This document shows, in pieces, positions 1-64,000 of a DNA stretch of 64,000 nucleotides; within the stretch, counting starts at the first letter, position 1; the number at the start of each line of letters is the position of its first letter. The stretch is taken from NCBI GenBank assembly GCA_018266755.1, contig JAFDZW010000001.1, forward strand, positions 459,635 through 523,634, in the 5' to 3' direction. Source of the stretch: Bacteroidota bacterium. Lineage in GTDB: Bacteria > Bacteroidota > Ignavibacteria > Palsa-1295. The translations under genes were made by a program, and so were the position numbers. A model generated the notes under the pieces. That model worked only from the letters and a program-made list of their open reading frames with translations. It was not told where the DNA came from and ran no database searches.

Positions 1-463
1 TCTGCAACTCACCGGTCATCTGTTTGAGCGCAGCTTCGACCTTCGCGATGACCGCTTGATCGCCTGAGACGAGCATCGAACCCGAACTCTCGAGTGCGTT
101 CTGCGGCCCCATGAACACAGGAGCATGGACGTAGTCGATGTCTTGTGACTTCAGTCGGGCCGTGCGTTCGATCGCGCCGCTCACCGTTGTCGTCGTGTGA
201 TCGACGATGATTATGTCCTTTGCAATAGCACTGACGATCTGCGCGAGGATGCCTTCGACCGCCGCATCGTCCGAGACGCAGATATGCACGCGCGTCGCGC
301 CCTTCACCGCATCGGCAGCGTTCTCGAACGCCTTCGCCCCGACCTCTTCAAGTACCTTCGCACGGGCGGCGGTGCGATTCCATACGTTCACGTCTTCGCC
401 GCGTTTGCGCATGGCCCGAACCCAGTTCGAACCCAGCATACCCATTCCAAGAAAAGCGATCAT
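1..463 (-). CDS. NAD(P)-dependent oxidoreductase of the 3-hydroxyisobutyrate dehydrogenase family (3' end outside window)
   Basis: About 154 N-terminal residues are visible; the gene runs off the left edge of the window. The protein opens with a Rossmann dinucleotide-binding motif, GMGMLG at residues 6-11, followed by the family pattern NRTAARA near residue 33 (NADP-type loop) and an APVFMGPQNALESSGSMLV stretch near residue 125, which corresponds to the substrate-binding segment of beta-hydroxyacid dehydrogenases. The family oxidises 3-hydroxy acids or reduces small aldehydes and semialdehydes in the cytosol; the substrate cannot be told from this fragment. The start at 463 is supported by an AAGGAG ribosome-binding site about 9 bases upstream. 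It lies 13 bp after the VOC gene on the same strand, so the two are probably co-transcribed. Confidence 0.85.
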   Translation of the reverse strand, partial: MIAFLGMGMLGSNWVRAMRKRGEDVNVWNRTAARAKVLEEVGAKAFENAADAVKGATRVHICVSDDAAVEGILAQIVSAIAKDIIIVDHTTTTVSGAIERTARLKSQDIDYVHAPVFMGPQNALESSGSMLVSGDQAVIAKVEAALKQMTGELQ

Positions 464-476
464 ACGTTTCTACTCC

Positions 477-845
477 TTACTTGTGAATCTCTCGTAATGC
501 TTGTCCCACTCGAAAAATATTTCCATCGGGATCAACGACGACGAATTCGCGCACGCCCCACTCGCGATCGGCGATCTTGCCATTCGGATGAATGGCGCCC
601 GTCGGTTCGATCTTCGCATAGAGCGCGTCGATGTCCTTGACAGCTATATAACACGATGTGACCGAAGGTAGCTTCGGGTCGTCGCATTTGTAGTAATGCA
701 CTTCGAACGGGCCATCTGCGATGATCACATAGTCGCCGGAGTCGGTGCAGTTCGTTCCGAAGACTCTGTTGCAGAACGCGACCGACCGCTCGGTATCGAG
801 CGAGGGGAGGATCGGGATCACCTTCGGGTGGTGGTTGGCGAGCAT
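477..845 (-). CDS. VOC-family (glyoxalase/bleomycin-resistance-like) protein
   Basis: A 122-residue single-domain protein of the vicinal oxygen chelate fold. The sequence shows the usual beta-alpha-beta-beta-beta module twice: an N-terminal half with LDTERSVAFCNRVFG, and a C-terminal half ending in EFVVVDPDGNIFRVGQ, the strand that carries the last acidic metal ligand in many VOC proteins. The length is typical for stand-alone bleomycin-resistance-like members. Such proteins bind small molecules or catalyse metal-dependent rearrangements; the substrate is unknown. It sits 15 bp downstream of the hydroxyacyl-CoA-dehydrogenase-like gene and 13 bp upstream of the hydroxyisobutyrate-dehydrogenase-like gene on the same strand, so an operon is likely. 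Confidence 0.8.
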   Translation of the reverse strand: MLANHHPKVIPILPSLDTERSVAFCNRVFGTNCTDSGDYVIIADGPFEVHYYKCDDPKLPSVTSCYIAVKDIDALYAKIEPTGAIHPNGKIADREWGVREFVVVDPDGNIFRVGQALREIHK

Positions 846-860
846 AGTCAGTAAATGATT

Positions 861-1520
861 CTAAAGAAACTTCTTTCCGCTTTCGGCCATCAGTCGCAGC
901 ATCGGCGCGATCTTGTAGCGGTCGTGGCCGTACTCGACCTGCAACGCTTCGAGAATGGCGACGACGACATACGCGCCGATCTCGTCACACCAGGCGAGCG
1001 GGCCCTTCGGGTAGTTCGTCCCGAGCTTCATCGACGTGTCGATATCCGCTGCCGTTGCGACGCCTTCCATCACGGCATAGGCCGCTTCGTTGATGATCAT
1101 TGCGATCGTGCGTGGGAAGATCCCCGCAACCGAGTCGCCGATCTTCTCTGGCGTCTTCCCGAAGAGCGATTCTACAAGTGCGGCATCGGATTCGACCGCC
1201 TCCTGCTGCAATGGGATCGAATACTCGATGGCCGTCTGCGCTGCAAGCTGGGATGGTATGATGGGGATGCCGATAATTCGTTTAAAGCCGAGCACATTTC
1301 GTGCGATGGCCGTCGCGGGAGCCGTCAGGGTGTTCGTGATGAGCACGGCGTCCTTCGACACGAACGACTGGATGTTGGAGTACTTCTCGTTCAAGTCGAA
1401 AAACTCGCAGTCGATCACCACATCCGCGCCGCTCTGCACGAGCGTGATGTTCGCCTTCGCTGCGAAAAACTGTGTCAGCACAACGCCGTGCTGGGGTTCG
1501 GATAAGAGTGTGACGTTCAT
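861..1520 (-). CDS. 3-hydroxyacyl-CoA-dehydrogenase-like protein with truncated NAD domain
   Basis: 219 residues. The C-terminal half matches the 3-hydroxyacyl-CoA dehydrogenase C-terminal domain, including the diagnostic run with IFPRTIAMIINEA, followed by an alpha-helical segment with MKLGTNYPKGPLAWCDEIG, which in paralogues contacts the acyl chain. The N-terminal part keeps the second half of the NAD domain (ADVVIDCEFFDLNEK, then ITNTLTAPATAIA), but no GxGxxG fingerprint is visible, so the Rossmann fold looks incomplete. The full-length family has about 280-300 residues. It may be a divergent dehydrogenase or a non-catalytic relative. The start ATG at 1520 has no strong ribosome-binding site. 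The downstream VOC gene follows after 15 bp. Confidence 0.75.
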   Translation of the reverse strand: MNVTLLSEPQHGVVLTQFFAAKANITLVQSGADVVIDCEFFDLNEKYSNIQSFVSKDAVLITNTLTAPATAIARNVLGFKRIIGIPIIPSQLAAQTAIEYSIPLQQEAVESDAALVESLFGKTPEKIGDSVAGIFPRTIAMIINEAAYAVMEGVATAADIDTSMKLGTNYPKGPLAWCDEIGAYVVVAILEALQVEYGHDRYKIAPMLRLMAESGKKFL

Positions 1521-1533
1521 TCGTACATCAAAG

Positions 1534-1650
1534 TGTCATTCCGACCGAAGGGAGGAATCCGGGATCGCTCCGATCTTCAAGCCTTCAGCCGGTTCAAGAT
1601 TGTCGTCGTCACAGATTCCTCGTTCGGGCTGAAGCCCTCCTCGGAATGAC
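1534..1650. repeat. Palindromic intergenic repeat, family A (variant)
   Basis: The segment begins GTCATTCCGACCGAAGGGAG and ends with the inverted form CTCCTCGGAATGAC, so its ends are complementary and it could fold into one long imperfect hairpin. It lies between purK and the hydroxyacyl-CoA-dehydrogenase-like gene. It is a variant of the GTCATTCTGAG...CTCAGAATGAC family found at several other native intergenic sites in the window. It may act as a transcription attenuator or be a non-autonomous mobile repeat. Confidence 0.7.
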
Positions 1651-1657
1651 AACGGGC

Positions 1658-2800
1658 TTACTGTTCTATCCCCAAAATATTCTTCACCCGCAATGCCTTG
1701 CCTGCGACCTCGGCCGGCGTGTCGCCGACGATGTTCACGTGGCCCATCTTGCGGCCCTTGCGTGCTTCGGCTTTGCCGTAGAGATGCAGCTTCAATCGCG
1801 CATCGCGCAGAAGCAGGTCCCACTGCGGTGTGCCGTTCGCCCAGATATCTCCGAGCAAGTTCACCATGCCTGCATTCGGACGGTTCATCGTCGCTTCGCC
1901 GAGCGGCATAGCACACACGGCGCGAAGCTGTTGCTCGAACTGGTTCGTGACACAGGCGTCGATCGTCCAGTGTCCGCTGTTGTGTGGTCGCGGCGCGAGT
2001 TCGTTGATGAGCAGCTTCCCATCGTTCGTCACAAAGAACTCGACGCAGAGCACGCCGACACACTCAAGCGCTTCCATCACGCCCTTGGCGATATCCACCG
2101 CCTCTTTCGCAAGCTCGGCTGGGATCGGGGCCGGCGCGAGCGTTACATCGAGGATGTGATGACGATGCGTATTCCACACCGGCACGAACGGCACGAACGA
2201 ACCATCGAGTCCGCGAGCGGCTACGACCGAGATCTCCTTTTCGAACGAGATAAACGCCTCGAGGATCGCCTCGTCGGTACCGAGTGACTTGAATGCTGTC
2301 GCGGCTTCTTCGGCGGTGTTCACTTTCGCTTGTCCTTTGCCGTCGTAGCCAAAGCCTGCGGTCTTGAGCACGCACGGCAGCCCGAGTTCTGCGATCGCCG
2401 CAGAGAGCTCCGCTTCGTTCGTGACACGACGAAACGGAGTGACGGGGAAACCGCCGTTCTTCAAGAAGGTCTTTTCGCGCAGACGGTGCTGCGTCGTATG
2501 CAGCACTTCCGGTCGCGGACGCATCGGCTTCACTTCTTCGATCGCCTTCGCGACTTCGAATGCAATGTTCTCGAACTCAAGCGTCACGACATCAACGCCC
2601 GAAGCAAAATCGCGCGCGGCTTCGGTGTCGGTGTACTCGGCCACATACTCCACATCGGCGATCTGTCCGGCAGGGGAGTCGGGCTCGGGTGAAAAGACGT
2701 GAACACGGTATCCCATACGCCGCGCTTCGAGCGCAAGCATCCGCCCGAGCTGCCCGGAGCCGAGAATACCGATGGTTGAACCTGGTAGGATGGGGGTCAT
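1658..2800 (-). CDS. purK: 5-(carboxyamino)imidazole ribonucleotide synthase (PurK)
   Basis: 380 residues of the ATP-grasp superfamily. PurK uses ATP and bicarbonate to carboxylate aminoimidazole ribonucleotide to N5-CAIR in de novo purine synthesis. The sequence begins with the N-terminal glycine-rich motif GILGSGQLGRML (residues 10-21), followed by VVTLEFENI, which is characteristic of PurK. The central ATP-grasp core includes KTAGFGYDGKGQ and LEAFISFEKEISV, and the metal-binding end has VEFFVTNDGKLLINELAPRPHNSGH. Length is normal for the family. It is downstream of purE on the same strand, so the two-enzyme bacterial PurK/PurE route is complete here. The 133-bp gap between the two genes is filled by a palindromic repeat. 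Confidence 0.97.
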   Translation of the reverse strand: MTPILPGSTIGILGSGQLGRMLALEARRMGYRVHVFSPEPDSPAGQIADVEYVAEYTDTEAARDFASGVDVVTLEFENIAFEVAKAIEEVKPMRPRPEVLHTTQHRLREKTFLKNGGFPVTPFRRVTNEAELSAAIAELGLPCVLKTAGFGYDGKGQAKVNTAEEAATAFKSLGTDEAILEAFISFEKEISVVAARGLDGSFVPFVPVWNTHRHHILDVTLAPAPIPAELAKEAVDIAKGVMEALECVGVLCVEFFVTNDGKLLINELAPRPHNSGHWTIDACVTNQFEQQLRAVCAMPLGEATMNRPNAGMVNLLGDIWANGTPQWDLLLRDARLKLHLYGKAEARKGRKMGHVNIVGDTPAEVAGKALRVKNILGIEQ

Positions 2801-2818
2801 GTAATATGTACTATGCCT

Positions 2819-2924
2819 GTCATTCTGAACGGAGGTCGCTTGCGACCGCAGTGAAGAATCCCTTTCGGTTTGTACGGATCATTCCGGCAGACACGCAGGG
2901 ATTCTTCGCTTTGCTCAGAATGAC
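2819..2924. repeat. Palindromic intergenic repeat, family A
   Basis: Copy of the family whose left end reads GTCATTCTGA and whose right end reads GGGATTCTTCGCTTTGCTCA followed by GAATGAC, giving complementary ends of about 30 bp. It occupies almost the whole space between purE and purK, so it is probably transcribed as part of the purine operon and would fold into a hairpin in the mRNA. Confidence 0.85.
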
Positions 2925-2933
2925 AGCTACGAT

Positions 2934-3449
2934 CTACACCAACTTCGCCCCTCGCACATCCGCCGTCTGCTTCTCGCGGTAGGTGCGGAGCTTCTCGCGC
3001 AGCGCTGGCCGCGAATTTGCAAGAATGGCAACGGCGAGCAAGCCGGCGTTCTTCGCGCCAGATTTCCCGATGGCGAGCGTGCCGACCGGAATGCCTCCCG
3101 GCATCTGCGCGATCGAGAGCAGCGAGTCCATTCCTTTGAGCGCGTGGCTCTCGACCGGCACACCGAGCACCGGAAGCAGCGTCATCGACGCCGTCATGCC
3201 CGGCAGATGCGCCGCACCGCCTGCACCGGCGATAATCACTTCGAGGCCGCGCTTCTCGGCGGTCTTTGCGTACTCGCTCATCCAATCGGGGGTGCGATGC
3301 GCACTGACGACTTCGCACTCGTGCTCGACGCCGAACTCCGTAAGGATGAGCGACGCTTCGCGCATCGTGTCCCAATCGCTTGTAGAGCCCATGATGATCC
3401 CGACGATTGGCATTTTGCTCGATTTCATGTCTTGAGGTGCGTCGAACAT
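2934..3449 (-). CDS. purE: 5-(carboxyamino)imidazole ribonucleotide mutase, class I (PurE)
   Basis: 171 residues. Class I PurE converts N5-CAIR to CAIR in purine biosynthesis and forms octamers in the cytosol. The family motifs are all present: [14 protein letters not shown] (residues 16-29) for phosphate and substrate binding, [11 protein letters not shown] with the catalytic histidine at about residue 51, and [14 protein letters not shown] (72-85). Core length is typical. The first 12 residues, before [10 protein letters not shown], are not usual for the family, so translation may start at one of the internal methionines at 3428 or 3413. No convincing ribosome-binding site separates the options. 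It lies upstream of purK. Confidence 0.96.
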
Positions 3450-3488
3450 GGTTGTGCTGGTTACGATCGTTGTGCCGCCCCGACGTTC

Positions 3489-3597
3489 GCCATGGGTTAA
3501 AACCCATGGCCATGTGTCTTTCAGTCCTTCGGACGTAATACGCGTCCGCTTCAGCGGACTGAAAGAACCATAGACCCGCGTTTCAACGCGGGGCGGG
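3489..3597. repeat. Composite triple-hairpin repeat, family B
   Basis: Three adjacent palindromes: GCCATGGGTTAAAACCCATGGC (written as its two arms GCCATGGGTT and AACCCATGGC), an arm pair built on CTTTCAGTCC...GGACTGAAAG, and CCCGCGTTTCAACGCGGG. Five further whole or partial copies lie between 49.3 and 53 kb. This copy is in the opposite orientation to those and sits between icd and purE. Confidence 0.85.
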
Positions 3598-3605
3598 CGT
3601 TTGGC

Positions 3606-5048
3606 CTATTCCCCCTGCCCAAGCGAGAAGCCGAGCTCCCCGTCGAACGTGCAGAGGTTTTCGGTTTTGATAAAATCGATGCCGGCCGCATTGATGTTGC
3701 CGAGCAGCGCGACAATATCGCCGTGCGTGATTGCCGTATCGTTCGGCGTGCGGAAACGGCAGCGCCAGTGATCGGAGATGAACGTCTCGGGCATGCCTTC
3801 GGGCCATACCTTCACGCCACGGTTTGCGATCATTTGGATCTGCAACCCTCCGACCCCCACCGCTTGCATTTTCGCGGCCATATCGTCCGGCGTGAGTCGC
3901 GAGTCGACAAACACATCGACGCCGATGAGTTCTTTCTTCACTGCACGTGGCGTGTACTTCCACGCGCTCTTCGGATGTGCAGACTTCGAAAACTTCACCA
4001 CCTTGAACGTCTCGGGCAATTTACCCAGATGAGTAATCACCGCCTGCGCAAACTCCTGCGTGCCGACGAGATCGTGCGAGTGATTGTACGAATAAATATC
4101 TTTTGTATGGATCCCGTGTTCGATCGTCGCGAGCCAGGCGTTCGCGATGTTCTCCGCGACGTCGGGTTGCCCGACATGCACGAGCATTTGTATCGCACCT
4201 TGCAATAGTCCCGACGGATTCGCAACGTTCTGCCCGGCGATTGTAGGCGCCGATCCGTGGATGGCTTCGAACATGGCGAAGTCCTCGCCGATGTTCGCCG
4301 AGCCTGCGATGCCGACCGAACCGGCGACCTGCGCCGCAATATCCGAGATCACGTCGCCATAGAGATTCAGCGTCACGACGACATCGAACATCTCCGGCTT
4401 CTCGGCGATGAATGCCGCGCCGATGTCGAGGATGTAATGATCGTGTTCGATCTCGGGATACTCCGGCGCGACTTCGTTGAAGATCGTATGAAACAGACCG
4501 TCGGTCAGCTTCATGATGTTGTCCTTCGTCACGCACGTCACCTTCTTGCGGCCATGTGCGCGTGCATATTCGAAGGCGTAGCGGACGATCTTCTCGGTGC
4601 CCGGGCGCGAAATGAGTTTTATCGCTTGCGTGACCTCGGCGGTCTGTTGGTGCTCGATGCCGGCGTAGAGGTCTTCCTCGTTCTCGCGGACGATCACGAT
4701 ATCCATCTTCGGATGCTTCGTGTCGATATACGGGAAGTACGACACGCACGGACGGACGTTCGCGTAGAGGCCGAGCGTTTTGCGGACCGTCACGTTCAGG
4801 CTCTTGACGCCGCCGCCTTGCGGTGTGGTGATCGGCGCCTTCAAAAAGACGCGGTTGCCGCGGAGGATATCCCACGCCGAGTTGTCGATGCCGGTCGAAA
4901 CGCCGCGCTTATAGACTTTCTCGCCGATCTCGATCACATCGTAGCGAAGCTTGGCCCCCGCAGCGTCGAGGATGGCAAGCGTGGCGGTCATGATCTCGGG
5001 TCCGATCCCGTCTCCGTACGCAATCGTAATTGGCGTCTTTTCAGGCAT
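3606..5048 (-). CDS. icd: Isocitrate dehydrogenase, long (Thermus/Rickettsia-like) type
   Basis: 480 residues. It catalyses the oxidative decarboxylation of isocitrate to 2-oxoglutarate in the TCA cycle. Family motifs in order: ITIAYGDGIGPEIM near residue 7, the substrate loop LNVTVRKTLGLYANVRPC (about 84-101), IVIVRENEEDLYAGIEH, the metal-binding region LNLYGDVISDIAAQVAGSVG, and the coenzyme motif HGSAPTIAGQNVANPSG. After about residue 345 there is an extra C-terminal domain of roughly 130 residues that the E. coli enzyme (about 416 residues) lacks; the Thermus-type enzyme has one. Cofactor preference (NADP expected in this subfamily) is inferred. The start at 5048 keeps the complete N-terminal strand. 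Confidence 0.93.
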   Translation of the reverse strand: MPEKTPITIAYGDGIGPEIMTATLAILDAAGAKLRYDVIEIGEKVYKRGVSTGIDNSAWDILRGNRVFLKAPITTPQGGGVKSLNVTVRKTLGLYANVRPCVSYFPYIDTKHPKMDIVIVRENEEDLYAGIEHQQTAEVTQAIKLISRPGTEKIVRYAFEYARAHGRKKVTCVTKDNIMKLTDGLFHTIFNEVAPEYPEIEHDHYILDIGAAFIAEKPEMFDVVVTLNLYGDVISDIAAQVAGSVGIAGSANIGEDFAMFEAIHGSAPTIAGQNVANPSGLLQGAIQMLVHVGQPDVAENIANAWLATIEHGIHTKDIYSYNHSHDLVGTQEFAQAVITHLGKLPETFKVVKFSKSAHPKSAWKYTPRAVKKELIGVDVFVDSRLTPDDMAAKMQAVGVGGLQIQMIANRGVKVWPEGMPETFISDHWRCRFRTPNDTAITHGDIVALLGNINAAGIDFIKTENLCTFDGELGFSLGQGE

Positions 5049-5138
5049 TAGCGCGATTCGTGAGCAAGAATGTGAGTATAGACGCCCTATAACAACAGGA
5101 GGGAGGGGATGAATCCGAAGGGGGAATGCTGCTCACAC

Positions 5139-5206
5139 GCCCGCATACGGGATGGGCACACACCATACACCCCCTCCCGCATACGGGAGGGGGCTGGGGG
5201 AGGGGC
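5139..5206. repeat. GC-rich palindromic repeat at the left edge of the accessory island
   Basis: Two adjacent hairpins. The second is perfect: CCCCCTCCCG, loop CATA, CGGGAGGGGG (5170-5193), followed by CTGGGGGAGGGG. A related but inverted element, containing CTCCCCCCAACCCCCACCCG, lies at 46355-46394, just past the right edge of the island. The repeat overlaps an upstream in-frame extension of hsdM, which argues against translation starting at 5126. Confidence 0.7.
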
Positions 5207-5208
5207 AT

Positions 5209-5216
5209 TATATTTG
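5209..5216 (+). promoter_or_regulatory. Bacteroidota-type -7 promoter element for the type I RM operon
   Basis: TATATTTG matches the TAnnTTTG -7 consensus used by the primary sigma factor of Bacteroidota and lies 20 bp before the hsdM start codon. I see no good -33 TTTG at the usual 19-base spacing, because that position is occupied by the GC-rich hairpin. It is therefore a moderate prediction. Confidence 0.4.
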
Positions 5217-5236
5217 TAGTCAATAGATTTTGGCCA

Positions 5237-6688
5237 ATGTTCGAACAAGCATTCAAAAACATCGACGACATCCTCCGGCAGGATCCGGGTTGCGCTACCG
5301 AACTCGATTACATTGAGCAAACCTCGTGGATTCTGTTCCTAAAGTATCTGGACGATCTCGAATATGTCCGCCAAGAAAAGGCAGAGGTTGATGGCAAGAA
5401 ATATTCCCGCATCCTACAGGCGTCCTTCCGATGGGATACGTGGGCTGTACCGAAGACTTCATCAGGGAAGCCCGACCACAACAAGGCAATGTCCGGCGAT
5501 GATCTGCTCGACTTCGTTAACACGCATCTCTTTCCCTATCTACGAAAGTTCAAGAGCGAGGACCCGAACACCATCGAATACAAGATCGGTGAGATCTTCC
5601 ACGAGTTGAAGAACCGCCTCGTGAGCGGCTACCGGCTGCGCGAGATTCTGGATGTCGTCGATACGATGCATTTCCGGCTCTATGAAGAGAAGCACGAGCT
5701 CTCGCATTTGTACGAATCGAAGATTGCGAAGATGGGCAATGCCGGGCGAAACGGCGGCGAGTACTATACGCCTCGGCCGCTGATTCATGCTATCGTGCAA
5801 GTTGTGAATCCGAAGATCGGCGATACGATCTATGACGGAGCATGCGGCTCGGCGGGGTTCCTCGTCGAAGCGTATAACCATCTCGTCGGCGACGGCAAGA
5901 AGCTCTCGACGGCGGACCTCAAACGATTGCAAGAAAAAACGCTCTTCGGCAAGGAGATCAAGTCACTGGCGTATATCATCGGCATCATGAACATGATCCT
6001 GCACGGGATCGAAGCGCCGAATATCCGACACACGAATACCCTCGCCGAGAACATCAACGACATTCAGGAGAAAGACCGCTATACCGTCGTGCTCGCGAAC
6101 CCGCCGTTCGGCGGAAGCATCGGCAAGGAGATTCAGGAGAACTTCCCGATCCGCACGGGCGAGACAGCGTTTCTCTTCCTGCAGCACTTCATCAAGATAC
6201 TCAAGGCAGGCGGTAAGGGCGGCGTGGTTATTAAGAATACGTTCCTCTCGAATACCGATAACGCCTCGGTTGCGCTTCGCAAAGAACTGCTCTCGAAGTG
6301 CAACCTGCATACCATCCTCGACCTTCCTGGCGGGACGTTTCAGGGTGCGGGCGTGAAAACCGTCGTGCTCTTCTTCGAGAAGGGCGCACCGACGAAGAAG
6401 ATCTGGTACTACCAACTCAACCCCGGCCGCAACCTCGGCAAGACGAACCCGCTCTCGGTCAGTGATCTCGAAGACTTCGTTAGGCTCTCGAAGAAGAAAA
6501 CCGACTCGGAGAATTCCTGGACGATCGCCGTCAAAGATATTGACCAAGCCACTTTCGACCTCTCGGTAAAGAACCCGAACAAAGGGGGCGAAGAGACGCT
6601 GCGTGATGCGAAAGAAATTCTGAAAGAGATGCGGAAGCTTGATGTAGAATCCGAAAGACTATTTGAGAAAATCGCAGAGTTGATATAA
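5237..6688 (+). CDS. hsdM: Type I restriction-modification methyltransferase subunit HsdM
   Basis: 483 residues from ATG 5237. HsdM transfers a methyl group from S-adenosylmethionine to adenine N6, as part of the M2S methylase and R2M2S restriction complexes. An N-terminal helical HsdM_N domain covers about residues 1-130 (MFEQAFKNIDDILRQD...EQTSWILFLKYLDDLE). The Rossmann-like N6-adenine methylase domain follows: GEYYTPRPLI, the SAM motif DGACGSAGFL at about residue 200, and the catalytic NPPFGG at about 288. The C-terminal helix has KEILKEMRKLDVESERLFEKI. An upstream in-frame ATG at 5126 would encode a proline- and glycine-rich extension from the GC-rich repeat and is rejected. It is the first gene of an operon that continues with a Shedu nuclease, hsdS, a toxin-antitoxin pair and hsdR. 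Confidence 0.95.
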   Translation: MFEQAFKNIDDILRQDPGCATELDYIEQTSWILFLKYLDDLEYVRQEKAEVDGKKYSRILQASFRWDTWAVPKTSSGKPDHNKAMSGDDLLDFVNTHLFPYLRKFKSEDPNTIEYKIGEIFHELKNRLVSGYRLREILDVVDTMHFRLYEEKHELSHLYESKIAKMGNAGRNGGEYYTPRPLIHAIVQVVNPKIGDTIYDGACGSAGFLVEAYNHLVGDGKKLSTADLKRLQEKTLFGKEIKSLAYIIGIMNMILHGIEAPNIRHTNTLAENINDIQEKDRYTVVLANPPFGGSIGKEIQENFPIRTGETAFLFLQHFIKILKAGGKGGVVIKNTFLSNTDNASVALRKELLSKCNLHTILDLPGGTFQGAGVKTVVLFFEKGAPTKKIWYYQLNPGRNLGKTNPLSVSDLEDFVRLSKKKTDSENSWTIAVKDIDQATFDLSVKNPNKGGEETLRDAKEILKEMRKLDVESERLFEKIAELI

Positions 6689-6705
6689 TCCCGATCGCAC
6701 GCGAT

Positions 6706-7758
6706 ATGGTCAATAAACCAATCAAGACACAAACCGTCGGCAAGGACTTTGCCAAGACGAGTGGCGTCCTCCTCGACCAGACCGCTGATACCGCGCTTGT
6801 CTTCTTCCCACAGATCCATCCGGGAGGCGTTCGGGGTGACTTGATTCGATTCAAGAAGGTCCGAAACGAGGAGTGGGAGAGGATCCCTGAGGAGGATTTT
6901 AGGAAGATTCAGCTCTTTGAAGGGAGCCATGTCGAATTGGGGACAGATGCCATCAAGATTCTCTCGGAGGCCGTGGAAACAAGAAAAGCGATCATAACCA
7001 AAGGTATAGTCCCTGGCCGCCATGAATACTTAGTCGCTGAGAAAGAGGAAGTGATAGTTGTTAGCGATCAGAACAAGAAGAACGTTATTGAGCAATTGTT
7101 GACGCGTGGATATTCGGAGGAGTTTTGGCAACTCTTAAGCATTTCTGATCCTGGATTGGCAGATAACCTTTCAGCTGGACATTTGCTCAACAAGCGCAAG
7201 CAAGTAGTGGAGGAATTGAGGAATCGGTTGCGCAAGAAATACTCTGAAACCATGGGTGAGGACTCCTGGCAATACTGGATATATCAACATAACTGGCTAT
7301 TTGGAGTCAACTACCAAAAGGCAATTTCAAAACAAAAGATAAGCATCCTGGGAATTATGCCTGACTTCCTGTTCCCGACTATGGACGATTTTGTGGATCT
7401 ACTCGAAATAAAACTTCCTGAAGCAGAAGTGATAGAGGCGGACCCGAACCATCCTGGTTCGTGGAGGTGGTCGAGAGAAGCGAATTCCGCGATTGGTCAG
7501 GTGGTGACCTATCTGGGTGAAATTGAAAAGTCGCGCTACCAAATCCAAGAGGCAATTGCTAAGAAATATGACCGCACGGTATCCTTGCTTAAGCCACGTG
7601 GCTTCATCCTAATCGGGCAGAGTGCTGGTTGGGCGGTCGAGAAGTTGGAGGCGCTGCGGAAACTCAATCACTCTCTGCACGCCATTGAAGTCATCACCTA
7701 CACTGAGTTGTTAAACAGAGGAGAGAGCTTCCTATCAACGCCCGCCATCAGAGCATGA
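6706..7758 (+). CDS. sduA: Shedu-type anti-phage nuclease (SduA, DUF4263) inside the type I RM operon
   Basis: 350 residues. The C-terminal half (about 180-335) matches the SduA_C/DUF4263 domain of the PD-(D/E)XK superfamily. It opens with DSWQYWIYQHNWLFG, then MPDFLFP with Asp220, LLEIKLPEA with Glu234-x-Lys236, the conserved GQVVTYL glutamine at 265, and KPRGFILIGQSA as the last core strand. Asp220, Glu234 and Lys236 form the expected nuclease triad. The N-terminal 170 residues are variable, as is usual for Shedu sensor regions. Shedu proteins are single-gene phage-defence nucleases. Here the gene starts 17 bp after hsdM and overlaps hsdS by ATGA, so it is made in step with the restriction system. 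Partner function with HsdM or HsdS is an inference from position. Confidence 0.88.
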   Translation: MVNKPIKTQTVGKDFAKTSGVLLDQTADTALVFFPQIHPGGVRGDLIRFKKVRNEEWERIPEEDFRKIQLFEGSHVELGTDAIKILSEAVETRKAIITKGIVPGRHEYLVAEKEEVIVVSDQNKKNVIEQLLTRGYSEEFWQLLSISDPGLADNLSAGHLLNKRKQVVEELRNRLRKKYSETMGEDSWQYWIYQHNWLFGVNYQKAISKQKISILGIMPDFLFPTMDDFVDLLEIKLPEAEVIEADPNHPGSWRWSREANSAIGQVVTYLGEIEKSRYQIQEAIAKKYDRTVSLLKPRGFILIGQSAGWAVEKLEALRKLNHSLHAIEVITYTELLNRGESFLSTPAIRA

Positions 7759-8750
7759 GCAACTTCTGGAAATCAACAACACTTGGTACATTGTGCGAGA
7801 TCAGCACTGGCAAATCCAATGCAAACGAAGCAGTGGATGATGCGCCCTATGCATTCTTTGACCGTTCAAAGACAATCAAGCGAAGTAACCGTTATCTCTT
7901 TGACTGCGAGGCGTTGATTATTCCCGGAGAAGGTGCCGAGTTCTTCCCTCGCTACTACAGCGGCAAGTTTGATCTGCATCAACGTGCTTACGCACTATTC
8001 AATTTTGACAGTAGCGTTGACATTCAATTCGTCTATTGGCACTTGATCCATTTTCATAAATACTTCGAACGAGTTGCGGTTGGAGCCACCGCAAAGTCTT
8101 TGCGGCTACGCCATTTCACTGACCTTCCCATTTCATTCCCACCCCTCCCCGAACAACACCGCATCGTGAAGATTCTCGATGAGGTCTTTGCCGCGGCGGC
8201 GAAGGCGAAGGAGAACGCGGAGAAGAATTTGCAGAATGCGCGGGAGTTGTTTCGGAGTCACCTTCACTCGGTGTTCGCTGTGCATGGCAATGGGTTACCG
8301 GAGAGGTCACTTGTGGACCTCTGCGAAACGAACCGGGTGATAACCTACGGTGTGATTAAGCTCGGGGAAGAGACACCAGGCGGAGTCCCGTGTCTACGGA
8401 CCAGCAATGTCCGATGGCTGAACGTCGAAACGGAAGGAATGAAGAGGATCAAGCCCTCGCTCTCCAAGGAATACTCGAGAACGATTCTCAAAGGTGGGGA
8501 AGTCTTGGTCAACGTGCGAGGAACATTGGGTGGCGTCGCGGTCGCTACGTCTGATATGGCTGGGTGGAATGTCTCTAGGGAGGTGGCAATGGTGCCAGTG
8601 GATGCCACGCGCGTGAACCCAAGATTCCTGAGCTACTTCATTGGTTCTGGTGCAAGCCAGCAGTGGCTTGGCGGAGTCAAGAAAGGGGCTGCCTACATCG
8701 GCATCAATATTGAGGACCTGCGGCAGCTTCCGGTACGTAGGCCCCAATGA
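7755..8750 (+). CDS. hsdS: Type I restriction-modification specificity subunit HsdS (3' end frameshifted)
   Basis: 331 residues as read. HsdS determines the bipartite DNA target through two target-recognition domains joined by conserved helices. The first recognition domain covers about residues 1-129 (WKSTTLGTLCEISTGKSN...LPISFPP). The central conserved helix has LPEQHRIVKILDEVFAAAAKAKENAEKN (about 131-160), and the second recognition domain runs from about 185 to 331. The frame ends at LRQLPVRRPQ-stop, just where the second conserved helix should begin; that helix is encoded at 8747-8893 in another frame. One missing C in the short C run at 8742-8745 would restore a full-length protein of about 379 residues. 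The start overlaps the Shedu stop codon (ATGA). Confidence 0.9.
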   Translation: MSNFWKSTTLGTLCEISTGKSNANEAVDDAPYAFFDRSKTIKRSNRYLFDCEALIIPGEGAEFFPRYYSGKFDLHQRAYALFNFDSSVDIQFVYWHLIHFHKYFERVAVGATAKSLRLRHFTDLPISFPPLPEQHRIVKILDEVFAAAAKAKENAEKNLQNARELFRSHLHSVFAVHGNGLPERSLVDLCETNRVITYGVIKLGEETPGGVPCLRTSNVRWLNVETEGMKRIKPSLSKEYSRTILKGGEVLVNVRGTLGGVAVATSDMAGWNVSREVAMVPVDATRVNPRFLSYFIGSGASQQWLGGVKKGAAYIGINIEDLRQLPVRRPQ

Positions 8751-8893
8751 AAGAGCAGTTGAGGCTTGTTGAACATCTTGACTCAATAGATGCCGAGTCG
8801 AGGCGGCTTGCTCTTCTTTATGTGGGCAAGCTCCACACCCTCGAAGAGCTAAAGAAATCCATCCTGAAAAAGGCGTTCAGTGGAGAACTGTAG
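8747..8893 (+). CDS. Displaced C-terminal helix of HsdS (48 residues, other frame)
   Basis: Begins at ATG 8747, overlapping the hsdS stop as ATGA. It encodes MKEQLRLVEHLDSIDAESRR followed by a run ending LKKSILKKAFSGEL. This is the standard C-terminal conserved region of HsdS, the distal helix and SGEL tail that pair with the central helix. Three readings are possible: a -1 base error in the read or assembly, a true frameshift mutation, or a split HsdS whose tail is made by termination-reinitiation at the ATGA. The third would be unusual but is compatible with the overlap. It is too short to stand alone as a protein of another family. Confidence 0.8.
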   Translation: MKEQLRLVEHLDSIDAESRRLALLYVGKLHTLEELKKSILKKAFSGEL

Positions 8894-8974
8894 GGAGATC
8901 AAATGATCACAGAGCATGTGACAGGCGCGTCGGAATGGTGTGGAATTAAACCCCACTACCGTGCCGTTGTATTA

Positions 8975-8995
8975 TTGTCGCGCAAAATAGGACAA
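8975..8995. promoter_or_regulatory. Inverted repeat, candidate operator of the Xre/RES toxin-antitoxin operon
   Basis: TTGTC (8975-8979) and GACAA (8991-8995) form a perfect 5-bp inverted repeat with an 11-base spacer, only 5 bases before the antitoxin start codon. Antitoxins of this family repress their own operon, so the position fits. The 107-bp gap between hsdS and this operon leaves room for an internal promoter. Confidence 0.4.
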
Positions 8996-9000
8996 AAGTC

Positions 9001-9561
9001 ATGGCAACAACTGTTAAAAAAACAGCCAAAAAGAAGGGGGGCGCCTGGACGCACTCCGACACGAAGACCGCCGCCTGGTCTCGTGCAGATAAGAAAGCCG
9101 ATTGGACCGTCAAAACTCAGACAGGAATAGCTGTTATGATGGAGGTAAAAGGACCCACAGCCGGAGATACGCTGAAGTGGGCCTCACACCTCAGCCCGAT
9201 CTCAGTGATCAGGGTGTCCGAGCATGGCCTCCATGCGAAAGTTCTTAAATCCATCCAGAAGGAGACAGGATTTTCGAGCATTGATCTGGCAAGGTGCCTT
9301 CAGATCAACAACCGTACCCTCCAGCGGTATCAGCAGAAGAATGTCCTGATGAATTTCGAGGTATCCGAGCGCGCGCTGCTTGTGGCACAGATCGCGGAAC
9401 ATGGCCGAGAAGTGTTCGGGAGCATGGAACAGTTCAGATTGTGGCTCGAGATTCCCAGCACCGCATTGGGCGGCATTTCACCAGAGTCCATACTCAATAG
9501 CATCACTGGGATGCAACTGGTCAAAGCTGAACTAGGCCGGATTGAACACGGCGTGTACTGA
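9001..9561 (+). CDS. Xre/MbcA/ParS-type antitoxin (DUF2384)
   Basis: 186 residues. The C-terminal 60 residues (about 125-184) carry the toxin-binding DUF2384 pattern: AEHGREVFGSMEQFRLWL, then IPSTALGGISPESILNSITG and LGRIEHGVY. The middle (about 77-120) fits an Xre-like helix-turn-helix that would bind the operon promoter (GFSSIDLARCLQINNRTLQRYQQ). The first 50 residues are lysine-, threonine- and alanine-rich (MATTVKKTAKKKGGAW) and are unusual for the family; they may be disordered. It neutralises the RES toxin encoded immediately downstream, where the stop and start codons share one base (TGATG). The pair sits between hsdS and hsdR, where it may stabilise the operon against loss. Confidence 0.88.
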   Translation: MATTVKKTAKKKGGAWTHSDTKTAAWSRADKKADWTVKTQTGIAVMMEVKGPTAGDTLKWASHLSPISVIRVSEHGLHAKVLKSIQKETGFSSIDLARCLQINNRTLQRYQQKNVLMNFEVSERALLVAQIAEHGREVFGSMEQFRLWLEIPSTALGGISPESILNSITGMQLVKAELGRIEHGVY

Positions 9562-10010
9562 TGATCGTTTTTCGCATCACCAAACAGGAGAACAGCAGGG
9601 ACCTTTCTGGCGAGGGAGCCAGACTCTACGGCGGTCGGTGGAACAGCCCTGGTCGTCCGATGCTCTATACTGCGACATCGCGCTCATTATCATTACTGGA
9701 AATGCTCGCTCATTCGACAATATTGCCGACGGGCATGGTGAGAGCGATGCTCGAGTTGCCTCCCCATACTCGGATCCATAAGCTCGAACTCGCCGATCTT
9801 CCCATCGGATGGGATGTCAAGCCACATTCGCTGGTCAGCCAGAAAATCGGAGATGACTTCCTGAGAGCCTTGAAATTCTTGGCACTGGAAGTCCCCTCCG
9901 TCATCGTGAGTGCGGAAAGTAATGTTCTTATTAACCCATTACACCCTGACGCTGGCAAAATCAAGATTCTGGGATTGGAAAACCTGTTTGTCGATCCGAG
10001 ATTAAAATAG
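9561..10010 (+). CDS. RES-domain toxin (NAD+-degrading)
   Basis: 149 residues, a complete RES domain. The conserved residues that name the family are visible: Arg26 in GGRWNSPGRPMLYTA, Glu47 in SLSLLEMLAH, and the serine near residue 113 in VPSVIVSAESNVLINPLHP. Characterised RES toxins deplete cellular NAD+ by hydrolysis or phosphorolysis and cause growth arrest. The upstream gene encodes the matching DUF2384 antitoxin and overlaps by one base. Length is standard. hsdR begins 4 bp after this stop codon, so toxin and restriction subunit are probably translated from the same message. The activity is inferred from the family, not shown here. Confidence 0.9.
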   Translation: MIVFRITKQENSRDLSGEGARLYGGRWNSPGRPMLYTATSRSLSLLEMLAHSTILPTGMVRAMLELPPHTRIHKLELADLPIGWDVKPHSLVSQKIGDDFLRALKFLALEVPSVIVSAESNVLINPLHPDAGKIKILGLENLFVDPRLK

Positions 10011-10013
10011 CTC

Positions 10014-12320
10014 ATGAACGAATCGGAAACCAGAGCCGAGCTGATCGACCCCGCTCTGAAAGCAAGTGGCTGGGGCGAGGTTACGGATTCGCGTATCCAC
10101 CGCGAATTTCCGATAACCGACGGTCGCATCGAGCCTGGCGGACTTCGCGGCAAAGCCGAGAAGGCCGACTACGTTCTGGTGTACCGAAATCAAAAGATCG
10201 GTATCGTCGAGGCGAAGGCAGCAGACAAGTCCCCGACCGAGGGAGTCGCACAAGCAAAAGGTTACGCACAGAAGCTTGAGATAGATTACACGTATTCCAC
10301 CAACGGCAAAGAGATCTACGAGATCTCGATGAAGACGGGCAAGGAAGGATTCGTTGCACGTTTCCCGACGCCCGAAGAACTCTGGAAGCGGACGTTTGCC
10401 GATTGGAATGCGTGGAAAGAGAAGTTCTCGAACGTCCCGTTCGAGGACGGCGGCACCGGCAAGCGGCCGAGATATTATCAGGAGCTTGCTGTCAGCCATG
10501 CGACCAATGCCGTTGCCGAGGAGAAGAATCGAATTTTGCTCACACTTGCAACGGGCACAGGCAAGACGTTCATTGCCTTCCAGATCGCGTGGAAGTTATT
10601 CCAGAGCCGTTGGAATCTGCGCCGAGACGGCGAGCGGCAGCCGCGCATTCTGTTTCTTGCCGATCGGAATATTCTCGCAAGCCAGGCATTTAACGACTTC
10701 GCGGCATTCACCGAAGACGCGAAAGCCCGCATCAAGCCGGCGGAGATCAAGAAGAAAGGCGCTGTCCCGAAGAATGCGAGCGTGTTCTTTACGATCTTTC
10801 AGACGTTCATGAGCGGGCCGGAAAAGACGCCGTACTTCGGCGAGTACCCGCCCGATTTCTTCGATCTCATATTCATCGACGAGTGTCACCGCGGCGGCGC
10901 ACAGGACGAAAGCCAGTGGCGTGGCATCCTCGATTATTTTTCACCTACGGTGCAGATCGGCCTCACGGCAACGCCGAAGCGAAAGGACAACGCCGATACC
11001 TACCGCTACTTCGGCGAACCAGTCTATACGTACTCGCTCAAGCAAGGCATCAACGATGGCTTCCTGACCCCGTTCAAGGTGAAGCGTATCCAGACGACGA
11101 TGGACACGTACATCTATACCTCTGATGACGAGATCATCGAGGGTGAGGTCGAAGTACCGAGAGAATACGTGGAGAAGGACTTCAACCGAATCATCGAGAT
11201 CAGGGAGCGCGAAGCAAGCCGCGTTAGGATCATGATGGAGGAGATCAACCAACATGAAAAGACGCTGGTCTTTTGCGCGACGCAGGACCATGCGCTCGTT
11301 ATCCGCGACCTCGTCAATCAGATGAAGGATTCGAGCGATCCGGATTATTGTGTCCGAGTCACAGCGAATGACGGGTCGATCGGCGAGGCATTCTTGCGGA
11401 AGTTTCAGGACAACGAGAACGCCATTCCAACGGTACTCACGACTTCGCAGAAACTTTCGACGGGTGTCGATGCACGTAATGTCCGCAACATCGTTCTGCT
11501 TCGTCCGGTGAATTCGATGATCGAGTTCAAGCAGATCATCGGGCGCGGGACGCGATTGTTCGAGGGTAAGGAGTTCTTTACGATCTACGACTTCGTCGGG
11601 GCGTACAAGAACTTCTCTGACCCCGAATGGGACGGCGAGCCGTTGGACCCCGTAGAATCGGAGCCACGGAAGCCAAAAGAGCCGAAGGGCGAAGTTGAGC
11701 CCGGACCAATTGAAGAAGGGCCGGATGAGAAGCCGAAGAAGCTCAAGATCAAGCTACGCGACGGCAAAGAGCGCGAGATACAGCACATGATCTCGACGTC
11801 GTTCTGGAGCGCGGACGGGAAACCGATGTCGGTGCAGGAGTTTGTCGACGAGCTAACGGGTACGTTGCCGGAGTTCTTCAAGAGCGAGGAAGAACTTCGC
11901 AAGATTTGGTCCGATCCTGCAACACGCAAATCCTTTCTCGAAGGATTGGCCGAGAAAGGGTACAGCAAAGACAATCTCGAAACGTTGCAGCGCATTTTGG
12001 ATGCCGAGTCATGCGATCTACTCGATGTGCTGAGTTATCTCTCTTTCTTTACGCCGAAGATCACGCGCAGCGAACGCGTTGCGAAGACGCACTCGAAGAT
12101 CGTTGACGGTCACAAAGCGTCGGAAGCCGATTTCCTCCAATTTGTACTTGCGAAATACACGGAGAACGGCTTTGCTGAACTCGATTCGGAAAAATTATCT
12201 GTACTCCTCGATATGAAGTATCTGGCGATCGACAATGCGAAGAAAGAGCTTGGCGATGTCGGTCATATCCGGTCGTTGTTTTTGAATTTGCAGAAGGATT
12301 TGTATTCGCGGGCGGCTTGA
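10014..12320 (+). CDS. hsdR: Type I restriction-modification endonuclease/translocase subunit HsdR
   Basis: 768 residues. HsdR cuts unmodified DNA after ATP-driven translocation, as part of the HsdR2M2S1 complex. The N-terminal nuclease domain has Asp52 (KADYVLVY) and Glu66-x-Lys68 (IVEAKA), the PD-(D/E)XK core. The superfamily 2 motor follows: Walker A TLATGTGKT at about 177-185, DECHRGG at about 289, LTATPKRKDNADTYRYFG, and motif VI FKQIIGRGTRLFEGKEFF. A charged linker (EPRKPKEPKGEVEPGP) leads to the C-terminal helical domain that binds the methylase, which ends LFLNLQKDLYSRAA. The length suits the shorter EcoEI/DEAD-type HsdR group. It is the last gene of the operon. Confidence 0.95.
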   Translation: MNESETRAELIDPALKASGWGEVTDSRIHREFPITDGRIEPGGLRGKAEKADYVLVYRNQKIGIVEAKAADKSPTEGVAQAKGYAQKLEIDYTYSTNGKEIYEISMKTGKEGFVARFPTPEELWKRTFADWNAWKEKFSNVPFEDGGTGKRPRYYQELAVSHATNAVAEEKNRILLTLATGTGKTFIAFQIAWKLFQSRWNLRRDGERQPRILFLADRNILASQAFNDFAAFTEDAKARIKPAEIKKKGAVPKNASVFFTIFQTFMSGPEKTPYFGEYPPDFFDLIFIDECHRGGAQDESQWRGILDYFSPTVQIGLTATPKRKDNADTYRYFGEPVYTYSLKQGINDGFLTPFKVKRIQTTMDTYIYTSDDEIIEGEVEVPREYVEKDFNRIIEIREREASRVRIMMEEINQHEKTLVFCATQDHALVIRDLVNQMKDSSDPDYCVRVTANDGSIGEAFLRKFQDNENAIPTVLTTSQKLSTGVDARNVRNIVLLRPVNSMIEFKQIIGRGTRLFEGKEFFTIYDFVGAYKNFSDPEWDGEPLDPVESEPRKPKEPKGEVEPGPIEEGPDEKPKKLKIKLRDGKEREIQHMISTSFWSADGKPMSVQEFVDELTGTLPEFFKSEEELRKIWSDPATRKSFLEGLAEKGYSKDNLETLQRILDAESCDLLDVLSYLSFFTPKITRSERVAKTHSKIVDGHKASEADFLQFVLAKYTENGFAELDSEKLSVLLDMKYLAIDNAKKELGDVGHIRSLFLNLQKDLYSRAA

Positions 12321-12667
12321 CTTGCCCTGTAAAAATGCGCGACTGTAAGTGCTTTACTTGCGCGATTCGAACCCAGATACTTTCCATATAATCCGCATCA
12401 ATGCCGACAACTATGCAGGGTATTTCGGCGGCGTTTACCGTATAATGCCTGTTTTGCGGTAGTCAATCCGATCCGAGATTCGACTCAGTTCGCTGTAACC
12501 CCTTATGTCTGTAGCAAGTTGTGCAGATTCTGCTAATCCGTATTCGTCACTCTTTGGATACAGTTTATTCTGCACGGGTTGAACGACCGAACACCGGTGG
12601 CCTCCTTGTGTCATGTCATCACTCAAGGAGACCACCGGCATGATGTGCTACACTGCGTTCGGTATGG
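12321..12667. other. Intergenic junction between the RM operon and the phage packaging genes
   Basis: No gene is seen in these 347 bases. The only clear structure is the inverted repeat at 12594-12638. A GGTTCGAATC string on the minus strand near 12370 resembles a tRNA T-loop, but no tRNA can be folded around it. hsdR reads in from the left and the terminase gene from the right, so a convergent terminator is expected here. Confidence 0.6.
12594..12638. terminator. Near-perfect 15-bp inverted repeat downstream of the terminase gene
   Basis: CCGGTGGCCTCCTTG (12594-12608) and CAAGGAGACCACCGG (12624-12638) pair at 14 of 15 positions around a 15-base loop. It lies 30 bp past the terminase stop codon. 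No run of T follows on either strand, so it is either a weak terminator between convergent operons or a structural end of the phage-derived segment. Confidence 0.5.
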
Positions 12668-14251
12668 TTAGAGGACGTAGACGTTCACGTAAGACTGCCG
12701 TGACGGATCGACGTTCTCCATCGCTGCGGCGAGCATATCCGGCCCGTCGTCGTGTTCGTCGCTCTTCCCATAGCGGATCAACTGACGAACCAGCGTCTTC
12801 GTATCCTCCGACCCTGCCCCAGGCAAGAGGATACGCTTACGTGCCATATACGGCTGCAAGGAACGGATGCGTGAGTCCTTCGAGATATCGAAGCGGTCGA
12901 AGTGAAGCGGAAACGAGATACCCATCCGGGCTTCGTATTCCGAGAAGAACCGTTCAAATACGGTTTCCTTATCGACCGAGCCGTCGCATCGGATCTGATA
13001 TGGTCTCCATCGTTCGTCGAACTCATGGACAGCACCGAGCATCTCGTCGATTCCCACTTGCCGGATGAACAGATCGAGGACGATCAGATAGATCCCTTCC
13101 CCGAATGCAACCCCGTTCGAGTCGCACCATCTGCCGAAGTCCGGCCGGTTCGTATCGTGGGTATAGCTGACCACCGCCGCCATTGCCGTGAAGTCGTTCG
13201 TCCCCGAGATGGCCGGGTCGATCTGGATGACGACCGACGTGTAGTCGAGCTCTTCCGGCAGCATCTGGTAGTGGTGAATATCCCGCTTGAGTTGGAATAC
13301 CGTTCCGACCTCGACCGCTTTACAGAGATACTCTGCATCGTACCCGTCGTCGCCGATCTGTTCTCTGGTCGAATCGAGCAGTTCTATCGGAAAGCGAGAC
13401 GGCCACGAGGAACGGCGAACCCCGTTCGAGTCCACGTACTCGGCAGGATAGCGACGTTTGACGATCTTCGTGAACTCGTCGTCAGAGAGTAACCGATCCA
13501 TCATCGATCCGTGACAGATGATATTCCCAACCACGAGGAACTTCCATCCTTTCGGGACAAGAGCCGGTCGTGCGTCTCGTACGAGACGCCGAAGTTCCTT
13601 TTCCGTCCGTTTCTCGCTTTCGGCCGACGAGCGGTCTTGCAGGTCTTCGGAGATAATGACATCCGGGCGGTTATTCTCGTTGATGAATCCGCGCAGCGAC
13701 ATGTTCGTCCCGAAGGCGACGACCCGACAGAAGGTGCGCTTGGTTTCCTCGTCGCTACAGGAGAAGTCACCACGAGCGGCATCCGAAGATACCAGTGCTC
13801 CGAAATCGCTGCGCAGCCGCTGATTATGCTGGAGTTCGATCAGAACACGCTGGGTATAGAACTCGGCCTTTTCAAGGGTATCGAGCCGATAGACGATGAG
13901 GTGATGCATCCGGTAGCAGACCCACCGAATGATCTCGGCGAAGATCAGCGTGGATTTGGCACCGCCTCGTTGCGCCGTGATCGCCACTGGGATATCCGTT
14001 CGCTGGAGGTCCTGGACGAACTCGCCATGCCATTCGGCAGGATCGTCTCCGAAGTAATGCGGCAGATACGTCCGGTAGAAATAGAACGGGTCGGTTCTTC
14101 CGCGTTCGAGACGTTCCGTCTTTGCGGATTCATCGGTTCGGTCGAAGAGGGAGAGCATCCCGATCTCGGCCATGAGCGCGTGAGCGTCCCGGCGGAACTC
14201 GGCGTCGGTGATGTGTTTGGGTTTCGAGGTAATGGGAGAATATGTGTTCAT
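12668..14251 (-). CDS. Phage terminase large subunit (TerL-like)
   Basis: 527 residues from ATG 14251; a TTG at 14287, directly abutting the small-subunit stop, would add 12 residues. The ATPase domain has ITAQRGGAKSTL (about 91-102) in the place of Walker A, unusual because GGAKS replaces the common GxGKS, and IISEDLQD (about 199-206) as Walker B with adjacent Glu/Asp. The RNase H-like nuclease domain has VVIQIDPAISG with an aspartate at about 345, then IRCDGSVDKE and DDGPDMLAAAMEN near the C-terminus. This is the layout of Mu gp28-like and related terminases, which drive DNA into procapsids. The preceding small-terminase gene supports the call. No portal, capsid or tail genes follow, so the phage is incomplete. 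Confidence 0.85.
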   Translation of the reverse strand: MNTYSPITSKPKHITDAEFRRDAHALMAEIGMLSLFDRTDESAKTERLERGRTDPFYFYRTYLPHYFGDDPAEWHGEFVQDLQRTDIPVAITAQRGGAKSTLIFAEIIRWVCYRMHHLIVYRLDTLEKAEFYTQRVLIELQHNQRLRSDFGALVSSDAARGDFSCSDEETKRTFCRVVAFGTNMSLRGFINENNRPDVIISEDLQDRSSAESEKRTEKELRRLVRDARPALVPKGWKFLVVGNIICHGSMMDRLLSDDEFTKIVKRRYPAEYVDSNGVRRSSWPSRFPIELLDSTREQIGDDGYDAEYLCKAVEVGTVFQLKRDIHHYQMLPEELDYTSVVIQIDPAISGTNDFTAMAAVVSYTHDTNRPDFGRWCDSNGVAFGEGIYLIVLDLFIRQVGIDEMLGAVHEFDERWRPYQIRCDGSVDKETVFERFFSEYEARMGISFPLHFDRFDISKDSRIRSLQPYMARKRILLPGAGSEDTKTLVRQLIRYGKSDEHDDGPDMLAAAMENVDPSRQSYVNVYVL

Positions 14252-14287
14252 GAATTGTATTATTGAGTTGTTGATAGGTGATACCAA

Positions 14288-14743
14288 TCACTGTTCGGAC
14301 AGCGACCGGTAAAATGGGGGCAAGGCAGTGTTGAGGACTCGGATCGCTTCGACGTTTCCGGTCTTACTGAGGAAGCGGACGAATTTCCTCATGGCGAGCA
14401 TCATCGATCCCTTCTCGTCGTAGCTGCCGTCGAGCCGCAGGAGCGATTTCGTATAATGATCGAGCCGTTTGAGGGTGAGTTCGCTCACGCCATCTCCGTG
14501 ATCGAGGTTCTCGTCGATACCGTCGAGCAGGCGAACGATGAGTTTTTTAATGCGCACGGCGATCTCGATCCCGGTCACAATCGTCTCTTCGCGGTCGGCT
14601 TCCCAATGGTTCTGTTTACACCACGAGCGGACGGTATCGGGATGAACGCCGAGTCGGGAGGCGATCTGGAGCGGGGTGAACCCGTCGTGCACGTAGAGTT
14701 CGCGCGCGAGGATGCGCTCGTCGCGTAAGGATCTGTTTGACAT
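14288..14743 (-). CDS. Phage terminase small subunit-like, helix-turn-helix protein
   Basis: 151 residues. The N-terminus forms a helix-turn-helix: RILARELYVHDGFTPLQIAS followed by RLGVHPDTVRSWCKQNHW (about 10-47), a pattern typical of small terminases that recognise the packaging site. The rest is helical and charged, with a dimerising segment LTLKRLDHYTKSLLRLDGSY. It resembles the DUF1804-type small terminases of transposable phages, but I cannot confirm the exact family. Its stop codon abuts the terminase large-subunit gene (possible TTG start at the next base), which is the usual order of small then large subunit. No clear ribosome-binding site precedes ATG 14743. Confidence 0.72.
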   Translation of the reverse strand: MSNRSLRDERILARELYVHDGFTPLQIASRLGVHPDTVRSWCKQNHWEADREETIVTGIEIAVRIKKLIVRLLDGIDENLDHGDGVSELTLKRLDHYTKSLLRLDGSYDEKGSMMLAMRKFVRFLSKTGNVEAIRVLNTALPPFYRSLSEQ

Positions 14744-15060
14744 TGGTGAGGTACAACGGAATTATGCTGTTGAAAAAAGAACCCAGAGACTCATCCGGGA
14801 GGCGGATCGCTCTCAAGGTGAAGAATACGATTAGTATCTTCAACTAGAACGGTACACTGAACGTACCGGGCGATGCAAAGTTACAGCACGGAAATCGAAT
14901 ATCCAAGAACTTTCGGTATATATACGGATACATATATGTATTTGTCCACTAATGACCCGAACGTTGGGGTTGAGCACTCTCCCCGAGTATCCTTCTCGAT
15001 AACAACGACAACCCCCGGCAGAGTATGCCGGGGGTCGTGCGCTTGTCCCGTGGTAGTACG
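14744..15060. other. Non-coding, AT-rich stretch with one hairpin
   Basis: No credible gene. It holds an AT-rich segment (about 14870-14960, with TATATATACGGATACATATA) that could contain the promoter of the terminase genes, and a GC hairpin CCCCCGGCA...TGCCGGGGG at 15012-15034. Confidence 0.5.
15012..15034. terminator. GC-rich hairpin
   Basis: A perfect 9-bp stem: CCCCCGGCA, loop GAGTA, TGCCGGGGG. There is no strong T-run on either side. With the bidirectional terminator 26 bp away it probably insulates the terminase genes from the small genes upstream. Confidence 0.55.
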
Positions 15061-15090
15061 AAAAAGGCCCGCAGAGATGCGGGCCTTTTT
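15061..15090. terminator. Bidirectional rho-independent terminator
   Basis: AAAAAGGCCCGCA, loop GAGA, TGCGGGCCTTTTT: a strong GC stem flanked by A5 and T5, so it can work in both directions. It overlaps the last two bases of the 15089-15325 gene and ends transcription of the two small minus-strand genes. Confidence 0.85.
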
Positions 15091-15325
15091 ACACTGGTAG
15101 GTAGGTATCGAGTAACCATTCGAGTTGTTCGCTCCGGAGCTTCCGGCGGACCTTCGGCCATGAACCGTCGAAACAAACGTTCAACGTGCGAAGCGTGACC
15201 TTGACGATTCGTTCGACATCCTTCGTTTCCCTCGCTCCGAGGTACTTCCCCTTGAGGATACGGTCTGCAATCTTCAGATTCCTGATGGCTGAAGCGATCG
15301 AGCTATTCCAGAAGTTCTTCTTCAT
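15089..15325 (-). CDS. Small phage-associated protein of unknown function
   Basis: 78 residues, basic (MKKNFWNSSIASAIRNLKIA, then KDVERIVKVTLRTLNVCFDG and SWPKVRRKLRSEQLEWLLDTYL). I do not recognise a family. The even spread of basic and hydrophobic residues fits a small helical nucleic-acid-binding or structural protein. It starts 8 bp after the stop of the 91-residue gene on the same strand, and its stop codon touches a strong terminator, so the two genes form a short transcription unit next to the terminase genes. The start codon is ATG with no obvious ribosome-binding site. Confidence 0.55.
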   Translation of the reverse strand: MKKNFWNSSIASAIRNLKIADRILKGKYLGARETKDVERIVKVTLRTLNVCFDGSWPKVRRKLRSEQLEWLLDTYLPV

Positions 15326-15333
15326 GGCTGGTC

Positions 15334-15609
15334 TTACTTGCTGTTGTGAAAGAGGGTTGTGAAGAGTTCGACCATCACCGAGTTGCGTAACTCGGTGAGT
15401 TCATGCTTCGCGGTATCGAGTGCGAGAACATCGAAGCTGTTGAGGCCGTAGGAGTCGAATCCGCATTGATAGAAAATGACCTTCACGGTCGAGCCGTCGG
15501 TAACGAGTGTTTTGATACGCTCGGTGAGGGTATCGGCCATCTTTTGGTTCGGTAGAACCGGGGTCGAAATTTGAATGGTCGTCGTCATGTTCGCGGTCTG
15601 TAAAGTCAT
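15334..15609 (-). CDS. Small phage-associated protein of unknown function
   Basis: 91 residues from ATG 15609; ATG 15588 (residue 8) is an alternative. The sequence looks folded, with alternating strands and helices (TTIQISTPVLPNQKMADTL, then STVKVIFYQCGFDSYGLNSF and DVLALDTAKHELTELRNSVM), but matches no family I know. It is first in a two-gene minus-strand unit that ends at the terminator at 15061-15090. The terminase-proximal position suggests a phage gene. It could equally be a host-interaction or anti-defence protein; nothing in the sequence decides this. Confidence 0.55.
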   Translation of the reverse strand: MTLQTANMTTTIQISTPVLPNQKMADTLTERIKTLVTDGSTVKVIFYQCGFDSYGLNSFDVLALDTAKHELTELRNSVMVELFTTLFHNSK

Positions 15610-16256
15610 TATTTTATGGCGTTAGCCTGTTCGTAACTTCTGACACACACAACAAGGTGGGATGCTGTCCGTTCGGGCGAAATGAGAGAAATATCCGGCC
15701 TATAAACTGCTGAAAATTATCATGTTGCCGGACTAATTACATAAAAATAGCAAGTATTAGCAAATACTTAGTACAATCAGGGAAGAAATGACGTATGTTC
15801 GTAGTAATGAATGACGGCACCAATTGCGCCGTGAGTAGAGGTCAGGGAGGAAATGGTCCATCAAAATAACCCCGTGGCAAATCGACTCCCTGATCCTCTA
15901 CCTCGGGCCGAACAGCAATAAGTTAATGACTCGGAGGTGGAGAAATATCAGCAACCGTTCAGTTCTATAACTTAGCACGGCTCTAATTGGAGTGAGCAGT
16001 TCGTAGATGACAATCTCTTCTATATTCTCCGCTTATTTGAGAATTCGTGGAATTTGCATAATGACCCTGCTATCAGACAACTTTCTACTAAGGTCGTTGA
16101 AAATGGCATGTAACTTTTTCTTGGTTGGCGTGTCTTTTGAGATAATGGGAAGCGCGAACTCTCAACGAAATCGATATGGATGCAAGTTCAAAGATGAGAG
16201 TGGTACTTTGTGGATGGTAGGTTGGTTAATTAACACTATTTAGAACGGTGTCTGAG
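15610..16256. other. Long AT-rich intergenic stretch without a credible gene
   Basis: No recognisable gene or strong hairpin. A 78-codon open frame at 16007-16243 has a hydrophobic segment like a signal peptide (NFFLVGVSFEIMGSANSQ), but it is short, has poor initiation signals and no known relatives; it may be a relic of a secreted-protein gene. The region must hold the promoters of the divergent units on either side. Confidence 0.5.
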
Positions 16257-18077
16257 ATGAGCATCTCCAAACGGGCCCTAAAAGTTTTGTGTCGAGCATT
16301 CATATTTATCATTTTGATAGCCCCTATTGTCCACGCCCAATCAATTCTCGACCCGAACTGCTGGCGACCAACGATCGGCAATGGGATCGATGAGTATATG
16401 GTCGGCATGAAGAAGATACCATACTTTGGTGCCCAAATCGCTGCCTTCCCAGCTCCGAAGGATGATACGGATCATTTATACTTCACAATGCCGGATGAAT
16501 CTGCCGAACCGTACTATCCGAAGCTCTACCGATCTCCGAAGCCATTCGACCTTTCCAGACTCGAATTCTTGGGTCTGCTGCGAATAAAAAACTACGCTTC
16601 CAATCCCGCGTATGCCCTGAGATTCGGTCACTTTCATAATTCGACTTCTGTAGATATACTCCTTCAGGCCGATCTGCGAAATAACGGCCGTCCCTCGATC
16701 TATTGGGCCGACTCGAACGGCCGATACGACACGAACCGTGTGACATTTCTGTGGTCCTCGGTGCAGGGTAATGACCATCCTGAGGGGGGATACGGATTCT
16801 CGCTCGCATCTTGGTTGGTTGTCGGGCCTATGGCGAATGATACGGTGGACGATATACTCATGGAGCTAAACACCAATTGGACTCCTTACCAGGTTGATCT
16901 TGATAGTTCGCGATATGCGTTTGCTTTTTTTCATGGCGGTCAACACCTATACGAATCAGCATCGCCCGCGCTCTCGGACTCCGCTCTAATCTTCCCTAAC
17001 TGGACGCCTCGCGATACGATAAAACGAGATCCGACGCGATACGCATTTAGCGGGGACTTCAATGGTGACGGCCGAACGGATATGGTGTATCTTGATCCCT
17101 ACGGAAATTACTTTTTCTGCCCCTCGACCCAACCGTTTTCGCTTGCGCAGATTTACGAAGCATCCGTGTTCGACACTCTGATATCTGCGTCAGAGAGTGT
17201 GCACCTTTTACCACAACTTCCGCAATCATTCGAGTACCCAAGCATGCAGGCGCTCCCTCGCAAACCAGGTGATCGCTCTGTCGATCTCTTGCTCCCGGTA
17301 CAAACCGACGGGTTCATGTTGAATTCGATCTGGATCTTCCGGGGCGGCCCGGACTTTGGTAAGAAACGATTGACTGTCGATACCGGTGCAACGGTCCCAA
17401 GTGAATTCCAGCAAGCCGAGTTCATCCTCCGTCACCCTGCTGTGATCAATCCAGCCTACAAGAACTATCAGTGGGGTGGCTTCATCAAAGAATGTGGTGA
17501 CATCACCGGCACCGGTCGTCCGGTGATCAAGACGAACGGTGGTGGCGGAGCATTTTCGCCCGGCACAGACTATTACTACGTGCTTGGTGATGCCATCGAC
17601 GACAAGGCGGACATTGCCATCGGTTACGAGATCGGCGCAACCGTTGAAGCGGTGGACGTGAATGCAGACAATGACAAGTACGCCGATGTACTATTCCATG
17701 CATATTCCACCTACAGCAACGGTAGCCTGACGCCGGACTCGAGCGGACTATTACTGTTGCATGGCTCTCCGAAGATCCCAATCCATCTGAATCAGAAGTA
17801 TGCGGTGCCGGTCAGTCTACAAAGAGATGAGCAGTGTCGGGCATATCCAAATCCGGCAGGTCGTGGTACAACCCTCACGTTCCGCTCAAACGGCGAACAG
17901 ATCCATATAAGTGTACGCGATCTGTTGGGACGACAAGTAATGTCGACAACAACAGAATCTGATATCGGTCAAACTACTTTTTATTTGCCACTGCAAGATT
18001 TGGAGTCAGGTACATATACCGTAGCGGTCTCTTCCAGTGGAAGTACATGCAATGTAAAACTGCTCGTGACGCATTAG
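16257..18077 (+). CDS. Secreted protein with FG-GAP-like repeats and T9SS type A sorting domain
   Basis: 606 residues from ATG 16257; a GTG 9 bases upstream is less likely. The N-terminal signal peptide has the hydrophobic core LCRAFIFIILIAPIVHAQS. Two segments resemble FG-GAP/VCBS propeller repeats: FSGDFNGDGRTDMVYLDPYG near residue 265 and DVNADNDKYADVLFHAYSTY near 475. The last 80 residues form a T9SS type A sorting domain: AYPNPAGRGTTLTF, then ISVRDLLGRQVMSTTTE and DLESGTYTVAVSS. The protein is therefore exported by Sec and then released or anchored on the surface through the type IX system. It is 54 bp upstream of the giant secreted protein on the same strand and probably co-transcribed with it. 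Function is unknown. Confidence 0.85.
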   Translation: MSISKRALKVLCRAFIFIILIAPIVHAQSILDPNCWRPTIGNGIDEYMVGMKKIPYFGAQIAAFPAPKDDTDHLYFTMPDESAEPYYPKLYRSPKPFDLSRLEFLGLLRIKNYASNPAYALRFGHFHNSTSVDILLQADLRNNGRPSIYWADSNGRYDTNRVTFLWSSVQGNDHPEGGYGFSLASWLVVGPMANDTVDDILMELNTNWTPYQVDLDSSRYAFAFFHGGQHLYESASPALSDSALIFPNWTPRDTIKRDPTRYAFSGDFNGDGRTDMVYLDPYGNYFFCPSTQPFSLAQIYEASVFDTLISASESVHLLPQLPQSFEYPSMQALPRKPGDRSVDLLLPVQTDGFMLNSIWIFRGGPDFGKKRLTVDTGATVPSEFQQAEFILRHPAVINPAYKNYQWGGFIKECGDITGTGRPVIKTNGGGGAFSPGTDYYYVLGDAIDDKADIAIGYEIGATVEAVDVNADNDKYADVLFHAYSTYSNGSLTPDSSGLLLLHGSPKIPIHLNQKYAVPVSLQRDEQCRAYPNPAGRGTTLTFRSNGEQIHISVRDLLGRQVMSTTTESDIGQTTFYLPLQDLESGTYTVAVSSSGSTCNVKLLVTH

Positions 18078-18131
18078 AATTGTTTTTTTTGGTCACATTT
18101 CAACTATCCAAATCACTAATCAATTACTGCC

Positions 18132-21100
18132 ATGAAATACTGTAGTTTTTTACTCATCCTTCTTGTCTCCGCGTTTCTGACTTTATCGGCACAAGGCCAG
18201 CCATGCACAGGAGTTACATATTCAACGAACTGCGACAAAAGCATTGAGAGTCCTATCGTTGCCGATACTGTCTTCCCCTATGGTCAGTTCGATGACTATT
18301 TCGTGGGTCCTCTAAACGATGGAGAGCCTGATTACTGTAGATTCCTACAAACATTTTCGGATTTGGGATTCAATTTCATTTATAACTATGAATCGGGAAT
18401 GGGCGATGCACTGATCAAACAGTTCTTCGCGGCGAATCATGGTGATGGTTCGCCGGTCGCTCGCAAAGGTATTCTGAGTGCAGAGCCGATTTTATCCGAG
18501 AAATGGGTAGGCCATTACAACAATGGCGGCTCCATCGGACCAACTGAGTTCAAATACTTCCTCGCATCGAACTGGACCGGTGATGCGGCGTATGACACGA
18601 GATGGAATTGGGCTACAAGGCCAAGTACAAATTCTACACATCCGGACCAACTTGGCCAAGAAGTTTATTTCAAGAAATCAGTAGATGTCATAAGCCCAAG
18701 TGGTAATTTGCTTGAAGACTTACAAACTGATCCGTCGTCAGTTAATGGCTACGGGGATGTTGGAAATCCAAATGGTTACACAACTTCGCTACAGGTTGCT
18801 GGTGGGACCAATACTGCAACCACCAATGTGGTAATCTGCGACTTTGTATTTAGACTCTACGAACCAGATTACCCTTCAATGTCTACAGACGATCAACCTG
18901 CATATCGCGTAGATTATGTCGCAACCTTTGCAGACGGACATTCGAGCACCGTTGCTCAAAGTAATATTACTCCTGAGTATTATTGGCAGTACGTAAATCA
19001 GAAGAATCTACCACCTTCAACAGCCTCGTCATTTGTATGGGGTGCCAATAGTTACCCTCGGAGCGCTGCGGATTTCATCAATACTGAGCAGAACTGTATT
19101 CGATACTTCCCATTGTGGAATAATGTAGACAGAGGGGCGTATGATCCTACGCAATGGAAAAAGTATGCGCTTGTACGGGCCGTAATCGATCTGGGCCAAG
19201 GACAGGGATTTAAAAACGATGCACTTAATCAATTGGCATCCCCTGACAACTTCCATCATATTGTTCATATTGAGTGCAAAGTAGTCCCGATCTCCCCTAA
19301 TGGCATCTTCATCCGAGGTTTGCGTTTCCGTTCACAGATGGGCGATGATCTTCTTCGTGGAAAACTCTCATCCCAACTGCGGTCTGATTTTCAGACCATC
19401 CAACGCAGCTTTCAGGGATATACTTCGCCGGCAGATCACTCTAATATGAATAGAGATGCGAGTTCCGACACGTGGTCCCGATTGCCGGGAATCCAAGGGT
19501 GCAATGAGTGTACGTTACAGACTTGGCCCGCATTAGCATATATTGACCAACAGTTCAAGAAGTTTAGCCGGGGGAAGAGGATATACCCATTCATCGTCGA
19601 CAACTTTGTGTTCTCTCAATTTGACAAATGGCGAGCAGTGTATGAGGATGTGACTGGTGAACTCCCACCTTCACTCATTCCCGAATGTGACCGCACGAAT
19701 GGGACTGCTCCACTTGCAGCCAATGGGACAACCAATGGGTCGCCAAGATTCGAAACGCAAGGATACCCGAAGGACTTGATCCCCAAGAATATTTCCGATG
19801 TTTCTGATTTCACTCTTTTTGGGTTCCCCATTCAGGGGTACGACGTTTATACAAAGCGATGGATTCCGCATTTGGACAACTGTCTAATGATGTCTGGGGA
19901 GGGTGAGAACGCATTCGCCGACCCAGGACACGGCAGACGGGTTGGTACTTGGATTGGCGGTATATGGGAGATATTTAGCTTCAAGAAGTGGCATACTCCA
20001 GTAAAGGACTATGGTACCGTCAATGCTACCACTGGACAAGTAGCATCGAGTTCGCTGAGAGGCAAACTCATGGACTTGATCGTCAATGGTAATACATGTT
20101 GGACTGATCTCCTCACGAAGAATTCGTTCTCACTGAATGATCTGATGAATGACGACCAATGGAAGTCTCCGTCGGCACCCGTTACTGTGACGATCCCGGA
20201 ATCAACTGCGCCCGGAGGTGAATTCACGACGGCAAACCAGTTTGTTCCTCGGGGTTCTTTTGCTGTAACAAATGAATTCAGACAAGTTACCGGTACTGAA
20301 ATTCGGGCAATGGGTTGGGGAACACTGGCAGAAGGTGCAAAAGGTATTGTATGGAATACCTTCTTGGCCCAAAATGGCGAGGAGATCGGAGTTCTAGGTG
20401 GTGGAGCTGCTCACCACTATGATTGGTGGTTCGATAACCTCGGTTGTGATGACATTGCACACCAGTTTGGTGGACCAAATATCTATGCCAGAAATTTGTT
20501 CTGGTTGGGTTCGCAACCAACCGACGGGAAAGGAACAATCCCCGAAGCAATGTATGAACGCTGGGCTATCCAGAAAAAGAATAACGGCCAGTTAGTACAG
20601 GGCCCCGTCTATATTGAACGGGACGCCACAACCCATAAGTTTCCAAGTCTCAATAACACGTTACTTGCTGCAACTGTACATGATATTGATGGTAATACAG
20701 GCTCACAATCGAAAACGCTCGAGGATTGGATGAGTTTTCTATTCGATTATCAAGCCGATCCGATTACTAAGGGAAGTCATACAGATTGTTATTCTAATTA
20801 TAAATTGACAGCGGATGGAGTTGTGGCTGCGTATGTAACGACCCACGATAATCTGTTTCCGAGCAATAAGATCGATGACGGATCTGCCGGAAGCTGGGAA
20901 ATCGTACTTGCTGCGTCACCGGATGAGCCTCGATGGAAAGCAACTTTTACATCAATAGCTTCATGTGGGTCAAACGACGATATTTATTGGCCTAAGTCGA
21001 GATATTCTCATGACTTCATGGCGCTCCCAAAGACATATCTAGGTGCAAGCGACAAGTACGACGGAGTCAAGCGGTTCTCTGACGACATCAGGCCAGTCAT

Positions 21101-24100
21101 GAAATACTTCAAGGGCTTTGAACGTATCAATACGGTCTTGCTTAACAATATGCTGGATGATGACGTGCTCTCGATGCAACAGGGGTTCCCAATCGACCAC
21201 GACAATGTAGTAAGTCGTAAGGTAAATAATCATAAGGACAATAATCCAACTACTTACACGTACACATTTCCCCATACACTTCAACAAGACGGGATTGCCG
21301 GGAAACCGGCCACGGACTCGTATGATAAGAATGCACTCGCGAATCCTGAAATGGGCTATGCAATTGGAGCATTCCGATCTTCCGATCGCAAGGATGCGAG
21401 CGAGATCGTCGATTCGACGAAGTATATTGTTGTAGCAAATAAACGCTCGTGGCCCGTATACTATGAAGGTACTGGCACAAGTAAGACAGTGCAGGATTTT
21501 CGACCGCTATCAAAAGTCGATGTCACTACGGGCACTTCGATAACCCCACTCCCTGAGGACCAACTTCTGGGTCCTGTGGATACTCGACTTTTCTCGTTCC
21601 GGCTCAATCCGACGGCACTCTCAAGCGGCGATCTGACAAATGGGTTTGACTTCAATTATTACAATGTCGCTGACCTTCGAACTGGTCGAAATAAGTTGAT
21701 CAAATTCGGGGAGCGTTATCTGGGGGTTGTTACAAGCCCGTTCATAGATACATTTGCGGTACTTCTGGACCCGGGTGAGGGAACGCTCATGCGAATTTCT
21801 CCGGCGTATGGATACGTACTTGGGAAAGCAAGTGAATTTGGGATGGCATATAACAACGGTCATCGTGTAGCTGAAATCGTTCAGGCTAATGAAGATCATA
21901 CCCCACCACGTCGTATTGTTGTATGGGAGAATAAGGGAAAGATCCTATATAAACTGACGAATCAGCCCATCGAAACTGGTGAAGAGAACTTTTTCCGTGA
22001 TGACGATCAACATCCTTCCTCTCAAGTAACCTTCGACTTGAACCACATTGACGGGAATGCAAATCCCACAATGGACGAGGGACACAACCCGTCCGTTGCA
22101 ACGCGAGGAGATCACATTGCCGTCACTTGGAGTACGTACTACTATAATACTTCGCTTCAGTTGTTCCAAGAAGATGTGTATGCCGTTGAAGGTCAGAAAG
22201 GAACGGACTGGGATCATATTAACTGGAGTATCATTAAGAAAATTAACACGACACCCCTTCTGTACCAGGCCGGGCACATACCTGCTCCTTCTATTACGGC
22301 AACATCCGACGGCTGGCTGTGCGCATATTCAAACCCAAATCAGGGAATAGTAGCAAAAGTCGTCCGATTCAGTGTAACCCCGAATATTCTGACATTCACC
22401 AATGGTACGAATCCTCCGTCGGTAATCTTTGCTGAGGATCAACCTCGGCGATTACTCTCTGTATTCCCATCGGTTGCTTCAATTGACGAGTCCGATCTCA
22501 TCCCGTCATCTCCGGAGAGATTGCATCTTGTGTGGGAAGAACAGTTGAACGACGGGACCAGCCAGATATACTACCGTAGCCTACTCTATACAGCCGGTAT
22601 CTCGGGACATATTGATTTGGATAACACGGCTGGAAACTCATCCATCGAACGGGTTAGCAAACTCGCACCATCGTGCGTTCATCACCATCCCAATGTAGCA
22701 GTGTCGAAGGACTGCAAGACATTGGATGGTCATCAACGCGAACCCATCGTGACTTGGGAAATGACAAAGCATGAATGTAATGCAGCTACTCAACAATATG
22801 TAGATAACGTCTACGTAATGCTCAGAGAACGACTTCAAGGCGGAGGATGGACGTCATTTACATCATTCTACCCTAAAGCAGGGAACTTGCCATTGCCGCT
22901 CGTACACTCAACGACAACTCGGACGGGCGCAGCATTTTGCGATATCGATATCAATAGTCCGAATGCCCCACTTGGCAACGGTTTTCACAGCCTCGTATTT
23001 CAAGATACATTTGTTGAGCGGATCCACATCATGCGGGATAAATATGATCATGTGAAAGGTGTTGGTCAAAATGAGGGGTGGCTCCATACTCGCCTCTTGG
23101 ATCATGGAAGATATCCTAACGTAGTGATGCCATACCAACGGACCACTGAGGAACAAGCCACCACATTTACATATCGTGGTATTGATGCTGATCCCGATAA
23201 TCTCTATGCTGTCGATATTACCGCTCGTAAAAGTGGCATTGAACAAGCCGAGAAGACCAGCACAGTTCAATCCTTTAATGTTCTACAAAAGAATGCGAAA
23301 TGCGAGGACGGATTAATCTATACAATCGGCGATGGAGGGGCAGGATGCGATTGGTGTACGTTCATTCCGCCTGATACCACTGACTACCCCAGTGACCCTC
23401 CGTACGGACACAAAGGAATCGCTACTGTCGGTTGGGCGATGTATGACATTGTACACTCGAATCAACATGTTTATGACAGTTACGACAGCACTGTCGTCCG
23501 TTGGCCGACTACGGAGGATTCGGTGCGAACGAATTATTTCCATGTCGATTCAACGACTCGTCTCTTTATGGATCGCACACTTGTCACAACAGATTCTACT
23601 GCGCTCGACTCATTGTTTGACTCCCCCGACACGTCTCGGTATGTTGACATTGAGCTGGTGTTGAAGGATTCGGCTACGCACGCAATGGTCCAGAGTATTG
23701 AGAGAGTTCATATTACTCCCTTGAATACAACAGCAATTGCAACCAATTCTTCAGCACCGTGCAATGGCATGGTCGTAAATATGTTGCCTCCGCCACCGCC
23801 TCCGATTCCACCGCCGGGACCCGGTAGGCATATCAATATGCAATTGCTAACGCCACCTTCCGGTGCCGGTTACCTGACCTTGATTATCAAGAAGGACTCC
23901 GTAACTTCGGCCGCACTTGTGCAACGGCAAGGGGTCGGTACGCACTTTGATGCTTCCGGCTACATTCCTCAACTTCCTGACTCCTCAACGTCGTTCAAAA
24001 GGATTGAGCCAAAGGGTAGTAATACAGTCTCTCGTACGGATAGTATAGTAATCAGTGTTAATCCGAATCCTTTCCATAGGAAGACAACCGTACATATTCA

Positions 24101-24299
24101 AGTGCCCAAAAACGTGCCGATGCAGGTCACACTCTATGATGCGTTAGGTCGTATGGTGCGGACATATTTTGAAGGAGTGACAGAACGATCAGCCTACGAT
24201 ATCGATGTGTTGGGTGAAAGTATGGCTACCGGACGGTACTATTTGAGAGTGCAAACAACGAATTATGTCAAGACCGGCGTACTACTATTAAATAAATGA
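18132..24299 (+). CDS. Giant (2055-residue) T9SS secreted protein, TIM-barrel-like N-half and propeller-like C-half
   Basis: A signal peptide (MKYCSFLLILLVSAFLTLSA) opens the protein and a type A sorting domain closes it (VNPNPFHRKTTVHIQVPK, LYDALGRMVRTYFEG, MATGRYYLRVQTT). In the N-half a stretch near residue 715 (EFRQVTGTEIRAMGWGTLAE, GAKGIVWNTFLAQNG) resembles glycosidase-like TIM barrels. After about residue 1240 there is FGMAYNNGHRVAEIV, also present in the 1744-residue protein at 34255-39489, and then propeller-like blades with HNPSVATRGDHIAVTWS and HPNVAVSK. A proline run (PPPPPPIPPPGPG) precedes the C-terminal domain. The protein is rich in Ser, Thr and Asn and less GC-rich than its neighbours. 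Role unknown: a surface adhesin or polysaccharide-acting enzyme is a guess from architecture. Confidence 0.85.
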   Translation: MKYCSFLLILLVSAFLTLSAQGQPCTGVTYSTNCDKSIESPIVADTVFPYGQFDDYFVGPLNDGEPDYCRFLQTFSDLGFNFIYNYESGMGDALIKQFFAANHGDGSPVARKGILSAEPILSEKWVGHYNNGGSIGPTEFKYFLASNWTGDAAYDTRWNWATRPSTNSTHPDQLGQEVYFKKSVDVISPSGNLLEDLQTDPSSVNGYGDVGNPNGYTTSLQVAGGTNTATTNVVICDFVFRLYEPDYPSMSTDDQPAYRVDYVATFADGHSSTVAQSNITPEYYWQYVNQKNLPPSTASSFVWGANSYPRSAADFINTEQNCIRYFPLWNNVDRGAYDPTQWKKYALVRAVIDLGQGQGFKNDALNQLASPDNFHHIVHIECKVVPISPNGIFIRGLRFRSQMGDDLLRGKLSSQLRSDFQTIQRSFQGYTSPADHSNMNRDASSDTWSRLPGIQGCNECTLQTWPALAYIDQQFKKFSRGKRIYPFIVDNFVFSQFDKWRAVYEDVTGELPPSLIPECDRTNGTAPLAANGTTNGSPRFETQGYPKDLIPKNISDVSDFTLFGFPIQGYDVYTKRWIPHLDNCLMMSGEGENAFADPGHGRRVGTWIGGIWEIFSFKKWHTPVKDYGTVNATTGQVASSSLRGKLMDLIVNGNTCWTDLLTKNSFSLNDLMNDDQWKSPSAPVTVTIPESTAPGGEFTTANQFVPRGSFAVTNEFRQVTGTEIRAMGWGTLAEGAKGIVWNTFLAQNGEEIGVLGGGAAHHYDWWFDNLGCDDIAHQFGGPNIYARNLFWLGSQPTDGKGTIPEAMYERWAIQKKNNGQLVQGPVYIERDATTHKFPSLNNTLLAATVHDIDGNTGSQSKTLEDWMSFLFDYQADPITKGSHTDCYSNYKLTADGVVAAYVTTHDNLFPSNKIDDGSAGSWEIVLAASPDEPRWKATFTSIASCGSNDDIYWPKSRYSHDFMALPKTYLGASDKYDGVKRFSDDIRPVMKYFKGFERINTVLLNNMLDDDVLSMQQGFPIDHDNVVSRKVNNHKDNNPTTYTYTFPHTLQQDGIAGKPATDSYDKNALANPEMGYAIGAFRSSDRKDASEIVDSTKYIVVANKRSWPVYYEGTGTSKTVQDFRPLSKVDVTTGTSITPLPEDQLLGPVDTRLFSFRLNPTALSSGDLTNGFDFNYYNVADLRTGRNKLIKFGERYLGVVTSPFIDTFAVLLDPGEGTLMRISPAYGYVLGKASEFGMAYNNGHRVAEIVQANEDHTPPRRIVVWENKGKILYKLTNQPIETGEENFFRDDDQHPSSQVTFDLNHIDGNANPTMDEGHNPSVATRGDHIAVTWSTYYYNTSLQLFQEDVYAVEGQKGTDWDHINWSIIKKINTTPLLYQAGHIPAPSITATSDGWLCAYSNPNQGIVAKVVRFSVTPNILTFTNGTNPPSVIFAEDQPRRLLSVFPSVASIDESDLIPSSPERLHLVWEEQLNDGTSQIYYRSLLYTAGISGHIDLDNTAGNSSIERVSKLAPSCVHHHPNVAVSKDCKTLDGHQREPIVTWEMTKHECNAATQQYVDNVYVMLRERLQGGGWTSFTSFYPKAGNLPLPLVHSTTTRTGAAFCDIDINSPNAPLGNGFHSLVFQDTFVERIHIMRDKYDHVKGVGQNEGWLHTRLLDHGRYPNVVMPYQRTTEEQATTFTYRGIDADPDNLYAVDITARKSGIEQAEKTSTVQSFNVLQKNAKCEDGLIYTIGDGGAGCDWCTFIPPDTTDYPSDPPYGHKGIATVGWAMYDIVHSNQHVYDSYDSTVVRWPTTEDSVRTNYFHVDSTTRLFMDRTLVTTDSTALDSLFDSPDTSRYVDIELVLKDSATHAMVQSIERVHITPLNTTAIATNSSAPCNGMVVNMLPPPPPPIPPPGPGRHINMQLLTPPSGAGYLTLIIKKDSVTSAALVQRQGVGTHFDASGYIPQLPDSSTSFKRIEPKGSNTVSRTDSIVISVNPNPFHRKTTVHIQVPKNVPMQVTLYDALGRMVRTYFEGVTERSAYDIDVLGESMATGRYYLRVQTTNYVKTGVLLLNK

Positions 24300-24383
24300 T
24301 CTCAGTAGTCATAACCCGATTGTTTAGTCGTACGATCTACCAATAACAGACCAAATTCGGTAAACAAGAAAAACAATCATTAC

Positions 24384-24424
24384 AGAACAGCCCGGAATGG
24401 TTTCTTCCATTCTGGGCTGTTCTA
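24384..24424. terminator. Strong hairpin terminator between convergent genes
   Basis: AGAACAGCCCGGAATGG (24384-24400) pairs with CCATTCTGGGCTGTTCT (24408-24424) with one mismatch around a short loop. It lies between the giant secreted protein gene (plus strand) and the transposase gene (minus strand), where it would end transcription from both sides. Confidence 0.8.
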
Positions 24425-24507
24425 ATATTATCCATCATGTACAAGTTGTCATGAGCAATTGGAACGCCAATATCAGACTTTGGAGGTACAGTATACTTAC
24501 TCTCCAT

Positions 24508-26067
24508 TCAAGGTACATTTACATAGTCAGTTTCAATACTCATTGAAGTTGGCATCTTAGGTTCTATTGCAAGTAAGAGTTCTGTCGTTACCTGCTTGAT
24601 TTCCTTGGCCGATCGCTTCTTCGATACAAACGCACTCACTTCATCGGGCCACTCCTCGGTCATGGTCCCAAGGTTCTGCTGACCTCTCGTGCGTTCCTCG
24701 ATCTCCCGGTTGAGCCTGATCCGCAATGCCATCCCTTCGAGATAGTCGTCTTCGAACTCCTTCGGTGACTCTGTCTGGGTCTGTCCTCGCTTGCGTACCG
24801 GTACCGGCTCCAGTAACACCCGCTTCCCACCGATCATTGTATAGTGGTTTCCGCCCACTGTAACGATCTCGATCCTCGTCCCGAGGTTGATCTCGACCGG
24901 TACCTTGCAGTACACCCCGTCGCTGACGCGTACCTGCCGCCGGTTCACCTTCCGCCAGACCGAGCTGCTGAACAGTAACTCCGCCTCCTTCGGGGGATAC
25001 GTCGCCCCTGTGAGTGCAGGATGAAAGATCTCCCATCGTTTCTCATCCTTGCGCTCCGGATGGCGGGACGTATTGACTTGTATGAGCCACCGCTGTAATA
25101 ACCGGTTGATCTCCCTGAGTGTGAAGATCGTCCCTCGCTTGTAGGAGAGGAATAGCTCCGTCTCGAAATCCTCTTTAATGTAACGGATCATTCGTTCGAC
25201 CTTCCCACGAGCCTGTTTATTCGATCCCGGCTGCCGATTCCCCTCGGTATCGCGGATCGTACTCCCAAGGACATGACCGATCCCGAGTTTGCGTATCCCT
25301 CCCCGAAACGAGGCATTGCGAAAGGCAGAGCCTCGGTCGGTATAGAGCGTTCGTGGCTGTCCCTGGAGTAAGGGAATCGGGACGATCTCACCTGTATCGG
25401 TATCCACCCGTGTTTTCTCTTTCGTGGTCTGGAGGAGGAAATGCCGTGCTAACGACGCACTTTCCCCCTTGACTAGGTAATAGCGGGCATAGGCGACTCT
25501 CGACGAGTCGTCTATCGAGACGGCGATCCAGACCCGCTCCTGTCTGGCATTGGCTCCTTTTGCCGTTGCGGTCCGTAGAAACGATACCCCGTCTTTCCTG
25601 ATATGCTCCAGATAGACACTTCTGGTAAAATCCATCTGTATCATCGCCAGCGGCTCCGTCCGTTCGAAGCGGGTAAAGTAGGACTGTGATTTGTTTTTGA
25701 GCCGTTGACGACGGATCGAGGCTGATATCTGGTGGTAGGTGATCTCCTCGGGAAGTTGTTTCTGGTCCTTGAGGGCCCGGATCGCTACCGAGGTGGATGC
25801 CATCCGTGTATTGGAGGCATGTTCGATCTGATAGTCCCAGACGAGCTTTCCTAACGTATTGAAATAGTCGATCCGGGTCTGTTCCTTCCCACTCAACGAA
25901 CGGGGACGGACTTTCAGGTTCAGTACCCGCATGAGGGCTCCGTAGGTATAGCCGGAAGTCTTACAACCCCGCTTGATGACTCGTTTGCGCTCTGGGACGG
26001 TTGCTGCTCCCAGATAGGCGGTTCGGATACTTTCCAGTAAGATGGGATCAATGGTTCGGCGTGGCAT
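24508..26067 (-). CDS. DDE transposase of the Mu A/TnsB type
   Basis: 519 residues from ATG 26067; a GTG at 26124 would add 19. An N-terminal DNA-binding region precedes a retroviral-integrase-like catalytic core. The catalytic triad is readable as Asp146 (LAMIQMDFTRSVY), Asp244 (TLYTDRGSAFRN) and Glu291 (ARGKVERMIRY). After the core comes a basic beta-barrel-like domain (ERKDEKRWEIFHPALTG, then VSDGVYCKVPVEINLGTRIE and VTVGGNHYTMIGGKRVLLEP), the Mu transposase C-terminal domain. A charged tail may contact the partner protein. Such enzymes cut and join the ends of transposable phages or Tn7-like elements. The gene overlaps the end of the upstream ATPase-like gene by 20 bp. Transposon ends were not identified. 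Confidence 0.88.
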   Translation of the reverse strand: MPRRTIDPILLESIRTAYLGAATVPERKRVIKRGCKTSGYTYGALMRVLNLKVRPRSLSGKEQTRIDYFNTLGKLVWDYQIEHASNTRMASTSVAIRALKDQKQLPEEITYHQISASIRRQRLKNKSQSYFTRFERTEPLAMIQMDFTRSVYLEHIRKDGVSFLRTATAKGANARQERVWIAVSIDDSSRVAYARYYLVKGESASLARHFLLQTTKEKTRVDTDTGEIVPIPLLQGQPRTLYTDRGSAFRNASFRGGIRKLGIGHVLGSTIRDTEGNRQPGSNKQARGKVERMIRYIKEDFETELFLSYKRGTIFTLREINRLLQRWLIQVNTSRHPERKDEKRWEIFHPALTGATYPPKEAELLFSSSVWRKVNRRQVRVSDGVYCKVPVEINLGTRIEIVTVGGNHYTMIGGKRVLLEPVPVRKRGQTQTESPKEFEDDYLEGMALRIRLNREIEERTRGQQNLGTMTEEWPDEVSAFVSKKRSAKEIKQVTTELLLAIEPKMPTSMSIETDYVNVP

Positions 26068-26839
26068 AGGTACGTGTTCTTCTGGAGGTGGTTCGTTCGT
26101 GCTGCCATTGGGTATAGACCTCACTCGTGATCTGTTCGAGTCCGAGTCGTCTGGTGAAGCGTTGGAGCTCCTTCACGGTGGTGACGATCTGGGTCGAGGA
26201 TGGAAGCTGTTCGAGCGCACGGATGACTGAGGGGTCGAAGACTCCGCTCGACCCCGGGGCGGCGGACTCGATAATCGCAGTTACTTCACCCGTTGTCAGT
26301 GGGCTCGTCACCTCCAGTACGATGGAGGTGGTCTGGAGGGAGGCGACCGGTGTACCCCGTTCGGTGATACAGAGGATCGAGGGGATACCGAGCGGCTGAC
26401 GGTCGATCGTATGCTCGGAGAGGATCGAAAGGATCTTGTATGCCTTGATTCTCAGTATCTCCGTATGCTCGAACAAAAAGACCGGGATGACCCGGTCGTG
26501 ATGGAGTTCTTTGAGGAGTTTCCCGAAGTAGAACTGTACATGTTGCAGGAATGAGACCGGAGGCCATCCGAACTCCTGGAGGACCTGCCGCATGACGTTC
26601 TCGGGGGTCATCTTATCGCTGACCGGAAAGGTGATGTTCGGCAGGATATGGAGGGTATGATCTTCGCTGTGGGTTGGTTGTACGATATTCTTCCCTCGTT
26701 CGACCCTGATCAATGCATCGAGGAGTGAACGGATGGCGGCGGAGCGGCCTCGGAGTTCGATGTTCTGGCGGTTCTTCAGGGCTGTTCGGATCTCCGAGGA
26801 GAGTAACGGGTAGCCCGGTGGTTGTAGTGGCTTCATCAT
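26048..26839 (-). CDS. MuB/TnsC/ExeA-like transposition partner lacking a P-loop
   Basis: 263 residues from ATG 26839 (TTG 26902 would add 21). It precedes and overlaps the transposase gene, which suggests it is the target-choosing ATPase partner. The C-terminal two thirds resemble ExeA/MuB-type AAA domains: VIPVFLFEHTEILRIKAYKI in the Walker B/sensor position, IPSILCITERG, LTTGEVTAIIESAAPGSSGV, FDPSVIRALEQLPSSTQIVT. No GxxxxGK[ST] motif is present; the corresponding place reads IELRGRSAAIRSLLDAL. The Walker B acidic pair is reduced to FEHTE. It therefore probably does not hydrolyse ATP, or does so in an unusual way. Remote or degenerate family membership is inferred; the gene order B before A is the reverse of phage Mu. 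Confidence 0.6.
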   Translation of the reverse strand: MMKPLQPPGYPLLSSEIRTALKNRQNIELRGRSAAIRSLLDALIRVERGKNIVQPTHSEDHTLHILPNITFPVSDKMTPENVMRQVLQEFGWPPVSFLQHVQFYFGKLLKELHHDRVIPVFLFEHTEILRIKAYKILSILSEHTIDRQPLGIPSILCITERGTPVASLQTTSIVLEVTSPLTTGEVTAIIESAAPGSSGVFDPSVIRALEQLPSSTQIVTTVKELQRFTRRLGLEQITSEVYTQWQHERTTSRRTRTYATPNH

Positions 26840-26982
26840 AGCAGGTTGTGTAGTGAAAACGGCGATCCAGTGTCCGAATCGCCCAAATATGGGCACACAC
26901 AAGCGCTTTTGAGACCTTTGGTTCGGGAGAAATAGTACCTATGCACCAAAGGGGAATTTGGGGTAGTTCCGCAGAACAATCG

Positions 26983-27414
26983 CTATTGAACAAAACGGTC
27001 GGTATGGTTGGTATGGATGTACTCCGGGCCATACCAGATTTTCGTAACGAGCCACTGTTCATAGAATAAGAGCCATAGCCCGATCCATGGAATGATATAA
27101 TCCCGATAGAAGAATGGGGTCGAAGGGTGTATCGCTCGGGGTTGGTAGACACAGAGTGACCCGTCTGCTTTATACACGTGTTTAGACTTCTTGTGAATTG
27201 CAGGAGAGAGCACCACAATGCGCGGTGGCACTCCCTCCCGAATCTCGACTTTGATCTTATACACCGGCGAATGTAGAGATGGCTGTATTTCCCCTTTAAG
27301 GATGTATCTGCCATTCCTGCGTTGCATAGTAAACCCTTGATACTCCCGCACCACGAGCAGAAGATCGAGGTACAAATTATTTTTTGGTGTCGGAATCGCC
27401 ATATTGTAATACAT
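26983..27414 (-). CDS. E2-like (ubiquitin-conjugating-fold) protein of a type II-short CBASS operon
   Basis: 143 residues from ATG 27414; ATG 27402 is also possible. The sequence follows the prokaryotic E2 pattern seen in CBASS operons: strands IKVEIREGVPPRIVVLSP, then KSKHVYKADGSLCVYQPRAIHP with a candidate catalytic cysteine (about residue 88) in the DGSLC motif, and a tryptophan-rich C-terminal helix (IIPWIGLWLLFYEQWLVTKIW). In type II-short CBASS a lone E2-like protein without E1 or JAB partners modifies or primes the CD-NTase. The gene overlaps the 3' end of the CD-NTase gene by 38 bp on the same strand, which supports co-translation. A candidate active-site cysteine is visible, but the identification rests on motif and context. 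Confidence 0.78.
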   Translation of the reverse strand: MYYNMAIPTPKNNLYLDLLLVVREYQGFTMQRRNGRYILKGEIQPSLHSPVYKIKVEIREGVPPRIVVLSPAIHKKSKHVYKADGSLCVYQPRAIHPSTPFFYRDYIIPWIGLWLLFYEQWLVTKIWYGPEYIHTNHTDRFVQ

Positions 27415-28426
27415 GTGGGATAGCTCGTCCTGTACCGCCAATAGCGATCACACCGGCGGACGAAATTGTTAGTGCCTTCCGACTTGCTGCTTCTGCAAAT
27501 TCTTTGGCCTTCTCACCTAGCCCATGTTTCTTTTTCGGGAATGTATCGATGAACAGGTCGTCACCATTCCAAATATCGATCGTCTCCTGCTCGCCACGAC
27601 ACAACAGTGCGCGCTCCGCAGTCGTGAGTGCATTGTTCAGACGGGACTTGAACTCCCGATAATCAGACATAGACCATGACCGTGAAATGACTTCGCGCTC
27701 ATATAATTCTTCATCGATAGAAGGGTTCGATAGCTCCGGCACGTTGTCATGTTCATCAAGGAATGCACAGATCTTACGGAGCGTATCGACAAATGCCTCG
27801 TTGAGCGAATCGGAAAAAGCCGGGATATGCATCCCAACGAGCGTTAAAAGAATAATGGACTTCGGAGACCCTTCATCGCCGTAGCGCAAGTTTCGCCACC
27901 ATTTGAAGAGACGGACAACGCCATAGAAATACCCGCCGGAATACTTCTGACGCTCGCGGCAATACTCGATCAACCCCTTCGGATGTGACAGGTGCCAGTC
28001 GTTCGCGACTTCAATCGGATCGCTGTTCTCTGACAATCGATTGGCCGGTGTGATATCGAGATGAAACTCGTCGGCATAATCGAGTCGTACGCAGTGCTTT
28101 TTCTGGATGATTTTGTCCTTGTACGTACCATGTGTTGACAAAACCGCTGCGATAGATGCAATCACATCCTCGCCGGCATCCTTCATCGATTCCAAATCCA
28201 GAACGATAACAACGTCGACGTCGAATGACCCATCGTTTTGTGGTTTAACCGCAGTATCGGATGCATAGGAACCTTGAAGGAATGTATATGGATTGAGAGC
28301 CGAAATCGCTTCCTGGCCTTCAAGCCAGTCCCGCACCGAATTGTGTGCCGACATGATCTTCTGTACTCGCGTATCGTTGAGCGAGATGTTGTCTTTGAAT
28401 TCTTCGAATGAGTCCTTTAGTACCAT
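27377..28426 (-). CDS. CBASS CD-NTase (cGAS/DncV-like nucleotidyltransferase)
   Basis: 349 residues. CD-NTases make cyclic oligonucleotide signals on phage infection. The nucleotidyltransferase core is complete: FLQGSYASDTAVKP with Gly52-Ser53, then the metal-binding Asp69-x-Asp71 in GSFDVDVVIVLD, and the third aspartate at 124 in EFHLDITP. The helical C-terminal half (YFYGVVRLFKWWRNL, PKSIILLTLVGMHIP) resembles the SMODS-type substrate-binding domain. Start ATG 28426 is preceded by AAGGAG at good spacing. It lies 13 bp after the patatin gene and overlaps the E2-like gene. The C-terminus reads HVLQYGDSDTKK rather than ending in the small residue typical of E2-modified CD-NTases, which is worth noting. 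Product nucleotide cannot be told from sequence. Confidence 0.93.
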   Translation of the reverse strand: MVLKDSFEEFKDNISLNDTRVQKIMSAHNSVRDWLEGQEAISALNPYTFLQGSYASDTAVKPQNDGSFDVDVVIVLDLESMKDAGEDVIASIAAVLSTHGTYKDKIIQKKHCVRLDYADEFHLDITPANRLSENSDPIEVANDWHLSHPKGLIEYCRERQKYSGGYFYGVVRLFKWWRNLRYGDEGSPKSIILLTLVGMHIPAFSDSLNEAFVDTLRKICAFLDEHDNVPELSNPSIDEELYEREVISRSWSMSDYREFKSRLNNALTTAERALLCRGEQETIDIWNGDDLFIDTFPKKKHGLGEKAKEFAEAASRKALTISSAGVIAIGGTGRAIPHVLQYGDSDTKK

Positions 28427-28439
28427 GTGTATTATCTCC

Positions 28440-29372
28440 TTACCGATTTGGCGTTATGAAAAAACGTCTCTGTGTGTCGGTTGCGGTTTTCCGATATGCT
28501 GCCTCTGCATACTCAAGATACCGACCGATGTGCTTCGTTTGGTCGAGTTTGAAGTCTGTCGGGAGCACGGGATCAACGCGGAAGTATTGCGTTGGGCCGA
28601 GGAGATATTGTGCCGTAAAATCATACCCCTGCGACTGCGCAAGAAATGTCAGGTCGATTAATCGTGTCCGCCACCCCGCGATACCGGAGAAGAGATTTCC
28701 AATGCGGCGTTCGTTAAATTTTGTGTTGCCGGTTCCTACGGACAATACCTCAATCTCTTCGATACCATACCCCATACGAATCGCCTCGGATATTCCAATC
28801 AGCGACGGGTTGTTCGCCCACAGACCACCATCGACATGCCGTCCGACACCAGGAATGCGGTGGGTTGGGAAATACGTCGGAGCTGCCGACGTCGACATCG
28901 CAACGTCATACATACTTCTCAAGTAGTCCCGTTTATAGGGGCTCGCTTCGTCATATACGTGGTCTCTGGTGTGTCGGGTCTTAAAGACAGTCGTTTGCCC
29001 GTCTGTAATATTGATCGACGGGATACACAGTCGGACCAATGAATCTCCGAGAATTCGTTGCTTGAAGACACCACGCAAAGCCTGTGAAAGTGGCGCGCTT
29101 GAGTGTTTCGAGAATAAAAGTGGAAATTGACTGATGCGAAAACGTCCGCCCGGACGAAAAATTTTCGGCCCTGCGTCACAGTACATCTTCACCACCTCGG
29201 CCATAGGAATTCCCGCGCCTATTGCCAATGCAATAATCCCTCCGGTAGAAGTACCGCAGACAAGGTCGAAATACGTATGGATCGCCGTCCCGAGCTCATC
29301 TTCGACAAGTTGCAGGAATTTGGCCGGGATGAGGCCGCGTATGCCGCCGCCATCAATGGTCAGTATTTTCAT
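28440..29372 (-). CDS. capV: CBASS patatin-like phospholipase effector (CapV-like)
   Basis: 310 residues from ATG 29372, which has an AAAGGA ribosome-binding site; an in-frame start at 29444 is less likely. It has all patatin motifs: the oxyanion hole DGGGIRG (7-13), the nucleophile Ser42 in CGTSTGG, and the catalytic Asp181 in VDGGLWANNP. The closing segment has EIEVLSVGTGNTKF. CapV-type enzymes are activated by the cyclic nucleotide made by the neighbouring CD-NTase and destroy the inner membrane, killing the infected cell. It is the first gene of the three-gene CBASS operon, followed after 13 bp by the CD-NTase. It is transcribed divergently from the sigma-factor/metallopeptidase operon, with which it shares a 206-bp control region. 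Confidence 0.93.
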   Translation of the reverse strand: MKILTIDGGGIRGLIPAKFLQLVEDELGTAIHTYFDLVCGTSTGGIIALAIGAGIPMAEVVKMYCDAGPKIFRPGGRFRISQFPLLFSKHSSAPLSQALRGVFKQRILGDSLVRLCIPSINITDGQTTVFKTRHTRDHVYDEASPYKRDYLRSMYDVAMSTSAAPTYFPTHRIPGVGRHVDGGLWANNPSLIGISEAIRMGYGIEEIEVLSVGTGNTKFNERRIGNLFSGIAGWRTRLIDLTFLAQSQGYDFTAQYLLGPTQYFRVDPVLPTDFKLDQTKHIGRYLEYAEAAYRKTATDTQRRFFITPNR

Positions 29373-29511
29373 ATCCAGTTTTTCCTTTATTTTCCCGTGG
29401 GTAGGTGCCCAAGATTCACTGAGATAATATACGCAAAATTGCAACGCAAAGTAATTTGTACGTGTATGTACTCGTGATCACCTCAAGTGTCTATGGTTGT
29501 AACGACCGATT

Positions 29512-29532
29512 TTTTACAGGTCACTTGTAAAA
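29512..29532. promoter_or_regulatory. Inverted repeat in the divergent CBASS/sigma-factor control region
   Basis: TTTTACA (29512-29518) and TGTAAAA (29526-29532) form a perfect 7-bp inverted repeat with a 7-base spacer, 47 bp upstream of the sigma-factor-like gene and 140 bp upstream of capV. The symmetry and position suggest a binding site for a dimeric regulator that controls one or both operons. No protein has been assigned to it; the XRE protein at 32399 seems to have different sites. Confidence 0.4.
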
Positions 29533-29578
29533 TAATGCAGTTCGACGCCATCTATGTATAGATTTAGATCGGAGGAAT

Positions 29579-30187
29579 ATGGATTCTGTACCACCGGGCA
29601 TTGATTGGAGTAGTCTGTATCATGAACTGCTTGCGGCAGCTCATGTGATGATACGAATGAAAGCATGGGCTCGAGGACATAATACAGACGCACTTCTCAT
29701 GGGACAACAAGCCGATGATTTCGTCCAAGAAGCGATCACGAACTATCTGGAAAATCAGGATAAATTCGATCCGACAAAAGGTAGTTTGAAAAACTATCTG
29801 ATAAAATGTGTACTCCGGACGGTTGTTACCGGGAATGCCCGAAGAAAGGAAAATGTGACTAGTGAAGTTGCATCGTATGCCGTCTCCGATGGAATGGATG
29901 GCGAAGAGGTCCTTCGTAAAGAGGTCGAACCGTTTGTAAATGCGTATTTTGATGAAGAAATCGATTTTTCGACCATCCAAAACTATGTTAAGAAACAAGT
30001 TAACGGCGACGAAAACCTCGTGAATATTTTTCTGGGTCTGTGCGAAGGACTTCCACCTCGTGATATTCAGGCGATGTTCGAGTTATCCGAACAATCATAC
30101 CACAACGACCATCGTCGGTTGCAAACCGTACTCAGACATACTGTTACCGAGTTCAAACTTACATCACCAGTTTCAACACGCAAATGA
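29579..30187 (+). CDS. Sigma-70-family (ECF-like) RNA polymerase sigma factor
   Basis: 202 residues with a strong ribosome-binding site (GGAGGAAT). Region 2 is visible at about 35-100: QQADDFVQEAITNYLENQDK, then FDPTKGSLKNYLIKCVLRTV and VTGNARRKENV. Region 4 appears at about 145-190: LVNIFLGLCEGLPPRDIQAM, then FELSEQSYHNDHRRLQTVLR, a helix-turn-helix that would read -35 promoter elements. The linker between them is long for an ECF factor. The next gene overlaps by ATGA and encodes an unknown protein, followed by an ImmA/IrrE peptidase. The layout of sigma factor, possible anti-sigma or adaptor and protease, divergent from CBASS, suggests inducible control of the defence operon; this is inference from position. 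Confidence 0.8.
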   Translation: MDSVPPGIDWSSLYHELLAAAHVMIRMKAWARGHNTDALLMGQQADDFVQEAITNYLENQDKFDPTKGSLKNYLIKCVLRTVVTGNARRKENVTSEVASYAVSDGMDGEEVLRKEVEPFVNAYFDEEIDFSTIQNYVKKQVNGDENLVNIFLGLCEGLPPRDIQAMFELSEQSYHNDHRRLQTVLRHTVTEFKLTSPVSTRK

Positions 30188-30621
30188 ACGCACGTCAGGA
30201 TAGATCTGAATTTATCAATCTGATCGTCGCACAGATTGAACACGTTACGTCCGATAAGGCTCATGCGGATGAGTATCTTCGTGAGGCCGGTCTTGACCCG
30301 GATGCAATGGCTGCCGAGGGAATAAAACAGATACGGAAACGGATGCTCCTTGCTTCTAAGGCCCGAACTCTCGGTGCAATGGATGCAGTAGAACATGCAA
30401 AACAACGTGCCATCGAATATGTCGATCGGCTGTTGCAGACAGTAGATTTCTCCTTTGATACTTTTCTACAGAACGAACGACCGCGCATGAGCTTTCGAGG
30501 TATAGAATCGCTTGATCCGTCTCAAATGCGTGATATAATGATACAGCACTTTACCCTTAAGTTTTCCGATTCGTCAGACGCTGATGACCTCTCAAGTCCC
30601 TCTCAATCTAACACTCGCTGA
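30184..30621 (+). CDS. Unknown helical protein between sigma factor and metallopeptidase
   Basis: 145 residues, no family recognised. It is predicted to be mostly alpha-helical and charged: SEFINLIVAQIEHVTSDKA, HADEYLREAGLDPDAMAAEG, IKQIRKRMLLASKARTLGAM, DAVEHAKQRAIEYVDRLLQT. The C-terminus is acidic and serine-rich (FSDSSDADDLSSPSQSNTR), likely disordered, and a plausible exposed protease site. The start codon overlaps the sigma-factor stop (ATGA) and its own 3' end overlaps the metallopeptidase gene by 38 bp, so the three are translated in tight coupling. By analogy with other ImmA/IrrE partners it could be the protein cleaved by the peptidase or an anti-sigma factor. That is a hypothesis only. 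Confidence 0.7.
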   Translation: MNARQDRSEFINLIVAQIEHVTSDKAHADEYLREAGLDPDAMAAEGIKQIRKRMLLASKARTLGAMDAVEHAKQRAIEYVDRLLQTVDFSFDTFLQNERPRMSFRGIESLDPSQMRDIMIQHFTLKFSDSSDADDLSSPSQSNTR

Positions 30622-31414
30622 AGTTCGTGCTCGAACAGTCCTCGAAGAATGTGGACTAGATTGTCCTACAGAACTGCCGTTGGAGGATATAGTGCTCGGA
30701 AGAGGCGCGTTCTTTCAGGAGGAGACACTTCAAGGCAAAGATGGACAAATCATTACGGTTGGCGACCGATCGGTTATCACCGTACGGCCGGACCTTACAC
30801 CCGTCGGGAGAAGACGATTTACGATAGCGCACGAACTAGGTCACTATGAACTTCACCGGAATCTCCTGCCCGTGTTCTCGGATTCGGCAGACTCGCTCTT
30901 ACAGTGGTATCAGGGAAATACCCATGAAAGAGAGGCTAATTGCTTCGCCGCAGAGTTTTTAATGCCGTCAGAACTATTCAGAGCTGAAGCACAACGGGCC
31001 TGTGGTACCGACCGTCGTAAGATACGCGAGGAAGGAATTGATCTTCCTGTCGTGATCGATGCCCTGACAGCGACCTTCCGGGTAAGCCAATCAGCGGCCA
31101 TGTTACGGTATGTAACCCACGGAAATCATCCGGTGATGGCTGTCTACTGCAAGGACAATCAAATCGCGTGGTTCAAAAAGTCCGACGACTTCCCATACTA
31201 TCTTCGTGGGGTTTGGATAACACCTCCCCATGAAACGATTGCATCTGAGGCGTTCTTAACAGGATCTGCTCCACCGAAGGATCGTCGAAAGCAGGTTGTC
31301 CCCAAAAGTGCATGGTTCTTCTCCAATGGCTGGGATAATGACAATGAATTTTTTGAGTACTGTGTGTATGCCAACAAATATGGTTACACGCTGAGTTTGA
31401 TCTGGGAACGATAG
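30584..31414 (+). CDS. ImmA/IrrE-family metallopeptidase
   Basis: 276 residues. The zinc-binding HEXXH helix is FTIAHELGHYELHR with His83, Glu84 and His87, and the downstream third ligand sits in HEREANCFAAEFLMPSEL (Glu117). A C-terminal extension of about 130 residues (VMAVYCKDNQIAWFKKSD, then WFFSNGWDNDNEFFEYCVYA) is a possible sensor domain. Enzymes of this family cleave transcription regulators in response to DNA damage or phage signals (ImmA of ICEBs1, IrrE of Deinococcus, CapP of CBASS). Its presence opposite a CBASS operon is therefore suggestive. The start at 30584 overlaps the preceding gene by 38 bp; no competing ATG is better placed. Confidence 0.9.
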   Translation: MTSQVPLNLTLAEVRARTVLEECGLDCPTELPLEDIVLGRGAFFQEETLQGKDGQIITVGDRSVITVRPDLTPVGRRRFTIAHELGHYELHRNLLPVFSDSADSLLQWYQGNTHEREANCFAAEFLMPSELFRAEAQRACGTDRRKIREEGIDLPVVIDALTATFRVSQSAAMLRYVTHGNHPVMAVYCKDNQIAWFKKSDDFPYYLRGVWITPPHETIASEAFLTGSAPPKDRRKQVVPKSAWFFSNGWDNDNEFFEYCVYANKYGYTLSLIWER

Positions 31415-31446
31415 CATCGAATAGCATACTGAACGATAGGCAGTGT

Positions 31447-32145
31447 ATGGACAAATCTTATCCGAAATATCTCGAAGCGAGACGAATTCTCGGAATAATA
31501 ACAAGTGGGTTGGTGACTGAGATCGATGCGATAACGATTTCCTCTAAGTCTCCAATGGTATATGCGAGTTGTATGGAGGTAACCAAATATAGGCTCGTAG
31601 AACTCACCGAGGACGCACTCGACCGCTGGGAGCACGGGAAATACCTCTCTTGCTGCATCCTCGGCAGATCAATCTTCGAGACAGTCTTAAACCTTGAATG
31701 GATCAATTATCAAATACAGGACTTCCTCGATGGGAAGCTGTCGCCGGAAGAGATCCACAAAAAGCTAATGCTTGCCACGCATGCCAGCCGGATGGAGGAT
31801 TCGCCGTTGACGTCGGTCAATATCATGTCGATCATTCAGATGATCGATAAGCGAATGTCGAACGTTGCTGGACACGGAATAACCACGAATGCGCGTGTCT
31901 ACGGATGGTTTTCTGGGTTCGCACATCCAAATGCCGATGGTGCTTTTCTGCTCTATGCAAAGATCAACAAGAATTCCCTTACAATCGACCTTTCCGGGAC
32001 AATGCATCCGATACCACCGACAGTAGCTATTGATTTCATCCGATTAAGTCTATCGCTGTTCGAATTAGCATATTCGAATTATGCATTATTATTTCCAGCC
32101 TTTGTCCAAAAAAGTGATGAGCTATACGATCACGATGAGGGGTAG
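31447..32145 (+). CDS. Unknown protein downstream of the metallopeptidase
   Basis: 232 residues. A conserved-looking helix carries an RSxxE pattern (CCILGRSIFETVLNLEWINY), reminiscent of HEPN-like or DUF5677-type helical proteins, but I cannot assign a family with confidence. A second helical block contains ARVYGWFSGFAHPNADGAFL, followed by FIRLSLSLFELAYSNYALLF near the end. There is no signal peptide or clear membrane segment. It starts 32 bp after the metallopeptidase stop on the same strand and could be the fourth gene of that operon. If it is HEPN-like, it might be an RNase-type toxin or effector; this needs structural comparison. Confidence 0.6.
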   Translation: MDKSYPKYLEARRILGIITSGLVTEIDAITISSKSPMVYASCMEVTKYRLVELTEDALDRWEHGKYLSCCILGRSIFETVLNLEWINYQIQDFLDGKLSPEEIHKKLMLATHASRMEDSPLTSVNIMSIIQMIDKRMSNVAGHGITTNARVYGWFSGFAHPNADGAFLLYAKINKNSLTIDLSGTMHPIPPTVAIDFIRLSLSLFELAYSNYALLFPAFVQKSDELYDHDEG

Positions 32146-32398
32146 AACTGCACGACAGCCACTACAACCTTGCACCCAGTTACATGCAAACCACTCTGTC
32201 ATATATCGTCTGACAGCCAAGTAGTAAGCGTGTCAGAATATTACAGGTCGGCGGGTGAAAAAAGGATAGTTCACACTACTCATCCTCAATAAAAAAACTG
32301 AAAACATTACAGTGCACAGAACATTATCGCGGCCAGTTGCCTCGAGAATCTCGATCCGAACAGTGGGTTCGGGAAGGTGGGACTGTACATGATATAGG

Positions 32399-32656
32399 TT
32401 ACCCCTCGCGCAGAATACGCTCGATCTCGGTCGGGGTCTTGCGGTAAGCTCCTTCGACAAAGAAATAGTGTGGTTTCACCTTGAGCGCTTTGGCTATATC
32501 GAAGAGCTTCTCGACCGTAACACGGGTTTCTTCACGCTCGATCTCTCCGATATAATTACCGGACGATCCGCACTCCTCGCCAAGGCGCGCTTGCGTCCAG
32601 CGTTTCTTACTCCGGAATCCCCGGATATTATCTCCTACGATTGAAGCGATCCTCAT
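32399..32656 (-). CDS. XRE-family helix-turn-helix transcription regulator
   Basis: 85 residues, a single Xre/Cro-CI domain: IRGFRSKKRWTQARLGEECG (helices 1-2), SSGNYIGEIEREETRVTVEK (recognition helix and turn), LFDIAKALKVKPHYFF. The short C-terminal tail (TPTEIERILREG) is unlike the sensor domains of large phage repressors. The ATG at 32656 lies inside a CGGG-CCCG palindrome and has no Shine-Dalgarno sequence, so translation may be leaderless or weak. A TATAAT string on the same strand is 28 bases upstream. A second palindrome lies about 100 bp further upstream. The protein probably represses itself and perhaps the secreted-protein genes read in the other direction. Confidence 0.85.
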   Translation of the reverse strand: MRIASIVGDNIRGFRSKKRWTQARLGEECGSSGNYIGEIEREETRVTVEKLFDIAKALKVKPHYFFVEGAYRKTPTEIERILREG

Positions 32657-32675
32657 CGGGCACTTTTTACCCGTA
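32656..32675. promoter_or_regulatory. Candidate operator 1 of the XRE regulator
   Basis: CGGGCACTTTTTACCCG is an imperfect palindrome (arms CGGG and CCCG, spacer 9) that overlaps the start codon of the XRE gene. Binding here would block its own expression. Confidence 0.5.
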
Positions 32676-32753
32676 GACGAGGATTATATTACCCGTCATG
32701 ACGTGTATTCTCACGCTATGGCTGGCAACATCCGCTCGAATCCCGAGCGCGTC

Positions 32754-32775
32754 GACGGGCACATTTTAACCCGTC
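32754..32775. promoter_or_regulatory. Candidate operator 2 of the XRE regulator
   Basis: GACGGG-CACATTTTAA-CCCGTC: perfect 6-bp arms with a 10-base spacer whose centre (CACATTTTAA) closely resembles that of operator 1 (CACTTTTTA). The similar core in two sites on either side of a divergent promoter region supports a common binding protein. A half-site ACCCGTC also occurs at 32691-32697. Confidence 0.55.
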
Positions 32776-32897
32776 CTCTGTTATCAACGGAACTACAGGG
32801 CATCGATTTGTACCCTGACAACATTGAATCTCCCCCCGCCGCTTATCACAGTTGAGGGGTTTATTAATTACGGGATTGGACTCCCTTTACATTATCG

Positions 32898-34241
32898 ATG
32901 AAAGAACAACCTATGAAACTACGAACGAGCATTTTGTTCTTTGCCGCGTGTCTGTGTTTGAGCAGCCGTGCATTCGGCCAATCGGGGCCGGACCAACAAC
33001 AGACGACTCCGGCCGCACCTCAAGGCGATAGCACGAGCGGGTGGAAGATCGTCTATACCTACCCATACCTTCCGGCAGGATATACTCTCGGTGGCCTTCA
33101 GTTTCCATCGAAAGATACCGGATATGTCTTCGGCTGGAACGGGGCGAACGCCGTTCTTCTCAGAAGCACGGACCAAGGGTTGACGTGGGATAGTCTACCC
33201 ACGCCATTACCCGGCGACATCGTGTTTGTTAGTTCGCTCGTAGGCTATGCTTGCGCTCACGACCCAAACGACAAGACCGTTTGGAAAACGATAGACGGCG
33301 GCATGAGTTGGCAATCGTTCAATCGCGCTTCAGTTGCTTCCGGCCCAATGACATTCGCATGTGTCGATACAGGAGTAGTGTTTGGGTTTGCGAAGAATGT
33401 CCGTACGTCTGACGGCGGCAAGACATGGAATGAGGTGAATGCAGCTATCGGGCTTGCACCGAATGCAGGATGCTTCGGGGATAAGCTAACTGGGTATGCC
33501 GTCGGAGCAATGACACCGTACCCCGAGCATTTCGACTGGCCGGATGCGGGGTACTGTGAAAAGTCAACCGATGGAGGGCTCACATGGAAACAAGTGTATA
33601 CAGGTATTTCCCACGAAATTTGGTGTTGCAAGGCAATCGGCACAGATCTAATTTTCGTGGGAGGGAATGCTTTTGTTGCTCGATCCACAGATGGCGGAGC
33701 AAACTGGGGGGATCTCAACCAATCGATCGGCCTAGCAGAAGCCATATCCTTCTCCAGTATTCAACACGGGATTGTAGTTGGAACTGATGGCAACAGCCAT
33801 GGGATGATTCTTATGACCAATGACACCGGGCGGACATGGCAACCGTCTTACCTACCGAACGCTCCTGCACTATTTGGTATAGCATGTCTAAATGACAGTG
33901 TTGCTCTCATTTGTGGAGATGGTATTATCTACCGAACGACCACAGGTGGGCTCCCTTCTGGCGTTCAACAACCGCCGACGATCGATCTGGGTGTGCAGGT
34001 CTATCCAAATCCCACCCCCGGAGCCTCTACGATCCAGTACACACTGCCATCGGCGACATCGGTGTCATTCCGATTCACCGATGCGCGAGGGGTCATCGTC
34101 TCCATTACCGCTCCACAACTACAGGATGCCGGGATGCACACACAGATGTTCGACGGTTCACAACTTCCTAACGGCGTCTACTACTTTACCCTGTCCACCA
34201 CACAGGGTATAGCCACTGGTTCGATCACGGTCCAACGATAA
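32898..34241 (+). CDS. Secreted YCF48/BNR-repeat-like protein with T9SS sorting domain
   Basis: 447 residues; translation could also begin at ATG 32913. A signal peptide has core RTSILFFAACLCLSSRAFGQ. The body is a beta-propeller of about six blades, each with an Asp-box-like S/T-x-D-x-G-x-T-W motif: STDQGLTWDSL, TIDGGMSWQSF, TSDGGKTWNEV, STDGGLTWKQV, STDGGANWGDL, TNDTGRTWQPS. The sorting domain VYPNPTPGASTIQYTLPSAT to LPNGVYYFTLSTTQ ends the protein. Propellers of this kind occur in photosystem assembly factors, sialidases and many secreted proteins of Bacteroidota, so enzyme activity should not be assumed. It is 13 bp before the 1744-residue secreted protein gene and likely shares its mRNA. 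Confidence 0.85.
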   Translation: MKEQPMKLRTSILFFAACLCLSSRAFGQSGPDQQQTTPAAPQGDSTSGWKIVYTYPYLPAGYTLGGLQFPSKDTGYVFGWNGANAVLLRSTDQGLTWDSLPTPLPGDIVFVSSLVGYACAHDPNDKTVWKTIDGGMSWQSFNRASVASGPMTFACVDTGVVFGFAKNVRTSDGGKTWNEVNAAIGLAPNAGCFGDKLTGYAVGAMTPYPEHFDWPDAGYCEKSTDGGLTWKQVYTGISHEIWCCKAIGTDLIFVGGNAFVARSTDGGANWGDLNQSIGLAEAISFSSIQHGIVVGTDGNSHGMILMTNDTGRTWQPSYLPNAPALFGIACLNDSVALICGDGIIYRTTTGGLPSGVQQPPTIDLGVQVYPNPTPGASTIQYTLPSATSVSFRFTDARGVIVSITAPQLQDAGMHTQMFDGSQLPNGVYYFTLSTTQGIATGSITVQR

Positions 34242-34254
34242 GGAGAACCTACAC

Positions 34255-37200
34255 ATGAAAACGATCAATCGCGCACTGCGCCTAACGGGAGTATTGTTTA
34301 TTCTGATATCGCGTATCTTCGTTTCGGAATCGTTGGCACAGATCGTCGTTCCGAAAGGATGGGAGGGTAAGCACAATATTCGATTTATGATGTTCATGGG
34401 AGGTAGCGAACAATGGCAGTCCTCCGATACCGCACAGTTACACAAGCAACTCGATTCACTCGGAGTCAACTGGGACGGTGAATGGGGTACTTTCGTCGCA
34501 AACCCGGGGTTCAGTAATAGCATTGCAGGCTCGACAACTGCCGGTGTGAGCACGATAGCCCCAGCACCATGGGATGTTGCCCGATTCAAGCAACTCCCGT
34601 ATTATGCACTTCCGTATCGCATCCCCGACCGATTCTTCACCGGTTTGATGTGGAAATATAACGACGCAAACGGGATCAACCCCGATGCGAGATCATTCAA
34701 TAACACCTACGACTCGAACGACGTCTCGCCCTATAGTCTATACCCGGCGAAGCATGCCTATGTTATTGACACGTTTCATACCGTCCGTTATGGCGGAGTG
34801 GACCAACGCGTCAACTACGGGGACGAAGGAAGAGTGATCCTTGGCATGTCCGATATCCGTGATGCCCATAGTCAGTTCATCGAGTCGAGCAATCGATATT
34901 TTTACCCGATACCCGGCGGATACCGTCGCGTACTCCGACCATACGAGATCCCCGACACGAACACGTTCTTTGACTATGCTCGCGGGTTCTCAGTCACAGC
35001 AGTATTTAATGTTGCGAACAGCATCGACACGGCGATTGCAAATGGACGACCGACGGACAGCCTTCCATTGGTGCGGTTGCAAGTATTGTTCAAGCCAGGG
35101 GCTACCTCTTTCCCGTTGTTTGGGGGGCAGTCAGTATTGCCGATGGTGCCGTACAAGACGTTTGCACAACAAACTAATGCAGGCTGGTGGGTTTTGGTCG
35201 ACACGATGATCACGAAAAGTATTTACAACTCTCTTGACGATGACTGGCGGGTCCAGGATACACTTGCAAATGGTGCACAGGCCCGTTCGTGGACGTTCAA
35301 GCAGTTACATCTTCTGATCAAGAAACTGCCGACGGCACTCCAGTCACTTGCCGATAATGCACAGTTAAACAACGATGATAACTTCCAAAAATTCGGCAAT
35401 GGAGGAACGGATGCTCTCACATCCTATATCCACCCGGATACGTTAGTGGACCTGAAGAACGATTCAACAACTCGGGCACCAATCCTCGAGATTCGACTCC
35501 TTTCGACTTACCGTGATACGGTCCGAGTCCGCTCGCTTGCGTTCGAGGATACGACGGCTGACAAGTTCTACTACCGGAAGATGATCGGGGATACGTCGCA
35601 TTCGCGCGAGCCGAACGGCGCTATAGGTGGATTCGACGATGTGCTCGATTCCACATTGAAGCAGATCGCAGCAGCGGTTTCGCCCCGTCTTTGGGAGTGC
35701 TTCGTTTTCGACCTATGGGCCCCATTCCACCCTTACTCACAACCGGCGTTCGCCCTCATCGATTTTCTCGGCTCGAAGTACCACCTCTATAGTCACATCC
35801 ACGAGCAGGATATGGGGAATTACATCCTTCATTACCGGCGTGAGAGGCTCAGTTATGATGGGAAAGTACCGTCGATGTATGAAAACATCGCCACCCCATG
35901 GTACAACATCGGCGTCTGTCCGGGCGATTATGTCTACTACGGACATACCAACACGATCGCACCCGCGTTAGCGTGGCCGAATACCGCCGATACGACGATG
36001 GGTGTTCTCTATACCCGCCGCACGAGCAGCGACCCATATAAATCGTACCGGGCGTTCGATACCCTGAATAACGGGTTGGACTTCCTCAACTCTACTCTCA
36101 GGCAGTCGACTCTTATCGCTCATTCCCATCCGAAAGGAAAGCAATTCTCGGTCGAGTTTGGTATCCCCGCATGGGGAGAACAGCATATCGCCGACGGGCA
36201 CGTGAAAACACCGGCACTCTATTGGGACTCGGTGGCCCATCAGTGGGTCTTCTTACCGAAGAATGTGGAGTGGCACCAACAGATCATGTTCCCCGAGGCC
36301 ATCTCCGGCTTCACGTATGGAGCTCTTGCGAACGGAATCACTGCGTTCAACGATGCACAGGGGTTCGACAATGCTGGGATGCGAGGAAATGCACCGGGAT
36401 TGTTGTGCCCCGAGAGCTGGCCGTCGAGTCTTGGCGGTAAGTCAACGTTTCGGTGGTCGCACGATTTTAATTTCGGACATGCGCGAGGTAGTAACAACAG
36501 CGACAGTGCGCATGTCGTGTTCATCAACGACACCAACGATGTCAACGGTGGATTCCCTGCGTATTACCTCGGATACTCGAACACATTCCGGACGGTTGCC
36601 CGCATCTTCAGCAGGATCAATTCGGCCTACGATACCCTCGCACGGATGACATGGCTCGGAGCGTATACGAATTTCAAAACCGCTCCTGGCCATAGCACCT
36701 ACTCGACGGCCGACAGCAGCACCGAGGCGAACGCCTTCCTAAAAGTGCTCACAACATCGTCGGTCAAACTCTGGCAACGAGGACGAGGTAAAATATTCAT
36801 CGACTCGGCCGCCATCGACTCGGCGAACCGTACCTTCGTCGAGGTCGGGCTCTTCTTCGACTCCGTCACGACTGTCCGAAAGAACTATGCCGCCATCGTC
36901 GTCAATACGCGCGTCTACCCCTCGATCCGCGACGATGACGACAGCCTGTTCTTTAACAAGGGGTTCGAGGCCAGTAACAAACAAAGCCAACGGGCTCGCT
37001 CGATCTACGGCGATATCGACGTTCGGAAAGTCACCCTGAAGATCGATACGACCATGATGCCGGTCTCGATGCGGAGCCGGTACTATGTTGTGCACGATCT
37101 CTGGCGTAAGGATACGAACTGGCTTGTCATGCCGGACTCGGCATTCTCGGTGTATATCAAACCGGGCGATGCGAAGTTTCTCTACTTCGAGCCGGGAATC

Positions 37201-39489
37201 TCCATCCGTGCCTCAACGGGCGCTGCCACGTCTGGAACCGACTTCGCCTACAATAACGGTCGCCGTGTGGCCGAGCGGATGAAGGGGACGCGTACAATCG
37301 AAACGTACACTCGCGGCGGCAAACTCTACGTTAGTAACGCCTCTCGGGGACTGGCGAGTGCGTCGATTCAGATCGAGTCCGACGGTGATAATATCGCCAC
37401 CGGTGGCGAGACACTCCTCGACAACGGGCCGAACTGCGCCCGCCCCTCTGTCTGTGTGGCTCGTAACGACACGGCGGTCGCACTGGTGTACTGGAAAGAC
37501 AATCAACTCTTTGCTGCATACCAGAGCCATCCCGACAGCGCATGGATAACGAGTTTCGCAGACTTCACCTATAATGCCATCGATACCTCGTCGGGACTGT
37601 GGGAAGTGACTCCGGTACTGACTCCGGCATCGAATAGCCTCTGGATGGTAGCGGCTGGCTTTAACGGGGACTCTGCGGCCGGGAAACTCCCCGGTATCGT
37701 TGGAGCCCGATTCAAACTCGATACCGTAGGAGGCGTAACGCAGGTCGTCTGGCTCAACGATCCGTTTACCTATCTCTTTCAGGACGGCGTGAAGGACACG
37801 ACGGACTTCCTCAAATCGGAGTACCCGACCGTCGCGTCACGCCCGATTGACGACAGTTTGTGGCCGATTCGTCTCGCATGGCAGAAGGCCGGGAATATCC
37901 TCTACCGCCGGATCAAGTGGAGTATCGACTCGATTCCTCCGGTACTCGATGGGTGGACGATCATTTCCAAGGGGCTGCCGAGCTACTGCACGAATCAGCA
38001 CCCGAGTATCGCCACTATCGGGTATGAAAACAATACACCGACAGCATGGAAGAATGGGATGCCTACTCCGGTGCCGTCGAACATATCAATCAACGACTAC
38101 GTCACGTGGGAGTCGCAGATTAATAACACGCCCAGATACTCCTCGAATGGGAAGGCGTTTCCAGTACTTAAAACACGAACGCAGCCGATCAACACCACGA
38201 AGGGTTCATGGGCGCGGAGTTTCCTGGTGTTCAAACCCGATACCACTTCGACCGGCAATCGCTATCCGATCGTCACGGCCGAGAACCGGGCATTCGCTGC
38301 GAGCGATCTCATGGTTATCGGGCATCCGAGAGGCGTAATGATCACTCCCTTTCTTAACCACGATTATGTCCGGGTGATGTGGCAGAACCCCTCGTCGCAC
38401 CGTTTGGACCTCGCATCGTGGCTCTGGGGATGGACACGCGGCGGACTTAAGGAGCGGGGACTCGCCCCGTCGCTTGCGCTATCGACCGATAGTATTTCTC
38501 ACCGAACGCATACATCGAGCGTCCCGCGTTCGATCGTGTTTGTTGGCGAGCAATCGTCCGGCTCCGATAAACAGCTTCGCATCACCAACGGATGGGTGCC
38601 ATACATCGAAGTGACTGCCCCGATGGTATCTCGGTTGCAATTCTCGATTGACAGTACGGGGGCATCCTCGTGTGCGTCGATCAAAAGCAGCATCGTCGGT
38701 GTCGTGCCGGCCGTGACGGTACAGAAGTCCGGCGGTCCGGCCCTCGCTCGTTCGTGGGCGCAGATCGACCTGACCGATCCGACGATCCTCGACGAGAGCT
38801 GGCCGACCACCGCCCCGAATCCTATCGAGGTCTATTCCGATACGTTCTCCGTTCAGAGCGGCGACAGCATCCTCGTGCCAAGACGCTACGACCTCAACGA
38901 CGTAACGGTGATTCGGAACTCGCTCGCGAGTGGAACGGATACGCTCTCGCTCGATCTGGTTCTGCGGAGCTTCCGCGATTCGTCGGTCATCGGGACGGTG
39001 GAACATGCATGGATCACCAAGACGGCGATCAACTTCCCCGGCTACGGACTCGATACGAGCTCGACGCGGTATCAGTACACCGGCTCGGCCGACAGTGCAT
39101 TTATTACACTCGAGGTCAAACGGTCGCAGACCGATAGTCTCGTACACGCCTACATCGAGTACGAAGATAACGACTCGCTGCCGTTGACATCGTACAAGCG
39201 TCCGTCGAGTCCGCCGTCGGTCGCTCCGGCTGAACCGCTCGGTGTCTCCATCGTCCCGAATCCGCTTTCGCTTACTGCTGCAGTAAACATTACACTCCCG
39301 GTCGAAGCGGTGACGACGGTCGAACTCTACGATATCGGTGGGAAGCGGATGCAGGTGCTCTACTCCGACGTTGCAAACGGCGAGTTGCGCCTGACGCTTG
39401 ACGGACGCGAGCTACCGAGCGGGACGTATTTACTGCGAGTACAAAGCGGCAATGCAGTTGTCACACGGAAGGTTGAACTGATGAAATAA
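34255..39489 (+). CDS. Giant (1744-residue) T9SS secreted protein related to the one at 18132-24299
   Basis: ATG 34255 has an AAGGAG ribosome-binding site. A signal peptide (TGVLFILISRIFVSESLAQ) and a type A sorting domain (IVPNPLSLTAAVNITLP, VELYDIGGKRMQVLYSD, LPSGTYLLRVQSGN) frame the protein. In the N-half, FPEAISGFTYGALANGITAF near residue 680 parallels the TLAEGAKGIVWNTF region of the 2055-residue protein. Near residue 1000 the motif TDFAYNNGRRVAERMKG parallels FGMAYNNGHRVAEIV there. Propeller-like blades follow (RPSVCVARNDTAVALVYW, HPSIATIGYENN). The shared order shows they are distant paralogues. The organism thus carries at least two such surface giants, both in the accessory region. 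The carbohydrate-active or adhesive role is inferred only. Confidence 0.86.
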   Translation: MKTINRALRLTGVLFILISRIFVSESLAQIVVPKGWEGKHNIRFMMFMGGSEQWQSSDTAQLHKQLDSLGVNWDGEWGTFVANPGFSNSIAGSTTAGVSTIAPAPWDVARFKQLPYYALPYRIPDRFFTGLMWKYNDANGINPDARSFNNTYDSNDVSPYSLYPAKHAYVIDTFHTVRYGGVDQRVNYGDEGRVILGMSDIRDAHSQFIESSNRYFYPIPGGYRRVLRPYEIPDTNTFFDYARGFSVTAVFNVANSIDTAIANGRPTDSLPLVRLQVLFKPGATSFPLFGGQSVLPMVPYKTFAQQTNAGWWVLVDTMITKSIYNSLDDDWRVQDTLANGAQARSWTFKQLHLLIKKLPTALQSLADNAQLNNDDNFQKFGNGGTDALTSYIHPDTLVDLKNDSTTRAPILEIRLLSTYRDTVRVRSLAFEDTTADKFYYRKMIGDTSHSREPNGAIGGFDDVLDSTLKQIAAAVSPRLWECFVFDLWAPFHPYSQPAFALIDFLGSKYHLYSHIHEQDMGNYILHYRRERLSYDGKVPSMYENIATPWYNIGVCPGDYVYYGHTNTIAPALAWPNTADTTMGVLYTRRTSSDPYKSYRAFDTLNNGLDFLNSTLRQSTLIAHSHPKGKQFSVEFGIPAWGEQHIADGHVKTPALYWDSVAHQWVFLPKNVEWHQQIMFPEAISGFTYGALANGITAFNDAQGFDNAGMRGNAPGLLCPESWPSSLGGKSTFRWSHDFNFGHARGSNNSDSAHVVFINDTNDVNGGFPAYYLGYSNTFRTVARIFSRINSAYDTLARMTWLGAYTNFKTAPGHSTYSTADSSTEANAFLKVLTTSSVKLWQRGRGKIFIDSAAIDSANRTFVEVGLFFDSVTTVRKNYAAIVVNTRVYPSIRDDDDSLFFNKGFEASNKQSQRARSIYGDIDVRKVTLKIDTTMMPVSMRSRYYVVHDLWRKDTNWLVMPDSAFSVYIKPGDAKFLYFEPGISIRASTGAATSGTDFAYNNGRRVAERMKGTRTIETYTRGGKLYVSNASRGLASASIQIESDGDNIATGGETLLDNGPNCARPSVCVARNDTAVALVYWKDNQLFAAYQSHPDSAWITSFADFTYNAIDTSSGLWEVTPVLTPASNSLWMVAAGFNGDSAAGKLPGIVGARFKLDTVGGVTQVVWLNDPFTYLFQDGVKDTTDFLKSEYPTVASRPIDDSLWPIRLAWQKAGNILYRRIKWSIDSIPPVLDGWTIISKGLPSYCTNQHPSIATIGYENNTPTAWKNGMPTPVPSNISINDYVTWESQINNTPRYSSNGKAFPVLKTRTQPINTTKGSWARSFLVFKPDTTSTGNRYPIVTAENRAFAASDLMVIGHPRGVMITPFLNHDYVRVMWQNPSSHRLDLASWLWGWTRGGLKERGLAPSLALSTDSISHRTHTSSVPRSIVFVGEQSSGSDKQLRITNGWVPYIEVTAPMVSRLQFSIDSTGASSCASIKSSIVGVVPAVTVQKSGGPALARSWAQIDLTDPTILDESWPTTAPNPIEVYSDTFSVQSGDSILVPRRYDLNDVTVIRNSLASGTDTLSLDLVLRSFRDSSVIGTVEHAWITKTAINFPGYGLDTSSTRYQYTGSADSAFITLEVKRSQTDSLVHAYIEYEDNDSLPLTSYKRPSSPPSVAPAEPLGVSIVPNPLSLTAAVNITLPVEAVTTVELYDIGGKRMQVLYSDVANGELRLTLDGRELPSGTYLLRVQSGNAVVTRKVELMK

Positions 39490-39513
39490 GCCGTTCGGCA
39501 TCCGACAAAGGAG

Positions 39514-39547
39514 GAGGCCGGGACGGAGTTGATGCGTCCCGGCCTTT
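39514..39547 (+). terminator. Hairpin terminator after the giant secreted-protein gene
   Basis: AGGCCGGGACG and CGTCCCGGCCT form an 11-bp stem with a 9-base loop, followed by TTGCATTT. It lies 25 bp after the stop codon of the 1744-residue protein and separates it from the next operon. Confidence 0.75.
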
Positions 39548-39560
39548 GCATTTATACCAG

Positions 39561-39590
39561 TTGTAAAGCGTATATTTATACTTAGATTTG
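39561..39590 (+). promoter_or_regulatory. Bacteroidota-type promoter of the TerB/BrxD/helicase operon
   Basis: TTG (39561-39563), 19 bases, then TAGATTTG (39583-39590) matches the -33 TTTG / -7 TAnnTTTG consensus with the ideal spacing. Transcription would begin about 39597, leaving a short leader before ATG 39640. Confidence 0.65.
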
Positions 39591-39639
39591 GTGCGATGCG
39601 AACTCGTTTTGTCAAAATAATGAAATCGTTCAACTACAA

Positions 39640-42630
39640 ATGAAGCAAACACCCACCGATACAGGCTCTGCAATTTATGCGCTTTTGTGGTTCTTGGCAT
39701 TGGTCTACGTTGGCTGGAAGTTTCTCTATTACGTTGCCGTCGGAAAGAAGAGAGGAGAAACGATCTTTGGAACAAAAGATAGAAAATCGGACACGTTGAT
39801 AAAGCAGTCTGTCCAAAGCTCAAGTACAGCCAAAGGAAGCAATCAGATAAGCAGCCCTCCAAATCCCATAAGCGTGCCCACTGAATCAATATTGTCGGAT
39901 ACTGTAAACTCAGTGTCGGCTATTTCGATTTCAACCACCGTGGTCCGATCCAGCAATAGAATTACTTACGATGTACCTCACCCTGTCCTAAACTCGGAAG
40001 CCATGTTGGTTGAAGATAAGGAGGGTACTCAGGAAGAAGTAAATAACAACAACAAATCATCTATGTCACGAGAGTTGGAACAGCCGGGCTCTGAGTCTAA
40101 TCGGTTGTATACAGATGGCTATACTTCAAGTGTTATGGGGAAACCAAAAGCATCTGAGGAGATTCTTCCTGAAGGGATACAAACCGACAAGGAAACGATA
40201 AATCAAGACTTTATCTCTCCGATCATTCTACATCCGAGCGATGAGATACCTACAGAATATGAATCGGCCCGGTCGGCGGAAGAAGAGCATTTGGGATATG
40301 AGAATTTAATAGAGCCACACAGAATTGAGAACCCAAAGGATTTGACAGAACCCGTCAACTTGAATCTGGATGTTTTGTCACCACATCCTGCTACAGAGAG
40401 TAATGCGTCGGTCTCTGGAGACGTTCCTCCGACAGTGTTGAAACAAAATGATACTTCAGATCAACCATATTCCATTCGAGCACCATACAATGGTGAGGAG
40501 GTCAACAGCTCGTTACGAGTCTCCTCGGCAACTGATACGGGTGTGAAGTGGATGGGCAAAAAAACAAAATTTACTATTGGCGAATTTACTATTCATGATG
40601 GGATGGTATACTTCGGTAAATTGTATACCTCTCTTTCATACAACGAGCGTGAGCCAAGTCTTATTGATCCGACTCTTCCGATTGGCAATTATCGTGGCGA
40701 TCAAACTTCTTATTCCTCTCACTATTTTTCTTCGTACGATCATCTCTCGCCATTTCAACGGAAAGTCTACCTCAATTGGCTGGCGGAAGGTCGTCCCCTG
40801 AAGAAGTCATTTGATGTCTCCTATGTAAAATTGTTTGTTAATGGGTTAGAAAGAAGAGTGCTCAATGACTTAAGAGGAGAGGAATATGCTCTTGAAGAAG
40901 CAGCCCATATCTACACCGAGCTGAAACGTCTCTATAAATCATACGAAGAGGTCTGGCCTATCAACGATACGTTACGAAAACTTATAGAAGTAACAAACCT
41001 TATTTATGAGATCGAGCCATTTCAATTGCCATCCCAAAAAAGTTATGTTGATTACCAACTGCCTCTTGCGTTAAGGTTGCAGCTTGGCTGGCAAGTAAGA
41101 AATCGTACTCCTATCCCTTCTAACCTTGCATTGCTATGGGTAGCATATAACCCAAATTATTATACAAGGACCCCGTTCGAAAGGTGTAGAGCTGAATTCG
41201 AGGTGCTGTTTTCTGAACGGTATTCAGCAAGGTTCGGAGAAGGAATAAAAATACCCAAATCGCGTCTGAAAGGGCTCTCTGTCCAATACAATTGTGTCAA
41301 TTCTTCACTACGAGGAGTAAGAAAAGTCAATGTAACTGGAACCCCTGATGTAAGCGAAGAGAAGGAAAAATATGGGCTAATCAAAACACTGTTTGATGAG
41401 TGTACAGACGCGCTAAACCCCTATAGTCGCTATCTCGGAAGGTTGAAGGATCAGTCGGCATCAATACTCGGGTATGCTCTATTACCCGACGAATTATTTG
41501 CGGCAATTACTAACAAGACTGTCAAAGATGTGGTAGCATGGTGTAGGACGCAAAGTCATAATGCGGAAGGTGGGGTCATACTGAAAGACGACTTACTCAG
41601 GCAAATGAAGCTATCTTCACGCCGGAAGTTTTCGCCGAAGGATCTCACTGGGATCACCGAACTCTTAAGGAAGGCTGGCATAGGGATTGAACCGGACTAT
41701 CGATTCAATCCATACAAAATCGAGCGTCTGAAGCACTTCGTATTATTTTCTCTTGAGTCATCTGCGGAAAATACAGCTTCCGAACCATACAAGATTGCTA
41801 TGCTTTTCCTACAATTAGCAGTCGGCGTAAGCAGTAGTAATCGATCACTTCATACGGGCGAAAGGCAACATTTACTTGAGTGGGTAGCTTCGTTACATGA
41901 TCTTTCCAAGACAGAAAAGGAGCGATTGCGACACTACACTGAATGGCTCTCCATTGAGCTGCCAGATATTTCGCAATTGAAGAAGCGGCTTCAGAGTCTT
42001 AGTGCGGAACAAACCGATTCCATGATGTGGATTTTGATTGAAGCGGCTACCGTAGATGGGGCAATCGAACCCGCTGAAATCAAAATGCTCCAAAAGGTCT
42101 ACACATGGGTGAATAAGGACCCGGAAAACATCTACTCAGATATTACCAAGCTTCAGAGTGACGAGATAGCTCTTGATCGTCATGGATTAACCTCAGCCAA
42201 ACCAACACTGTCTGGCACTACTGGGACAACCATGCTCCCCGGAACGGAGAAGGAGCTGAAGCTCGACAGGAATAAAATACAGAGAAAAATAGACGAAACG
42301 AAACAGGTTAAGAGTTTGCTCATGGACGTATTTGATGACGTTGATGAAATAGAAGCAGTGCCAGTAACAACAAAAAAACACAGTTCACGAAAAGTAATAC
42401 CGGGCCTTGACCAAAAGCATAGTCAACTGGTATATACACTACCAGAAGTAGACAAGATTAGTCGAGAAGAATTTGAGGAATTATGTGAGAATGAAGGCTT
42501 GTTTGCGGATGGAGCAATGGAACTCATAAATGATGCTTCCTTCATCATTGCTGAACAGCCACTAATAGATGATGACGGTGATCTGATTCTTATCAATCAA
42601 ACTTTATTACAACAATTACGCCAGTCATGA
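39640..42630 (+). CDS. Membrane-anchored TerB_N/TerB/TerB_C protein
   Basis: 996 residues. One N-terminal transmembrane helix (IYALLWFLALVYVGWKFLYY, about 12-33) is followed by about 270 residues of low-complexity, Ser/Glu-rich linker. A TerB_N domain covers about 300-500: its diagnostic segment reads LSPFQRKVYLNWLAEGRPL, then YVKLFVNGLERRVLNDL. A TerB-like helical acidic motif lies at about 790-825 (MMWILIEAATVDGAIEPAEI), and a TerB_C domain ends the protein (EFEELCENEGLFADGAMELI). TerB-type domains occur in tellurite-resistance-linked stress and defence neighbourhoods and may bind metal at the membrane. The stop codon overlaps the next start (ATGA). With the following ATPase and helicase it forms a three-gene system; its function is not proven. 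Confidence 0.82.
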   Translation: MKQTPTDTGSAIYALLWFLALVYVGWKFLYYVAVGKKRGETIFGTKDRKSDTLIKQSVQSSSTAKGSNQISSPPNPISVPTESILSDTVNSVSAISISTTVVRSSNRITYDVPHPVLNSEAMLVEDKEGTQEEVNNNNKSSMSRELEQPGSESNRLYTDGYTSSVMGKPKASEEILPEGIQTDKETINQDFISPIILHPSDEIPTEYESARSAEEEHLGYENLIEPHRIENPKDLTEPVNLNLDVLSPHPATESNASVSGDVPPTVLKQNDTSDQPYSIRAPYNGEEVNSSLRVSSATDTGVKWMGKKTKFTIGEFTIHDGMVYFGKLYTSLSYNEREPSLIDPTLPIGNYRGDQTSYSSHYFSSYDHLSPFQRKVYLNWLAEGRPLKKSFDVSYVKLFVNGLERRVLNDLRGEEYALEEAAHIYTELKRLYKSYEEVWPINDTLRKLIEVTNLIYEIEPFQLPSQKSYVDYQLPLALRLQLGWQVRNRTPIPSNLALLWVAYNPNYYTRTPFERCRAEFEVLFSERYSARFGEGIKIPKSRLKGLSVQYNCVNSSLRGVRKVNVTGTPDVSEEKEKYGLIKTLFDECTDALNPYSRYLGRLKDQSASILGYALLPDELFAAITNKTVKDVVAWCRTQSHNAEGGVILKDDLLRQMKLSSRRKFSPKDLTGITELLRKAGIGIEPDYRFNPYKIERLKHFVLFSLESSAENTASEPYKIAMLFLQLAVGVSSSNRSLHTGERQHLLEWVASLHDLSKTEKERLRHYTEWLSIELPDISQLKKRLQSLSAEQTDSMMWILIEAATVDGAIEPAEIKMLQKVYTWVNKDPENIYSDITKLQSDEIALDRHGLTSAKPTLSGTTGTTMLPGTEKELKLDRNKIQRKIDETKQVKSLLMDVFDDVDEIEAVPVTTKKHSSRKVIPGLDQKHSQLVYTLPEVDKISREEFEELCENEGLFADGAMELINDASFIIAEQPLIDDDGDLILINQTLLQQLRQS

Positions 42631-43952
42631 TCCTACTCAAGAATATCAAATCGAAAGAACGCGACGCTATACTACAGTCGCTCAAAGCTGGGGTAGTCCC
42701 GCGTCTTGGAATCCAGTATATCCAAGTTGGACGCATTAACGAAATTCAGGCATTGTTGGCAGATATTAACAGGATTACCGACAATGGGTCTGGAATCCGT
42801 TTTATTATCGGTCAATACGGAAGTGGGAAAACTTTTTTTCTTCAACTTGTACGTAATATAGCACTTGAAAAAGGACTTGTCACGATCCATGCCGACTTAA
42901 ACCCTCAGCGTCGCCTCAATGCGTCCGGCGGCGAAGCTCGAAGTCTTTATACGGAATTGATGCGGAACATATCAACTCGCACAAAACCAGATGGTGCGGC
43001 AATGCAAAGTATTGTTGAGAAGTTTATCAATACTGCCATGGTGGAAAGTAGTGCGAGTGGAGCAAGTATCGATTCCATAATCAATGCTCGGCTGGCGGCA
43101 CTTATGGAAATGGTTGGGGGGTATGATTTTGCATCAGTGATCAGTAGCTATTGGAAAGGACACGATACTGGAAACGATCAATTAAAAACGGATGCCATTC
43201 GCTGGCTCAGAGCGGAATTCACGACAAAAACAGACGCGCGAAAAGCACTCGGTGTACGAGTGATCGTAGATGACGACAACGTTTATGATATGCTGAAGCT
43301 CATGTCTGTTTTTGTACGTCTTGCCGGTTACTCGGGTTTGATGGTTGGTTTAGACGAAATGGTAAACCTGTTCAAAATTGGCAATAGCAAATCGAGAGTC
43401 GCTAATTATGAACAGATCCTACGTTATTTGAACGATAGTTTGCAAGGTCTTTCTTCCGGCCTACTCTTTCTCATGTGTGGTACACCTGAATTCTTGATGG
43501 ACCCAAGAAAAGGCCTGTATTCGTATGAGGCACTCCAGTCACGGCTTGCGGAAAATTCTTTCGCGAAGACTGCCGGAGTAATTGATTACAGCGCGCCGGT
43601 CATTCGGCTTGCCAATCTCAGCCAGGAAGACATGTATGTATTGCTGAGGAATATCCTAGGGGTATTTTATACAGCTCCTGACATGCGAAGCACTTTCCCA
43701 GAGGAAGCGATCAAGACCTTCATGGAACATTGTTCGAAACGAATCGGTGAAGCATACTTTAGAACCCCGCGTAACACAGTTAAAGCCTTCGTCGACATGC
43801 TATTCGTATTGGAACAGAACCCTCAATTGAAAGTTGAAGACCTCATAGGCCAAGTAGCGATAGATAAAGATGACGGGTCAAAACTTGACTTCGGCGATGG
43901 CGAATTAGTTGCCTCCGATGAAGACGACGAATTAATGACGCTGAAGATTTGA
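42627..43952 (+). CDS. BrxD-like ATP-binding protein (DUF2791)
   Basis: 441 residues. The N-terminal signature is AILQSLKAGVVPRLGIQYIQVG, as in BREX BrxD proteins (DUF2791). The Walker A motif is FIIGQYGSGKTFFLQ (Lys68), the Walker B motif is GLMVGLDEMVNLFKIG (Asp243-Glu244), and a sensor segment reads SGLLFLMCGTPEF. The C-terminal part is helical and ends with an acidic tail (DGELVASDEDDELMTLKI). BrxD accompanies the Lhr-like helicase BrxHI in type 2 BREX; here the same pair appears without pglX, pglZ or brxC in the window, and instead follows a TerB-domain membrane protein by a 4-base overlap. Its ATPase role is inferred from the intact motifs. Confidence 0.85.
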   Translation: MILLKNIKSKERDAILQSLKAGVVPRLGIQYIQVGRINEIQALLADINRITDNGSGIRFIIGQYGSGKTFFLQLVRNIALEKGLVTIHADLNPQRRLNASGGEARSLYTELMRNISTRTKPDGAAMQSIVEKFINTAMVESSASGASIDSIINARLAALMEMVGGYDFASVISSYWKGHDTGNDQLKTDAIRWLRAEFTTKTDARKALGVRVIVDDDNVYDMLKLMSVFVRLAGYSGLMVGLDEMVNLFKIGNSKSRVANYEQILRYLNDSLQGLSSGLLFLMCGTPEFLMDPRKGLYSYEALQSRLAENSFAKTAGVIDYSAPVIRLANLSQEDMYVLLRNILGVFYTAPDMRSTFPEEAIKTFMEHCSKRIGEAYFRTPRNTVKAFVDMLFVLEQNPQLKVEDLIGQVAIDKDDGSKLDFGDGELVASDEDDELMTLKI

Positions 43953-43964
43953 TGATTGTTTTGT

Positions 43965-46172
43965 ATGCAAGTATCATCAAGTTTTGAGCTTCTGAATGAG
44001 AAAGTCAAACAGTTACTATGGCGACTTGAGTGGGGTAGCCTTCGAGATATTCAAGAGAAGGCCATTGAACCGATTCTTGTACAGCACACTGATGTCGTTA
44101 TCTCTGCACCAACGGCTGCGGGTAAGACGGAAGCAGCATTCTTACCGATACTATCGTCGCTAAGTTCCAACCCTCGCCCAGGACTCGGCTGCCTTTATAT
44201 CAGTCCCCTAAAAGCACTGATAAATGATCAATTTGACCGTCTTGAACTGTTCTGCAACCAATTGGGGGTAACAATTCAGAAATGGCATGGTGACGTTAAC
44301 CAATCCCGAAAGAACGAAGTATTAAATCATGCTATTAATATCCTACTTATCACCCCAGAATCGTTGGAGGCTCTATTCGTTCATAGAGGTCATAGTATTC
44401 CGACACTGTTCGAATCGTTAAGTTATATTGTTGTTGATGAGTTGCACTCATTTATTGGCTCGGAACGAGGCAAACAATTGCAATCGCTGCTTCGAAGAAT
44501 CGAGGTGTCGACTAAACGGACGATCCCAAGGATTGCATTGAGTGCAACACTCGGAGACTTAGAATTCGCAACACAGTATCTGCGACCCGAGAGAAATCGC
44601 AGCGCCACGATCATTGAGTCACAGTCGGGTGGGCAAGAGATTAAGTTGCAGATTCGTGGATTCGAAATTAAGGAAAAGGCGCCCGAGAACTTATTTGTTG
44701 ATACCGCCAGTAATGAAGACGACGACAGCCTAGAATCGGCCTATGGTGATAAAATTGAAATAGCTCAACATCTTCTGAAATCACTGCGTGGCTCAAATAA
44801 TCTCATTTTTGCAAATAGTAGGTCTAATACAGAACAGTACGCAGATCTACTCCGAGAACTTTCGGAGAGACAACATGTGCCAAATGAATTCTACCCTCAT
44901 CACGGGTCTCTTTCGAGGGATTTGCGAGAAGACGTAGAACAACGTCTTAAAGCGCAAGCGCTACCTACGACGGCGGTATGCACGTCGACATTGGAACTTG
45001 GGATTGATATAGGCTCAGTTAAAAGCATCGCACAAATTGGCACGCCCCCTTCTGTTTCTTCAATGCGACAGAGACTTGGAAGATCTGGTAGACGTGGCGA
45101 ACCGGCCGTAATGAGAATATACATCCAAGAAAAGGAAGTCACCCAGCACTCCTCTCCATTAGATTGTTTACGTCCTCAATTGGTTCAGTCGATCGCACTT
45201 GTGAATCTGCTAATCAAAGGATGGTATGAAAAACCAAAAGATGCGAGGCTCCATCTTTCGACTCTCATCCAACAGATTCTCTCATTGCTATCTCAGTATG
45301 GCTCCTTAACAGCTCAGGAATTATGGAGGGTCCTGAGTCTAAATGCACCGTTTCAGAGCATCAACCAACCTGTATTTTCCGAGCTATTACGCTGCTTAGG
45401 ATCTGCTGATATCATTTCTCAATCGTCGGACGGTAGTATTGTTCTTGGGATAAAAGGAGAACGTATCGTAAGCCATTATAGCTTCTACTCAGCGTTTACA
45501 ACACCGCAAGAATACCAAGTCTATAACTCTGGAAAACTCCTAGGTACTATTCCGGTTTCAACTACCCTCTCGGAAGGACTTTGCATAGTATTTAGCGGAC
45601 GTCGCTGGAAGGTACTATCAATTGATGTTGACAGGAGGATTATTGATGTACAGCATGCGCGAGGTGGGAAGCCACCTGTATTTTCAGGTGAAGGCAGTTC
45701 CATCTCAAAAGAGGTTCGAAACGAAATGTTCGCTATATATCAATCAGCCGACGTGCCTGCGTTTCTTGATCGGAAAGCTACGGTGTTGCTTGCAGAGGCG
45801 CGGAGTTTTTTTCAAAGGTATGGTCTTGGCGGGAACAACATGTTGCAGCAGCGAGAGGATGTACTTCTCTTCCTATGGGATTCAGATGTTGTCGCAAACA
45901 CAATATTGCTTCAGTTGAAACGATTAGGGTTCGAAGTCTTTAATGAAGGGCTTGCGTTATACATTTCCAAAACAAACTCCCAGATTGTTAATAATGCCTT
46001 ACAGAGAATTGTGGTCACTGGATTTGAGCAACCGACCATTCTCGCGAGTAGCGTTGTGAATAAGGTGATTGAAAAGTACGATTCTTTATTAAATGAGGAT
46101 CTGTTGAATCAAGAATATGCGGCAAGATTTATTGATATTGAGGAGTCAAGAAATTTGTTGCTCAAGACTTGA
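43965..46172 (+). CDS. Lhr/BrxHI-like DEAD/DEAH-box superfamily 2 helicase
   Basis: 735 residues from ATG 43965; a TTG at 43956 is less likely. Helicase motifs in order: motif I ISAPTAAGKTEAA (Lys54), motif Ia YISPLKALINDQFDRL, motif Ib LLITPESLEALF, motif II VVDELHSFIG (DELH at about 158), motif III LSATLGDLEF, and motif VI MRQRLGRSGRRGEPA. The unusual DELH box and the LGRSGRRG motif are typical of Lhr-type 3'-5' helicases, to which BrxHI belongs. A C-terminal region of about 340 residues with winged-helix-like parts follows. It starts 12 bp after the BrxD-like gene and completes the three-gene operon; the next gene on this strand is 3.4 kb away. Confidence 0.88.
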   Translation: MQVSSSFELLNEKVKQLLWRLEWGSLRDIQEKAIEPILVQHTDVVISAPTAAGKTEAAFLPILSSLSSNPRPGLGCLYISPLKALINDQFDRLELFCNQLGVTIQKWHGDVNQSRKNEVLNHAINILLITPESLEALFVHRGHSIPTLFESLSYIVVDELHSFIGSERGKQLQSLLRRIEVSTKRTIPRIALSATLGDLEFATQYLRPERNRSATIIESQSGGQEIKLQIRGFEIKEKAPENLFVDTASNEDDDSLESAYGDKIEIAQHLLKSLRGSNNLIFANSRSNTEQYADLLRELSERQHVPNEFYPHHGSLSRDLREDVEQRLKAQALPTTAVCTSTLELGIDIGSVKSIAQIGTPPSVSSMRQRLGRSGRRGEPAVMRIYIQEKEVTQHSSPLDCLRPQLVQSIALVNLLIKGWYEKPKDARLHLSTLIQQILSLLSQYGSLTAQELWRVLSLNAPFQSINQPVFSELLRCLGSADIISQSSDGSIVLGIKGERIVSHYSFYSAFTTPQEYQVYNSGKLLGTIPVSTTLSEGLCIVFSGRRWKVLSIDVDRRIIDVQHARGGKPPVFSGEGSSISKEVRNEMFAIYQSADVPAFLDRKATVLLAEARSFFQRYGLGGNNMLQQREDVLLFLWDSDVVANTILLQLKRLGFEVFNEGLALYISKTNSQIVNNALQRIVVTGFEQPTILASSVVNKVIEKYDSLLNEDLLNQEYAARFIDIEESRNLLLKT

Positions 46173-46354
46173 CCTTGTTTGGAATTGTTTCCTGACGTTA
46201 AGCATGAGAGAGCGCAAATATCAATGCTTTGTGATCCTACCATATATGCATCAAGCATTTATGTAATAGAAGGAGCAACCATGACAACTCGCGCGTATTG
46301 ACAAATACGACAGCATGAATCGCGCAAAATCAAGCACTTAGTCGCCCACTTTTA

Positions 46355-46394
46355 CACCCCTCCCCCCAACCCCCACCCGTCGGCGGGCGGGGGA
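46355..46394. repeat. GC-rich palindromic repeat at the right edge of the island
   Basis: Contains CCCCTCCCCCCAACCCCCAC followed by CCGTCGGCGGGCGGGGGAG. On the opposite strand this reads like the element at 5168-5206 (a CCCGC/GCGGG hairpin followed by GTTGGGGGGAGGGG versus CTGGGGGAGGGG). The two are therefore inverted relatives on either side of the 41-kb accessory region. Confidence 0.6.
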
Positions 46395-46448
46395 GTTCGA
46401 TTGGTAGGTGCCTCTTTTGTTAAATCTCAAAAATAAGGAGTTGGCCTA

Positions 46449-46548
46449 TTGCCAAATATGCCAACATTTCGTATATTTGTGGTGCTATGATTCGACAAGA
46501 TCTGCAGCAGCTCCGCACGTGTACTAAGTCCGCCTCGGCGGACTTTTT
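46449..46548 (+). ncRNA. Candidate short transcript: promoter followed at once by a terminator
   Basis: TTG (46449), 20 bases, TATATTTG (46472-46479) forms a good promoter. The hairpin AAGTCCGC-CTCG-GCGGACTTTTT (46526-46548) ends transcription about 60 bases after the expected start. The intervening sequence has an ATG (46487) but its frame runs through the terminator stem. It may be a small RNA, an attenuator or the remains of a lost gene start. Confidence 0.35.
46526..46548 (+). terminator. Rho-independent terminator
   Basis: AAGTCCGC, loop CTCG, GCGGACTT, followed by a T-run. It is a perfect 8-bp stem and works on the plus strand. Confidence 0.75.
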
Positions 46549-46749
46549 CGTTTATGGGGGTTGTGTGCGTGTGCACAATTATATGCTTGAATTATATGCA
46601 GATAAAGTGTAAAGTAACCGAAATTGGGCCGTGGAGAACCGCTGGGACATATACCCCAAGCCCCGCGTTCGCGGGGCTTGGTCATCATTCACTGACCCAT
46701 ATCGTACCGAAGTGGCACGATTGGGGAGAGTCGTCTTCGTGTATTGCGA

Positions 46750-47280
46750 TCAGACAAACAACATGTGCGTGCCGAGGCCGGCACCTTCTTTGTAGAAATC
46801 GCCGACGGTCAGTACGCCATCGAGGTCGTCGTACATGTCCTCGGGTTTGTAGTGGAACATGTCCATCGCGAGGCGGCAGGCCCAGAGTTTGACGCCCGAG
46901 GCTTTAAGGATGTCGAGGAATTCGTGCACCGGCGGGATGTCGAGCTTGTCCATTTCCTTCATCATCATGCTTGTGGCGAGGGCTTCCATGCCGGGCAGTC
47001 CGCCGAGCATCGTCGGCATGTGCATCGCCGGGTTGCCGACGGTGGCGACGTGGAGATGTTCGAGTTTCTTCTTGTGGATGGCCTCGAGGCCGAAGAACGT
47101 GAAGAAGATCTCGGCGTCAATGCCTTCCATGCGTGCGCCGTTGGCGAGCACGAATGCGGCATAGACGTTCTCGATGGATGCTTTCGAGAGGATGATCATC
47201 ATCTTCTTGATCTCCCCGTGAAATTCCGCCGAAGCGGTTACCTGAGTTTGTTCGAGTATTTGGCTGAGGGTATCTGGCAT
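46750..47280 (-). CDS. DsrE/DsrF-like sulfur-transfer-family protein
   Basis: 176 residues with an AAAGGA ribosome-binding site. The fold pattern is that of DsrE-like proteins: KKMMIILSKASIENVYAAFV (strand and first helix), then ANGARMEGIDAEIFFTFFGL, and a closing helix with SGVKLWACRLAMDMFHYKPE whose cysteine is the usual sulfur-accepting position. A methionine-rich stretch (PAMHMPTMLGGLPGMEALAT, TSMMMKEMD) follows the second strand and is common in the DsrE2-type group. These proteins pass sulfane sulfur between carriers. It lies upstream of nothing but downstream of a DsrC/TusE-like gene and an SQR-like gene on the same strand; the three probably work together in sulfide or polysulfide handling. 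Confidence 0.85.
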   Translation of the reverse strand: MPDTLSQILEQTQVTASAEFHGEIKKMMIILSKASIENVYAAFVLANGARMEGIDAEIFFTFFGLEAIHKKKLEHLHVATVGNPAMHMPTMLGGLPGMEALATSMMMKEMDKLDIPPVHEFLDILKASGVKLWACRLAMDMFHYKPEDMYDDLDGVLTVGDFYKEGAGLGTHMLFV

Positions 47281-47318
47281 GGTCGTGTCCTTTCACATAA
47301 AAATCGTTTCAATTACCA

Positions 47319-47418
47319 GTCATTCTGAGGAAGGCTGCAGGCCGACGAAGAATCCCTTCGGGTGCGGGGGGAAGTTCGTGGTGATCCTCAAGGGATTCTT
47401 CGCTTCGCTCAGAATGAC
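47319..47418. repeat. Palindromic intergenic repeat, family A
   Basis: Begins GTCATTCTGAGGAAGGCTGC and ends AAGGGATTCTTCGCTTCGCT then CAGAATGAC. It fills the space between the DsrC-like and DsrE-like genes of the sulfur cluster, as another copy does between purE and purK. Confidence 0.85.
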
Positions 47419-47425
47419 GCTGTTA

Positions 47426-47734
47426 TTACAGGCAGCTTGCCGGTTTCGGGATGCCTGCGATCTTCGTCGAGATCTTCAGTGGGCCGCCGGGGAAGAGGGC
47501 GTAGAACTCTTTGATGTCCACAACGCCGCTCTTCCCGATGGCACGGATGCTTAAGGGATGACCTTGCTTGAATTCGGTTTGGAGGTAGTTCAACACTTCC
47601 CAGTGACGCGGAGTGAGCGCAATGCCCGATTCCTTCGCGATCTCTTCGGCGATCTCTTTGCTCCACTGCGTGAAGTTCGCGAGATAGCCTTCTTCATTGA
47701 CGGTAACGTTCGAATGTCCGATGAGCTTTTCCAT
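47426..47734 (-). CDS. tusE: DsrC/TusE-family sulfur carrier protein with one conserved cysteine
   Basis: 102 residues, standard DsrC/TusE length. The family core is clear: EGYLANFTQWSKEIAEEIAK, then TPRHWEVLNYLQTEFKQGH and FPGGPLKISTKIAGIPKPAS, with the invariant penultimate Cys101 (PASCL). The second cysteine of true DsrC (in the KxxCKIAG position) is replaced, here ISTKIAG, so the protein has the single-cysteine pattern of TusE-type carriers rather than the two-cysteine DsrC of dissimilatory sulfite reductase. It would accept sulfane sulfur on its C-terminal arm from the neighbouring DsrE-like protein. It lies 21 bp after the SQR-like gene. Whether it serves tRNA thiolation or sulfide oxidation is not decided. 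Confidence 0.88.
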   Translation of the reverse strand: MEKLIGHSNVTVNEEGYLANFTQWSKEIAEEIAKESGIALTPRHWEVLNYLQTEFKQGHPLSIRAIGKSGVVDIKEFYALFPGGPLKISTKIAGIPKPASCL

Positions 47735-47755
47735 AGTAGTCAGTGATTGATGTGG

Positions 47756-48988
47756 TTAGAAATTCTTTCCGGCTTCCTGCATTGTCGCCGAGACGAACGG
47801 GATGTGTGTCCCTTTGAGTAGCATGTTCCAGTACACCCACTTGAAGGCCATCTTGCCCATGTGGTTCATGCGGCTTTCCTTCATCAGGCGAAGCGGTCCG
47901 ACGCCCGGGAAGGGGAAGGTGCCTTCGACCGGTTCGTGAGTGTAATTGAAGTCGATCAGCAGCGCCTTGCCTTCACCGGTCTCGATGAAGCAGTTGGCGT
48001 GTCCGTCGAACTCTTCCTTCAGGGGTTCGCCTCGCGTGTAGCGGAGGATGTTCTCGGTCAGGATCTCGGCCTCGAAGTGAGCGACCGATCCTGCTTTCGA
48101 CGCCGGCACGTTCGACGCGTCGCCAATGACGAAGATGTTCTCGTGGGCAAGCGATTGCAGTGTCGCGCGATTGGTCGGCACGAAGTTGAGATCGTCACCG
48201 AGCCCCGAGCGGGCCATGACTTCGTCGCCTTTGTTCGTCGGGATCGTGACCAGCAGATCGTACTCGACTTCTTTCCCGCCGTAATCGTAGAGCTTCTTTT
48301 GGTCCTGATCGATGTGTTCGACCGCGAAGTCGGTGACGATGTCGATGCCTTTCTCGTGGAGCAGATGTGTCAGCGATTCGGTGCACCGTGGCTTCGTGAA
48401 CGCCCCGGAGAGCGGCGTGACGAACGTGATGCTTACGTCGTCGCGCATGTGTTTATGCTTGAAGAACGAATCTGCCAGAAACGAGAATTCGAGCGGCGCG
48501 ACGGGACACTTGATCGGCATCTCGGTAATGTGCATCACGAGCTTGCCGCCTTTCCAGTCGCGGAGTTTGTCGCGCAGGGCGAGCGCGCCCTCGAAGGTAT
48601 AGAAGTCGTAGATGGACTTGTGCCACTCGGGCCCCAGCATGCCCGGCGTCTCTTCCGGTGCGATCTTGCAGCCGGTGGCGACGATCAATACGTCGTATGG
48701 GTATGCCGACCCGTCTGTCATGCGGACGAGATTGCTCGTTGCATCGACCCGATCGATCTTCCCCGAAATGCGATTGACTCCGTCGGGGATGAATTCGTCG
48801 ATGGTCTTGATGATCTCATCCGGCTGATAGATATCGAACGGTAGAAAGAGGAAGCCGGGCTGGTAGTAATGAATCTCTCGTTCGTCAATGATGTCGATGG
48901 CCCATTCGTCCTTCCACAACTCCCGGCGGAGGTGGTTCGCCATCATTGTTCCTGCAGTACCTGCACCGAGAATGAGCAAGCGTTTCAT
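47756..48988 (-). CDS. Sulfide:quinone oxidoreductase-like FAD protein
   Basis: 410 residues, with AGGAGA ribosome-binding site before ATG 48988. An N-terminal FAD motif (LLILGAGTAGTMMANHL) and a second dinucleotide motif (NIFVIGDASNVPASKAGSVA, about 285-304) frame the fold. Three cysteines sit where SQR needs them: Cys107 (VATGCKIAP), Cys161 (MPIKCPVAPLEF) and Cys333 (HANCFIETG). SQR oxidises sulfide to polysulfide and passes electrons to quinone at the inner face of the membrane; the amphipathic C-terminus (KMAFKWVYWNMLLKG) fits membrane attachment. The gene leads a cluster with TusE-like and DsrE-like carriers, which would remove the sulfur. Related NADH dehydrogenases cannot be fully excluded. 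Confidence 0.85.
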   Translation of the reverse strand: MKRLLILGAGTAGTMMANHLRRELWKDEWAIDIIDEREIHYYQPGFLFLPFDIYQPDEIIKTIDEFIPDGVNRISGKIDRVDATSNLVRMTDGSAYPYDVLIVATGCKIAPEETPGMLGPEWHKSIYDFYTFEGALALRDKLRDWKGGKLVMHITEMPIKCPVAPLEFSFLADSFFKHKHMRDDVSITFVTPLSGAFTKPRCTESLTHLLHEKGIDIVTDFAVEHIDQDQKKLYDYGGKEVEYDLLVTIPTNKGDEVMARSGLGDDLNFVPTNRATLQSLAHENIFVIGDASNVPASKAGSVAHFEAEILTENILRYTRGEPLKEEFDGHANCFIETGEGKALLIDFNYTHEPVEGTFPFPGVGPLRLMKESRMNHMGKMAFKWVYWNMLLKGTHIPFVSATMQEAGKNF

Positions 48989-49557
48989 TGGTTGTCTCTC
49001 CTAATCATCAGTGAATGTTCTCCTACGCACGAGAGATGATATTCCAATAATGATGCCAATGCGATTGCGAAGCGTCAGAGGCAATTTTATCGTGAGATCG
49101 CAACTCGAAGTCAAAAGAATTTACGCGGGTGCGGACAGGTTACGAACGGTTATAACATGAATGAAATATGGCCGTTGGGAAAGTAAAACATTGTGAATCC
49201 TTGAGGCTGGGAGGCGCATCAAATCGCGTTTGGTTCGTTTGTTATTTCGTAGCGAGACGGAATAACAATGTTTCAGTTTTCAACACACAATGGTCGTTTC
49301 CACAACGGCCGCCCCCGGATGGATCCGGGGTCTACTGTCTTTCAGTCCGCTGAAGCAGACGCTCTGAGTTACGTCCGAAGGACTGAAGGAAATTAGCCAC
49401 GGGTTTTAACCCATGGCGGTCTTTCTTCGGGTATGTGCGGATGCTCGTGGCGATCCTCAAGGGATTCTTCGCTTTGCTCAGAATGACGCGTTGGTGGGTG
49501 GTTGCGAATTCTGAATACCAATCCACTCCGAACGGTGTTGCGTACCTTCCGACACGA
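48989..49557. other. Intergenic region with partial repeats
   Basis: No gene is seen. The first 300 bases hold nothing recognisable. From 49338 to 49418 lies a partial family B repeat and from 49455 to 49487 a right half of family A. An open frame here reads straight into the glycosyltransferase gene and its first residues (ILKGFFALLRMT) are simply the translated repeat. Confidence 0.65.
49338..49487. repeat. Fused partial copies of repeat families B and A
   Basis: CTTTCAGTCCGCTGAAGCAG to AACCCATGGCGG is a decayed family B unit missing its first hairpin; it is followed by AAGGGATTCTTCGCTTTGCT and CAGAATGAC, the right end of family A, without its left end. Confidence 0.75.
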
Positions 49558-50745
49558 ATGCCGACGACCGAACTCTTCGCCCTCATAGCTGCCGCGATCT
49601 CGATGATCGTGTGGCAAGTGTTCGCCCTGCGTGCAGCGTATCATGGAACGTCGATCAGGCAGTTGCGCGACGTGAGCATTCCACAGCCGGCTACCTATCC
49701 GAAGTTATCGGTCATCGTCACGGCGCGTAACGAAGAGCGAATGATGGAGCACGACCTTCAGTCTCTTGTCTCGCTGAGCTATCCGGATATCGAGTTCATC
49801 GTCGTCAACGACCGCTCGAGCGACCGCACCGGCGAAATCATCGACCGCTTCGCGAAGCAGGACGAACGCATCAAGCCGATCCATATCAGCGAGCTTCCCG
49901 ATGGCTGGCTCGGCAAGGTGAATGCACTGAACGTTGCGACTGCTCAAGCGACCGGCGACTTCTTCCTCTTCACCGATGCCGATATCCGCTTCGAACACGA
50001 CGTGCTCGAACGAGCCGTCGCGCTGTGCGAGGCCGAGCAGCTCGATCATCTTTCGATGCTTCCCGCCGACCGCTCGCAAGGCGATCGCCTTCTGCTGCCG
50101 CTCTTTGTACTCGCGTTCGGTGCGTTGTTTCTCGTCCGTACGAAAGCGCGACATATCGGAAAGAAGGGAAGCATGGCATTTACCGGGGTAGGCGCGTTTA
50201 ATCTTGTTCGTCGCTCTGCATTCGAACGCACGCCTGGGTTCGAGTGGCTGAAGATGGAGGTCATCGACGACGGCGGACTCGGACAAATGCTCAAAGCGCA
50301 TGGCGCACACTCCGCACTCCTCGGCGCCGACGGCTTGCTGTCGTTCGAATGGTACGGCGATCTGAAGGAAGCAATCAAAGGACTTGAGAAGAACGCATTC
50401 GCCGGGTTTGCAAATTACTCGTATTTCAAAGGTATCGGCATGGTCCTTGCGATGTGGGCCATTGTACTATTACCGCCGGTCGTTGCGATTGCACTCGGCA
50501 GTCCGATGCTGTTGTCAGTCTATGTGTTCTGCTATTTCGTATTGCCGTGGCTGGTCGCCGCATCGATGAAGAAGACACTGCAGACACGGCCGCTCTTTGT
50601 TGCGCTGATGCCCGTCGGATACTTCTTCGTCTCGCTTGCGGTTGCAAACTCCGTCTGGCGTGTGTGGCGCGACGGGGGGATCAGGTGGCGCGATACGTTT
50701 TATCCCCTCGCTGCCCTACGCTCGGGGAAGCGTGTGAGATTGTAG
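49558..50745 (+). CDS. Membrane-bound family 2 glycosyltransferase
   Basis: 395 residues from ATG 49558; an in-frame ATG at 49435 is rejected because it lies in a repeat. An N-terminal transmembrane helix (LFALIAAAISMIVWQVFAL) is followed by a GT-A domain: LSVIVTARNEERMMEHDLQS, then YPDIEFIVVNDRSSDRTGEI, the DxD motif in FLFTDADIRF, and EVIDDGGLGQMLK. Three or more C-terminal transmembrane helices follow (MVLAMWAIVLLPPVVAIALG, LLSVYVFCYFVLPWLVAA, VALMPVGYFFVSLAVANS). The layout matches GT2 enzymes that add sugars to lipids or carotenoids at the inner membrane. Substrate unknown. It stands alone between repeat-filled regions. Confidence 0.87.
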   Translation: MPTTELFALIAAAISMIVWQVFALRAAYHGTSIRQLRDVSIPQPATYPKLSVIVTARNEERMMEHDLQSLVSLSYPDIEFIVVNDRSSDRTGEIIDRFAKQDERIKPIHISELPDGWLGKVNALNVATAQATGDFFLFTDADIRFEHDVLERAVALCEAEQLDHLSMLPADRSQGDRLLLPLFVLAFGALFLVRTKARHIGKKGSMAFTGVGAFNLVRRSAFERTPGFEWLKMEVIDDGGLGQMLKAHGAHSALLGADGLLSFEWYGDLKEAIKGLEKNAFAGFANYSYFKGIGMVLAMWAIVLLPPVVAIALGSPMLLSVYVFCYFVLPWLVAASMKKTLQTRPLFVALMPVGYFFVSLAVANSVWRVWRDGGIRWRDTFYPLAALRSGKRVRL

Positions 50746-50755
50746 GTGTCCCAAC

Positions 50756-50869
50756 GCCCGCCCCGCGTTAAAACGCGGGGCTATGTATTTTTCAGTCCGC
50801 TGCAGCGGACGTTCTGCGTTACGTCGGAAGGACTGAAAGAGTTTAGCCATGGGTGTTAATCCGTGGGCG
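50756..50869. repeat. Composite triple-hairpin repeat, family B
   Basis: CCGCCCCGCGTTAAAACGCG opens the unit, then the CAGTCCGCTGCAGCGGAC hairpin, GGAAGGACTGAAAG, and the decayed third palindrome CCATGGGTGTTAATCCGTGG. It is followed almost directly by a second copy. Confidence 0.85.
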
Positions 50870-50886
50870 TTGTCTTTGTCCCAACG

Positions 50887-50998
50887 CCCGCCCCGCGTTG
50901 AAACGCGGGGCTATGTATCTTTCAGTCCGCTGAAGCGGACGTTCTGCGTTACGTCCGAAGGACTGAAAGAAATTAGCCATGGGTTTTAACCCATGGCG
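50887..50998. repeat. Composite triple-hairpin repeat, family B (tandem copy)
   Basis: A cleaner copy of the unit at 50756: CGCCCCGCGTTGAAACGCGG, CAGTCCGCTGAAGCGGACG, GTCCGAAGGACTGAAAG, and the perfect palindrome GCCATGGGTTTTAACCCATG. The two copies are in the same orientation, 17 bp apart, and fill the gap between the glycosyltransferase and hydrolase genes. Confidence 0.85.
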
Positions 50999-51082
50999 AC
51001 GTTCCGTTCGGAATGACAATGTATTGACCGCGTACACACACACACAACCTTCGCCCATGGGCGGGGGCCGATCATCGCGTTA

Positions 51083-51892
51083 CTACTTCGTGAACCACGC
51101 TTCCACTGTGCTGACATACGTATTGAACCCCAACTTCTGCGGGACTTCGCTGTGATCCGCTCCCTCGATCTTGATGAATTGTTTCGGGTCGTTCGCATGA
51201 GCGAATAACACCTGTCCGTTCTTTTCGAGGTCGATGAACTTGTCCGCCGTGCCGTGCAGGACGAGAAACGGCGCATGGATCTGGCTCACTTTCCCGACAT
51301 TGTCATACACGCCGTCCATCACATAACTGTGCGGGACGTCGAGTATCGTACCGCTCTGCACAAGTTGATCGGCCGATGCGAATGCATCTTCGGTGATGAT
51401 CGCATGCGGCTGCATCGTGTGTGCTGCAAGTTCGATCGCAACAGCGCCGCCGAGCGAGAAGCCGTAGAAACAGTAGTGCTTCACGGCGGAGTCGTGGGCA
51501 AGCACAAACGACAGTGCCGTGCGACCGTCGCCGTAGATATGCTCTTCGGTCGGCGTGCCCTCGCTCATGCCGTATCCTTGATAGTCGAAGACAAAGACGT
51601 TGCAACCGGTCTTGTAGAGTAGTTCGACTCGGTCCCAATAGTATTGCAGATGCTCTTTGTTTCCGTGACAGTAGAGGATCGTCGTTTCGGGATGCTTCCC
51701 GTTCGAGCGAACGTAATATCCGTAGATCTTCGCGCCGTCTTCGGAGGTCAGCACGACCGGCTCGCGAGCAGAAGCCGGGATGACGGAATCTGCGAGTGTG
51801 TATTCAGAGAGCGTCGAATTATCGAAGAGCGAACTGTCGAGCCGCATGCACGATGCGAAGCCGAGTGCGAGAAGGAGTGTAAGATATTTCAT
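51083..51892 (-). CDS. Alpha/beta-hydrolase lipoprotein
   Basis: 269 residues from ATG 51892. The N-terminus is a lipoprotein signal (MKYLTLLLALGFASC) with a lipid-modifiable cysteine at residue 15. The hydrolase core has GYYVRSNGKHPETTILYCHG (oxyanion HG), YQGYGMSEGTPTEE, the nucleophile elbow CFYGFSLGGAV, the acid in LVLHGTADKFIDL, and the final histidine in EGADHSEVPQ. The triad Ser-Asp-His is therefore complete. Similar envelope hydrolases (BEM46/YfhR-like) cleave esters or peptides; the substrate is unknown. Its ATG overlaps the stop codon of the upstream lipoprotein gene (ATGA), so the two are translationally coupled. Confidence 0.87.
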   Translation of the reverse strand: MKYLTLLLALGFASCMRLDSSLFDNSTLSEYTLADSVIPASAREPVVLTSEDGAKIYGYYVRSNGKHPETTILYCHGNKEHLQYYWDRVELLYKTGCNVFVFDYQGYGMSEGTPTEEHIYGDGRTALSFVLAHDSAVKHYCFYGFSLGGAVAIELAAHTMQPHAIITEDAFASADQLVQSGTILDVPHSYVMDGVYDNVGKVSQIHAPFLVLHGTADKFIDLEKNGQVLFAHANDPKQFIKIEGADHSEVPQKLGFNTYVSTVEAWFTK

Positions 51893-52527
51893 AAGCCGAA
51901 CTCCATTCCGATGAAGATCGCAATGTCGCCGTGTCCGCCCACCGAGCCTGCGCCTTCGAAAATGCCGTGCGCGGTATTCACGTTCGCTGCCATCCATTTC
52001 GATTGCAGCGTCATCGCAAATGCGTCGGAGAATGTGTATCGTGCGCCGAGGTACGGAGAGATGATGTACGAAGGCGATGCGATCTGAACCGTGTTATCGA
52101 ACCCAATGAACCCGAGTACATGCGAGCCGAATTCTTGCGAGGCGTTGATGCCGATTGTCGGGAAACATCGGACGTTCCGCAAGAATCGAAAGTCTGTCAG
52201 CAGACCGACTTGAAACGTAGCGGTTATCTCCGGCAGATCCGATTGCCGATGCAGCCGGTAGATACCTGCGATATCTATAACGCCGTCGCCAAGTGCAGCC
52301 GGGATGAGATGGGCGCTGCCGCCCAACGTGAAGTCATCGGTCGCGCCATGAAAGAAGCCGACCGAGAGATACGGGAGCGGAATATTCGAGTTGCCAAGTT
52401 CGATCGTCGGGCCGCCGACGGAGGCAGTGATGCGGCTCTCGCCCGGGGCGAGTGTCCGCACCGGCATCGTTGCCGAACAGCCGGCAAGCAGTATGACGGA
52501 TAATAATAGGAAAGGGGAGAATCGCAT
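51889..52527 (-). CDS. Outer-membrane-type lipoprotein, possible beta-barrel
   Basis: 212 residues. A lipoprotein signal peptide (MRFSPFLLLSVILLAGC, cysteine 17) begins the protein. The rest shows alternating strands with glycine and aromatic residues typical of small outer-membrane barrels: ITASVGGPTIELGNSNIPLP, YLSVGFFHGATDDFTLGGSA, YIISPYLGARYTFSDAFAMT, and a final strand GDIAIFIGMEFGL ending in a hydrophobic residue. No specific family is recognised. It overlaps the following hydrolase gene by ATGA and presumably acts with it in the envelope. It is upstream of two family B repeats. Confidence 0.75.
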   Translation of the reverse strand: MRFSPFLLLSVILLAGCSATMPVRTLAPGESRITASVGGPTIELGNSNIPLPYLSVGFFHGATDDFTLGGSAHLIPAALGDGVIDIAGIYRLHRQSDLPEITATFQVGLLTDFRFLRNVRCFPTIGINASQEFGSHVLGFIGFDNTVQIASPSYIISPYLGARYTFSDAFAMTLQSKWMAANVNTAHGIFEGAGSVGGHGDIAIFIGMEFGL

Positions 52528-52630
52528 TGTCGGTTCGGGCGAAGGAGGTGTGAAGTCCTTCGGTGTGAGTGGGACAAGGAATTGCGGATAATGGTTCGGA
52601 AATGCTCGAGTTGGTGTTCGGTCCCAATGA

Positions 52631-52739
52631 CCGCCCCGCGTTAAAACGCGGGGCTAATTTCATTCAGTCCGCTGAAGCGGACGCGATGCGTAACGTCCGA
52701 AGGACTGAAAGAAATTAGCCATGGGTTTTAACCCATGGC
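52631..52739. repeat. Composite triple-hairpin repeat, family B
   Basis: Unit with CCGCCCCGCGTTAAAACGCG, CAGTCCGCTGAAGCGGACG, CGTCCGAAGGACTGAAAG and GCCATGGGTTTTAACCCATG; nearly identical to the copies at 50887 and 52846. Confidence 0.85.
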
Positions 52740-52845
52740 GACGTTCCGTTCGGAATAACATTGAACCCTTGTCATTCCGACCGTAGGGAGGAATCTGTGG
52801 AGGCAGTCGCTTCCGGTTATTCGAACGGTTGAAGAGTCCCTCTGA

Positions 52846-52956
52846 CCGCCCCGCGTTAAAACGCGGGGCTATGTATCTTTCAGTCCGCTGAAGCGGACGT
52901 TCTGCGTTACGTCCGAAGGACTGAAAGAAATTAGCCATGGGTTTTAACCCATGGCG
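52846..52956. repeat. Composite triple-hairpin repeat, family B
   Basis: Nearly identical to the unit at 52631, same orientation, separated by a partial family A repeat. The high identity among copies suggests recent spread or gene conversion. Confidence 0.85.
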
Positions 52957-52991
52957 ACGTTTCGTTCGGAATAACGGCCCCGGATGTACGC

Positions 52992-53366
52992 TTAACGCAC
53001 CAACCTCCACAACCACACCACCAACGACTCAAGCAGCCAGCCAATGAGGCCGAGCCCGACGAGCACAGCGAGGATGATCCAAGACCGACGCAGCAGATAT
53101 CCCGGCTCGTGCGTCATCCGTTCAACCTCCCGGATGAGGAATTGCTCCGCCGCATCGAAGACCTTGTATGCGCGCGGCAACCGTTTGGCAGTCCATTGCT
53201 TCAGCCATTCGAGCAACCGGTGTGCCCAGTGGTATTCGCGAGAGAGAAAGAGTAGCCCGACCACGAAGAACAGAAATCCCTGCAACACCGGCAACACCGA
53301 CCCCGCAATGCCGAGCAGGATGAACGACCATCCGACGGTGAGATTAATGATCCGGTTGTTGGTCAT
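52992..53366 (-). CDS. Small membrane protein of the PGPGW type
   Basis: 124 residues. Two hydrophobic helices at the start (TVGWSFILLGIAGSVLPVLQ, GFLFFVVGLLFLSREYHW) carry the pattern G-W-x-x-x-x-x-G-x-x-G-x-x-x-P-x-x-Q of the PGPGW family. A cytosolic basic segment (LLEWLKQWTAKRLPRAYKVF) and a last transmembrane helix (WIILAVLVGLGLIGWLLESL) follow. The family is of unknown function and common in Gram-negative bacteria. It starts 6 bp after the ABC transporter stop codon on the same strand, so it may assist that transporter. Confidence 0.8.
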   Translation of the reverse strand: MTNNRIINLTVGWSFILLGIAGSVLPVLQGFLFFVVGLLFLSREYHWAHRLLEWLKQWTAKRLPRAYKVFDAAEQFLIREVERMTHEPGYLLRRSWIILAVLVGLGLIGWLLESLVVWLWRLVR

Positions 53367-53372
53367 GCCAGC

Positions 53373-55172
53373 TTATGCTGCCTTCGCGATCTCTTGCTCT
53401 TTGTATTGCAATTCGTAGAGCGTACGATAGATGCCGTTCATAGAGAGCAGCTCGTTGTGCGTGCCCATCTCGCGGATCTCGCCTTTGTGCATGACGATGA
53501 TCTTATCGGCTTTCTGGATGGTCGACAATCTGTGTGCGATAACGATCGACGTGCGGCCTTCGAGCAGTTTGTCGATGGCGCGCTGGATGAGTATCTCCGA
53601 TTCGGTATCGATGCTCGACGTCGCTTCGTCGAGTATGAGAATGCGCGGATCGTAGGCCAACGCGCGTGAAAACGAGAGCAACTGCTTCTCGCCGACGGAA
53701 AGGATCGCGCCGCGCTCCTTCACATGTGTCTGGTAGCCGCGCGGCAACCGCTGAATGAACGGATCTGCGCCCGTTGTCATCGCGGCTTTCACGGCTTGCT
53801 CTTCGCTGATGTTCGGGTTGCCGAGAGTGATGTTCGTGAGCACATCGGAAGAAAACAAGAATACATCCTGCAGCACGATGGCAATATTGCGACGAAGTTC
53901 GTGCGGGTCGAGCGTGCGAATATCCTTGCCGTCGATGAGGATCTCGCCTTGCTGGAATTCGTAGAAGCGGGTGATAAGGTTCGTGATGCTCGATTTTCCC
54001 GCGCCGGTCGCGCCGACGAATGCGACGGTCTCGCCGGGCTTGACATGAAACGAGATGTTGCGCAGAATATACTCGTCGCTGTTATAGGCGAACGATACGT
54101 TCTTGAACTCGATCTCGCCCCGTGCCTGGCCAAGCGGCGCTGCAACAGCAGGCGAGGCGACGACGGTGTCGTCGTCGAGCAGCTTGAAGACACGCTCGCT
54201 CGAGGCCATCGCCGATTGCAGCACGTTGTACTTATCCGCCAGGTCGCGCAACGGGCGGAAGAACATTTCGGTGTACTGAAAGAACGCGATCATTGTAGGA
54301 ATTAAGTAGGCGGCCTTCACCGATGGAACGATATTCAGGACCTGTGTGCCGCCGTACCAAATGATTAGAGCGAATGACACTGCAGAAAGCAGTTCGATGC
54401 CAGGGAAAAATACTGCGTAGTAAAAGATTGAACGAATGTTCGCATCCGCATGGTCACGATTGATCTTATCGAAGTCGGTAATCGTGCGGCGCTCGCGGCC
54501 GAATAGCTGCACGGTGATGATCCCACCGACATGTTCATTCAGAAATGAGTTCATCTTCGCTACTAGCAACCGAACGTCACGGTAGCTCTCGCGCGCTTTC
54601 TTGCGGAAGATGGACGTTGCAACAAGCAAGAAGGGAAAGACACCTAATGCCATCAGTGCAAGCTGCCAGTTCGTCTTGAACATAAATATCCATATCCAGA
54701 GAATGACAAAGACATCAGCGAAGATCATCACGATCCCTGAACTGAATAGTTCGTTCAATACCTCAACATCGCTGGTGAGCCTTGTAACAAGTCGACCAAC
54801 TGGATTCTTATCATAGAACCGTAATGAAAGCTCCTGGAGCTTAGCGAAAAGCTCTCGACGAACAGCGTAGATCGTTTGTTGCCCGATCCATTGCGTTAGT
54901 ATGGTTTGTATGTATTGGACGAACGCTTGTGCAACCACCGTAGCAGTCAGGAGAAGTACCGTGGTCGTAATGCCATCGAGATTCTTATCTGACAGACAGT
55001 TCATCAAGCCGACACGCAACAAGTCTACACGGAATGGACCAAGCGCAGAGACGGCGATCGTCACGAAGATCGCCGCCGAGACCTGCCACCAATACGGCCG
55101 CAAATACCGCAGCAGCCGCTTCATCAATTTCGCGTCGTAGGCCTTTCCTAATAATTCTTCTTCCTGAGCCAT
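53373..55172 (-). CDS. ABC exporter, fused permease and ATPase
   Basis: 599 residues from ATG 55172. An N-terminal six-helix type 1 exporter domain (about 20-320) has the usual coupling-helix pattern RFYDKNPVGRLVTRLTSDVE. The ATPase domain has Walker A VAFVGATGAGKSSITNL, the Q-loop IVLQDVFLFSSDVL, signature LSVGEKQLLSFSRAL (LSVGE instead of LSGGQ), Walker B RILILDEATSSID and the H-loop IAHRLSTI. The fold is that of MsbA-like and heterodimeric multidrug or lipid exporters; the half-transporter would dimerise. LSVGE is seen in several heterodimer-type subunits, but no second subunit is nearby. Substrate unknown. The PGPGW protein gene follows at 6 bp. Confidence 0.92.
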   Translation of the reverse strand: MAQEEELLGKAYDAKLMKRLLRYLRPYWWQVSAAIFVTIAVSALGPFRVDLLRVGLMNCLSDKNLDGITTTVLLLTATVVAQAFVQYIQTILTQWIGQQTIYAVRRELFAKLQELSLRFYDKNPVGRLVTRLTSDVEVLNELFSSGIVMIFADVFVILWIWIFMFKTNWQLALMALGVFPFLLVATSIFRKKARESYRDVRLLVAKMNSFLNEHVGGIITVQLFGRERRTITDFDKINRDHADANIRSIFYYAVFFPGIELLSAVSFALIIWYGGTQVLNIVPSVKAAYLIPTMIAFFQYTEMFFRPLRDLADKYNVLQSAMASSERVFKLLDDDTVVASPAVAAPLGQARGEIEFKNVSFAYNSDEYILRNISFHVKPGETVAFVGATGAGKSSITNLITRFYEFQQGEILIDGKDIRTLDPHELRRNIAIVLQDVFLFSSDVLTNITLGNPNISEEQAVKAAMTTGADPFIQRLPRGYQTHVKERGAILSVGEKQLLSFSRALAYDPRILILDEATSSIDTESEILIQRAIDKLLEGRTSIVIAHRLSTIQKADKIIVMHKGEIREMGTHNELLSMNGIYRTLYELQYKEQEIAKAA

Positions 55173-55273
55173 AGATTGTAGCAACAGCAACGGGTGGAAA
55201 ATCCCGCCCGGTGCAGCTACGTGAATTCAACGGATGCGAGTAACATATTCGAGATACCTAAGTTGATACCCAC

Positions 55274-56893
55274 ATGAAACGGATTCTCGTTACGCTCGTT
55301 TGCGTACTTTGGGTGTGCCTGGGAAGCAATCCGGCACCTGCACAGCAGTACTTCCAGCACTGGTTCAGAGTCGGCAGCCAGTCCGAAACGGTTCGGTCGT
55401 TCCGCTCGTACGATAGTACGTATGTCGTTCTCGGGAATCAGCTTGTCGGTTCCGGAACATCCACGTATCGAGCTGCCGTCACGAAGTTCAATCCCTTCGG
55501 AGGTATTGTCTGGAGTATCGCCTTCCCCGATTCGCCTGCATTCACCGCCACATCGATCACAGAATTCGTAGGGTCGAAGTATGCCATAACCGGTACACGA
55601 CAGCGATCGAAATTGTTGACCGATGTGGTTATTATCTGCATCGATCAGAATGGCAACATGCTCTGGGCTCGTGACCTTGGGCCGCTTGGCCCTTCAGCTC
55701 CGGGTGTCGCGCCGACGTATCAAGGTGGAGTCGTCGCGTCGTACGAATCGGCATCGAATCCGAACGAGTACGGCACACGACCGATGATGGTAGCGCTCGA
55801 TGGCAACGGCAATCTCGAGTGGGCACGCCACACCCACGATTCGCTCATAAATGTTTCGCAAACGTTTGGCACGATCGCTGCGAATATCGACGAAGGCGTT
55901 GTCGGGGTTGGCGGAGACGATCCGTTGGCACCGACGTTTCCGTCACCATTCGTCTACTGGACGATGCCGTCGCAAGGGACGCTCGGAGCCGATCGGATAT
56001 TCCTCCATGACTCCATCGCCGTCGAACCGACGAATATCTACTTGAGTCGGAGTGGAAATTGGATCGTCGCGGGTCAGGCAAACACTCGCTCCGGTCGCTC
56101 GCTGCCGTTCGTCGCAGAGTTATTACGCGACCAGATCGGCTGGTTCAGATTGATCGATGTCCAGTCGGGATGGGCAAGAGCGATCTCGGAGTCTTCGGAT
56201 CTGGTGTTGACGATCGGGATCAACATGCGAAACGATCTTCGTGCGAGATTCTTAACGCTTACGCCGGACGGACACTTATTCAATGCTCGGTCCGTCGCGT
56301 TCAGCAATGCAGCGTGTATCGTATCGGATATCTCGTCGTGGGGAAGCGACCCGGTGATTATCACCGGCACCATCGGATACGATTCGGCAGGGAAGGCGAG
56401 CTTAGCTCAGTATGTACTGGCCGTGACCGATTCGTTGACCGGTTGCAATCTATCGACCGATTCCATCGGGGTGATCGAGATTCCGAAATCCGAGTTTCGG
56501 GTTATCTTGGGCAGGATCGATACGCCGAAGGTCCCGATCACGTCGTTGGATACGCTGCGGATTGTTCGTACCACCCCCACCACCGGTTCGCTTTGTGAGA
56601 ATGACGTCCCAACACGCTCCATGACGAACGAACCATTTAATGAAGTAGTGATTTCCCCGAACCCGGCTGTGCCCGGTGGAACGATCTCGTTTGTAGGCGG
56701 CGATGCCAGGGCTGTCGAAATGCATCTGTTCGACATTACCGGGAAACGGCGCTTGACCGTCATGCTCGATCTTAGCAATTCGTTTGCTTCGACAACGGTA
56801 CCCCTCGATCTTTGTCCGGGCATGTACCAATTTGTCCTCTGTGATCGTCTGGGTGGAATCGTCGGTCACGGGAAGTTCGTGGTCGGCAGGTAA
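55274..56893 (+). CDS. Secreted propeller-like protein with T9SS type A sorting domain
   Basis: 539 residues. Signal peptide MKRILVTLVCVLWVCLGSNP to AQQ. The body consists of repeated units in which a strand ending in a Gly-Gly or Asn-Gly turn is followed by I/L-x-W-A-R (GGIVWSIAF, NGNMLWARDL, NGNLEWARHT), which suggests a beta-propeller of the kind seen in delta-60-type surface proteins. The sorting domain covers about the last 80 residues: VISPNPAVPGGTISFVGGD, MHLFDITGKRRLTVMLD, LCPGMYQFVLCDRLGG. It is thus exported through T9SS. A second, orphan sorting-domain fragment lies directly downstream, and the gene at 57441 is related in its repeats, so a local tandem family existed here. Function unknown. 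Confidence 0.85.
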   Translation: MKRILVTLVCVLWVCLGSNPAPAQQYFQHWFRVGSQSETVRSFRSYDSTYVVLGNQLVGSGTSTYRAAVTKFNPFGGIVWSIAFPDSPAFTATSITEFVGSKYAITGTRQRSKLLTDVVIICIDQNGNMLWARDLGPLGPSAPGVAPTYQGGVVASYESASNPNEYGTRPMMVALDGNGNLEWARHTHDSLINVSQTFGTIAANIDEGVVGVGGDDPLAPTFPSPFVYWTMPSQGTLGADRIFLHDSIAVEPTNIYLSRSGNWIVAGQANTRSGRSLPFVAELLRDQIGWFRLIDVQSGWARAISESSDLVLTIGINMRNDLRARFLTLTPDGHLFNARSVAFSNAACIVSDISSWGSDPVIITGTIGYDSAGKASLAQYVLAVTDSLTGCNLSTDSIGVIEIPKSEFRVILGRIDTPKVPITSLDTLRIVRTTPTTGSLCENDVPTRSMTNEPFNEVVISPNPAVPGGTISFVGGDARAVEMHLFDITGKRRLTVMLDLSNSFASTTVPLDLCPGMYQFVLCDRLGGIVGHGKFVVGR

Positions 56894-56909
56894 CCGTGCG
56901 TCGGGGCGC

Positions 56910-57107
56910 GCTCCTTCGCAGCCGCTACGCTTGACGATTCGCTCCGCCTTCGGCGCGATCGTGCGGACATACTCCGCTATTGGGAATGCCGATGGAAGCG
57001 CGATCCCACTTGCCGTCTCCGACCTCGCTGCAGGGTACTATATTCTCGAAGTGTTCGACGCATCGGGGACTACACTGCGTTGGCGGGGCACTTTTGTGTT
57101 GGAGTGA
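56910..57107 (+). pseudogene. Orphan T9SS sorting-domain fragment
   Basis: About 66 codons in a frame different from the complete gene upstream read QPLRLTIRSAFGAIVRTYSA and then GYYILEVFDASGTTLRWRGT, ending FVLE-stop. The C-terminus of the gene at 57441-59105 reads QPLMLRLPDS, IRTAFGAIVRQV, AYQLELFDPTQTTLYWRGG, FVLE-stop. The fragment is therefore the detached 3' end of a former neighbour of that gene, with no signal peptide, body or start. It begins only 17 bp after the stop codon of the 55274-56893 gene. The likely history is a recombination or gene-conversion event that replaced the body and sorting domain of an earlier gene but left its last 200 bases behind. Confidence 0.85.
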
Positions 57108-57440
57108 ACGGAGTTCGCGCAGTTGCGATTCGTCCGACGCATGGAGGGCAGTGGACTAGATGTAACAAGTGTTACTTGACATGTTTTAAGAACATGTCAT
57201 TCTGAGCACATTCGCTGTGCTCATTGTACACTCCGCGAAGAATCCCTTGACGAAACCCTGTGAGGCTCCGCTAAAGGGATTCTTCGCTTTGCTCAGAATG
57301 ACAGGAGGAATGAGGATTGGGCTTGAGTCCTTACTACATCGCTGTTACAATATCTTATATTGCAACAACGAGATTGCAGAGGATATATTAATTGTAGGAA
57401 TGCACAGAACGATGCTCCGCTCGAACATAGTAATGCAGAA
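57108..57440. other. Intergenic region with family A repeat
   Basis: Apart from the family A repeat at 57196-57302 there is no gene. Short open frames here are translations of the repeat. The sequence 57400-57444 contains a 14-codon frame (MHRTMLRSNIVMQK-stop) that overlaps the likely GTG start of the next gene; it could be a leader peptide or the displaced start of the signal peptide. Confidence 0.55.
57196..57302. repeat. Palindromic intergenic repeat, family A
   Basis: GTCATTCTGAGCACATTCGC at the left and AAGGGATTCTTCGCTTTGCT then CAGAATGAC at the right; the internal part varies from other copies. Confidence 0.85.
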
Positions 57441-59105
57441 GTGACTATTGCAACAAGGATCATCGTGGTCTTCTTCGTATGCGGGCTGACGTGGTCGCCG
57501 ATGTATGCGCAGCACCGCTATGCGAGGCAGCTTCAACTCAGCGGACGGAATATCAACTACGCTTCTGCACTCGCAACCTCGAATGGTTCGTATATCACCG
57601 GGTCGATACAGAATTACACCACAAGTGCGTACTCCTGGTTTCTCGCCCGTCTTGACCGCGACGGACAGGTATTGTGGGCGAAAGAGTTGAAAGCACCGGG
57701 ACAGCGTTCGCTCAGTATCCAATCGATGTTCGCCGACACCGCAAGCGGCGGCGTCGAGTGCATGGTACAACTCTACGAGCAACGACCTGACGGCAGATGG
57801 TGGGTCGAAGACGTCACGATCGACTCGAACGGACACATGCGTGGGAATCACGCCTACCTCCTGAATTTCAGCATGCGTGCAGCCCGCACGCCGGACGGCG
57901 GGATGGTGCTGGCGGGCCTGCGAGACGGCTCCGGGGCTGGCGAGCAATACGCAGTAGTGATGAAACTGTCGCCCAATTGGATCCCGCAGTGGGAACGAAC
58001 GATTGTGCGTGCGCCGACCGATGATGCTACGCAAACGCAATTCGACGGTGTCGTCGTCGAACCAAGCGGCGCATGTATCTGCTATGGGACTGGTGTGCTC
58101 GGAGATCAAGCGCTCGGCTACAGCGGCCTGGCCTTGAAGTTCGGGCCGGACGGCACGTTACTTGGCTCATGGGTCAATACGAACACCAATGGCGACATCG
58201 TTCTCGATTGCGGAACGCTGCTCGCGAACGGGTCGGTCGCACTTGGCGGCCAGACTATGGGTACAACAGGCGACGCCGCGGTTTATGTACTTGACTCCAA
58301 TCTGCATACCACATGGGCGCGCAGGGTTGACTTGTTTGGCGAAGATTGGTTGACCGGTATCTATGCATCGGCACATGGTGATATCCTGGCATATTCCGAA
58401 ACGGATTTCGACATTTCGTTCGGTTCTGTCGATGCGGCCATCGTCGAAGTTACCCGCTTCGATCGTGTCGGTAATATCGTGCACATCAGAAGCCTCAGTA
58501 AAGGAAGTGACATCCTGACGTCTCATCTTGATGCGACGCAACAGGGCGACGGATTGCTGGCGCTGTGTCACCTGAAGCCCACCGGGACGATTGTCTCGCC
58601 GACGCTCGTGACATATCTTGACCGCCACGATAGTTCGTGTATGACTGGGGGAGCGTCGTATGCCTTCGATTCGATCACAGGGTTCGGTACGTACACTCCG
58701 CTGCTCGATACGACCATCGATGTCAGCATCGACTCCATCCAGATGTTCTCGCTTGTCGATGTTGCGTATTCGGATTCGCTCCTCTGTGACGGTGGTGAGG
58801 AGCTGCCCGATCCTCCGGTGAGTGTGAATATCCCGAGTGGGTACAGCCTCTATCCCAATCCGTGTCAGAGAGCCGAGCAACCGTTGATGCTTCGGCTTCC
58901 GGATAGCGCTGCGGCAGGAAAATATGTTGCATCTATTCGCACGGCGTTCGGCGCTATCGTACGCCAGGTCACGCTTTCTGTTCAGACCGGCTCGACGCCG
59001 GTTCGTATCCCGACTGCCGGCCTTACCGCCGGTGCATACCAACTGGAGCTCTTCGATCCGACGCAAACGACGCTCTATTGGCGCGGCGGGTTCGTGTTGG
59101 AGTGA
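57441..59105 (+). CDS. Secreted propeller-like protein with T9SS-type C-terminal domain
   Basis: About 554 residues if translation begins at the GTG at 57441; there is no in-frame ATG before the signal peptide (TIATRIIVVFFVCGLTWSPM, then YAQ). A TTG at 57360 is the other in-frame choice, and a one-base frameshift from the ATG at 57412 is also possible. The body has propeller-like units with WFLARLDRDGQVLWAKELK, YAVVMKLSPNWIPQWERT and AAVYVLDSNLHTTWARRV, as in the upstream gene. The C-terminal domain has SGYSLYPNPCQRAEQPLMLR and AYQLELFDPTQTTLYWRGG. It is the related neighbour of the 55274-56893 gene and of the orphan fragment between them. Function unknown. Confidence 0.78.
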   Translation: MTIATRIIVVFFVCGLTWSPMYAQHRYARQLQLSGRNINYASALATSNGSYITGSIQNYTTSAYSWFLARLDRDGQVLWAKELKAPGQRSLSIQSMFADTASGGVECMVQLYEQRPDGRWWVEDVTIDSNGHMRGNHAYLLNFSMRAARTPDGGMVLAGLRDGSGAGEQYAVVMKLSPNWIPQWERTIVRAPTDDATQTQFDGVVVEPSGACICYGTGVLGDQALGYSGLALKFGPDGTLLGSWVNTNTNGDIVLDCGTLLANGSVALGGQTMGTTGDAAVYVLDSNLHTTWARRVDLFGEDWLTGIYASAHGDILAYSETDFDISFGSVDAAIVEVTRFDRVGNIVHIRSLSKGSDILTSHLDATQQGDGLLALCHLKPTGTIVSPTLVTYLDRHDSSCMTGGASYAFDSITGFGTYTPLLDTTIDVSIDSIQMFSLVDVAYSDSLLCDGGEELPDPPVSVNIPSGYSLYPNPCQRAEQPLMLRLPDSAAAGKYVASIRTAFGAIVRQVTLSVQTGSTPVRIPTAGLTAGAYQLELFDPTQTTLYWRGGFVLE

Positions 59106-59139
59106 GCACGATTGTAACTTAACGACCGGAATCATATAG

Positions 59140-59178
59140 AAACGACAACGCCCCCGCAGTGCGAGGGCGTTGTCGTTT
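59140..59178. terminator. Bidirectional rho-independent terminator
   Basis: AAACGACAACGCCC and GGGCGTTGTCGTTT form a 14-bp stem around an 11-base loop, with T-runs on both sides. It separates the convergent genes 57441-59105 and 59200-59673. Confidence 0.9.
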
Positions 59179-59199
59179 TCAGGGAAAATGAAACTCGGG

Positions 59200-59673
59200 T
59201 TATTTCATTTCGATCTTCTCGTAATTGAACGAGACGGTGAACGTATCGCCAGCCTCGGCTCCGCTTGGGCTTGCGACGCGAAGCTGCGGGCTCGACGCAC
59301 CCCACTCTTTTACGATGGTGATCGGCTTGTGCTGGCGTTTGCCGCTTGCTTGTCCGGTGGCGACGTCGCGTGGTGCCGTTGCCATCTTTCCGCTCGCCTG
59401 GCCGCTGGCGGCGTCGCGAGGCGAAACGATACTCCAGCTCATGGTCAGTTTGTATTTGCCGGAGGTCAGCGGCTTGCCGTTGGCGTCGACGATGGTCACG
59501 GTCCATTCGCCCGGTGCAAGGCCGTCCGCGCTGCAGGCGCCGTTCGAGCAATCGACGGTCTTGGTGGATTGTCGCGGGCCTTTCATCATGATGTGAATGT
59601 TCTCGGCTGCGAACGATGCTGTCGTGCTTGCGGCGACGACGAGCGCGAGGAATACAGGAATGATGCGTTTCAT
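59200..59673 (-). CDS. Small secreted protein with GQASGK repeats
   Basis: 157 residues from ATG 59673, which has an AAAGGAG ribosome-binding site; an upstream in-frame start at 59721 is less likely. Signal peptide MKRIIPVFLALVVAASTTAS to FAA. After a beta-rich part (GEWTVTIVDANGKPLTSGKY) there is an imperfect tandem repeat, PRDAASGQASGKMATA / PRDVATGQASGKRQHK, then a C-terminal strand pair (PQLRVASPSGAEAGDTFTVS, FNYEKIEMK). Two cysteines (TVDCSNGACSADG) could form a disulfide. I know no family. It is periplasmic or extracellular; it has no T9SS domain. It is divergent from the tail-fibre-like secreted protein gene. Confidence 0.75.
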   Translation of the reverse strand: MKRIIPVFLALVVAASTTASFAAENIHIMMKGPRQSTKTVDCSNGACSADGLAPGEWTVTIVDANGKPLTSGKYKLTMSWSIVSPRDAASGQASGKMATAPRDVATGQASGKRQHKPITIVKEWGASSPQLRVASPSGAEAGDTFTVSFNYEKIEMK

Positions 59674-59839
59674 ACTGGTCTCCTTTGTTGGAACGATGAA
59701 TGTGTATGTGTGTAACTTCAATACCGTCTTAACGGTTTGCGCCCCGCCGTTCGTGACAACGCGAGCGTGAATAGTTGTTCACGCCCCGGCGAGGGATGAA
59801 AAAAGAGAATTGGGGCGCATATTTTCACGAAATATGTCG

Positions 59840-59847
59840 TATGTTTG
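59840..59847 (+). promoter_or_regulatory. Bacteroidota-type -7 element before the tail-fibre-like protein gene
   Basis: TATGTTTG fits TAnnTTTG and lies 42 bp before the ATG at 59890. The -33 element is weak, so this is a moderate prediction. Confidence 0.4.
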
Positions 59848-59889
59848 TATCACTCTCCAGACCTGACAGTTCACCGATCCATTACGAGC

Positions 59890-61968
59890 ATGAAAACACT
59901 ACTCGCAATTGGGCTTTGCTGTGCAGGCATGGTTTCTATCGGATCCGCACAGTCCGGCCTTCGCATTCTCGGGGCGCAACAATTCCAGGTTGACGACAAC
60001 AATCCCGCTCACGTCAAGACATACCTCAGCAGCCTCAACGGGTCGCTCGGTATCGATCAGACGGGCTCGGTCACTCCGGGTGTATTCCCGAGTGCGTGTG
60101 CATTGCTCGATCTGGCAAGTACGACACAGGGCTTCCTGCCTCCGCGCATGACCTCGGCGCAGGAGTTGGCAATCTGTGGCGGCACACCGCCTGCCGGACT
60201 CGTCGTCTATAATACAACTACCAATACACTCGATGTCTATAACGGCACGATGTGGGGCGCATCGGGATGGGCACTGACGGGCAACACGCTCAGCGGTGGT
60301 TCGCCGTCGACACCTGCGCAATACTTCGGCTCGAACAATGCGTACGATGTCGTGATGAAGACGAACGGGACCGAACGAATGCGCATCGGATCGAGCGGAT
60401 CGGTGTATGTCGGCAACCTCACCGGCTTCGGCCTGTTGAACATCGGCCGGACCATGACATCCACCATCGGGGCTGCAACGACTGATGCAGAAACGTCGCT
60501 CTCGCCGTCGGCTCCGAGCTCCGCTCAGTTCGATGGGATCCTCGGGAACATGCAGATCAACACTCCGAATGCACTGAGCGGCCAGGAGATCGGGATGTTC
60601 TCGACGGTACAATCGGCGACCGGGTCGACCGGCACACTCTCGACGATATTCGGCGCTGTTGGGAACGTCGGAAATTACTCGGGCGCGACGATCAATCGTG
60701 CTGACGCGGTGTATGCCCAGATCCAATCGCAGGGGACGGGCGGCATCATGACCGACGGCGCCAACTACCGCACGGGTTCGTTCATTGCGGGAACACAGTC
60801 GATTACGAACTTGCGCGGTCTCTACGTCACGAATCCTGCGGTACTAGGTACTGTGACCAACAGTTACGGCATCGACATCGACCAACTGACCTCGGCAACG
60901 AACAATACGGCCTTTCGCTACAATCATGCGACGCAGCCGGTGACCATTAGCGGTGCTGGCGATGTCCAGATCGGCGGCACGGGCTCGATCTTTTCACCGG
61001 TGCCGGGTCTGATGGTCAATCGAAATATCACATCGGTTGTCGGCGGCGCAAAGGTTGCGGGAGAAGTTCAGCTTGTGGCGAATCCGTCGGCTGCGAACTT
61101 CAATCAATACATCGGTCTTTACGCCCATGCCGATGCAGCCAACAGCAGCGCGATCAACGGCTCGCTCTATGGCTTATGGGGTGGTGCGGAGCTGAACACT
61201 ACGGCGACTGCGCCGATCGGGTCGGCGCGCGGCGTGATTGCAGAGCTGTTCTATCAGACGTCGCAACCGCTGACCGACGGTGCGGGCATCAATGCAACGG
61301 TGGATGTCGAAGGGACCGGGACGGCGTCGAATCTCTCGGCAGTGCGCGCTACGTTCCAGAACAATGCGGCATCGACAATCACGGACCTGAAGTTGCTCAA
61401 CGTGCTCGATCTCTTCTCGAATGCCGGGACGATCACGAACACATACGGACTCTACATCGGCGATCTGACGATCGGGACGCAGACGAACACGCCGTATTCG
61501 ATCTTTGCTGTCGATGCCGGAACGCGCAGCTTCGTCGATGGTAAGTTCGGCTTCGGTTCATACTTCGGAGGTGGCCCCGCACCGGCAAGCGATCCGCAAA
61601 CCACCGTCGATATTTCGGGCTCGATCGCCATTCGGTATCAGAACCTATCGTATTCATGGGGCGGCGGCGCAGTCTCGCTCAATACGAACGTGCAGGAAGG
61701 GTTTGTAGATGTCAACCCGACGGCTGCCGGTACGGTGATCAGTTTCCAGAATCCCGCCAACGGCAAAGTTTTGGTAATCCACAAGGTCGCAGGCTCAGCA
61801 CAATTGACGATCTCCAATGAAGACGCCGCGGAAGCCACGCCGGCGAATCGCATTCATTGTATGAGCGGAGCAAACGTCGTCATCAACGGCGAAGCGCTCA
61901 TCACGTTCATCTATCAAGGCAGTTCAGGCCTGAATCGTTGGCTCATTCAAAGTATCAGTCAGAATTAA
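59890..61968 (+). CDS. Secreted tail-fibre-like surface protein, paralogue of the gene at 62783
   Basis: 692 residues from ATG 59890. Signal peptide MKTLLAIGLCCAGMVSIGSA, then the segment QSGLRILGAQQFQVDDNNPA that is nearly repeated in the gene at 62783. A short domain with ASTTQGFLPPRMTSAQELAI and TPPAGLVVYNTTTNTLDVYN is common in secreted, phage-tail-like or trimeric proteins of Bacteroidota. The rest is a long Gly/Thr/Asn/Ser-rich series of repeated strands (ITNTYGLYIGDLTIGTQTN), compatible with a fibrous beta structure. The C-terminal 60 residues form a compact domain ending IYQGSSGLNRWLIQSISQN, without a T9SS sorting domain. It may be anchored or released in another way. Function unknown. 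Confidence 0.8.
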   Translation: MKTLLAIGLCCAGMVSIGSAQSGLRILGAQQFQVDDNNPAHVKTYLSSLNGSLGIDQTGSVTPGVFPSACALLDLASTTQGFLPPRMTSAQELAICGGTPPAGLVVYNTTTNTLDVYNGTMWGASGWALTGNTLSGGSPSTPAQYFGSNNAYDVVMKTNGTERMRIGSSGSVYVGNLTGFGLLNIGRTMTSTIGAATTDAETSLSPSAPSSAQFDGILGNMQINTPNALSGQEIGMFSTVQSATGSTGTLSTIFGAVGNVGNYSGATINRADAVYAQIQSQGTGGIMTDGANYRTGSFIAGTQSITNLRGLYVTNPAVLGTVTNSYGIDIDQLTSATNNTAFRYNHATQPVTISGAGDVQIGGTGSIFSPVPGLMVNRNITSVVGGAKVAGEVQLVANPSAANFNQYIGLYAHADAANSSAINGSLYGLWGGAELNTTATAPIGSARGVIAELFYQTSQPLTDGAGINATVDVEGTGTASNLSAVRATFQNNAASTITDLKLLNVLDLFSNAGTITNTYGLYIGDLTIGTQTNTPYSIFAVDAGTRSFVDGKFGFGSYFGGGPAPASDPQTTVDISGSIAIRYQNLSYSWGGGAVSLNTNVQEGFVDVNPTAAGTVISFQNPANGKVLVIHKVAGSAQLTISNEDAAEATPANRIHCMSGANVVINGEALITFIYQGSSGLNRWLIQSISQN

Positions 61969-61995
61969 CTACGAACAGAAAGGAGTGTATAGAAC

Positions 61996-62304
61996 ATGAA
62001 CAAGATCACACTATTTACGGCATCCGTTGTCGCCATCACCCTCGCATCGAATGTCCATGCACAACAAACGAACGACCGCCTCCTTAATCCCGTCGTCACG
62101 TCCACCTCGGTCGCCACAACGCCTGCGGCCATCCCTGCTCGTGTTGCCACGCCGGTGAAGGACGCACACATAGCGCCCACACCGAATACGGCGCCCCGAG
62201 CAGTCACAGTACAAGCCAAGCCACAGCATGTGCCTGCTGTGGCCGAGCCACTGCTCGTCCCGAACGCACAGGCTCGTAACACCGAGCAGAAAAAGCAGCA
62301 GTAG
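61996..62304 (+). CDS. Small secreted alanine/proline-rich protein
   Basis: 102 residues with a good AAAGGAG ribosome-binding site and a signal peptide (MNKITLFTASVVAITLASNV to HAQ). The mature part is low in complexity: TSTSVATTPAAIPARVATPV, APTPNTAPRAVTVQAKPQHV, ending in a charged tail NTEQKKQQ. Disorder is likely. It starts 27 bp after the tail-fibre-like gene and is followed by a strong terminator, so the two form one operon. No family is known; it could be a periplasmic linker or a wall-associated accessory of the fibre. Confidence 0.75.
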   Translation: MNKITLFTASVVAITLASNVHAQQTNDRLLNPVVTSTSVATTPAAIPARVATPVKDAHIAPTPNTAPRAVTVQAKPQHVPAVAEPLLVPNAQARNTEQKKQQ

Positions 62305-62332
62305 TTCTGCGCAGTTTTAGTAGTACGAATGC

Positions 62333-62369
62333 AAGCCCAGCTATCTCAGCCGAGAGATAGCTGGGCTTA
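62333..62369 (+). terminator. Hairpin terminator of the tail-fibre-like operon
   Basis: AAGCCCAGCTATCTC, loop of 6, GAGATAGCTGGGCTT: a perfect 15-bp stem, 28 bp after the stop of the small secreted protein gene. No T-run follows, but the stem is long. Confidence 0.8.
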
Positions 62370-62433
62370 GTATTGAATTCGAACCGACTCGGTTCAGGCG
62401 AGTAGCGGCATTGTTTGAACGCTTAACACAGAC

Positions 62434-62610
62434 GTCATTCTGAGCGAAGCGAAGAATCCCTTCGGCGGAGCCTTACTGCGTTTCATTAAGGGATTCTTCG
62501 CTTCGCTCAGAATGACGTACCTATGGGATTCTTCGCTCAGAACAACGTACCTATGGGATTCTTCGCGGAGTTTACACTGAGCGCAGCGAATGTGTTCGGA
62601 ATGACGTACT
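62434..62610. repeat. Family A repeat with a duplicated, scrambled right half
   Basis: GTCATTCTGAGCGAAGCGAA to CTTCGCTCAGAATGAC (62434-62516) is a clean copy. It is followed by two units that begin ACGTACCTATGGGATTCTTC and by ACTGAGCGCAGCGAATGTGT TCGGAATGAC, further degenerate ends of the same family. Confidence 0.8.
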
Positions 62611-62695
62611 TCATAGAGTCAAACTGAGCTTCAAGCGCCTCCGAAGGGTGTAACAAACCATACGTTGCGTTGTTAATGACAATGCCGGACCACGT

Positions 62696-62730
62696 TTTGC
62701 CCCCGGCAATTATAGTATTGCTTATTTTTG
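62696..62730 (+). promoter_or_regulatory. Bacteroidota-type promoter before the last gene
   Basis: TTTG (62696-62699), 23 bases, TATTTTTG (62723-62730). The -7 box is good; the spacing is longer than the usual 19 bases. It lies 52 bp before ATG 62783. Confidence 0.4.
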
Positions 62731-62782
62731 TGCAATCCCACATTAGGGGCTGTATTCCTATTTTTTTGATCAACGAGTAACC

Positions 62783-64000
62783 ATGAAAAAAATCGCTTCC
62801 CTGACTCTCGTTCTGTTTCTGGGCGCAAGCGCGTCGTACGGCCAGTCCGGCCTCCGCGTATTCGGCGCACAGCAATTTCAGCTCGACGACAATATTGCCG
62901 GTAATCCGAAAGGATATCTCAGTCTCAATAACGGATCGATCGGTATCGACGGCAGTGGTGTCGTGAACGGGACATTCCCGAACGCGAGCGCGCTGCTGAC
63001 GCTGCTTGCCGGCTCGAAGACCACGAACCTTCGTGTCGATGGCGGCTCGACGTGGGGCATCGACGTCGTCAATACGAACAACTCTGTTCGTACGTCCGGC
63101 CGCAGTATGCTTGGCGACGGTTCGGGAGCGGATGACGCGACGTTTAATATTGGCACCGGAAACATTATCATCAATACACTTCCGGCGCCGGCGCTTCCGG
63201 CTCCGCTGTCGAACGTCGTGTATATGAACGGGTCGAACCAGATGAACATGACCCCGGGCGGCGTGAATATCGTCACCGGTTCCGGCACGACCAATACGCT
63301 TCCGCTCTGGACGCCGAACGGGTTTCAGCTCGGCAACAGCTATATCAAGCAATCGACGAATGTTGCAGGCGGTACGCTGACCTCGAGCGAGCGCACGGTC
63401 ATCAACTCGACGGTCAATGGCGTCAATACGCTGACCGTGAACAACGCCGATAATACATCGACGGGCCTGAAGATCAATGCCAACGGCGGCATCGGTATCA
63501 ACGTCGATCCGGCGAGCACGGGTATTCAGATCGATGCGACGACACTCGGTATTGACCTCGGTACGGGTGCGACGAAACCGGCAACGGGTATGAATATCCA
63601 GGCGAAGGGTACCGGCGAGTCGATCACTGTGAACGGTCTGACGAGCGGTAATGTGGGTTCGCAGGTGAATGTCAGTGGCGCCAACGGCACAGGGAATGTC
63701 GGGTTCCGTGCGACATTGTCGTCGGGCGGCGGCTCCGGTTCGTGGAATCGGGGTATCGAGTTGAACATCAGCGGTAACGGCGCAACGGGTATCTCTGCGG
63801 GCATTCAAAATACCGGCACCGTCAATCCGACGTTCGGCGGTTCGTTCAGCGTCACTGGCGGCGGCTTCTCGAACACGACTGGTCTCTCGGCCGATGTGAA
63901 CGGCGTCAACTTCGGAACAGCCCGCGGTTTGTGGATCTTCACGAATTCGGCTGCAGGCTCGACCAACATCGGTGCAGAGTTGAATGTCAGCGGCGCAGGC
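62783..64000 (+). CDS. Secreted Gly/Asn/Thr-rich surface protein (3' end outside window), paralogue of the gene at 59890
   Basis: The first 406 residues of an open frame that runs off the right edge. Signal peptide MKKIASLTLVLFLGASASYG, then QSGLRVFGAQQFQLDDN, which almost repeats the N-terminus of the protein at 59890. The rest is a long beta-helix- or fibre-like region rich in Gly, Asn, Thr and Val: FNIGTGNIIINTLPAPALPA, VNSTVNGVNTLTVNNADNTS, GIGINVDPASTGIQIDATTL, GTARGLWIFTNSAAGSTNIG. No cysteine is seen after the signal peptide. As with its paralogue, the role is unknown; the common N-terminus suggests a shared export or anchoring mode. Antisense open frames over this gene are shadows. 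Confidence 0.82.
   Translation, partial: MKKIASLTLVLFLGASASYGQSGLRVFGAQQFQLDDNIAGNPKGYLSLNNGSIGIDGSGVVNGTFPNASALLTLLAGSKTTNLRVDGGSTWGIDVVNTNNSVRTSGRSMLGDGSGADDATFNIGTGNIIINTLPAPALPAPLSNVVYMNGSNQMNMTPGGVNIVTGSGTTNTLPLWTPNGFQLGNSYIKQSTNVAGGTLTSSERTVINSTVNGVNTLTVNNADNTSTGLKINANGGIGINVDPASTGIQIDATTLGIDLGTGATKPATGMNIQAKGTGESITVNGLTSGNVGSQVNVSGANGTGNVGFRATLSSGGGSGSWNRGIELNISGNGATGISAGIQNTGTVNPTFGGSFSVTGGGFSNTTGLSADVNGVNFGTARGLWIFTNSAAGSTNIGAELNVSGAG

Follow-up and report, generated by a model that had tools for sequence, protein, structure and literature searches.

A Mu-like transposase gene is preceded by the gene of a probable pseudo-AAA+ partner without a P-loop in an uncultured Bacteroidota bacterium

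Introduction

Can a helper protein that has lost its nucleotide site serve a transposase of the Mu/Tn7 class? Tn7 (TnsB/TnsC) and Tn5053-type (TniA/TniB) systems join a transposase to an AAA+ partner. Laboratory mutants have been used to ask whether MuB, TnsC and IstB must bind and hydrolyse ATP for activation itself, or mainly for choosing targets and for immunity. ATPase-deficient IstB is reported to support transposition to differing extents, and so are mutants of MuB and TnsC (PMC11208146). The locus described here raises the same question for a natural protein.

Results

A partner gene precedes and overlaps the gene of a Mu-like transposase

We analysed a 64,000-nucleotide stretch of DNA (the window) of contig JAFDZW010000001.1 from the assembly of an uncultured Bacteroidota bacterium (GCA_018266755.1; Palsa-1295). 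Both open reading frames of the pair lie on its minus strand, where the original prediction had placed them. The upstream frame (26048..26839, ATG start) encodes the partner, a 263-residue probable pseudo-AAA+ protein that is MuB/TnsC-like without the P-loop. The downstream frame (24508..26124) encodes the Mu-like DDE transposase, with a GTG start at 26124 and an internal ATG at 26067. If the transposase begins at this ATG, its start overlaps the end of the partner gene by exactly 20 bp (26048..26067, minus strand), the length predicted, and the overlap in a second copy is also 20 bp. The second copy, on contig C7 of the same genome, is 79–81% identical to the window pair. A third pair (G005), from a genome of the same family, is 25–32% identical; the region around it resembles a prophage and also has genes for an S24 repressor and a Mu Gam-like protein. 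C7 also holds a 3' fragment of the transposase gene.

The proposed assignment of the transposase to the Mu/Tn7 class of DDE enzymes is borne out by its match to phrog_310 ('transposase', E = 5.9e-19) and by the positions of D165, D263 and E310, which fall on invariant columns as the DDE triad; Pfam rve gives it 29.4 bits, below the cut-off of 32.6. It is an intact and ordinary DDE enzyme. Between the window and C7 copies, dN/dS is 0.19–0.20 for the transposase (0.19 outside the first 26 codons); the part of the partner gene that does not overlap gives 0.22. At these values, about 0.2, purifying selection acts on both genes, and the partner, without its motif, is thus maintained.

The partner comes first in all three pairs found (window, C7 and G005), in agreement with the predicted reversal of gene order. 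This order was seen in none of the 27 viral loci with a relative of the transposase, among which L071 lacks sequence on the upstream side. In 26 of those 27 a MuB-like ATPase lies downstream. Three plasmid relatives of the transposase adjoin an annotated AAA or ExeA-type ATPase and differ from the window pair in two respects: their ATPase follows the transposase and keeps its P-loop, whereas the window partner comes first and has lost it. The conservation of the window and C7 pairs (79–81% identity, dN/dS about 0.2) makes a chance origin of the arrangement unlikely.

Both nucleotide-binding motifs of the partner are lost

The absence of a Walker A motif from the partner, with ELRGRSAAIRS (26726..26758, minus strand) in its place, was confirmed by pattern search and by hhalign alignments. 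Searches for [AG]x4GK[ST], Gx3GK[ST] and x5GK[ST] in the three coding-strand frames of the partner and 200 bp upstream gave no match in either the window or the C7 copy. Both of these partners read GRSAAIR at the P-loop site, and the alignment puts isoleucine and arginine at the positions of the P-loop lysine and serine/threonine; the G005 partner reads FGKPNGKT, a degenerate Walker A that is one residue short. The Walker B Asp-Glu is missing as well, being E-H in the window (PVFLFEHTEIL, 26453..26485, minus strand) and C7 partners and D-N in G005.

A frameshift, which the original prediction had named as one outcome that would undo it, was rejected as the cause of the loss: no coding-strand frame of either copy contains a P-loop, and the same GRSAAIR residues stand in two copies that are about 20% diverged. 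Removal of the motif by a frameshift or an assembly error is accordingly very unlikely, and no observation spoke for it. Binding of nucleotide through a non-canonical loop, in a MuB/TnsC-like system with an altered P-loop, is improbable. The G005 partner, with its near-complete Walker A and D-N at Walker B, speaks for such a loop, but the window and C7 partners, with I and R at the P-loop K and S/T positions and E-H at Walker B, speak against it.

We also considered a canonical ATPase displaced to elsewhere in the three loci. This was rejected, as none of the 87 stop-to-stop frames with at least 120 residues (window 12.4–33.1 kb, C7 1–16000, G005 1–15000) matched the MuB profile at E ≤ 1, a threshold at which the profile also misses the partners themselves in their own loci. 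A lone Walker-A-like match in a 123-residue frame of G005 was taken as chance. A search of the host genome with AAA_22 gave 45 matches at E ≤ 0.01, and an ATPase encoded in the genome may act in trans.

The partner is a probable remote relative of AAA+ proteins

The predicted ATPase-like nature of the partner is supported by profile-profile comparison, which points to a remote relationship. In hhalign, a profile of the three partners aligned to seven P-loop ATPases with a score of 41.9 (E = 5e-5, 217 columns) and to five of them with a score of 34.6 (E = 7e-4; 217–219 columns across comparisons); the smaller set omits L037 because the partner profile had itself found L037. The corresponding probabilities were 67% and 27%. 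Reversed comparisons (n = 3) scored 15.7–17.9, the transposase profile 15.3, and 60 column shuffles of the five-sequence profile reached at most 24.3, all well below. In the alignments, ELRGRSA coincides with the P-loop and LFEHTEI with Walker B. Against 938 non-self ORFs, the two best matches of the partner profile were MuB-like (E = 8e-5 for L037, and 0.038). Other searches gave less: the top Pfam match of each partner was AAA_22, under the cut-off (E = 0.12, 0.016 and 0.029), the MuB profile scored the partners in the reverse direction at just 0.7–4.4 bits, and a search of solved-structure sequences with the partner profile gave nothing up to E = 10.

Structure comparison, which the original prediction had proposed against MuB and TnsC, yielded AAA+ matches for the window partner from a model of low confidence (pLDDT 56; 50 for the second partner model); the P-loop region was disordered in both models. 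Each of the 50 Foldseek matches listed for the window model was either an AAA+ protein or an entry that its title identifies as a complex containing AAA+ subunits (best E = 6e-4; TM-scores by query length 0.22–0.30). No MuB- or TnsC-titled entry was among them. The lid region of this model had a Z-score of 8.4 to RuvB. The second model had no Foldseek match at E ≤ 0.001; its row 12 (E = 0.21) was a chain from the entry for a TniQ-TnsC complex. The partner thus looks like a remote relative of the MuB/TnsC/TniB AAA+ proteins, a relationship for which ordinary profile searches and the models of low confidence give weak support.

The pair has a patchy distribution

Whole-genome searches found the partner in 2 of 197, 1 of 395 and 4 of 391 genomes and the transposase in 2 of 197, 5 of 395 and 2 of 391; the sets overlap, the host genome is counted, and the 391-genome partner search was run at E ≤ 0.01. 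The distribution of the pair is patchy (2 of 197 relatives, including the host genome), and neither gene was found in the one same-genus genome (93% complete). The four partner matches among the 391 genomes comprise the two known pairs together with G598 and G615. The matches in G598 and G615 are both weak (E ≤ 0.01). The one in G598 is a MuB-like P-loop ATPase directly after a transposase. The one in G615 falls in an ORF resembling a phosphoserine phosphatase and was taken as chance.

A search of genome contigs for further homologues returned the G005 record alone. Viral contigs gave no match to the partner or transposase queries, nor to the G270 transposase, the window terminase or the gene upstream of the G005 pair; a five-sequence transposase alignment recovered the 27 viral loci. 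In tblastn at 0.01, the window partner was unmatched in phages and plasmids, and the G005 partner in phages.

A CBASS segment separates the partner from a repressor-like gene

The module common to the window and C7 copies consists of the partner, the transposase and an XRE/HTH_3 repressor-like gene encoding 85 residues (32399..32656, minus strand), whose C7 counterpart stands directly before the partner. An imperfect palindrome, ACCCGTCATGACGTGT (32691..32706), lies 35–50 bp upstream of the HTH gene, and C7 reads CGACTCATGAGTCG 37–50 bp upstream of its own; both are candidate operators.

In the window copy, a 5.4-kb segment (26928..32319) separates the HTH gene from the partner; it is missing from C7, where the homologous flanks are 13 bp apart (blastn blocks). 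It carries a type II-short CBASS, with an E2-like protein (26983..27441; PADLOC E2, 6.9e-25), a CD-NTase cyclase (27377..28426; PADLOC 3.1e-62, SMODS 1.3e-22) and a patatin-like phospholipase effector (28440..29444; PADLOC 3.4e-90), which we take to be CapV-like, in one minus-strand operon. Divergent from these, on the plus strand, are genes for a sigma-70-like regulator (29579..30187; PF04542 2.8e-6, phrog_1740 1.3e-7), a 145-residue protein of no convincing family in family searches (30184..30621), a CapP-like M78 peptidase (30584..31414; PADLOC capP 6.4e-57) and a 232-residue protein with a weak DUF5677 match (31447..32145; PF18928 3.3e-5, under the cut-off). The gene set resembles type II-short CBASS under CapP control in its CD-NTase, E2-like protein, patatin-like phospholipase and CapP-like peptidase, and differs in lying between an HTH gene and transposition genes. 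CapH together with CapP is described in PMC13373217; the window has the sigma-70-like gene at the place expected for CapH.

The HTH gene also bears on an alternative in which the partner, instead of activating the transposase or selecting targets, regulates or inhibits that enzyme or is a DNA-binding adaptor with a different ancestry. The partner's location before the transposase, an overlap that could couple translation, the lost nucleotide site and the remoteness of its AAA+ ancestry (0.7–4.4 bits with the MuB profile) are compatible with such a role. This role is nevertheless unlikely, because each of the two copies already has a separate repressor-like gene ahead of the pair, and most of the partner, including the lid region, aligns with activator ATPases.

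The ends of the element

An element at 12.5–32.8 kb, as originally proposed, was a fair guess: blocks common to the window and C7 run from 15004 to 32891, continuing into the flanking gene (blastn), and terminase genes extend to 12668. A 62-bp box (32830..32891), 81% identical in C7 and situated between the HTH gene and a flanking secreted-protein gene, is a candidate left end. The right-hand conserved block (15004..15914, minus strand; C7 14279–15194, 70% over 945 columns) holds a structured noncoding stretch (15780..15914, minus strand; z = -3.4, and -2.6 in C7), two hairpins and two small minus-strand genes of no family, encoding 91 residues (15334..15609; 61% identical in C7 over 88) and 78 residues (15089..15325; 47% over 73). 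Beyond it, on the minus strand, are genes for a small terminase subunit-like protein (Terminase_5, 14288..14743; PF06056 2.2e-8, and phrogs) and a large terminase subunit (12668..14287; phrog_38, 1.6e-45), neither of which has a match in C7 1–20000. These subunits were the only phage particle genes recognised among the ORFs scanned in 12.4–33 kb.

The TG...CA ends and 5-bp target duplications that the original prediction had suggested looking for were not found. When the left region was aligned locally to three regions of the window, and the C7 left region to its right region and its transposase 3' region, inverted matches were no better than shuffles. Target duplications would have to be read from an empty site, and none was found. 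A right-flank search matched seven of seven family genomes; in two of the matched regions, two right-flank genes are conserved together, and none of the left-flank genes tested occurs within the 18–19 kb read. At a contig end (C2) there is a related secreted-protein gene that lacks the conserved box, but the contig stops there.

It is possible, though doubtful, that the module is no longer mobile and is what a Mu-like prophage has left, dead or domesticated, in a defence island. The failure to find inverted ends in the regions compared, the transposase fragment in C7, the existence of only two copies and the restriction of recognised particle genes to terminase subunits would fit such a remnant. 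Against it stand the open frames of both genes at all three loci, a dN/dS of about 0.2 when two of these loci are compared, the patchy distribution with absence from a same-genus genome, and the fact that the window and C7 share the module and differ in the material between its parts.

Discussion

We give a probability of about 0.55 to the reading that the pair is the transposition module of a Mu-like Kapaibacteria element, in which the partner would be a pseudo-AAA+ helper working without ATP cycling. The partner would have its origin among AAA+ proteins of the MuB/TnsC/IstB class, which select targets and activate transposases, and its nucleotide site would have decayed, with Walker A and Walker B gone in two copies and half gone in the third. 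As a pseudo-AAA+ protein it would probably still bind the transposase and perhaps target DNA, in which case we propose that target capture is independent of ATP loading or hydrolysis; it may thus retain an activating role. The partner-first order and the 20-bp overlap may couple translation and thereby link the amounts in which the two proteins are made, the HTH protein would keep the module silent, and the element may be mobile at present.

IS21 (IstA/IstB), Tn7 and Tn5053-type systems resemble the window pair in joining a transposase to a dedicated AAA+ partner. The window partner is encoded beside a DDE transposase as MuB, TnsC and IstB are, but lacks their Walker A and Walker B Asp-Glu. 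Mu and B3 transposable phages (MuA/MuB; TnpA/TnpB) likewise have a DDE transposase, an adjoining partner gene and a nearby HTH repressor-like gene; here, unlike in these phages, the partner comes first and P-loop and Walker B are lost. In a published survey (PMC8705779), TnpA and the ATPase TnpB are the sole proteins common to all 47 transposable-phage genera compared. The window copy departs from these phages in that its TnpB counterpart lacks the P-loop and no head or tail module was recognised in 12.4–33 kb. More broadly, and tentatively, the copies could belong to a transposable-element lineage that uses an ATP-free pseudo-AAA+ target selector and has anti-phage defence such as CBASS as exchangeable cargo between repressor and transposition genes. 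With a repressor, a transposition module and terminase subunits, and no recognised capsid or tail genes, such elements might be satellites of transposable phages.

A natural partner without an ATP site, the half-degraded G005 partner and relatives with a P-loop would allow activation to be told apart from target choice and immunity in evolved proteins. If the main reading is true, a small transposase pair without ATP cycling could be simpler in vitro. In the window copy, a defence system is situated between genes of a Mu-like transposition module, and this element could help to find out if helpers of this kind depend on ATP in any way.

Gene order of the partner and the transposase

The partner, an ORF of 263 residues (26048-26839, minus strand), is the first gene of the pair and is followed by a transposase ORF of 538 residues (24508-26124, minus strand) that has a GTG start and an internal ATG at 26067. 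With the ATG at 26067 as the start, the two genes overlap by 20 bp. The genome containing the window (3.55 Mb) holds a second pair on contig C7 (C7:771-3132), whose partner and transposase are 81% and 79% identical to those of the window and overlap by the same 20 bp. A transposase C-terminal fragment at C7:11619-11858, with DNA 81% identical to C7 2883-3092, is a remnant of another transposase copy. A third pair was found in one of 196 other relatives searched, the same-family genome G005 (identity 25% for the partner, 31% for the transposase); here the genes do not overlap but lie 9 bp apart, and the region around them is prophage-like, containing an S24 repressor and a Mu Gam-like gene. The partner comes first in all three pairs (window, C7 and G005), which, together with the ORF coordinates, bears out the original observation of an ATPase-like gene lying before the transposase with a 20-bp overlap. 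The G005 region (locus L011) also contains a 374-aa ORF (L011 9279-10403) in which repeats of the Cys-Ser-x-Cys type (CSSCSYCSYC...) form a long run. The G005 contig starts with a large-terminase C-terminus (L011 21-143), 55% identical over 40 residues to that of the window, immediately preceding the Mu-like early region.

A scan of viral contigs turned up 27 transposase relatives. In 26 of them the transposase has a MuB-profile ORF downstream, and in 25 this ORF contains a complete Walker A; it is cut by the contig end in locus L055, and the contig stops inside the transposase in L056. On the transposase's strand and within 3.5 kb upstream, none of the 27 showed an ORF matching the MuB or the partner profile (upstream sequence is absent in L071 and shorter than 3.5 kb in L062, L063 and L076). 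In L069, two ORFs upstream of the transposase show Walker-A-like matches but match neither profile. Beyond the 27, a MuB-profile ORF with Walker A is located downstream in six further loci (L018, L020, L037, L039, L021 and L022), as is an annotated ATPase in three plasmid loci; no downstream ATPase was seen in L023, where the contig ends 471 bases later. The order in the window is reversed relative to these relatives, in support of the reversal that had been proposed.

The transposase

The transposase matches PHROGs family phrog_310 ('transposase', E 5.9e-19) and Pfam rve at 29.4 bits, just under the cut-off of 32.6 bits. Residues D165, D263 and E310 occupy columns that are invariant in the three copies and also in five wider relatives, as expected for a DDE triad. 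For the transposase, dN/dS between the window and C7 is 0.19 once its first 26 codons are set aside.

Loss of the nucleotide-site motifs in a maintained protein

Profile alignments place ELRGRSA of the partner opposite the P-loop and LFEHTEI opposite Walker B. The P-loop position reads GRSAAIR in both the window and C7 partners, in agreement with the earlier claim that ELRGRSAAIRS replaces the P-loop. The G005 partner reads FGKPNGKT, in which GKT is present and the first glycine is not at the canonical distance. The Walker B D-E position is E-H in the window, E-H in C7 and D-N in G005. No hidden P-loop was found in any coding-strand frame over the window or C7 partner and the 200 bp upstream of it, which argues against a frameshift, the alternative cause of the loss named at the outset. 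Outside the overlap, the window and C7 partners have a dN/dS of 0.22 (0.13 over codons 60-180, 0.35 over codons 180-237, and 0.34 over the 48 codons holding the former P-loop); the site-less protein has therefore been maintained. The original observation is confirmed.

Probable remote AAA+ ancestry of the partner

No family assignment of the partner is convincing. AAA_22 was the top Pfam match of all three partners, below cut-off (E 0.12, 0.016 and 0.029); the best PHROGs match of the partner had an E of 0.079, and there was no match to PADLOC at 0.01 or to NCBIfam at 1. Profile comparison supports AAA+ ancestry, albeit remote. The three-partner profile matched a profile of seven transposase-adjacent P-loop ATPases over 217 columns (score 41.9, E 5e-5, probability 67%), and one of five such ATPases, omitting L037 (itself found with the partner profile), with a score of 34.6 (E 7e-4, probability 27%). 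As controls, three reversed comparisons scored 15.7-17.9, the transposase profile 15.3, and 60 column shuffles of the five-sequence profile at most 24.3. Among 938 non-self survey-locus ORFs, the top two matches of the partner profile were MuB-like (E 8e-5, which is L037, and 0.038), and the 30 MuB-like ORFs outranked the other 908 (rank-sum p 5e-7, for related sequences that are not independent). In the reverse direction, the MuB profile gave the partners just 0.7-4.4 bits and did not find them at E<=1 in the three loci.

For the window partner, an AlphaFold model built from only two sequences reached a pLDDT of 56. The 50 Foldseek matches listed for it were AAA+ proteins or complexes that include AAA+ subunits; the lowest E among them was 6e-4, three reached E<=0.001, and the TM-scores, normalised by query length, were 0.22-0.30. 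Its lid region (178-250) aligned with RuvB (Z 8.4, 2.7 Å over 71 residues), a Z that a common arrangement may also produce, in an alignment that barely tests the P-loop core. The G005 partner model was weaker (pLDDT 50), with a best match to an origin-recognition-complex chain at E 0.02 and no Foldseek match at E<=0.001.

The surrounding module

Collinear DNA matches between the window and C7 comprise the pair block (24569-26927, 80% identical), a block at 32320-32399 (75%), a 62-bp box at 32830-32891 (81%), a block in the flanking gene at 33016-33055 (88%) and a block on the other side at 15004-15914 (70%). Both copies have an HTH gene at the corresponding position (window 32399-32656, C7 350-577; 37% identical over 73 residues), and the TCATGA-centred palindromes that lie 35-50 bp upstream of each are possible operators. 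The right block holds in both copies two small genes, two hairpins and a structured noncoding stretch with a long stem (window 15780-15914, minus strand, z -3.4; C7 14279-14424, z -2.6), in which one stem pair is compensatory between copies (GUAGAGG/CCUCUAC versus GCAGAGG/CCUCUGC); no Rfam family reached its gathering score in the window. Small and large terminase subunits (12668-14743) come after the right block; they have no match in C7 1-20000, and no capsid or tail genes were recognised beside the element with them. A secretion-type C-terminal sorting domain (below cut-off, E 4.7e-5, in the 2055-aa protein) occurs in large proteins encoded between or beside the shared blocks; the 2055-aa window and 2130-aa C7 proteins are only distantly related. 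C7 (1-144) and another contig of the genome, C2 (L034, 6234-6371), both end in the 5' part of the same secreted-protein gene (86% over 101 bases), which suggests that the gene belongs to a repeated family at which the assembly broke.

In C7, 13 bp separate the block that ends at 664 from the one that starts at 678; their window counterparts are separated by 5.4 kb. Between the HTH gene and the partner, a segment of 5.4 kb was thus gained or lost. The segment carries the E2, CD-NTase and phospholipase genes of a type II-short CBASS, a divergent sigma-like gene, genes for a 145-aa protein and a CapP-like peptidase, and a DUF5677-like gene. At 29579-31414 the sigma-70-like gene is followed by the 145-aa gene and then the peptidase, for which a sigma/anti-sigma/protease switch is conceivable; no CapH-like repressor was recognised among these genes. 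The first 4.5 kb of the window have a GC content of 0.57-0.59, and the stretch from about 4.5 to 46.5 kb one of 0.43-0.57. Within the lower-GC stretch there are also a type I restriction system, accompanied by an SduA gene, and homologues of SngABC, so that the surroundings of the element resemble a defence island. The restriction-modification genes (5126-12320) have Shedu SduA between HsdM and HsdS, and a Xre/MbcA-type antitoxin gene and a 149-aa ORF ahead of HsdR. The SngA, SngB and SngC homologues (39640-46172, PADLOC) represent a further defence system.

Possible function of the partner

The titles and abstract openings listed from the mostly open literature on degenerate or missing Walker motifs, transposase/ATPase order, CBASS and Mu-like elements, transposable satellites and Mu-like phage cargo yielded no P-loop-less MuB/TnsC-type partner. 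IstB that lacks ATPase activity is reported to support activity still, to differing extents, in agreement with reports on MuB and TnsC mutants (PMC11208146); Mu without MuB reportedly loses cis-immunity and still samples the whole genome in one hop (PMC7350765). We infer that the partner keeps an activating contact and would no longer use ATP to control loading and release. The overlap may make translation of the transposase dependent on that of the partner, and target immunity is predicted to be weak or absent.
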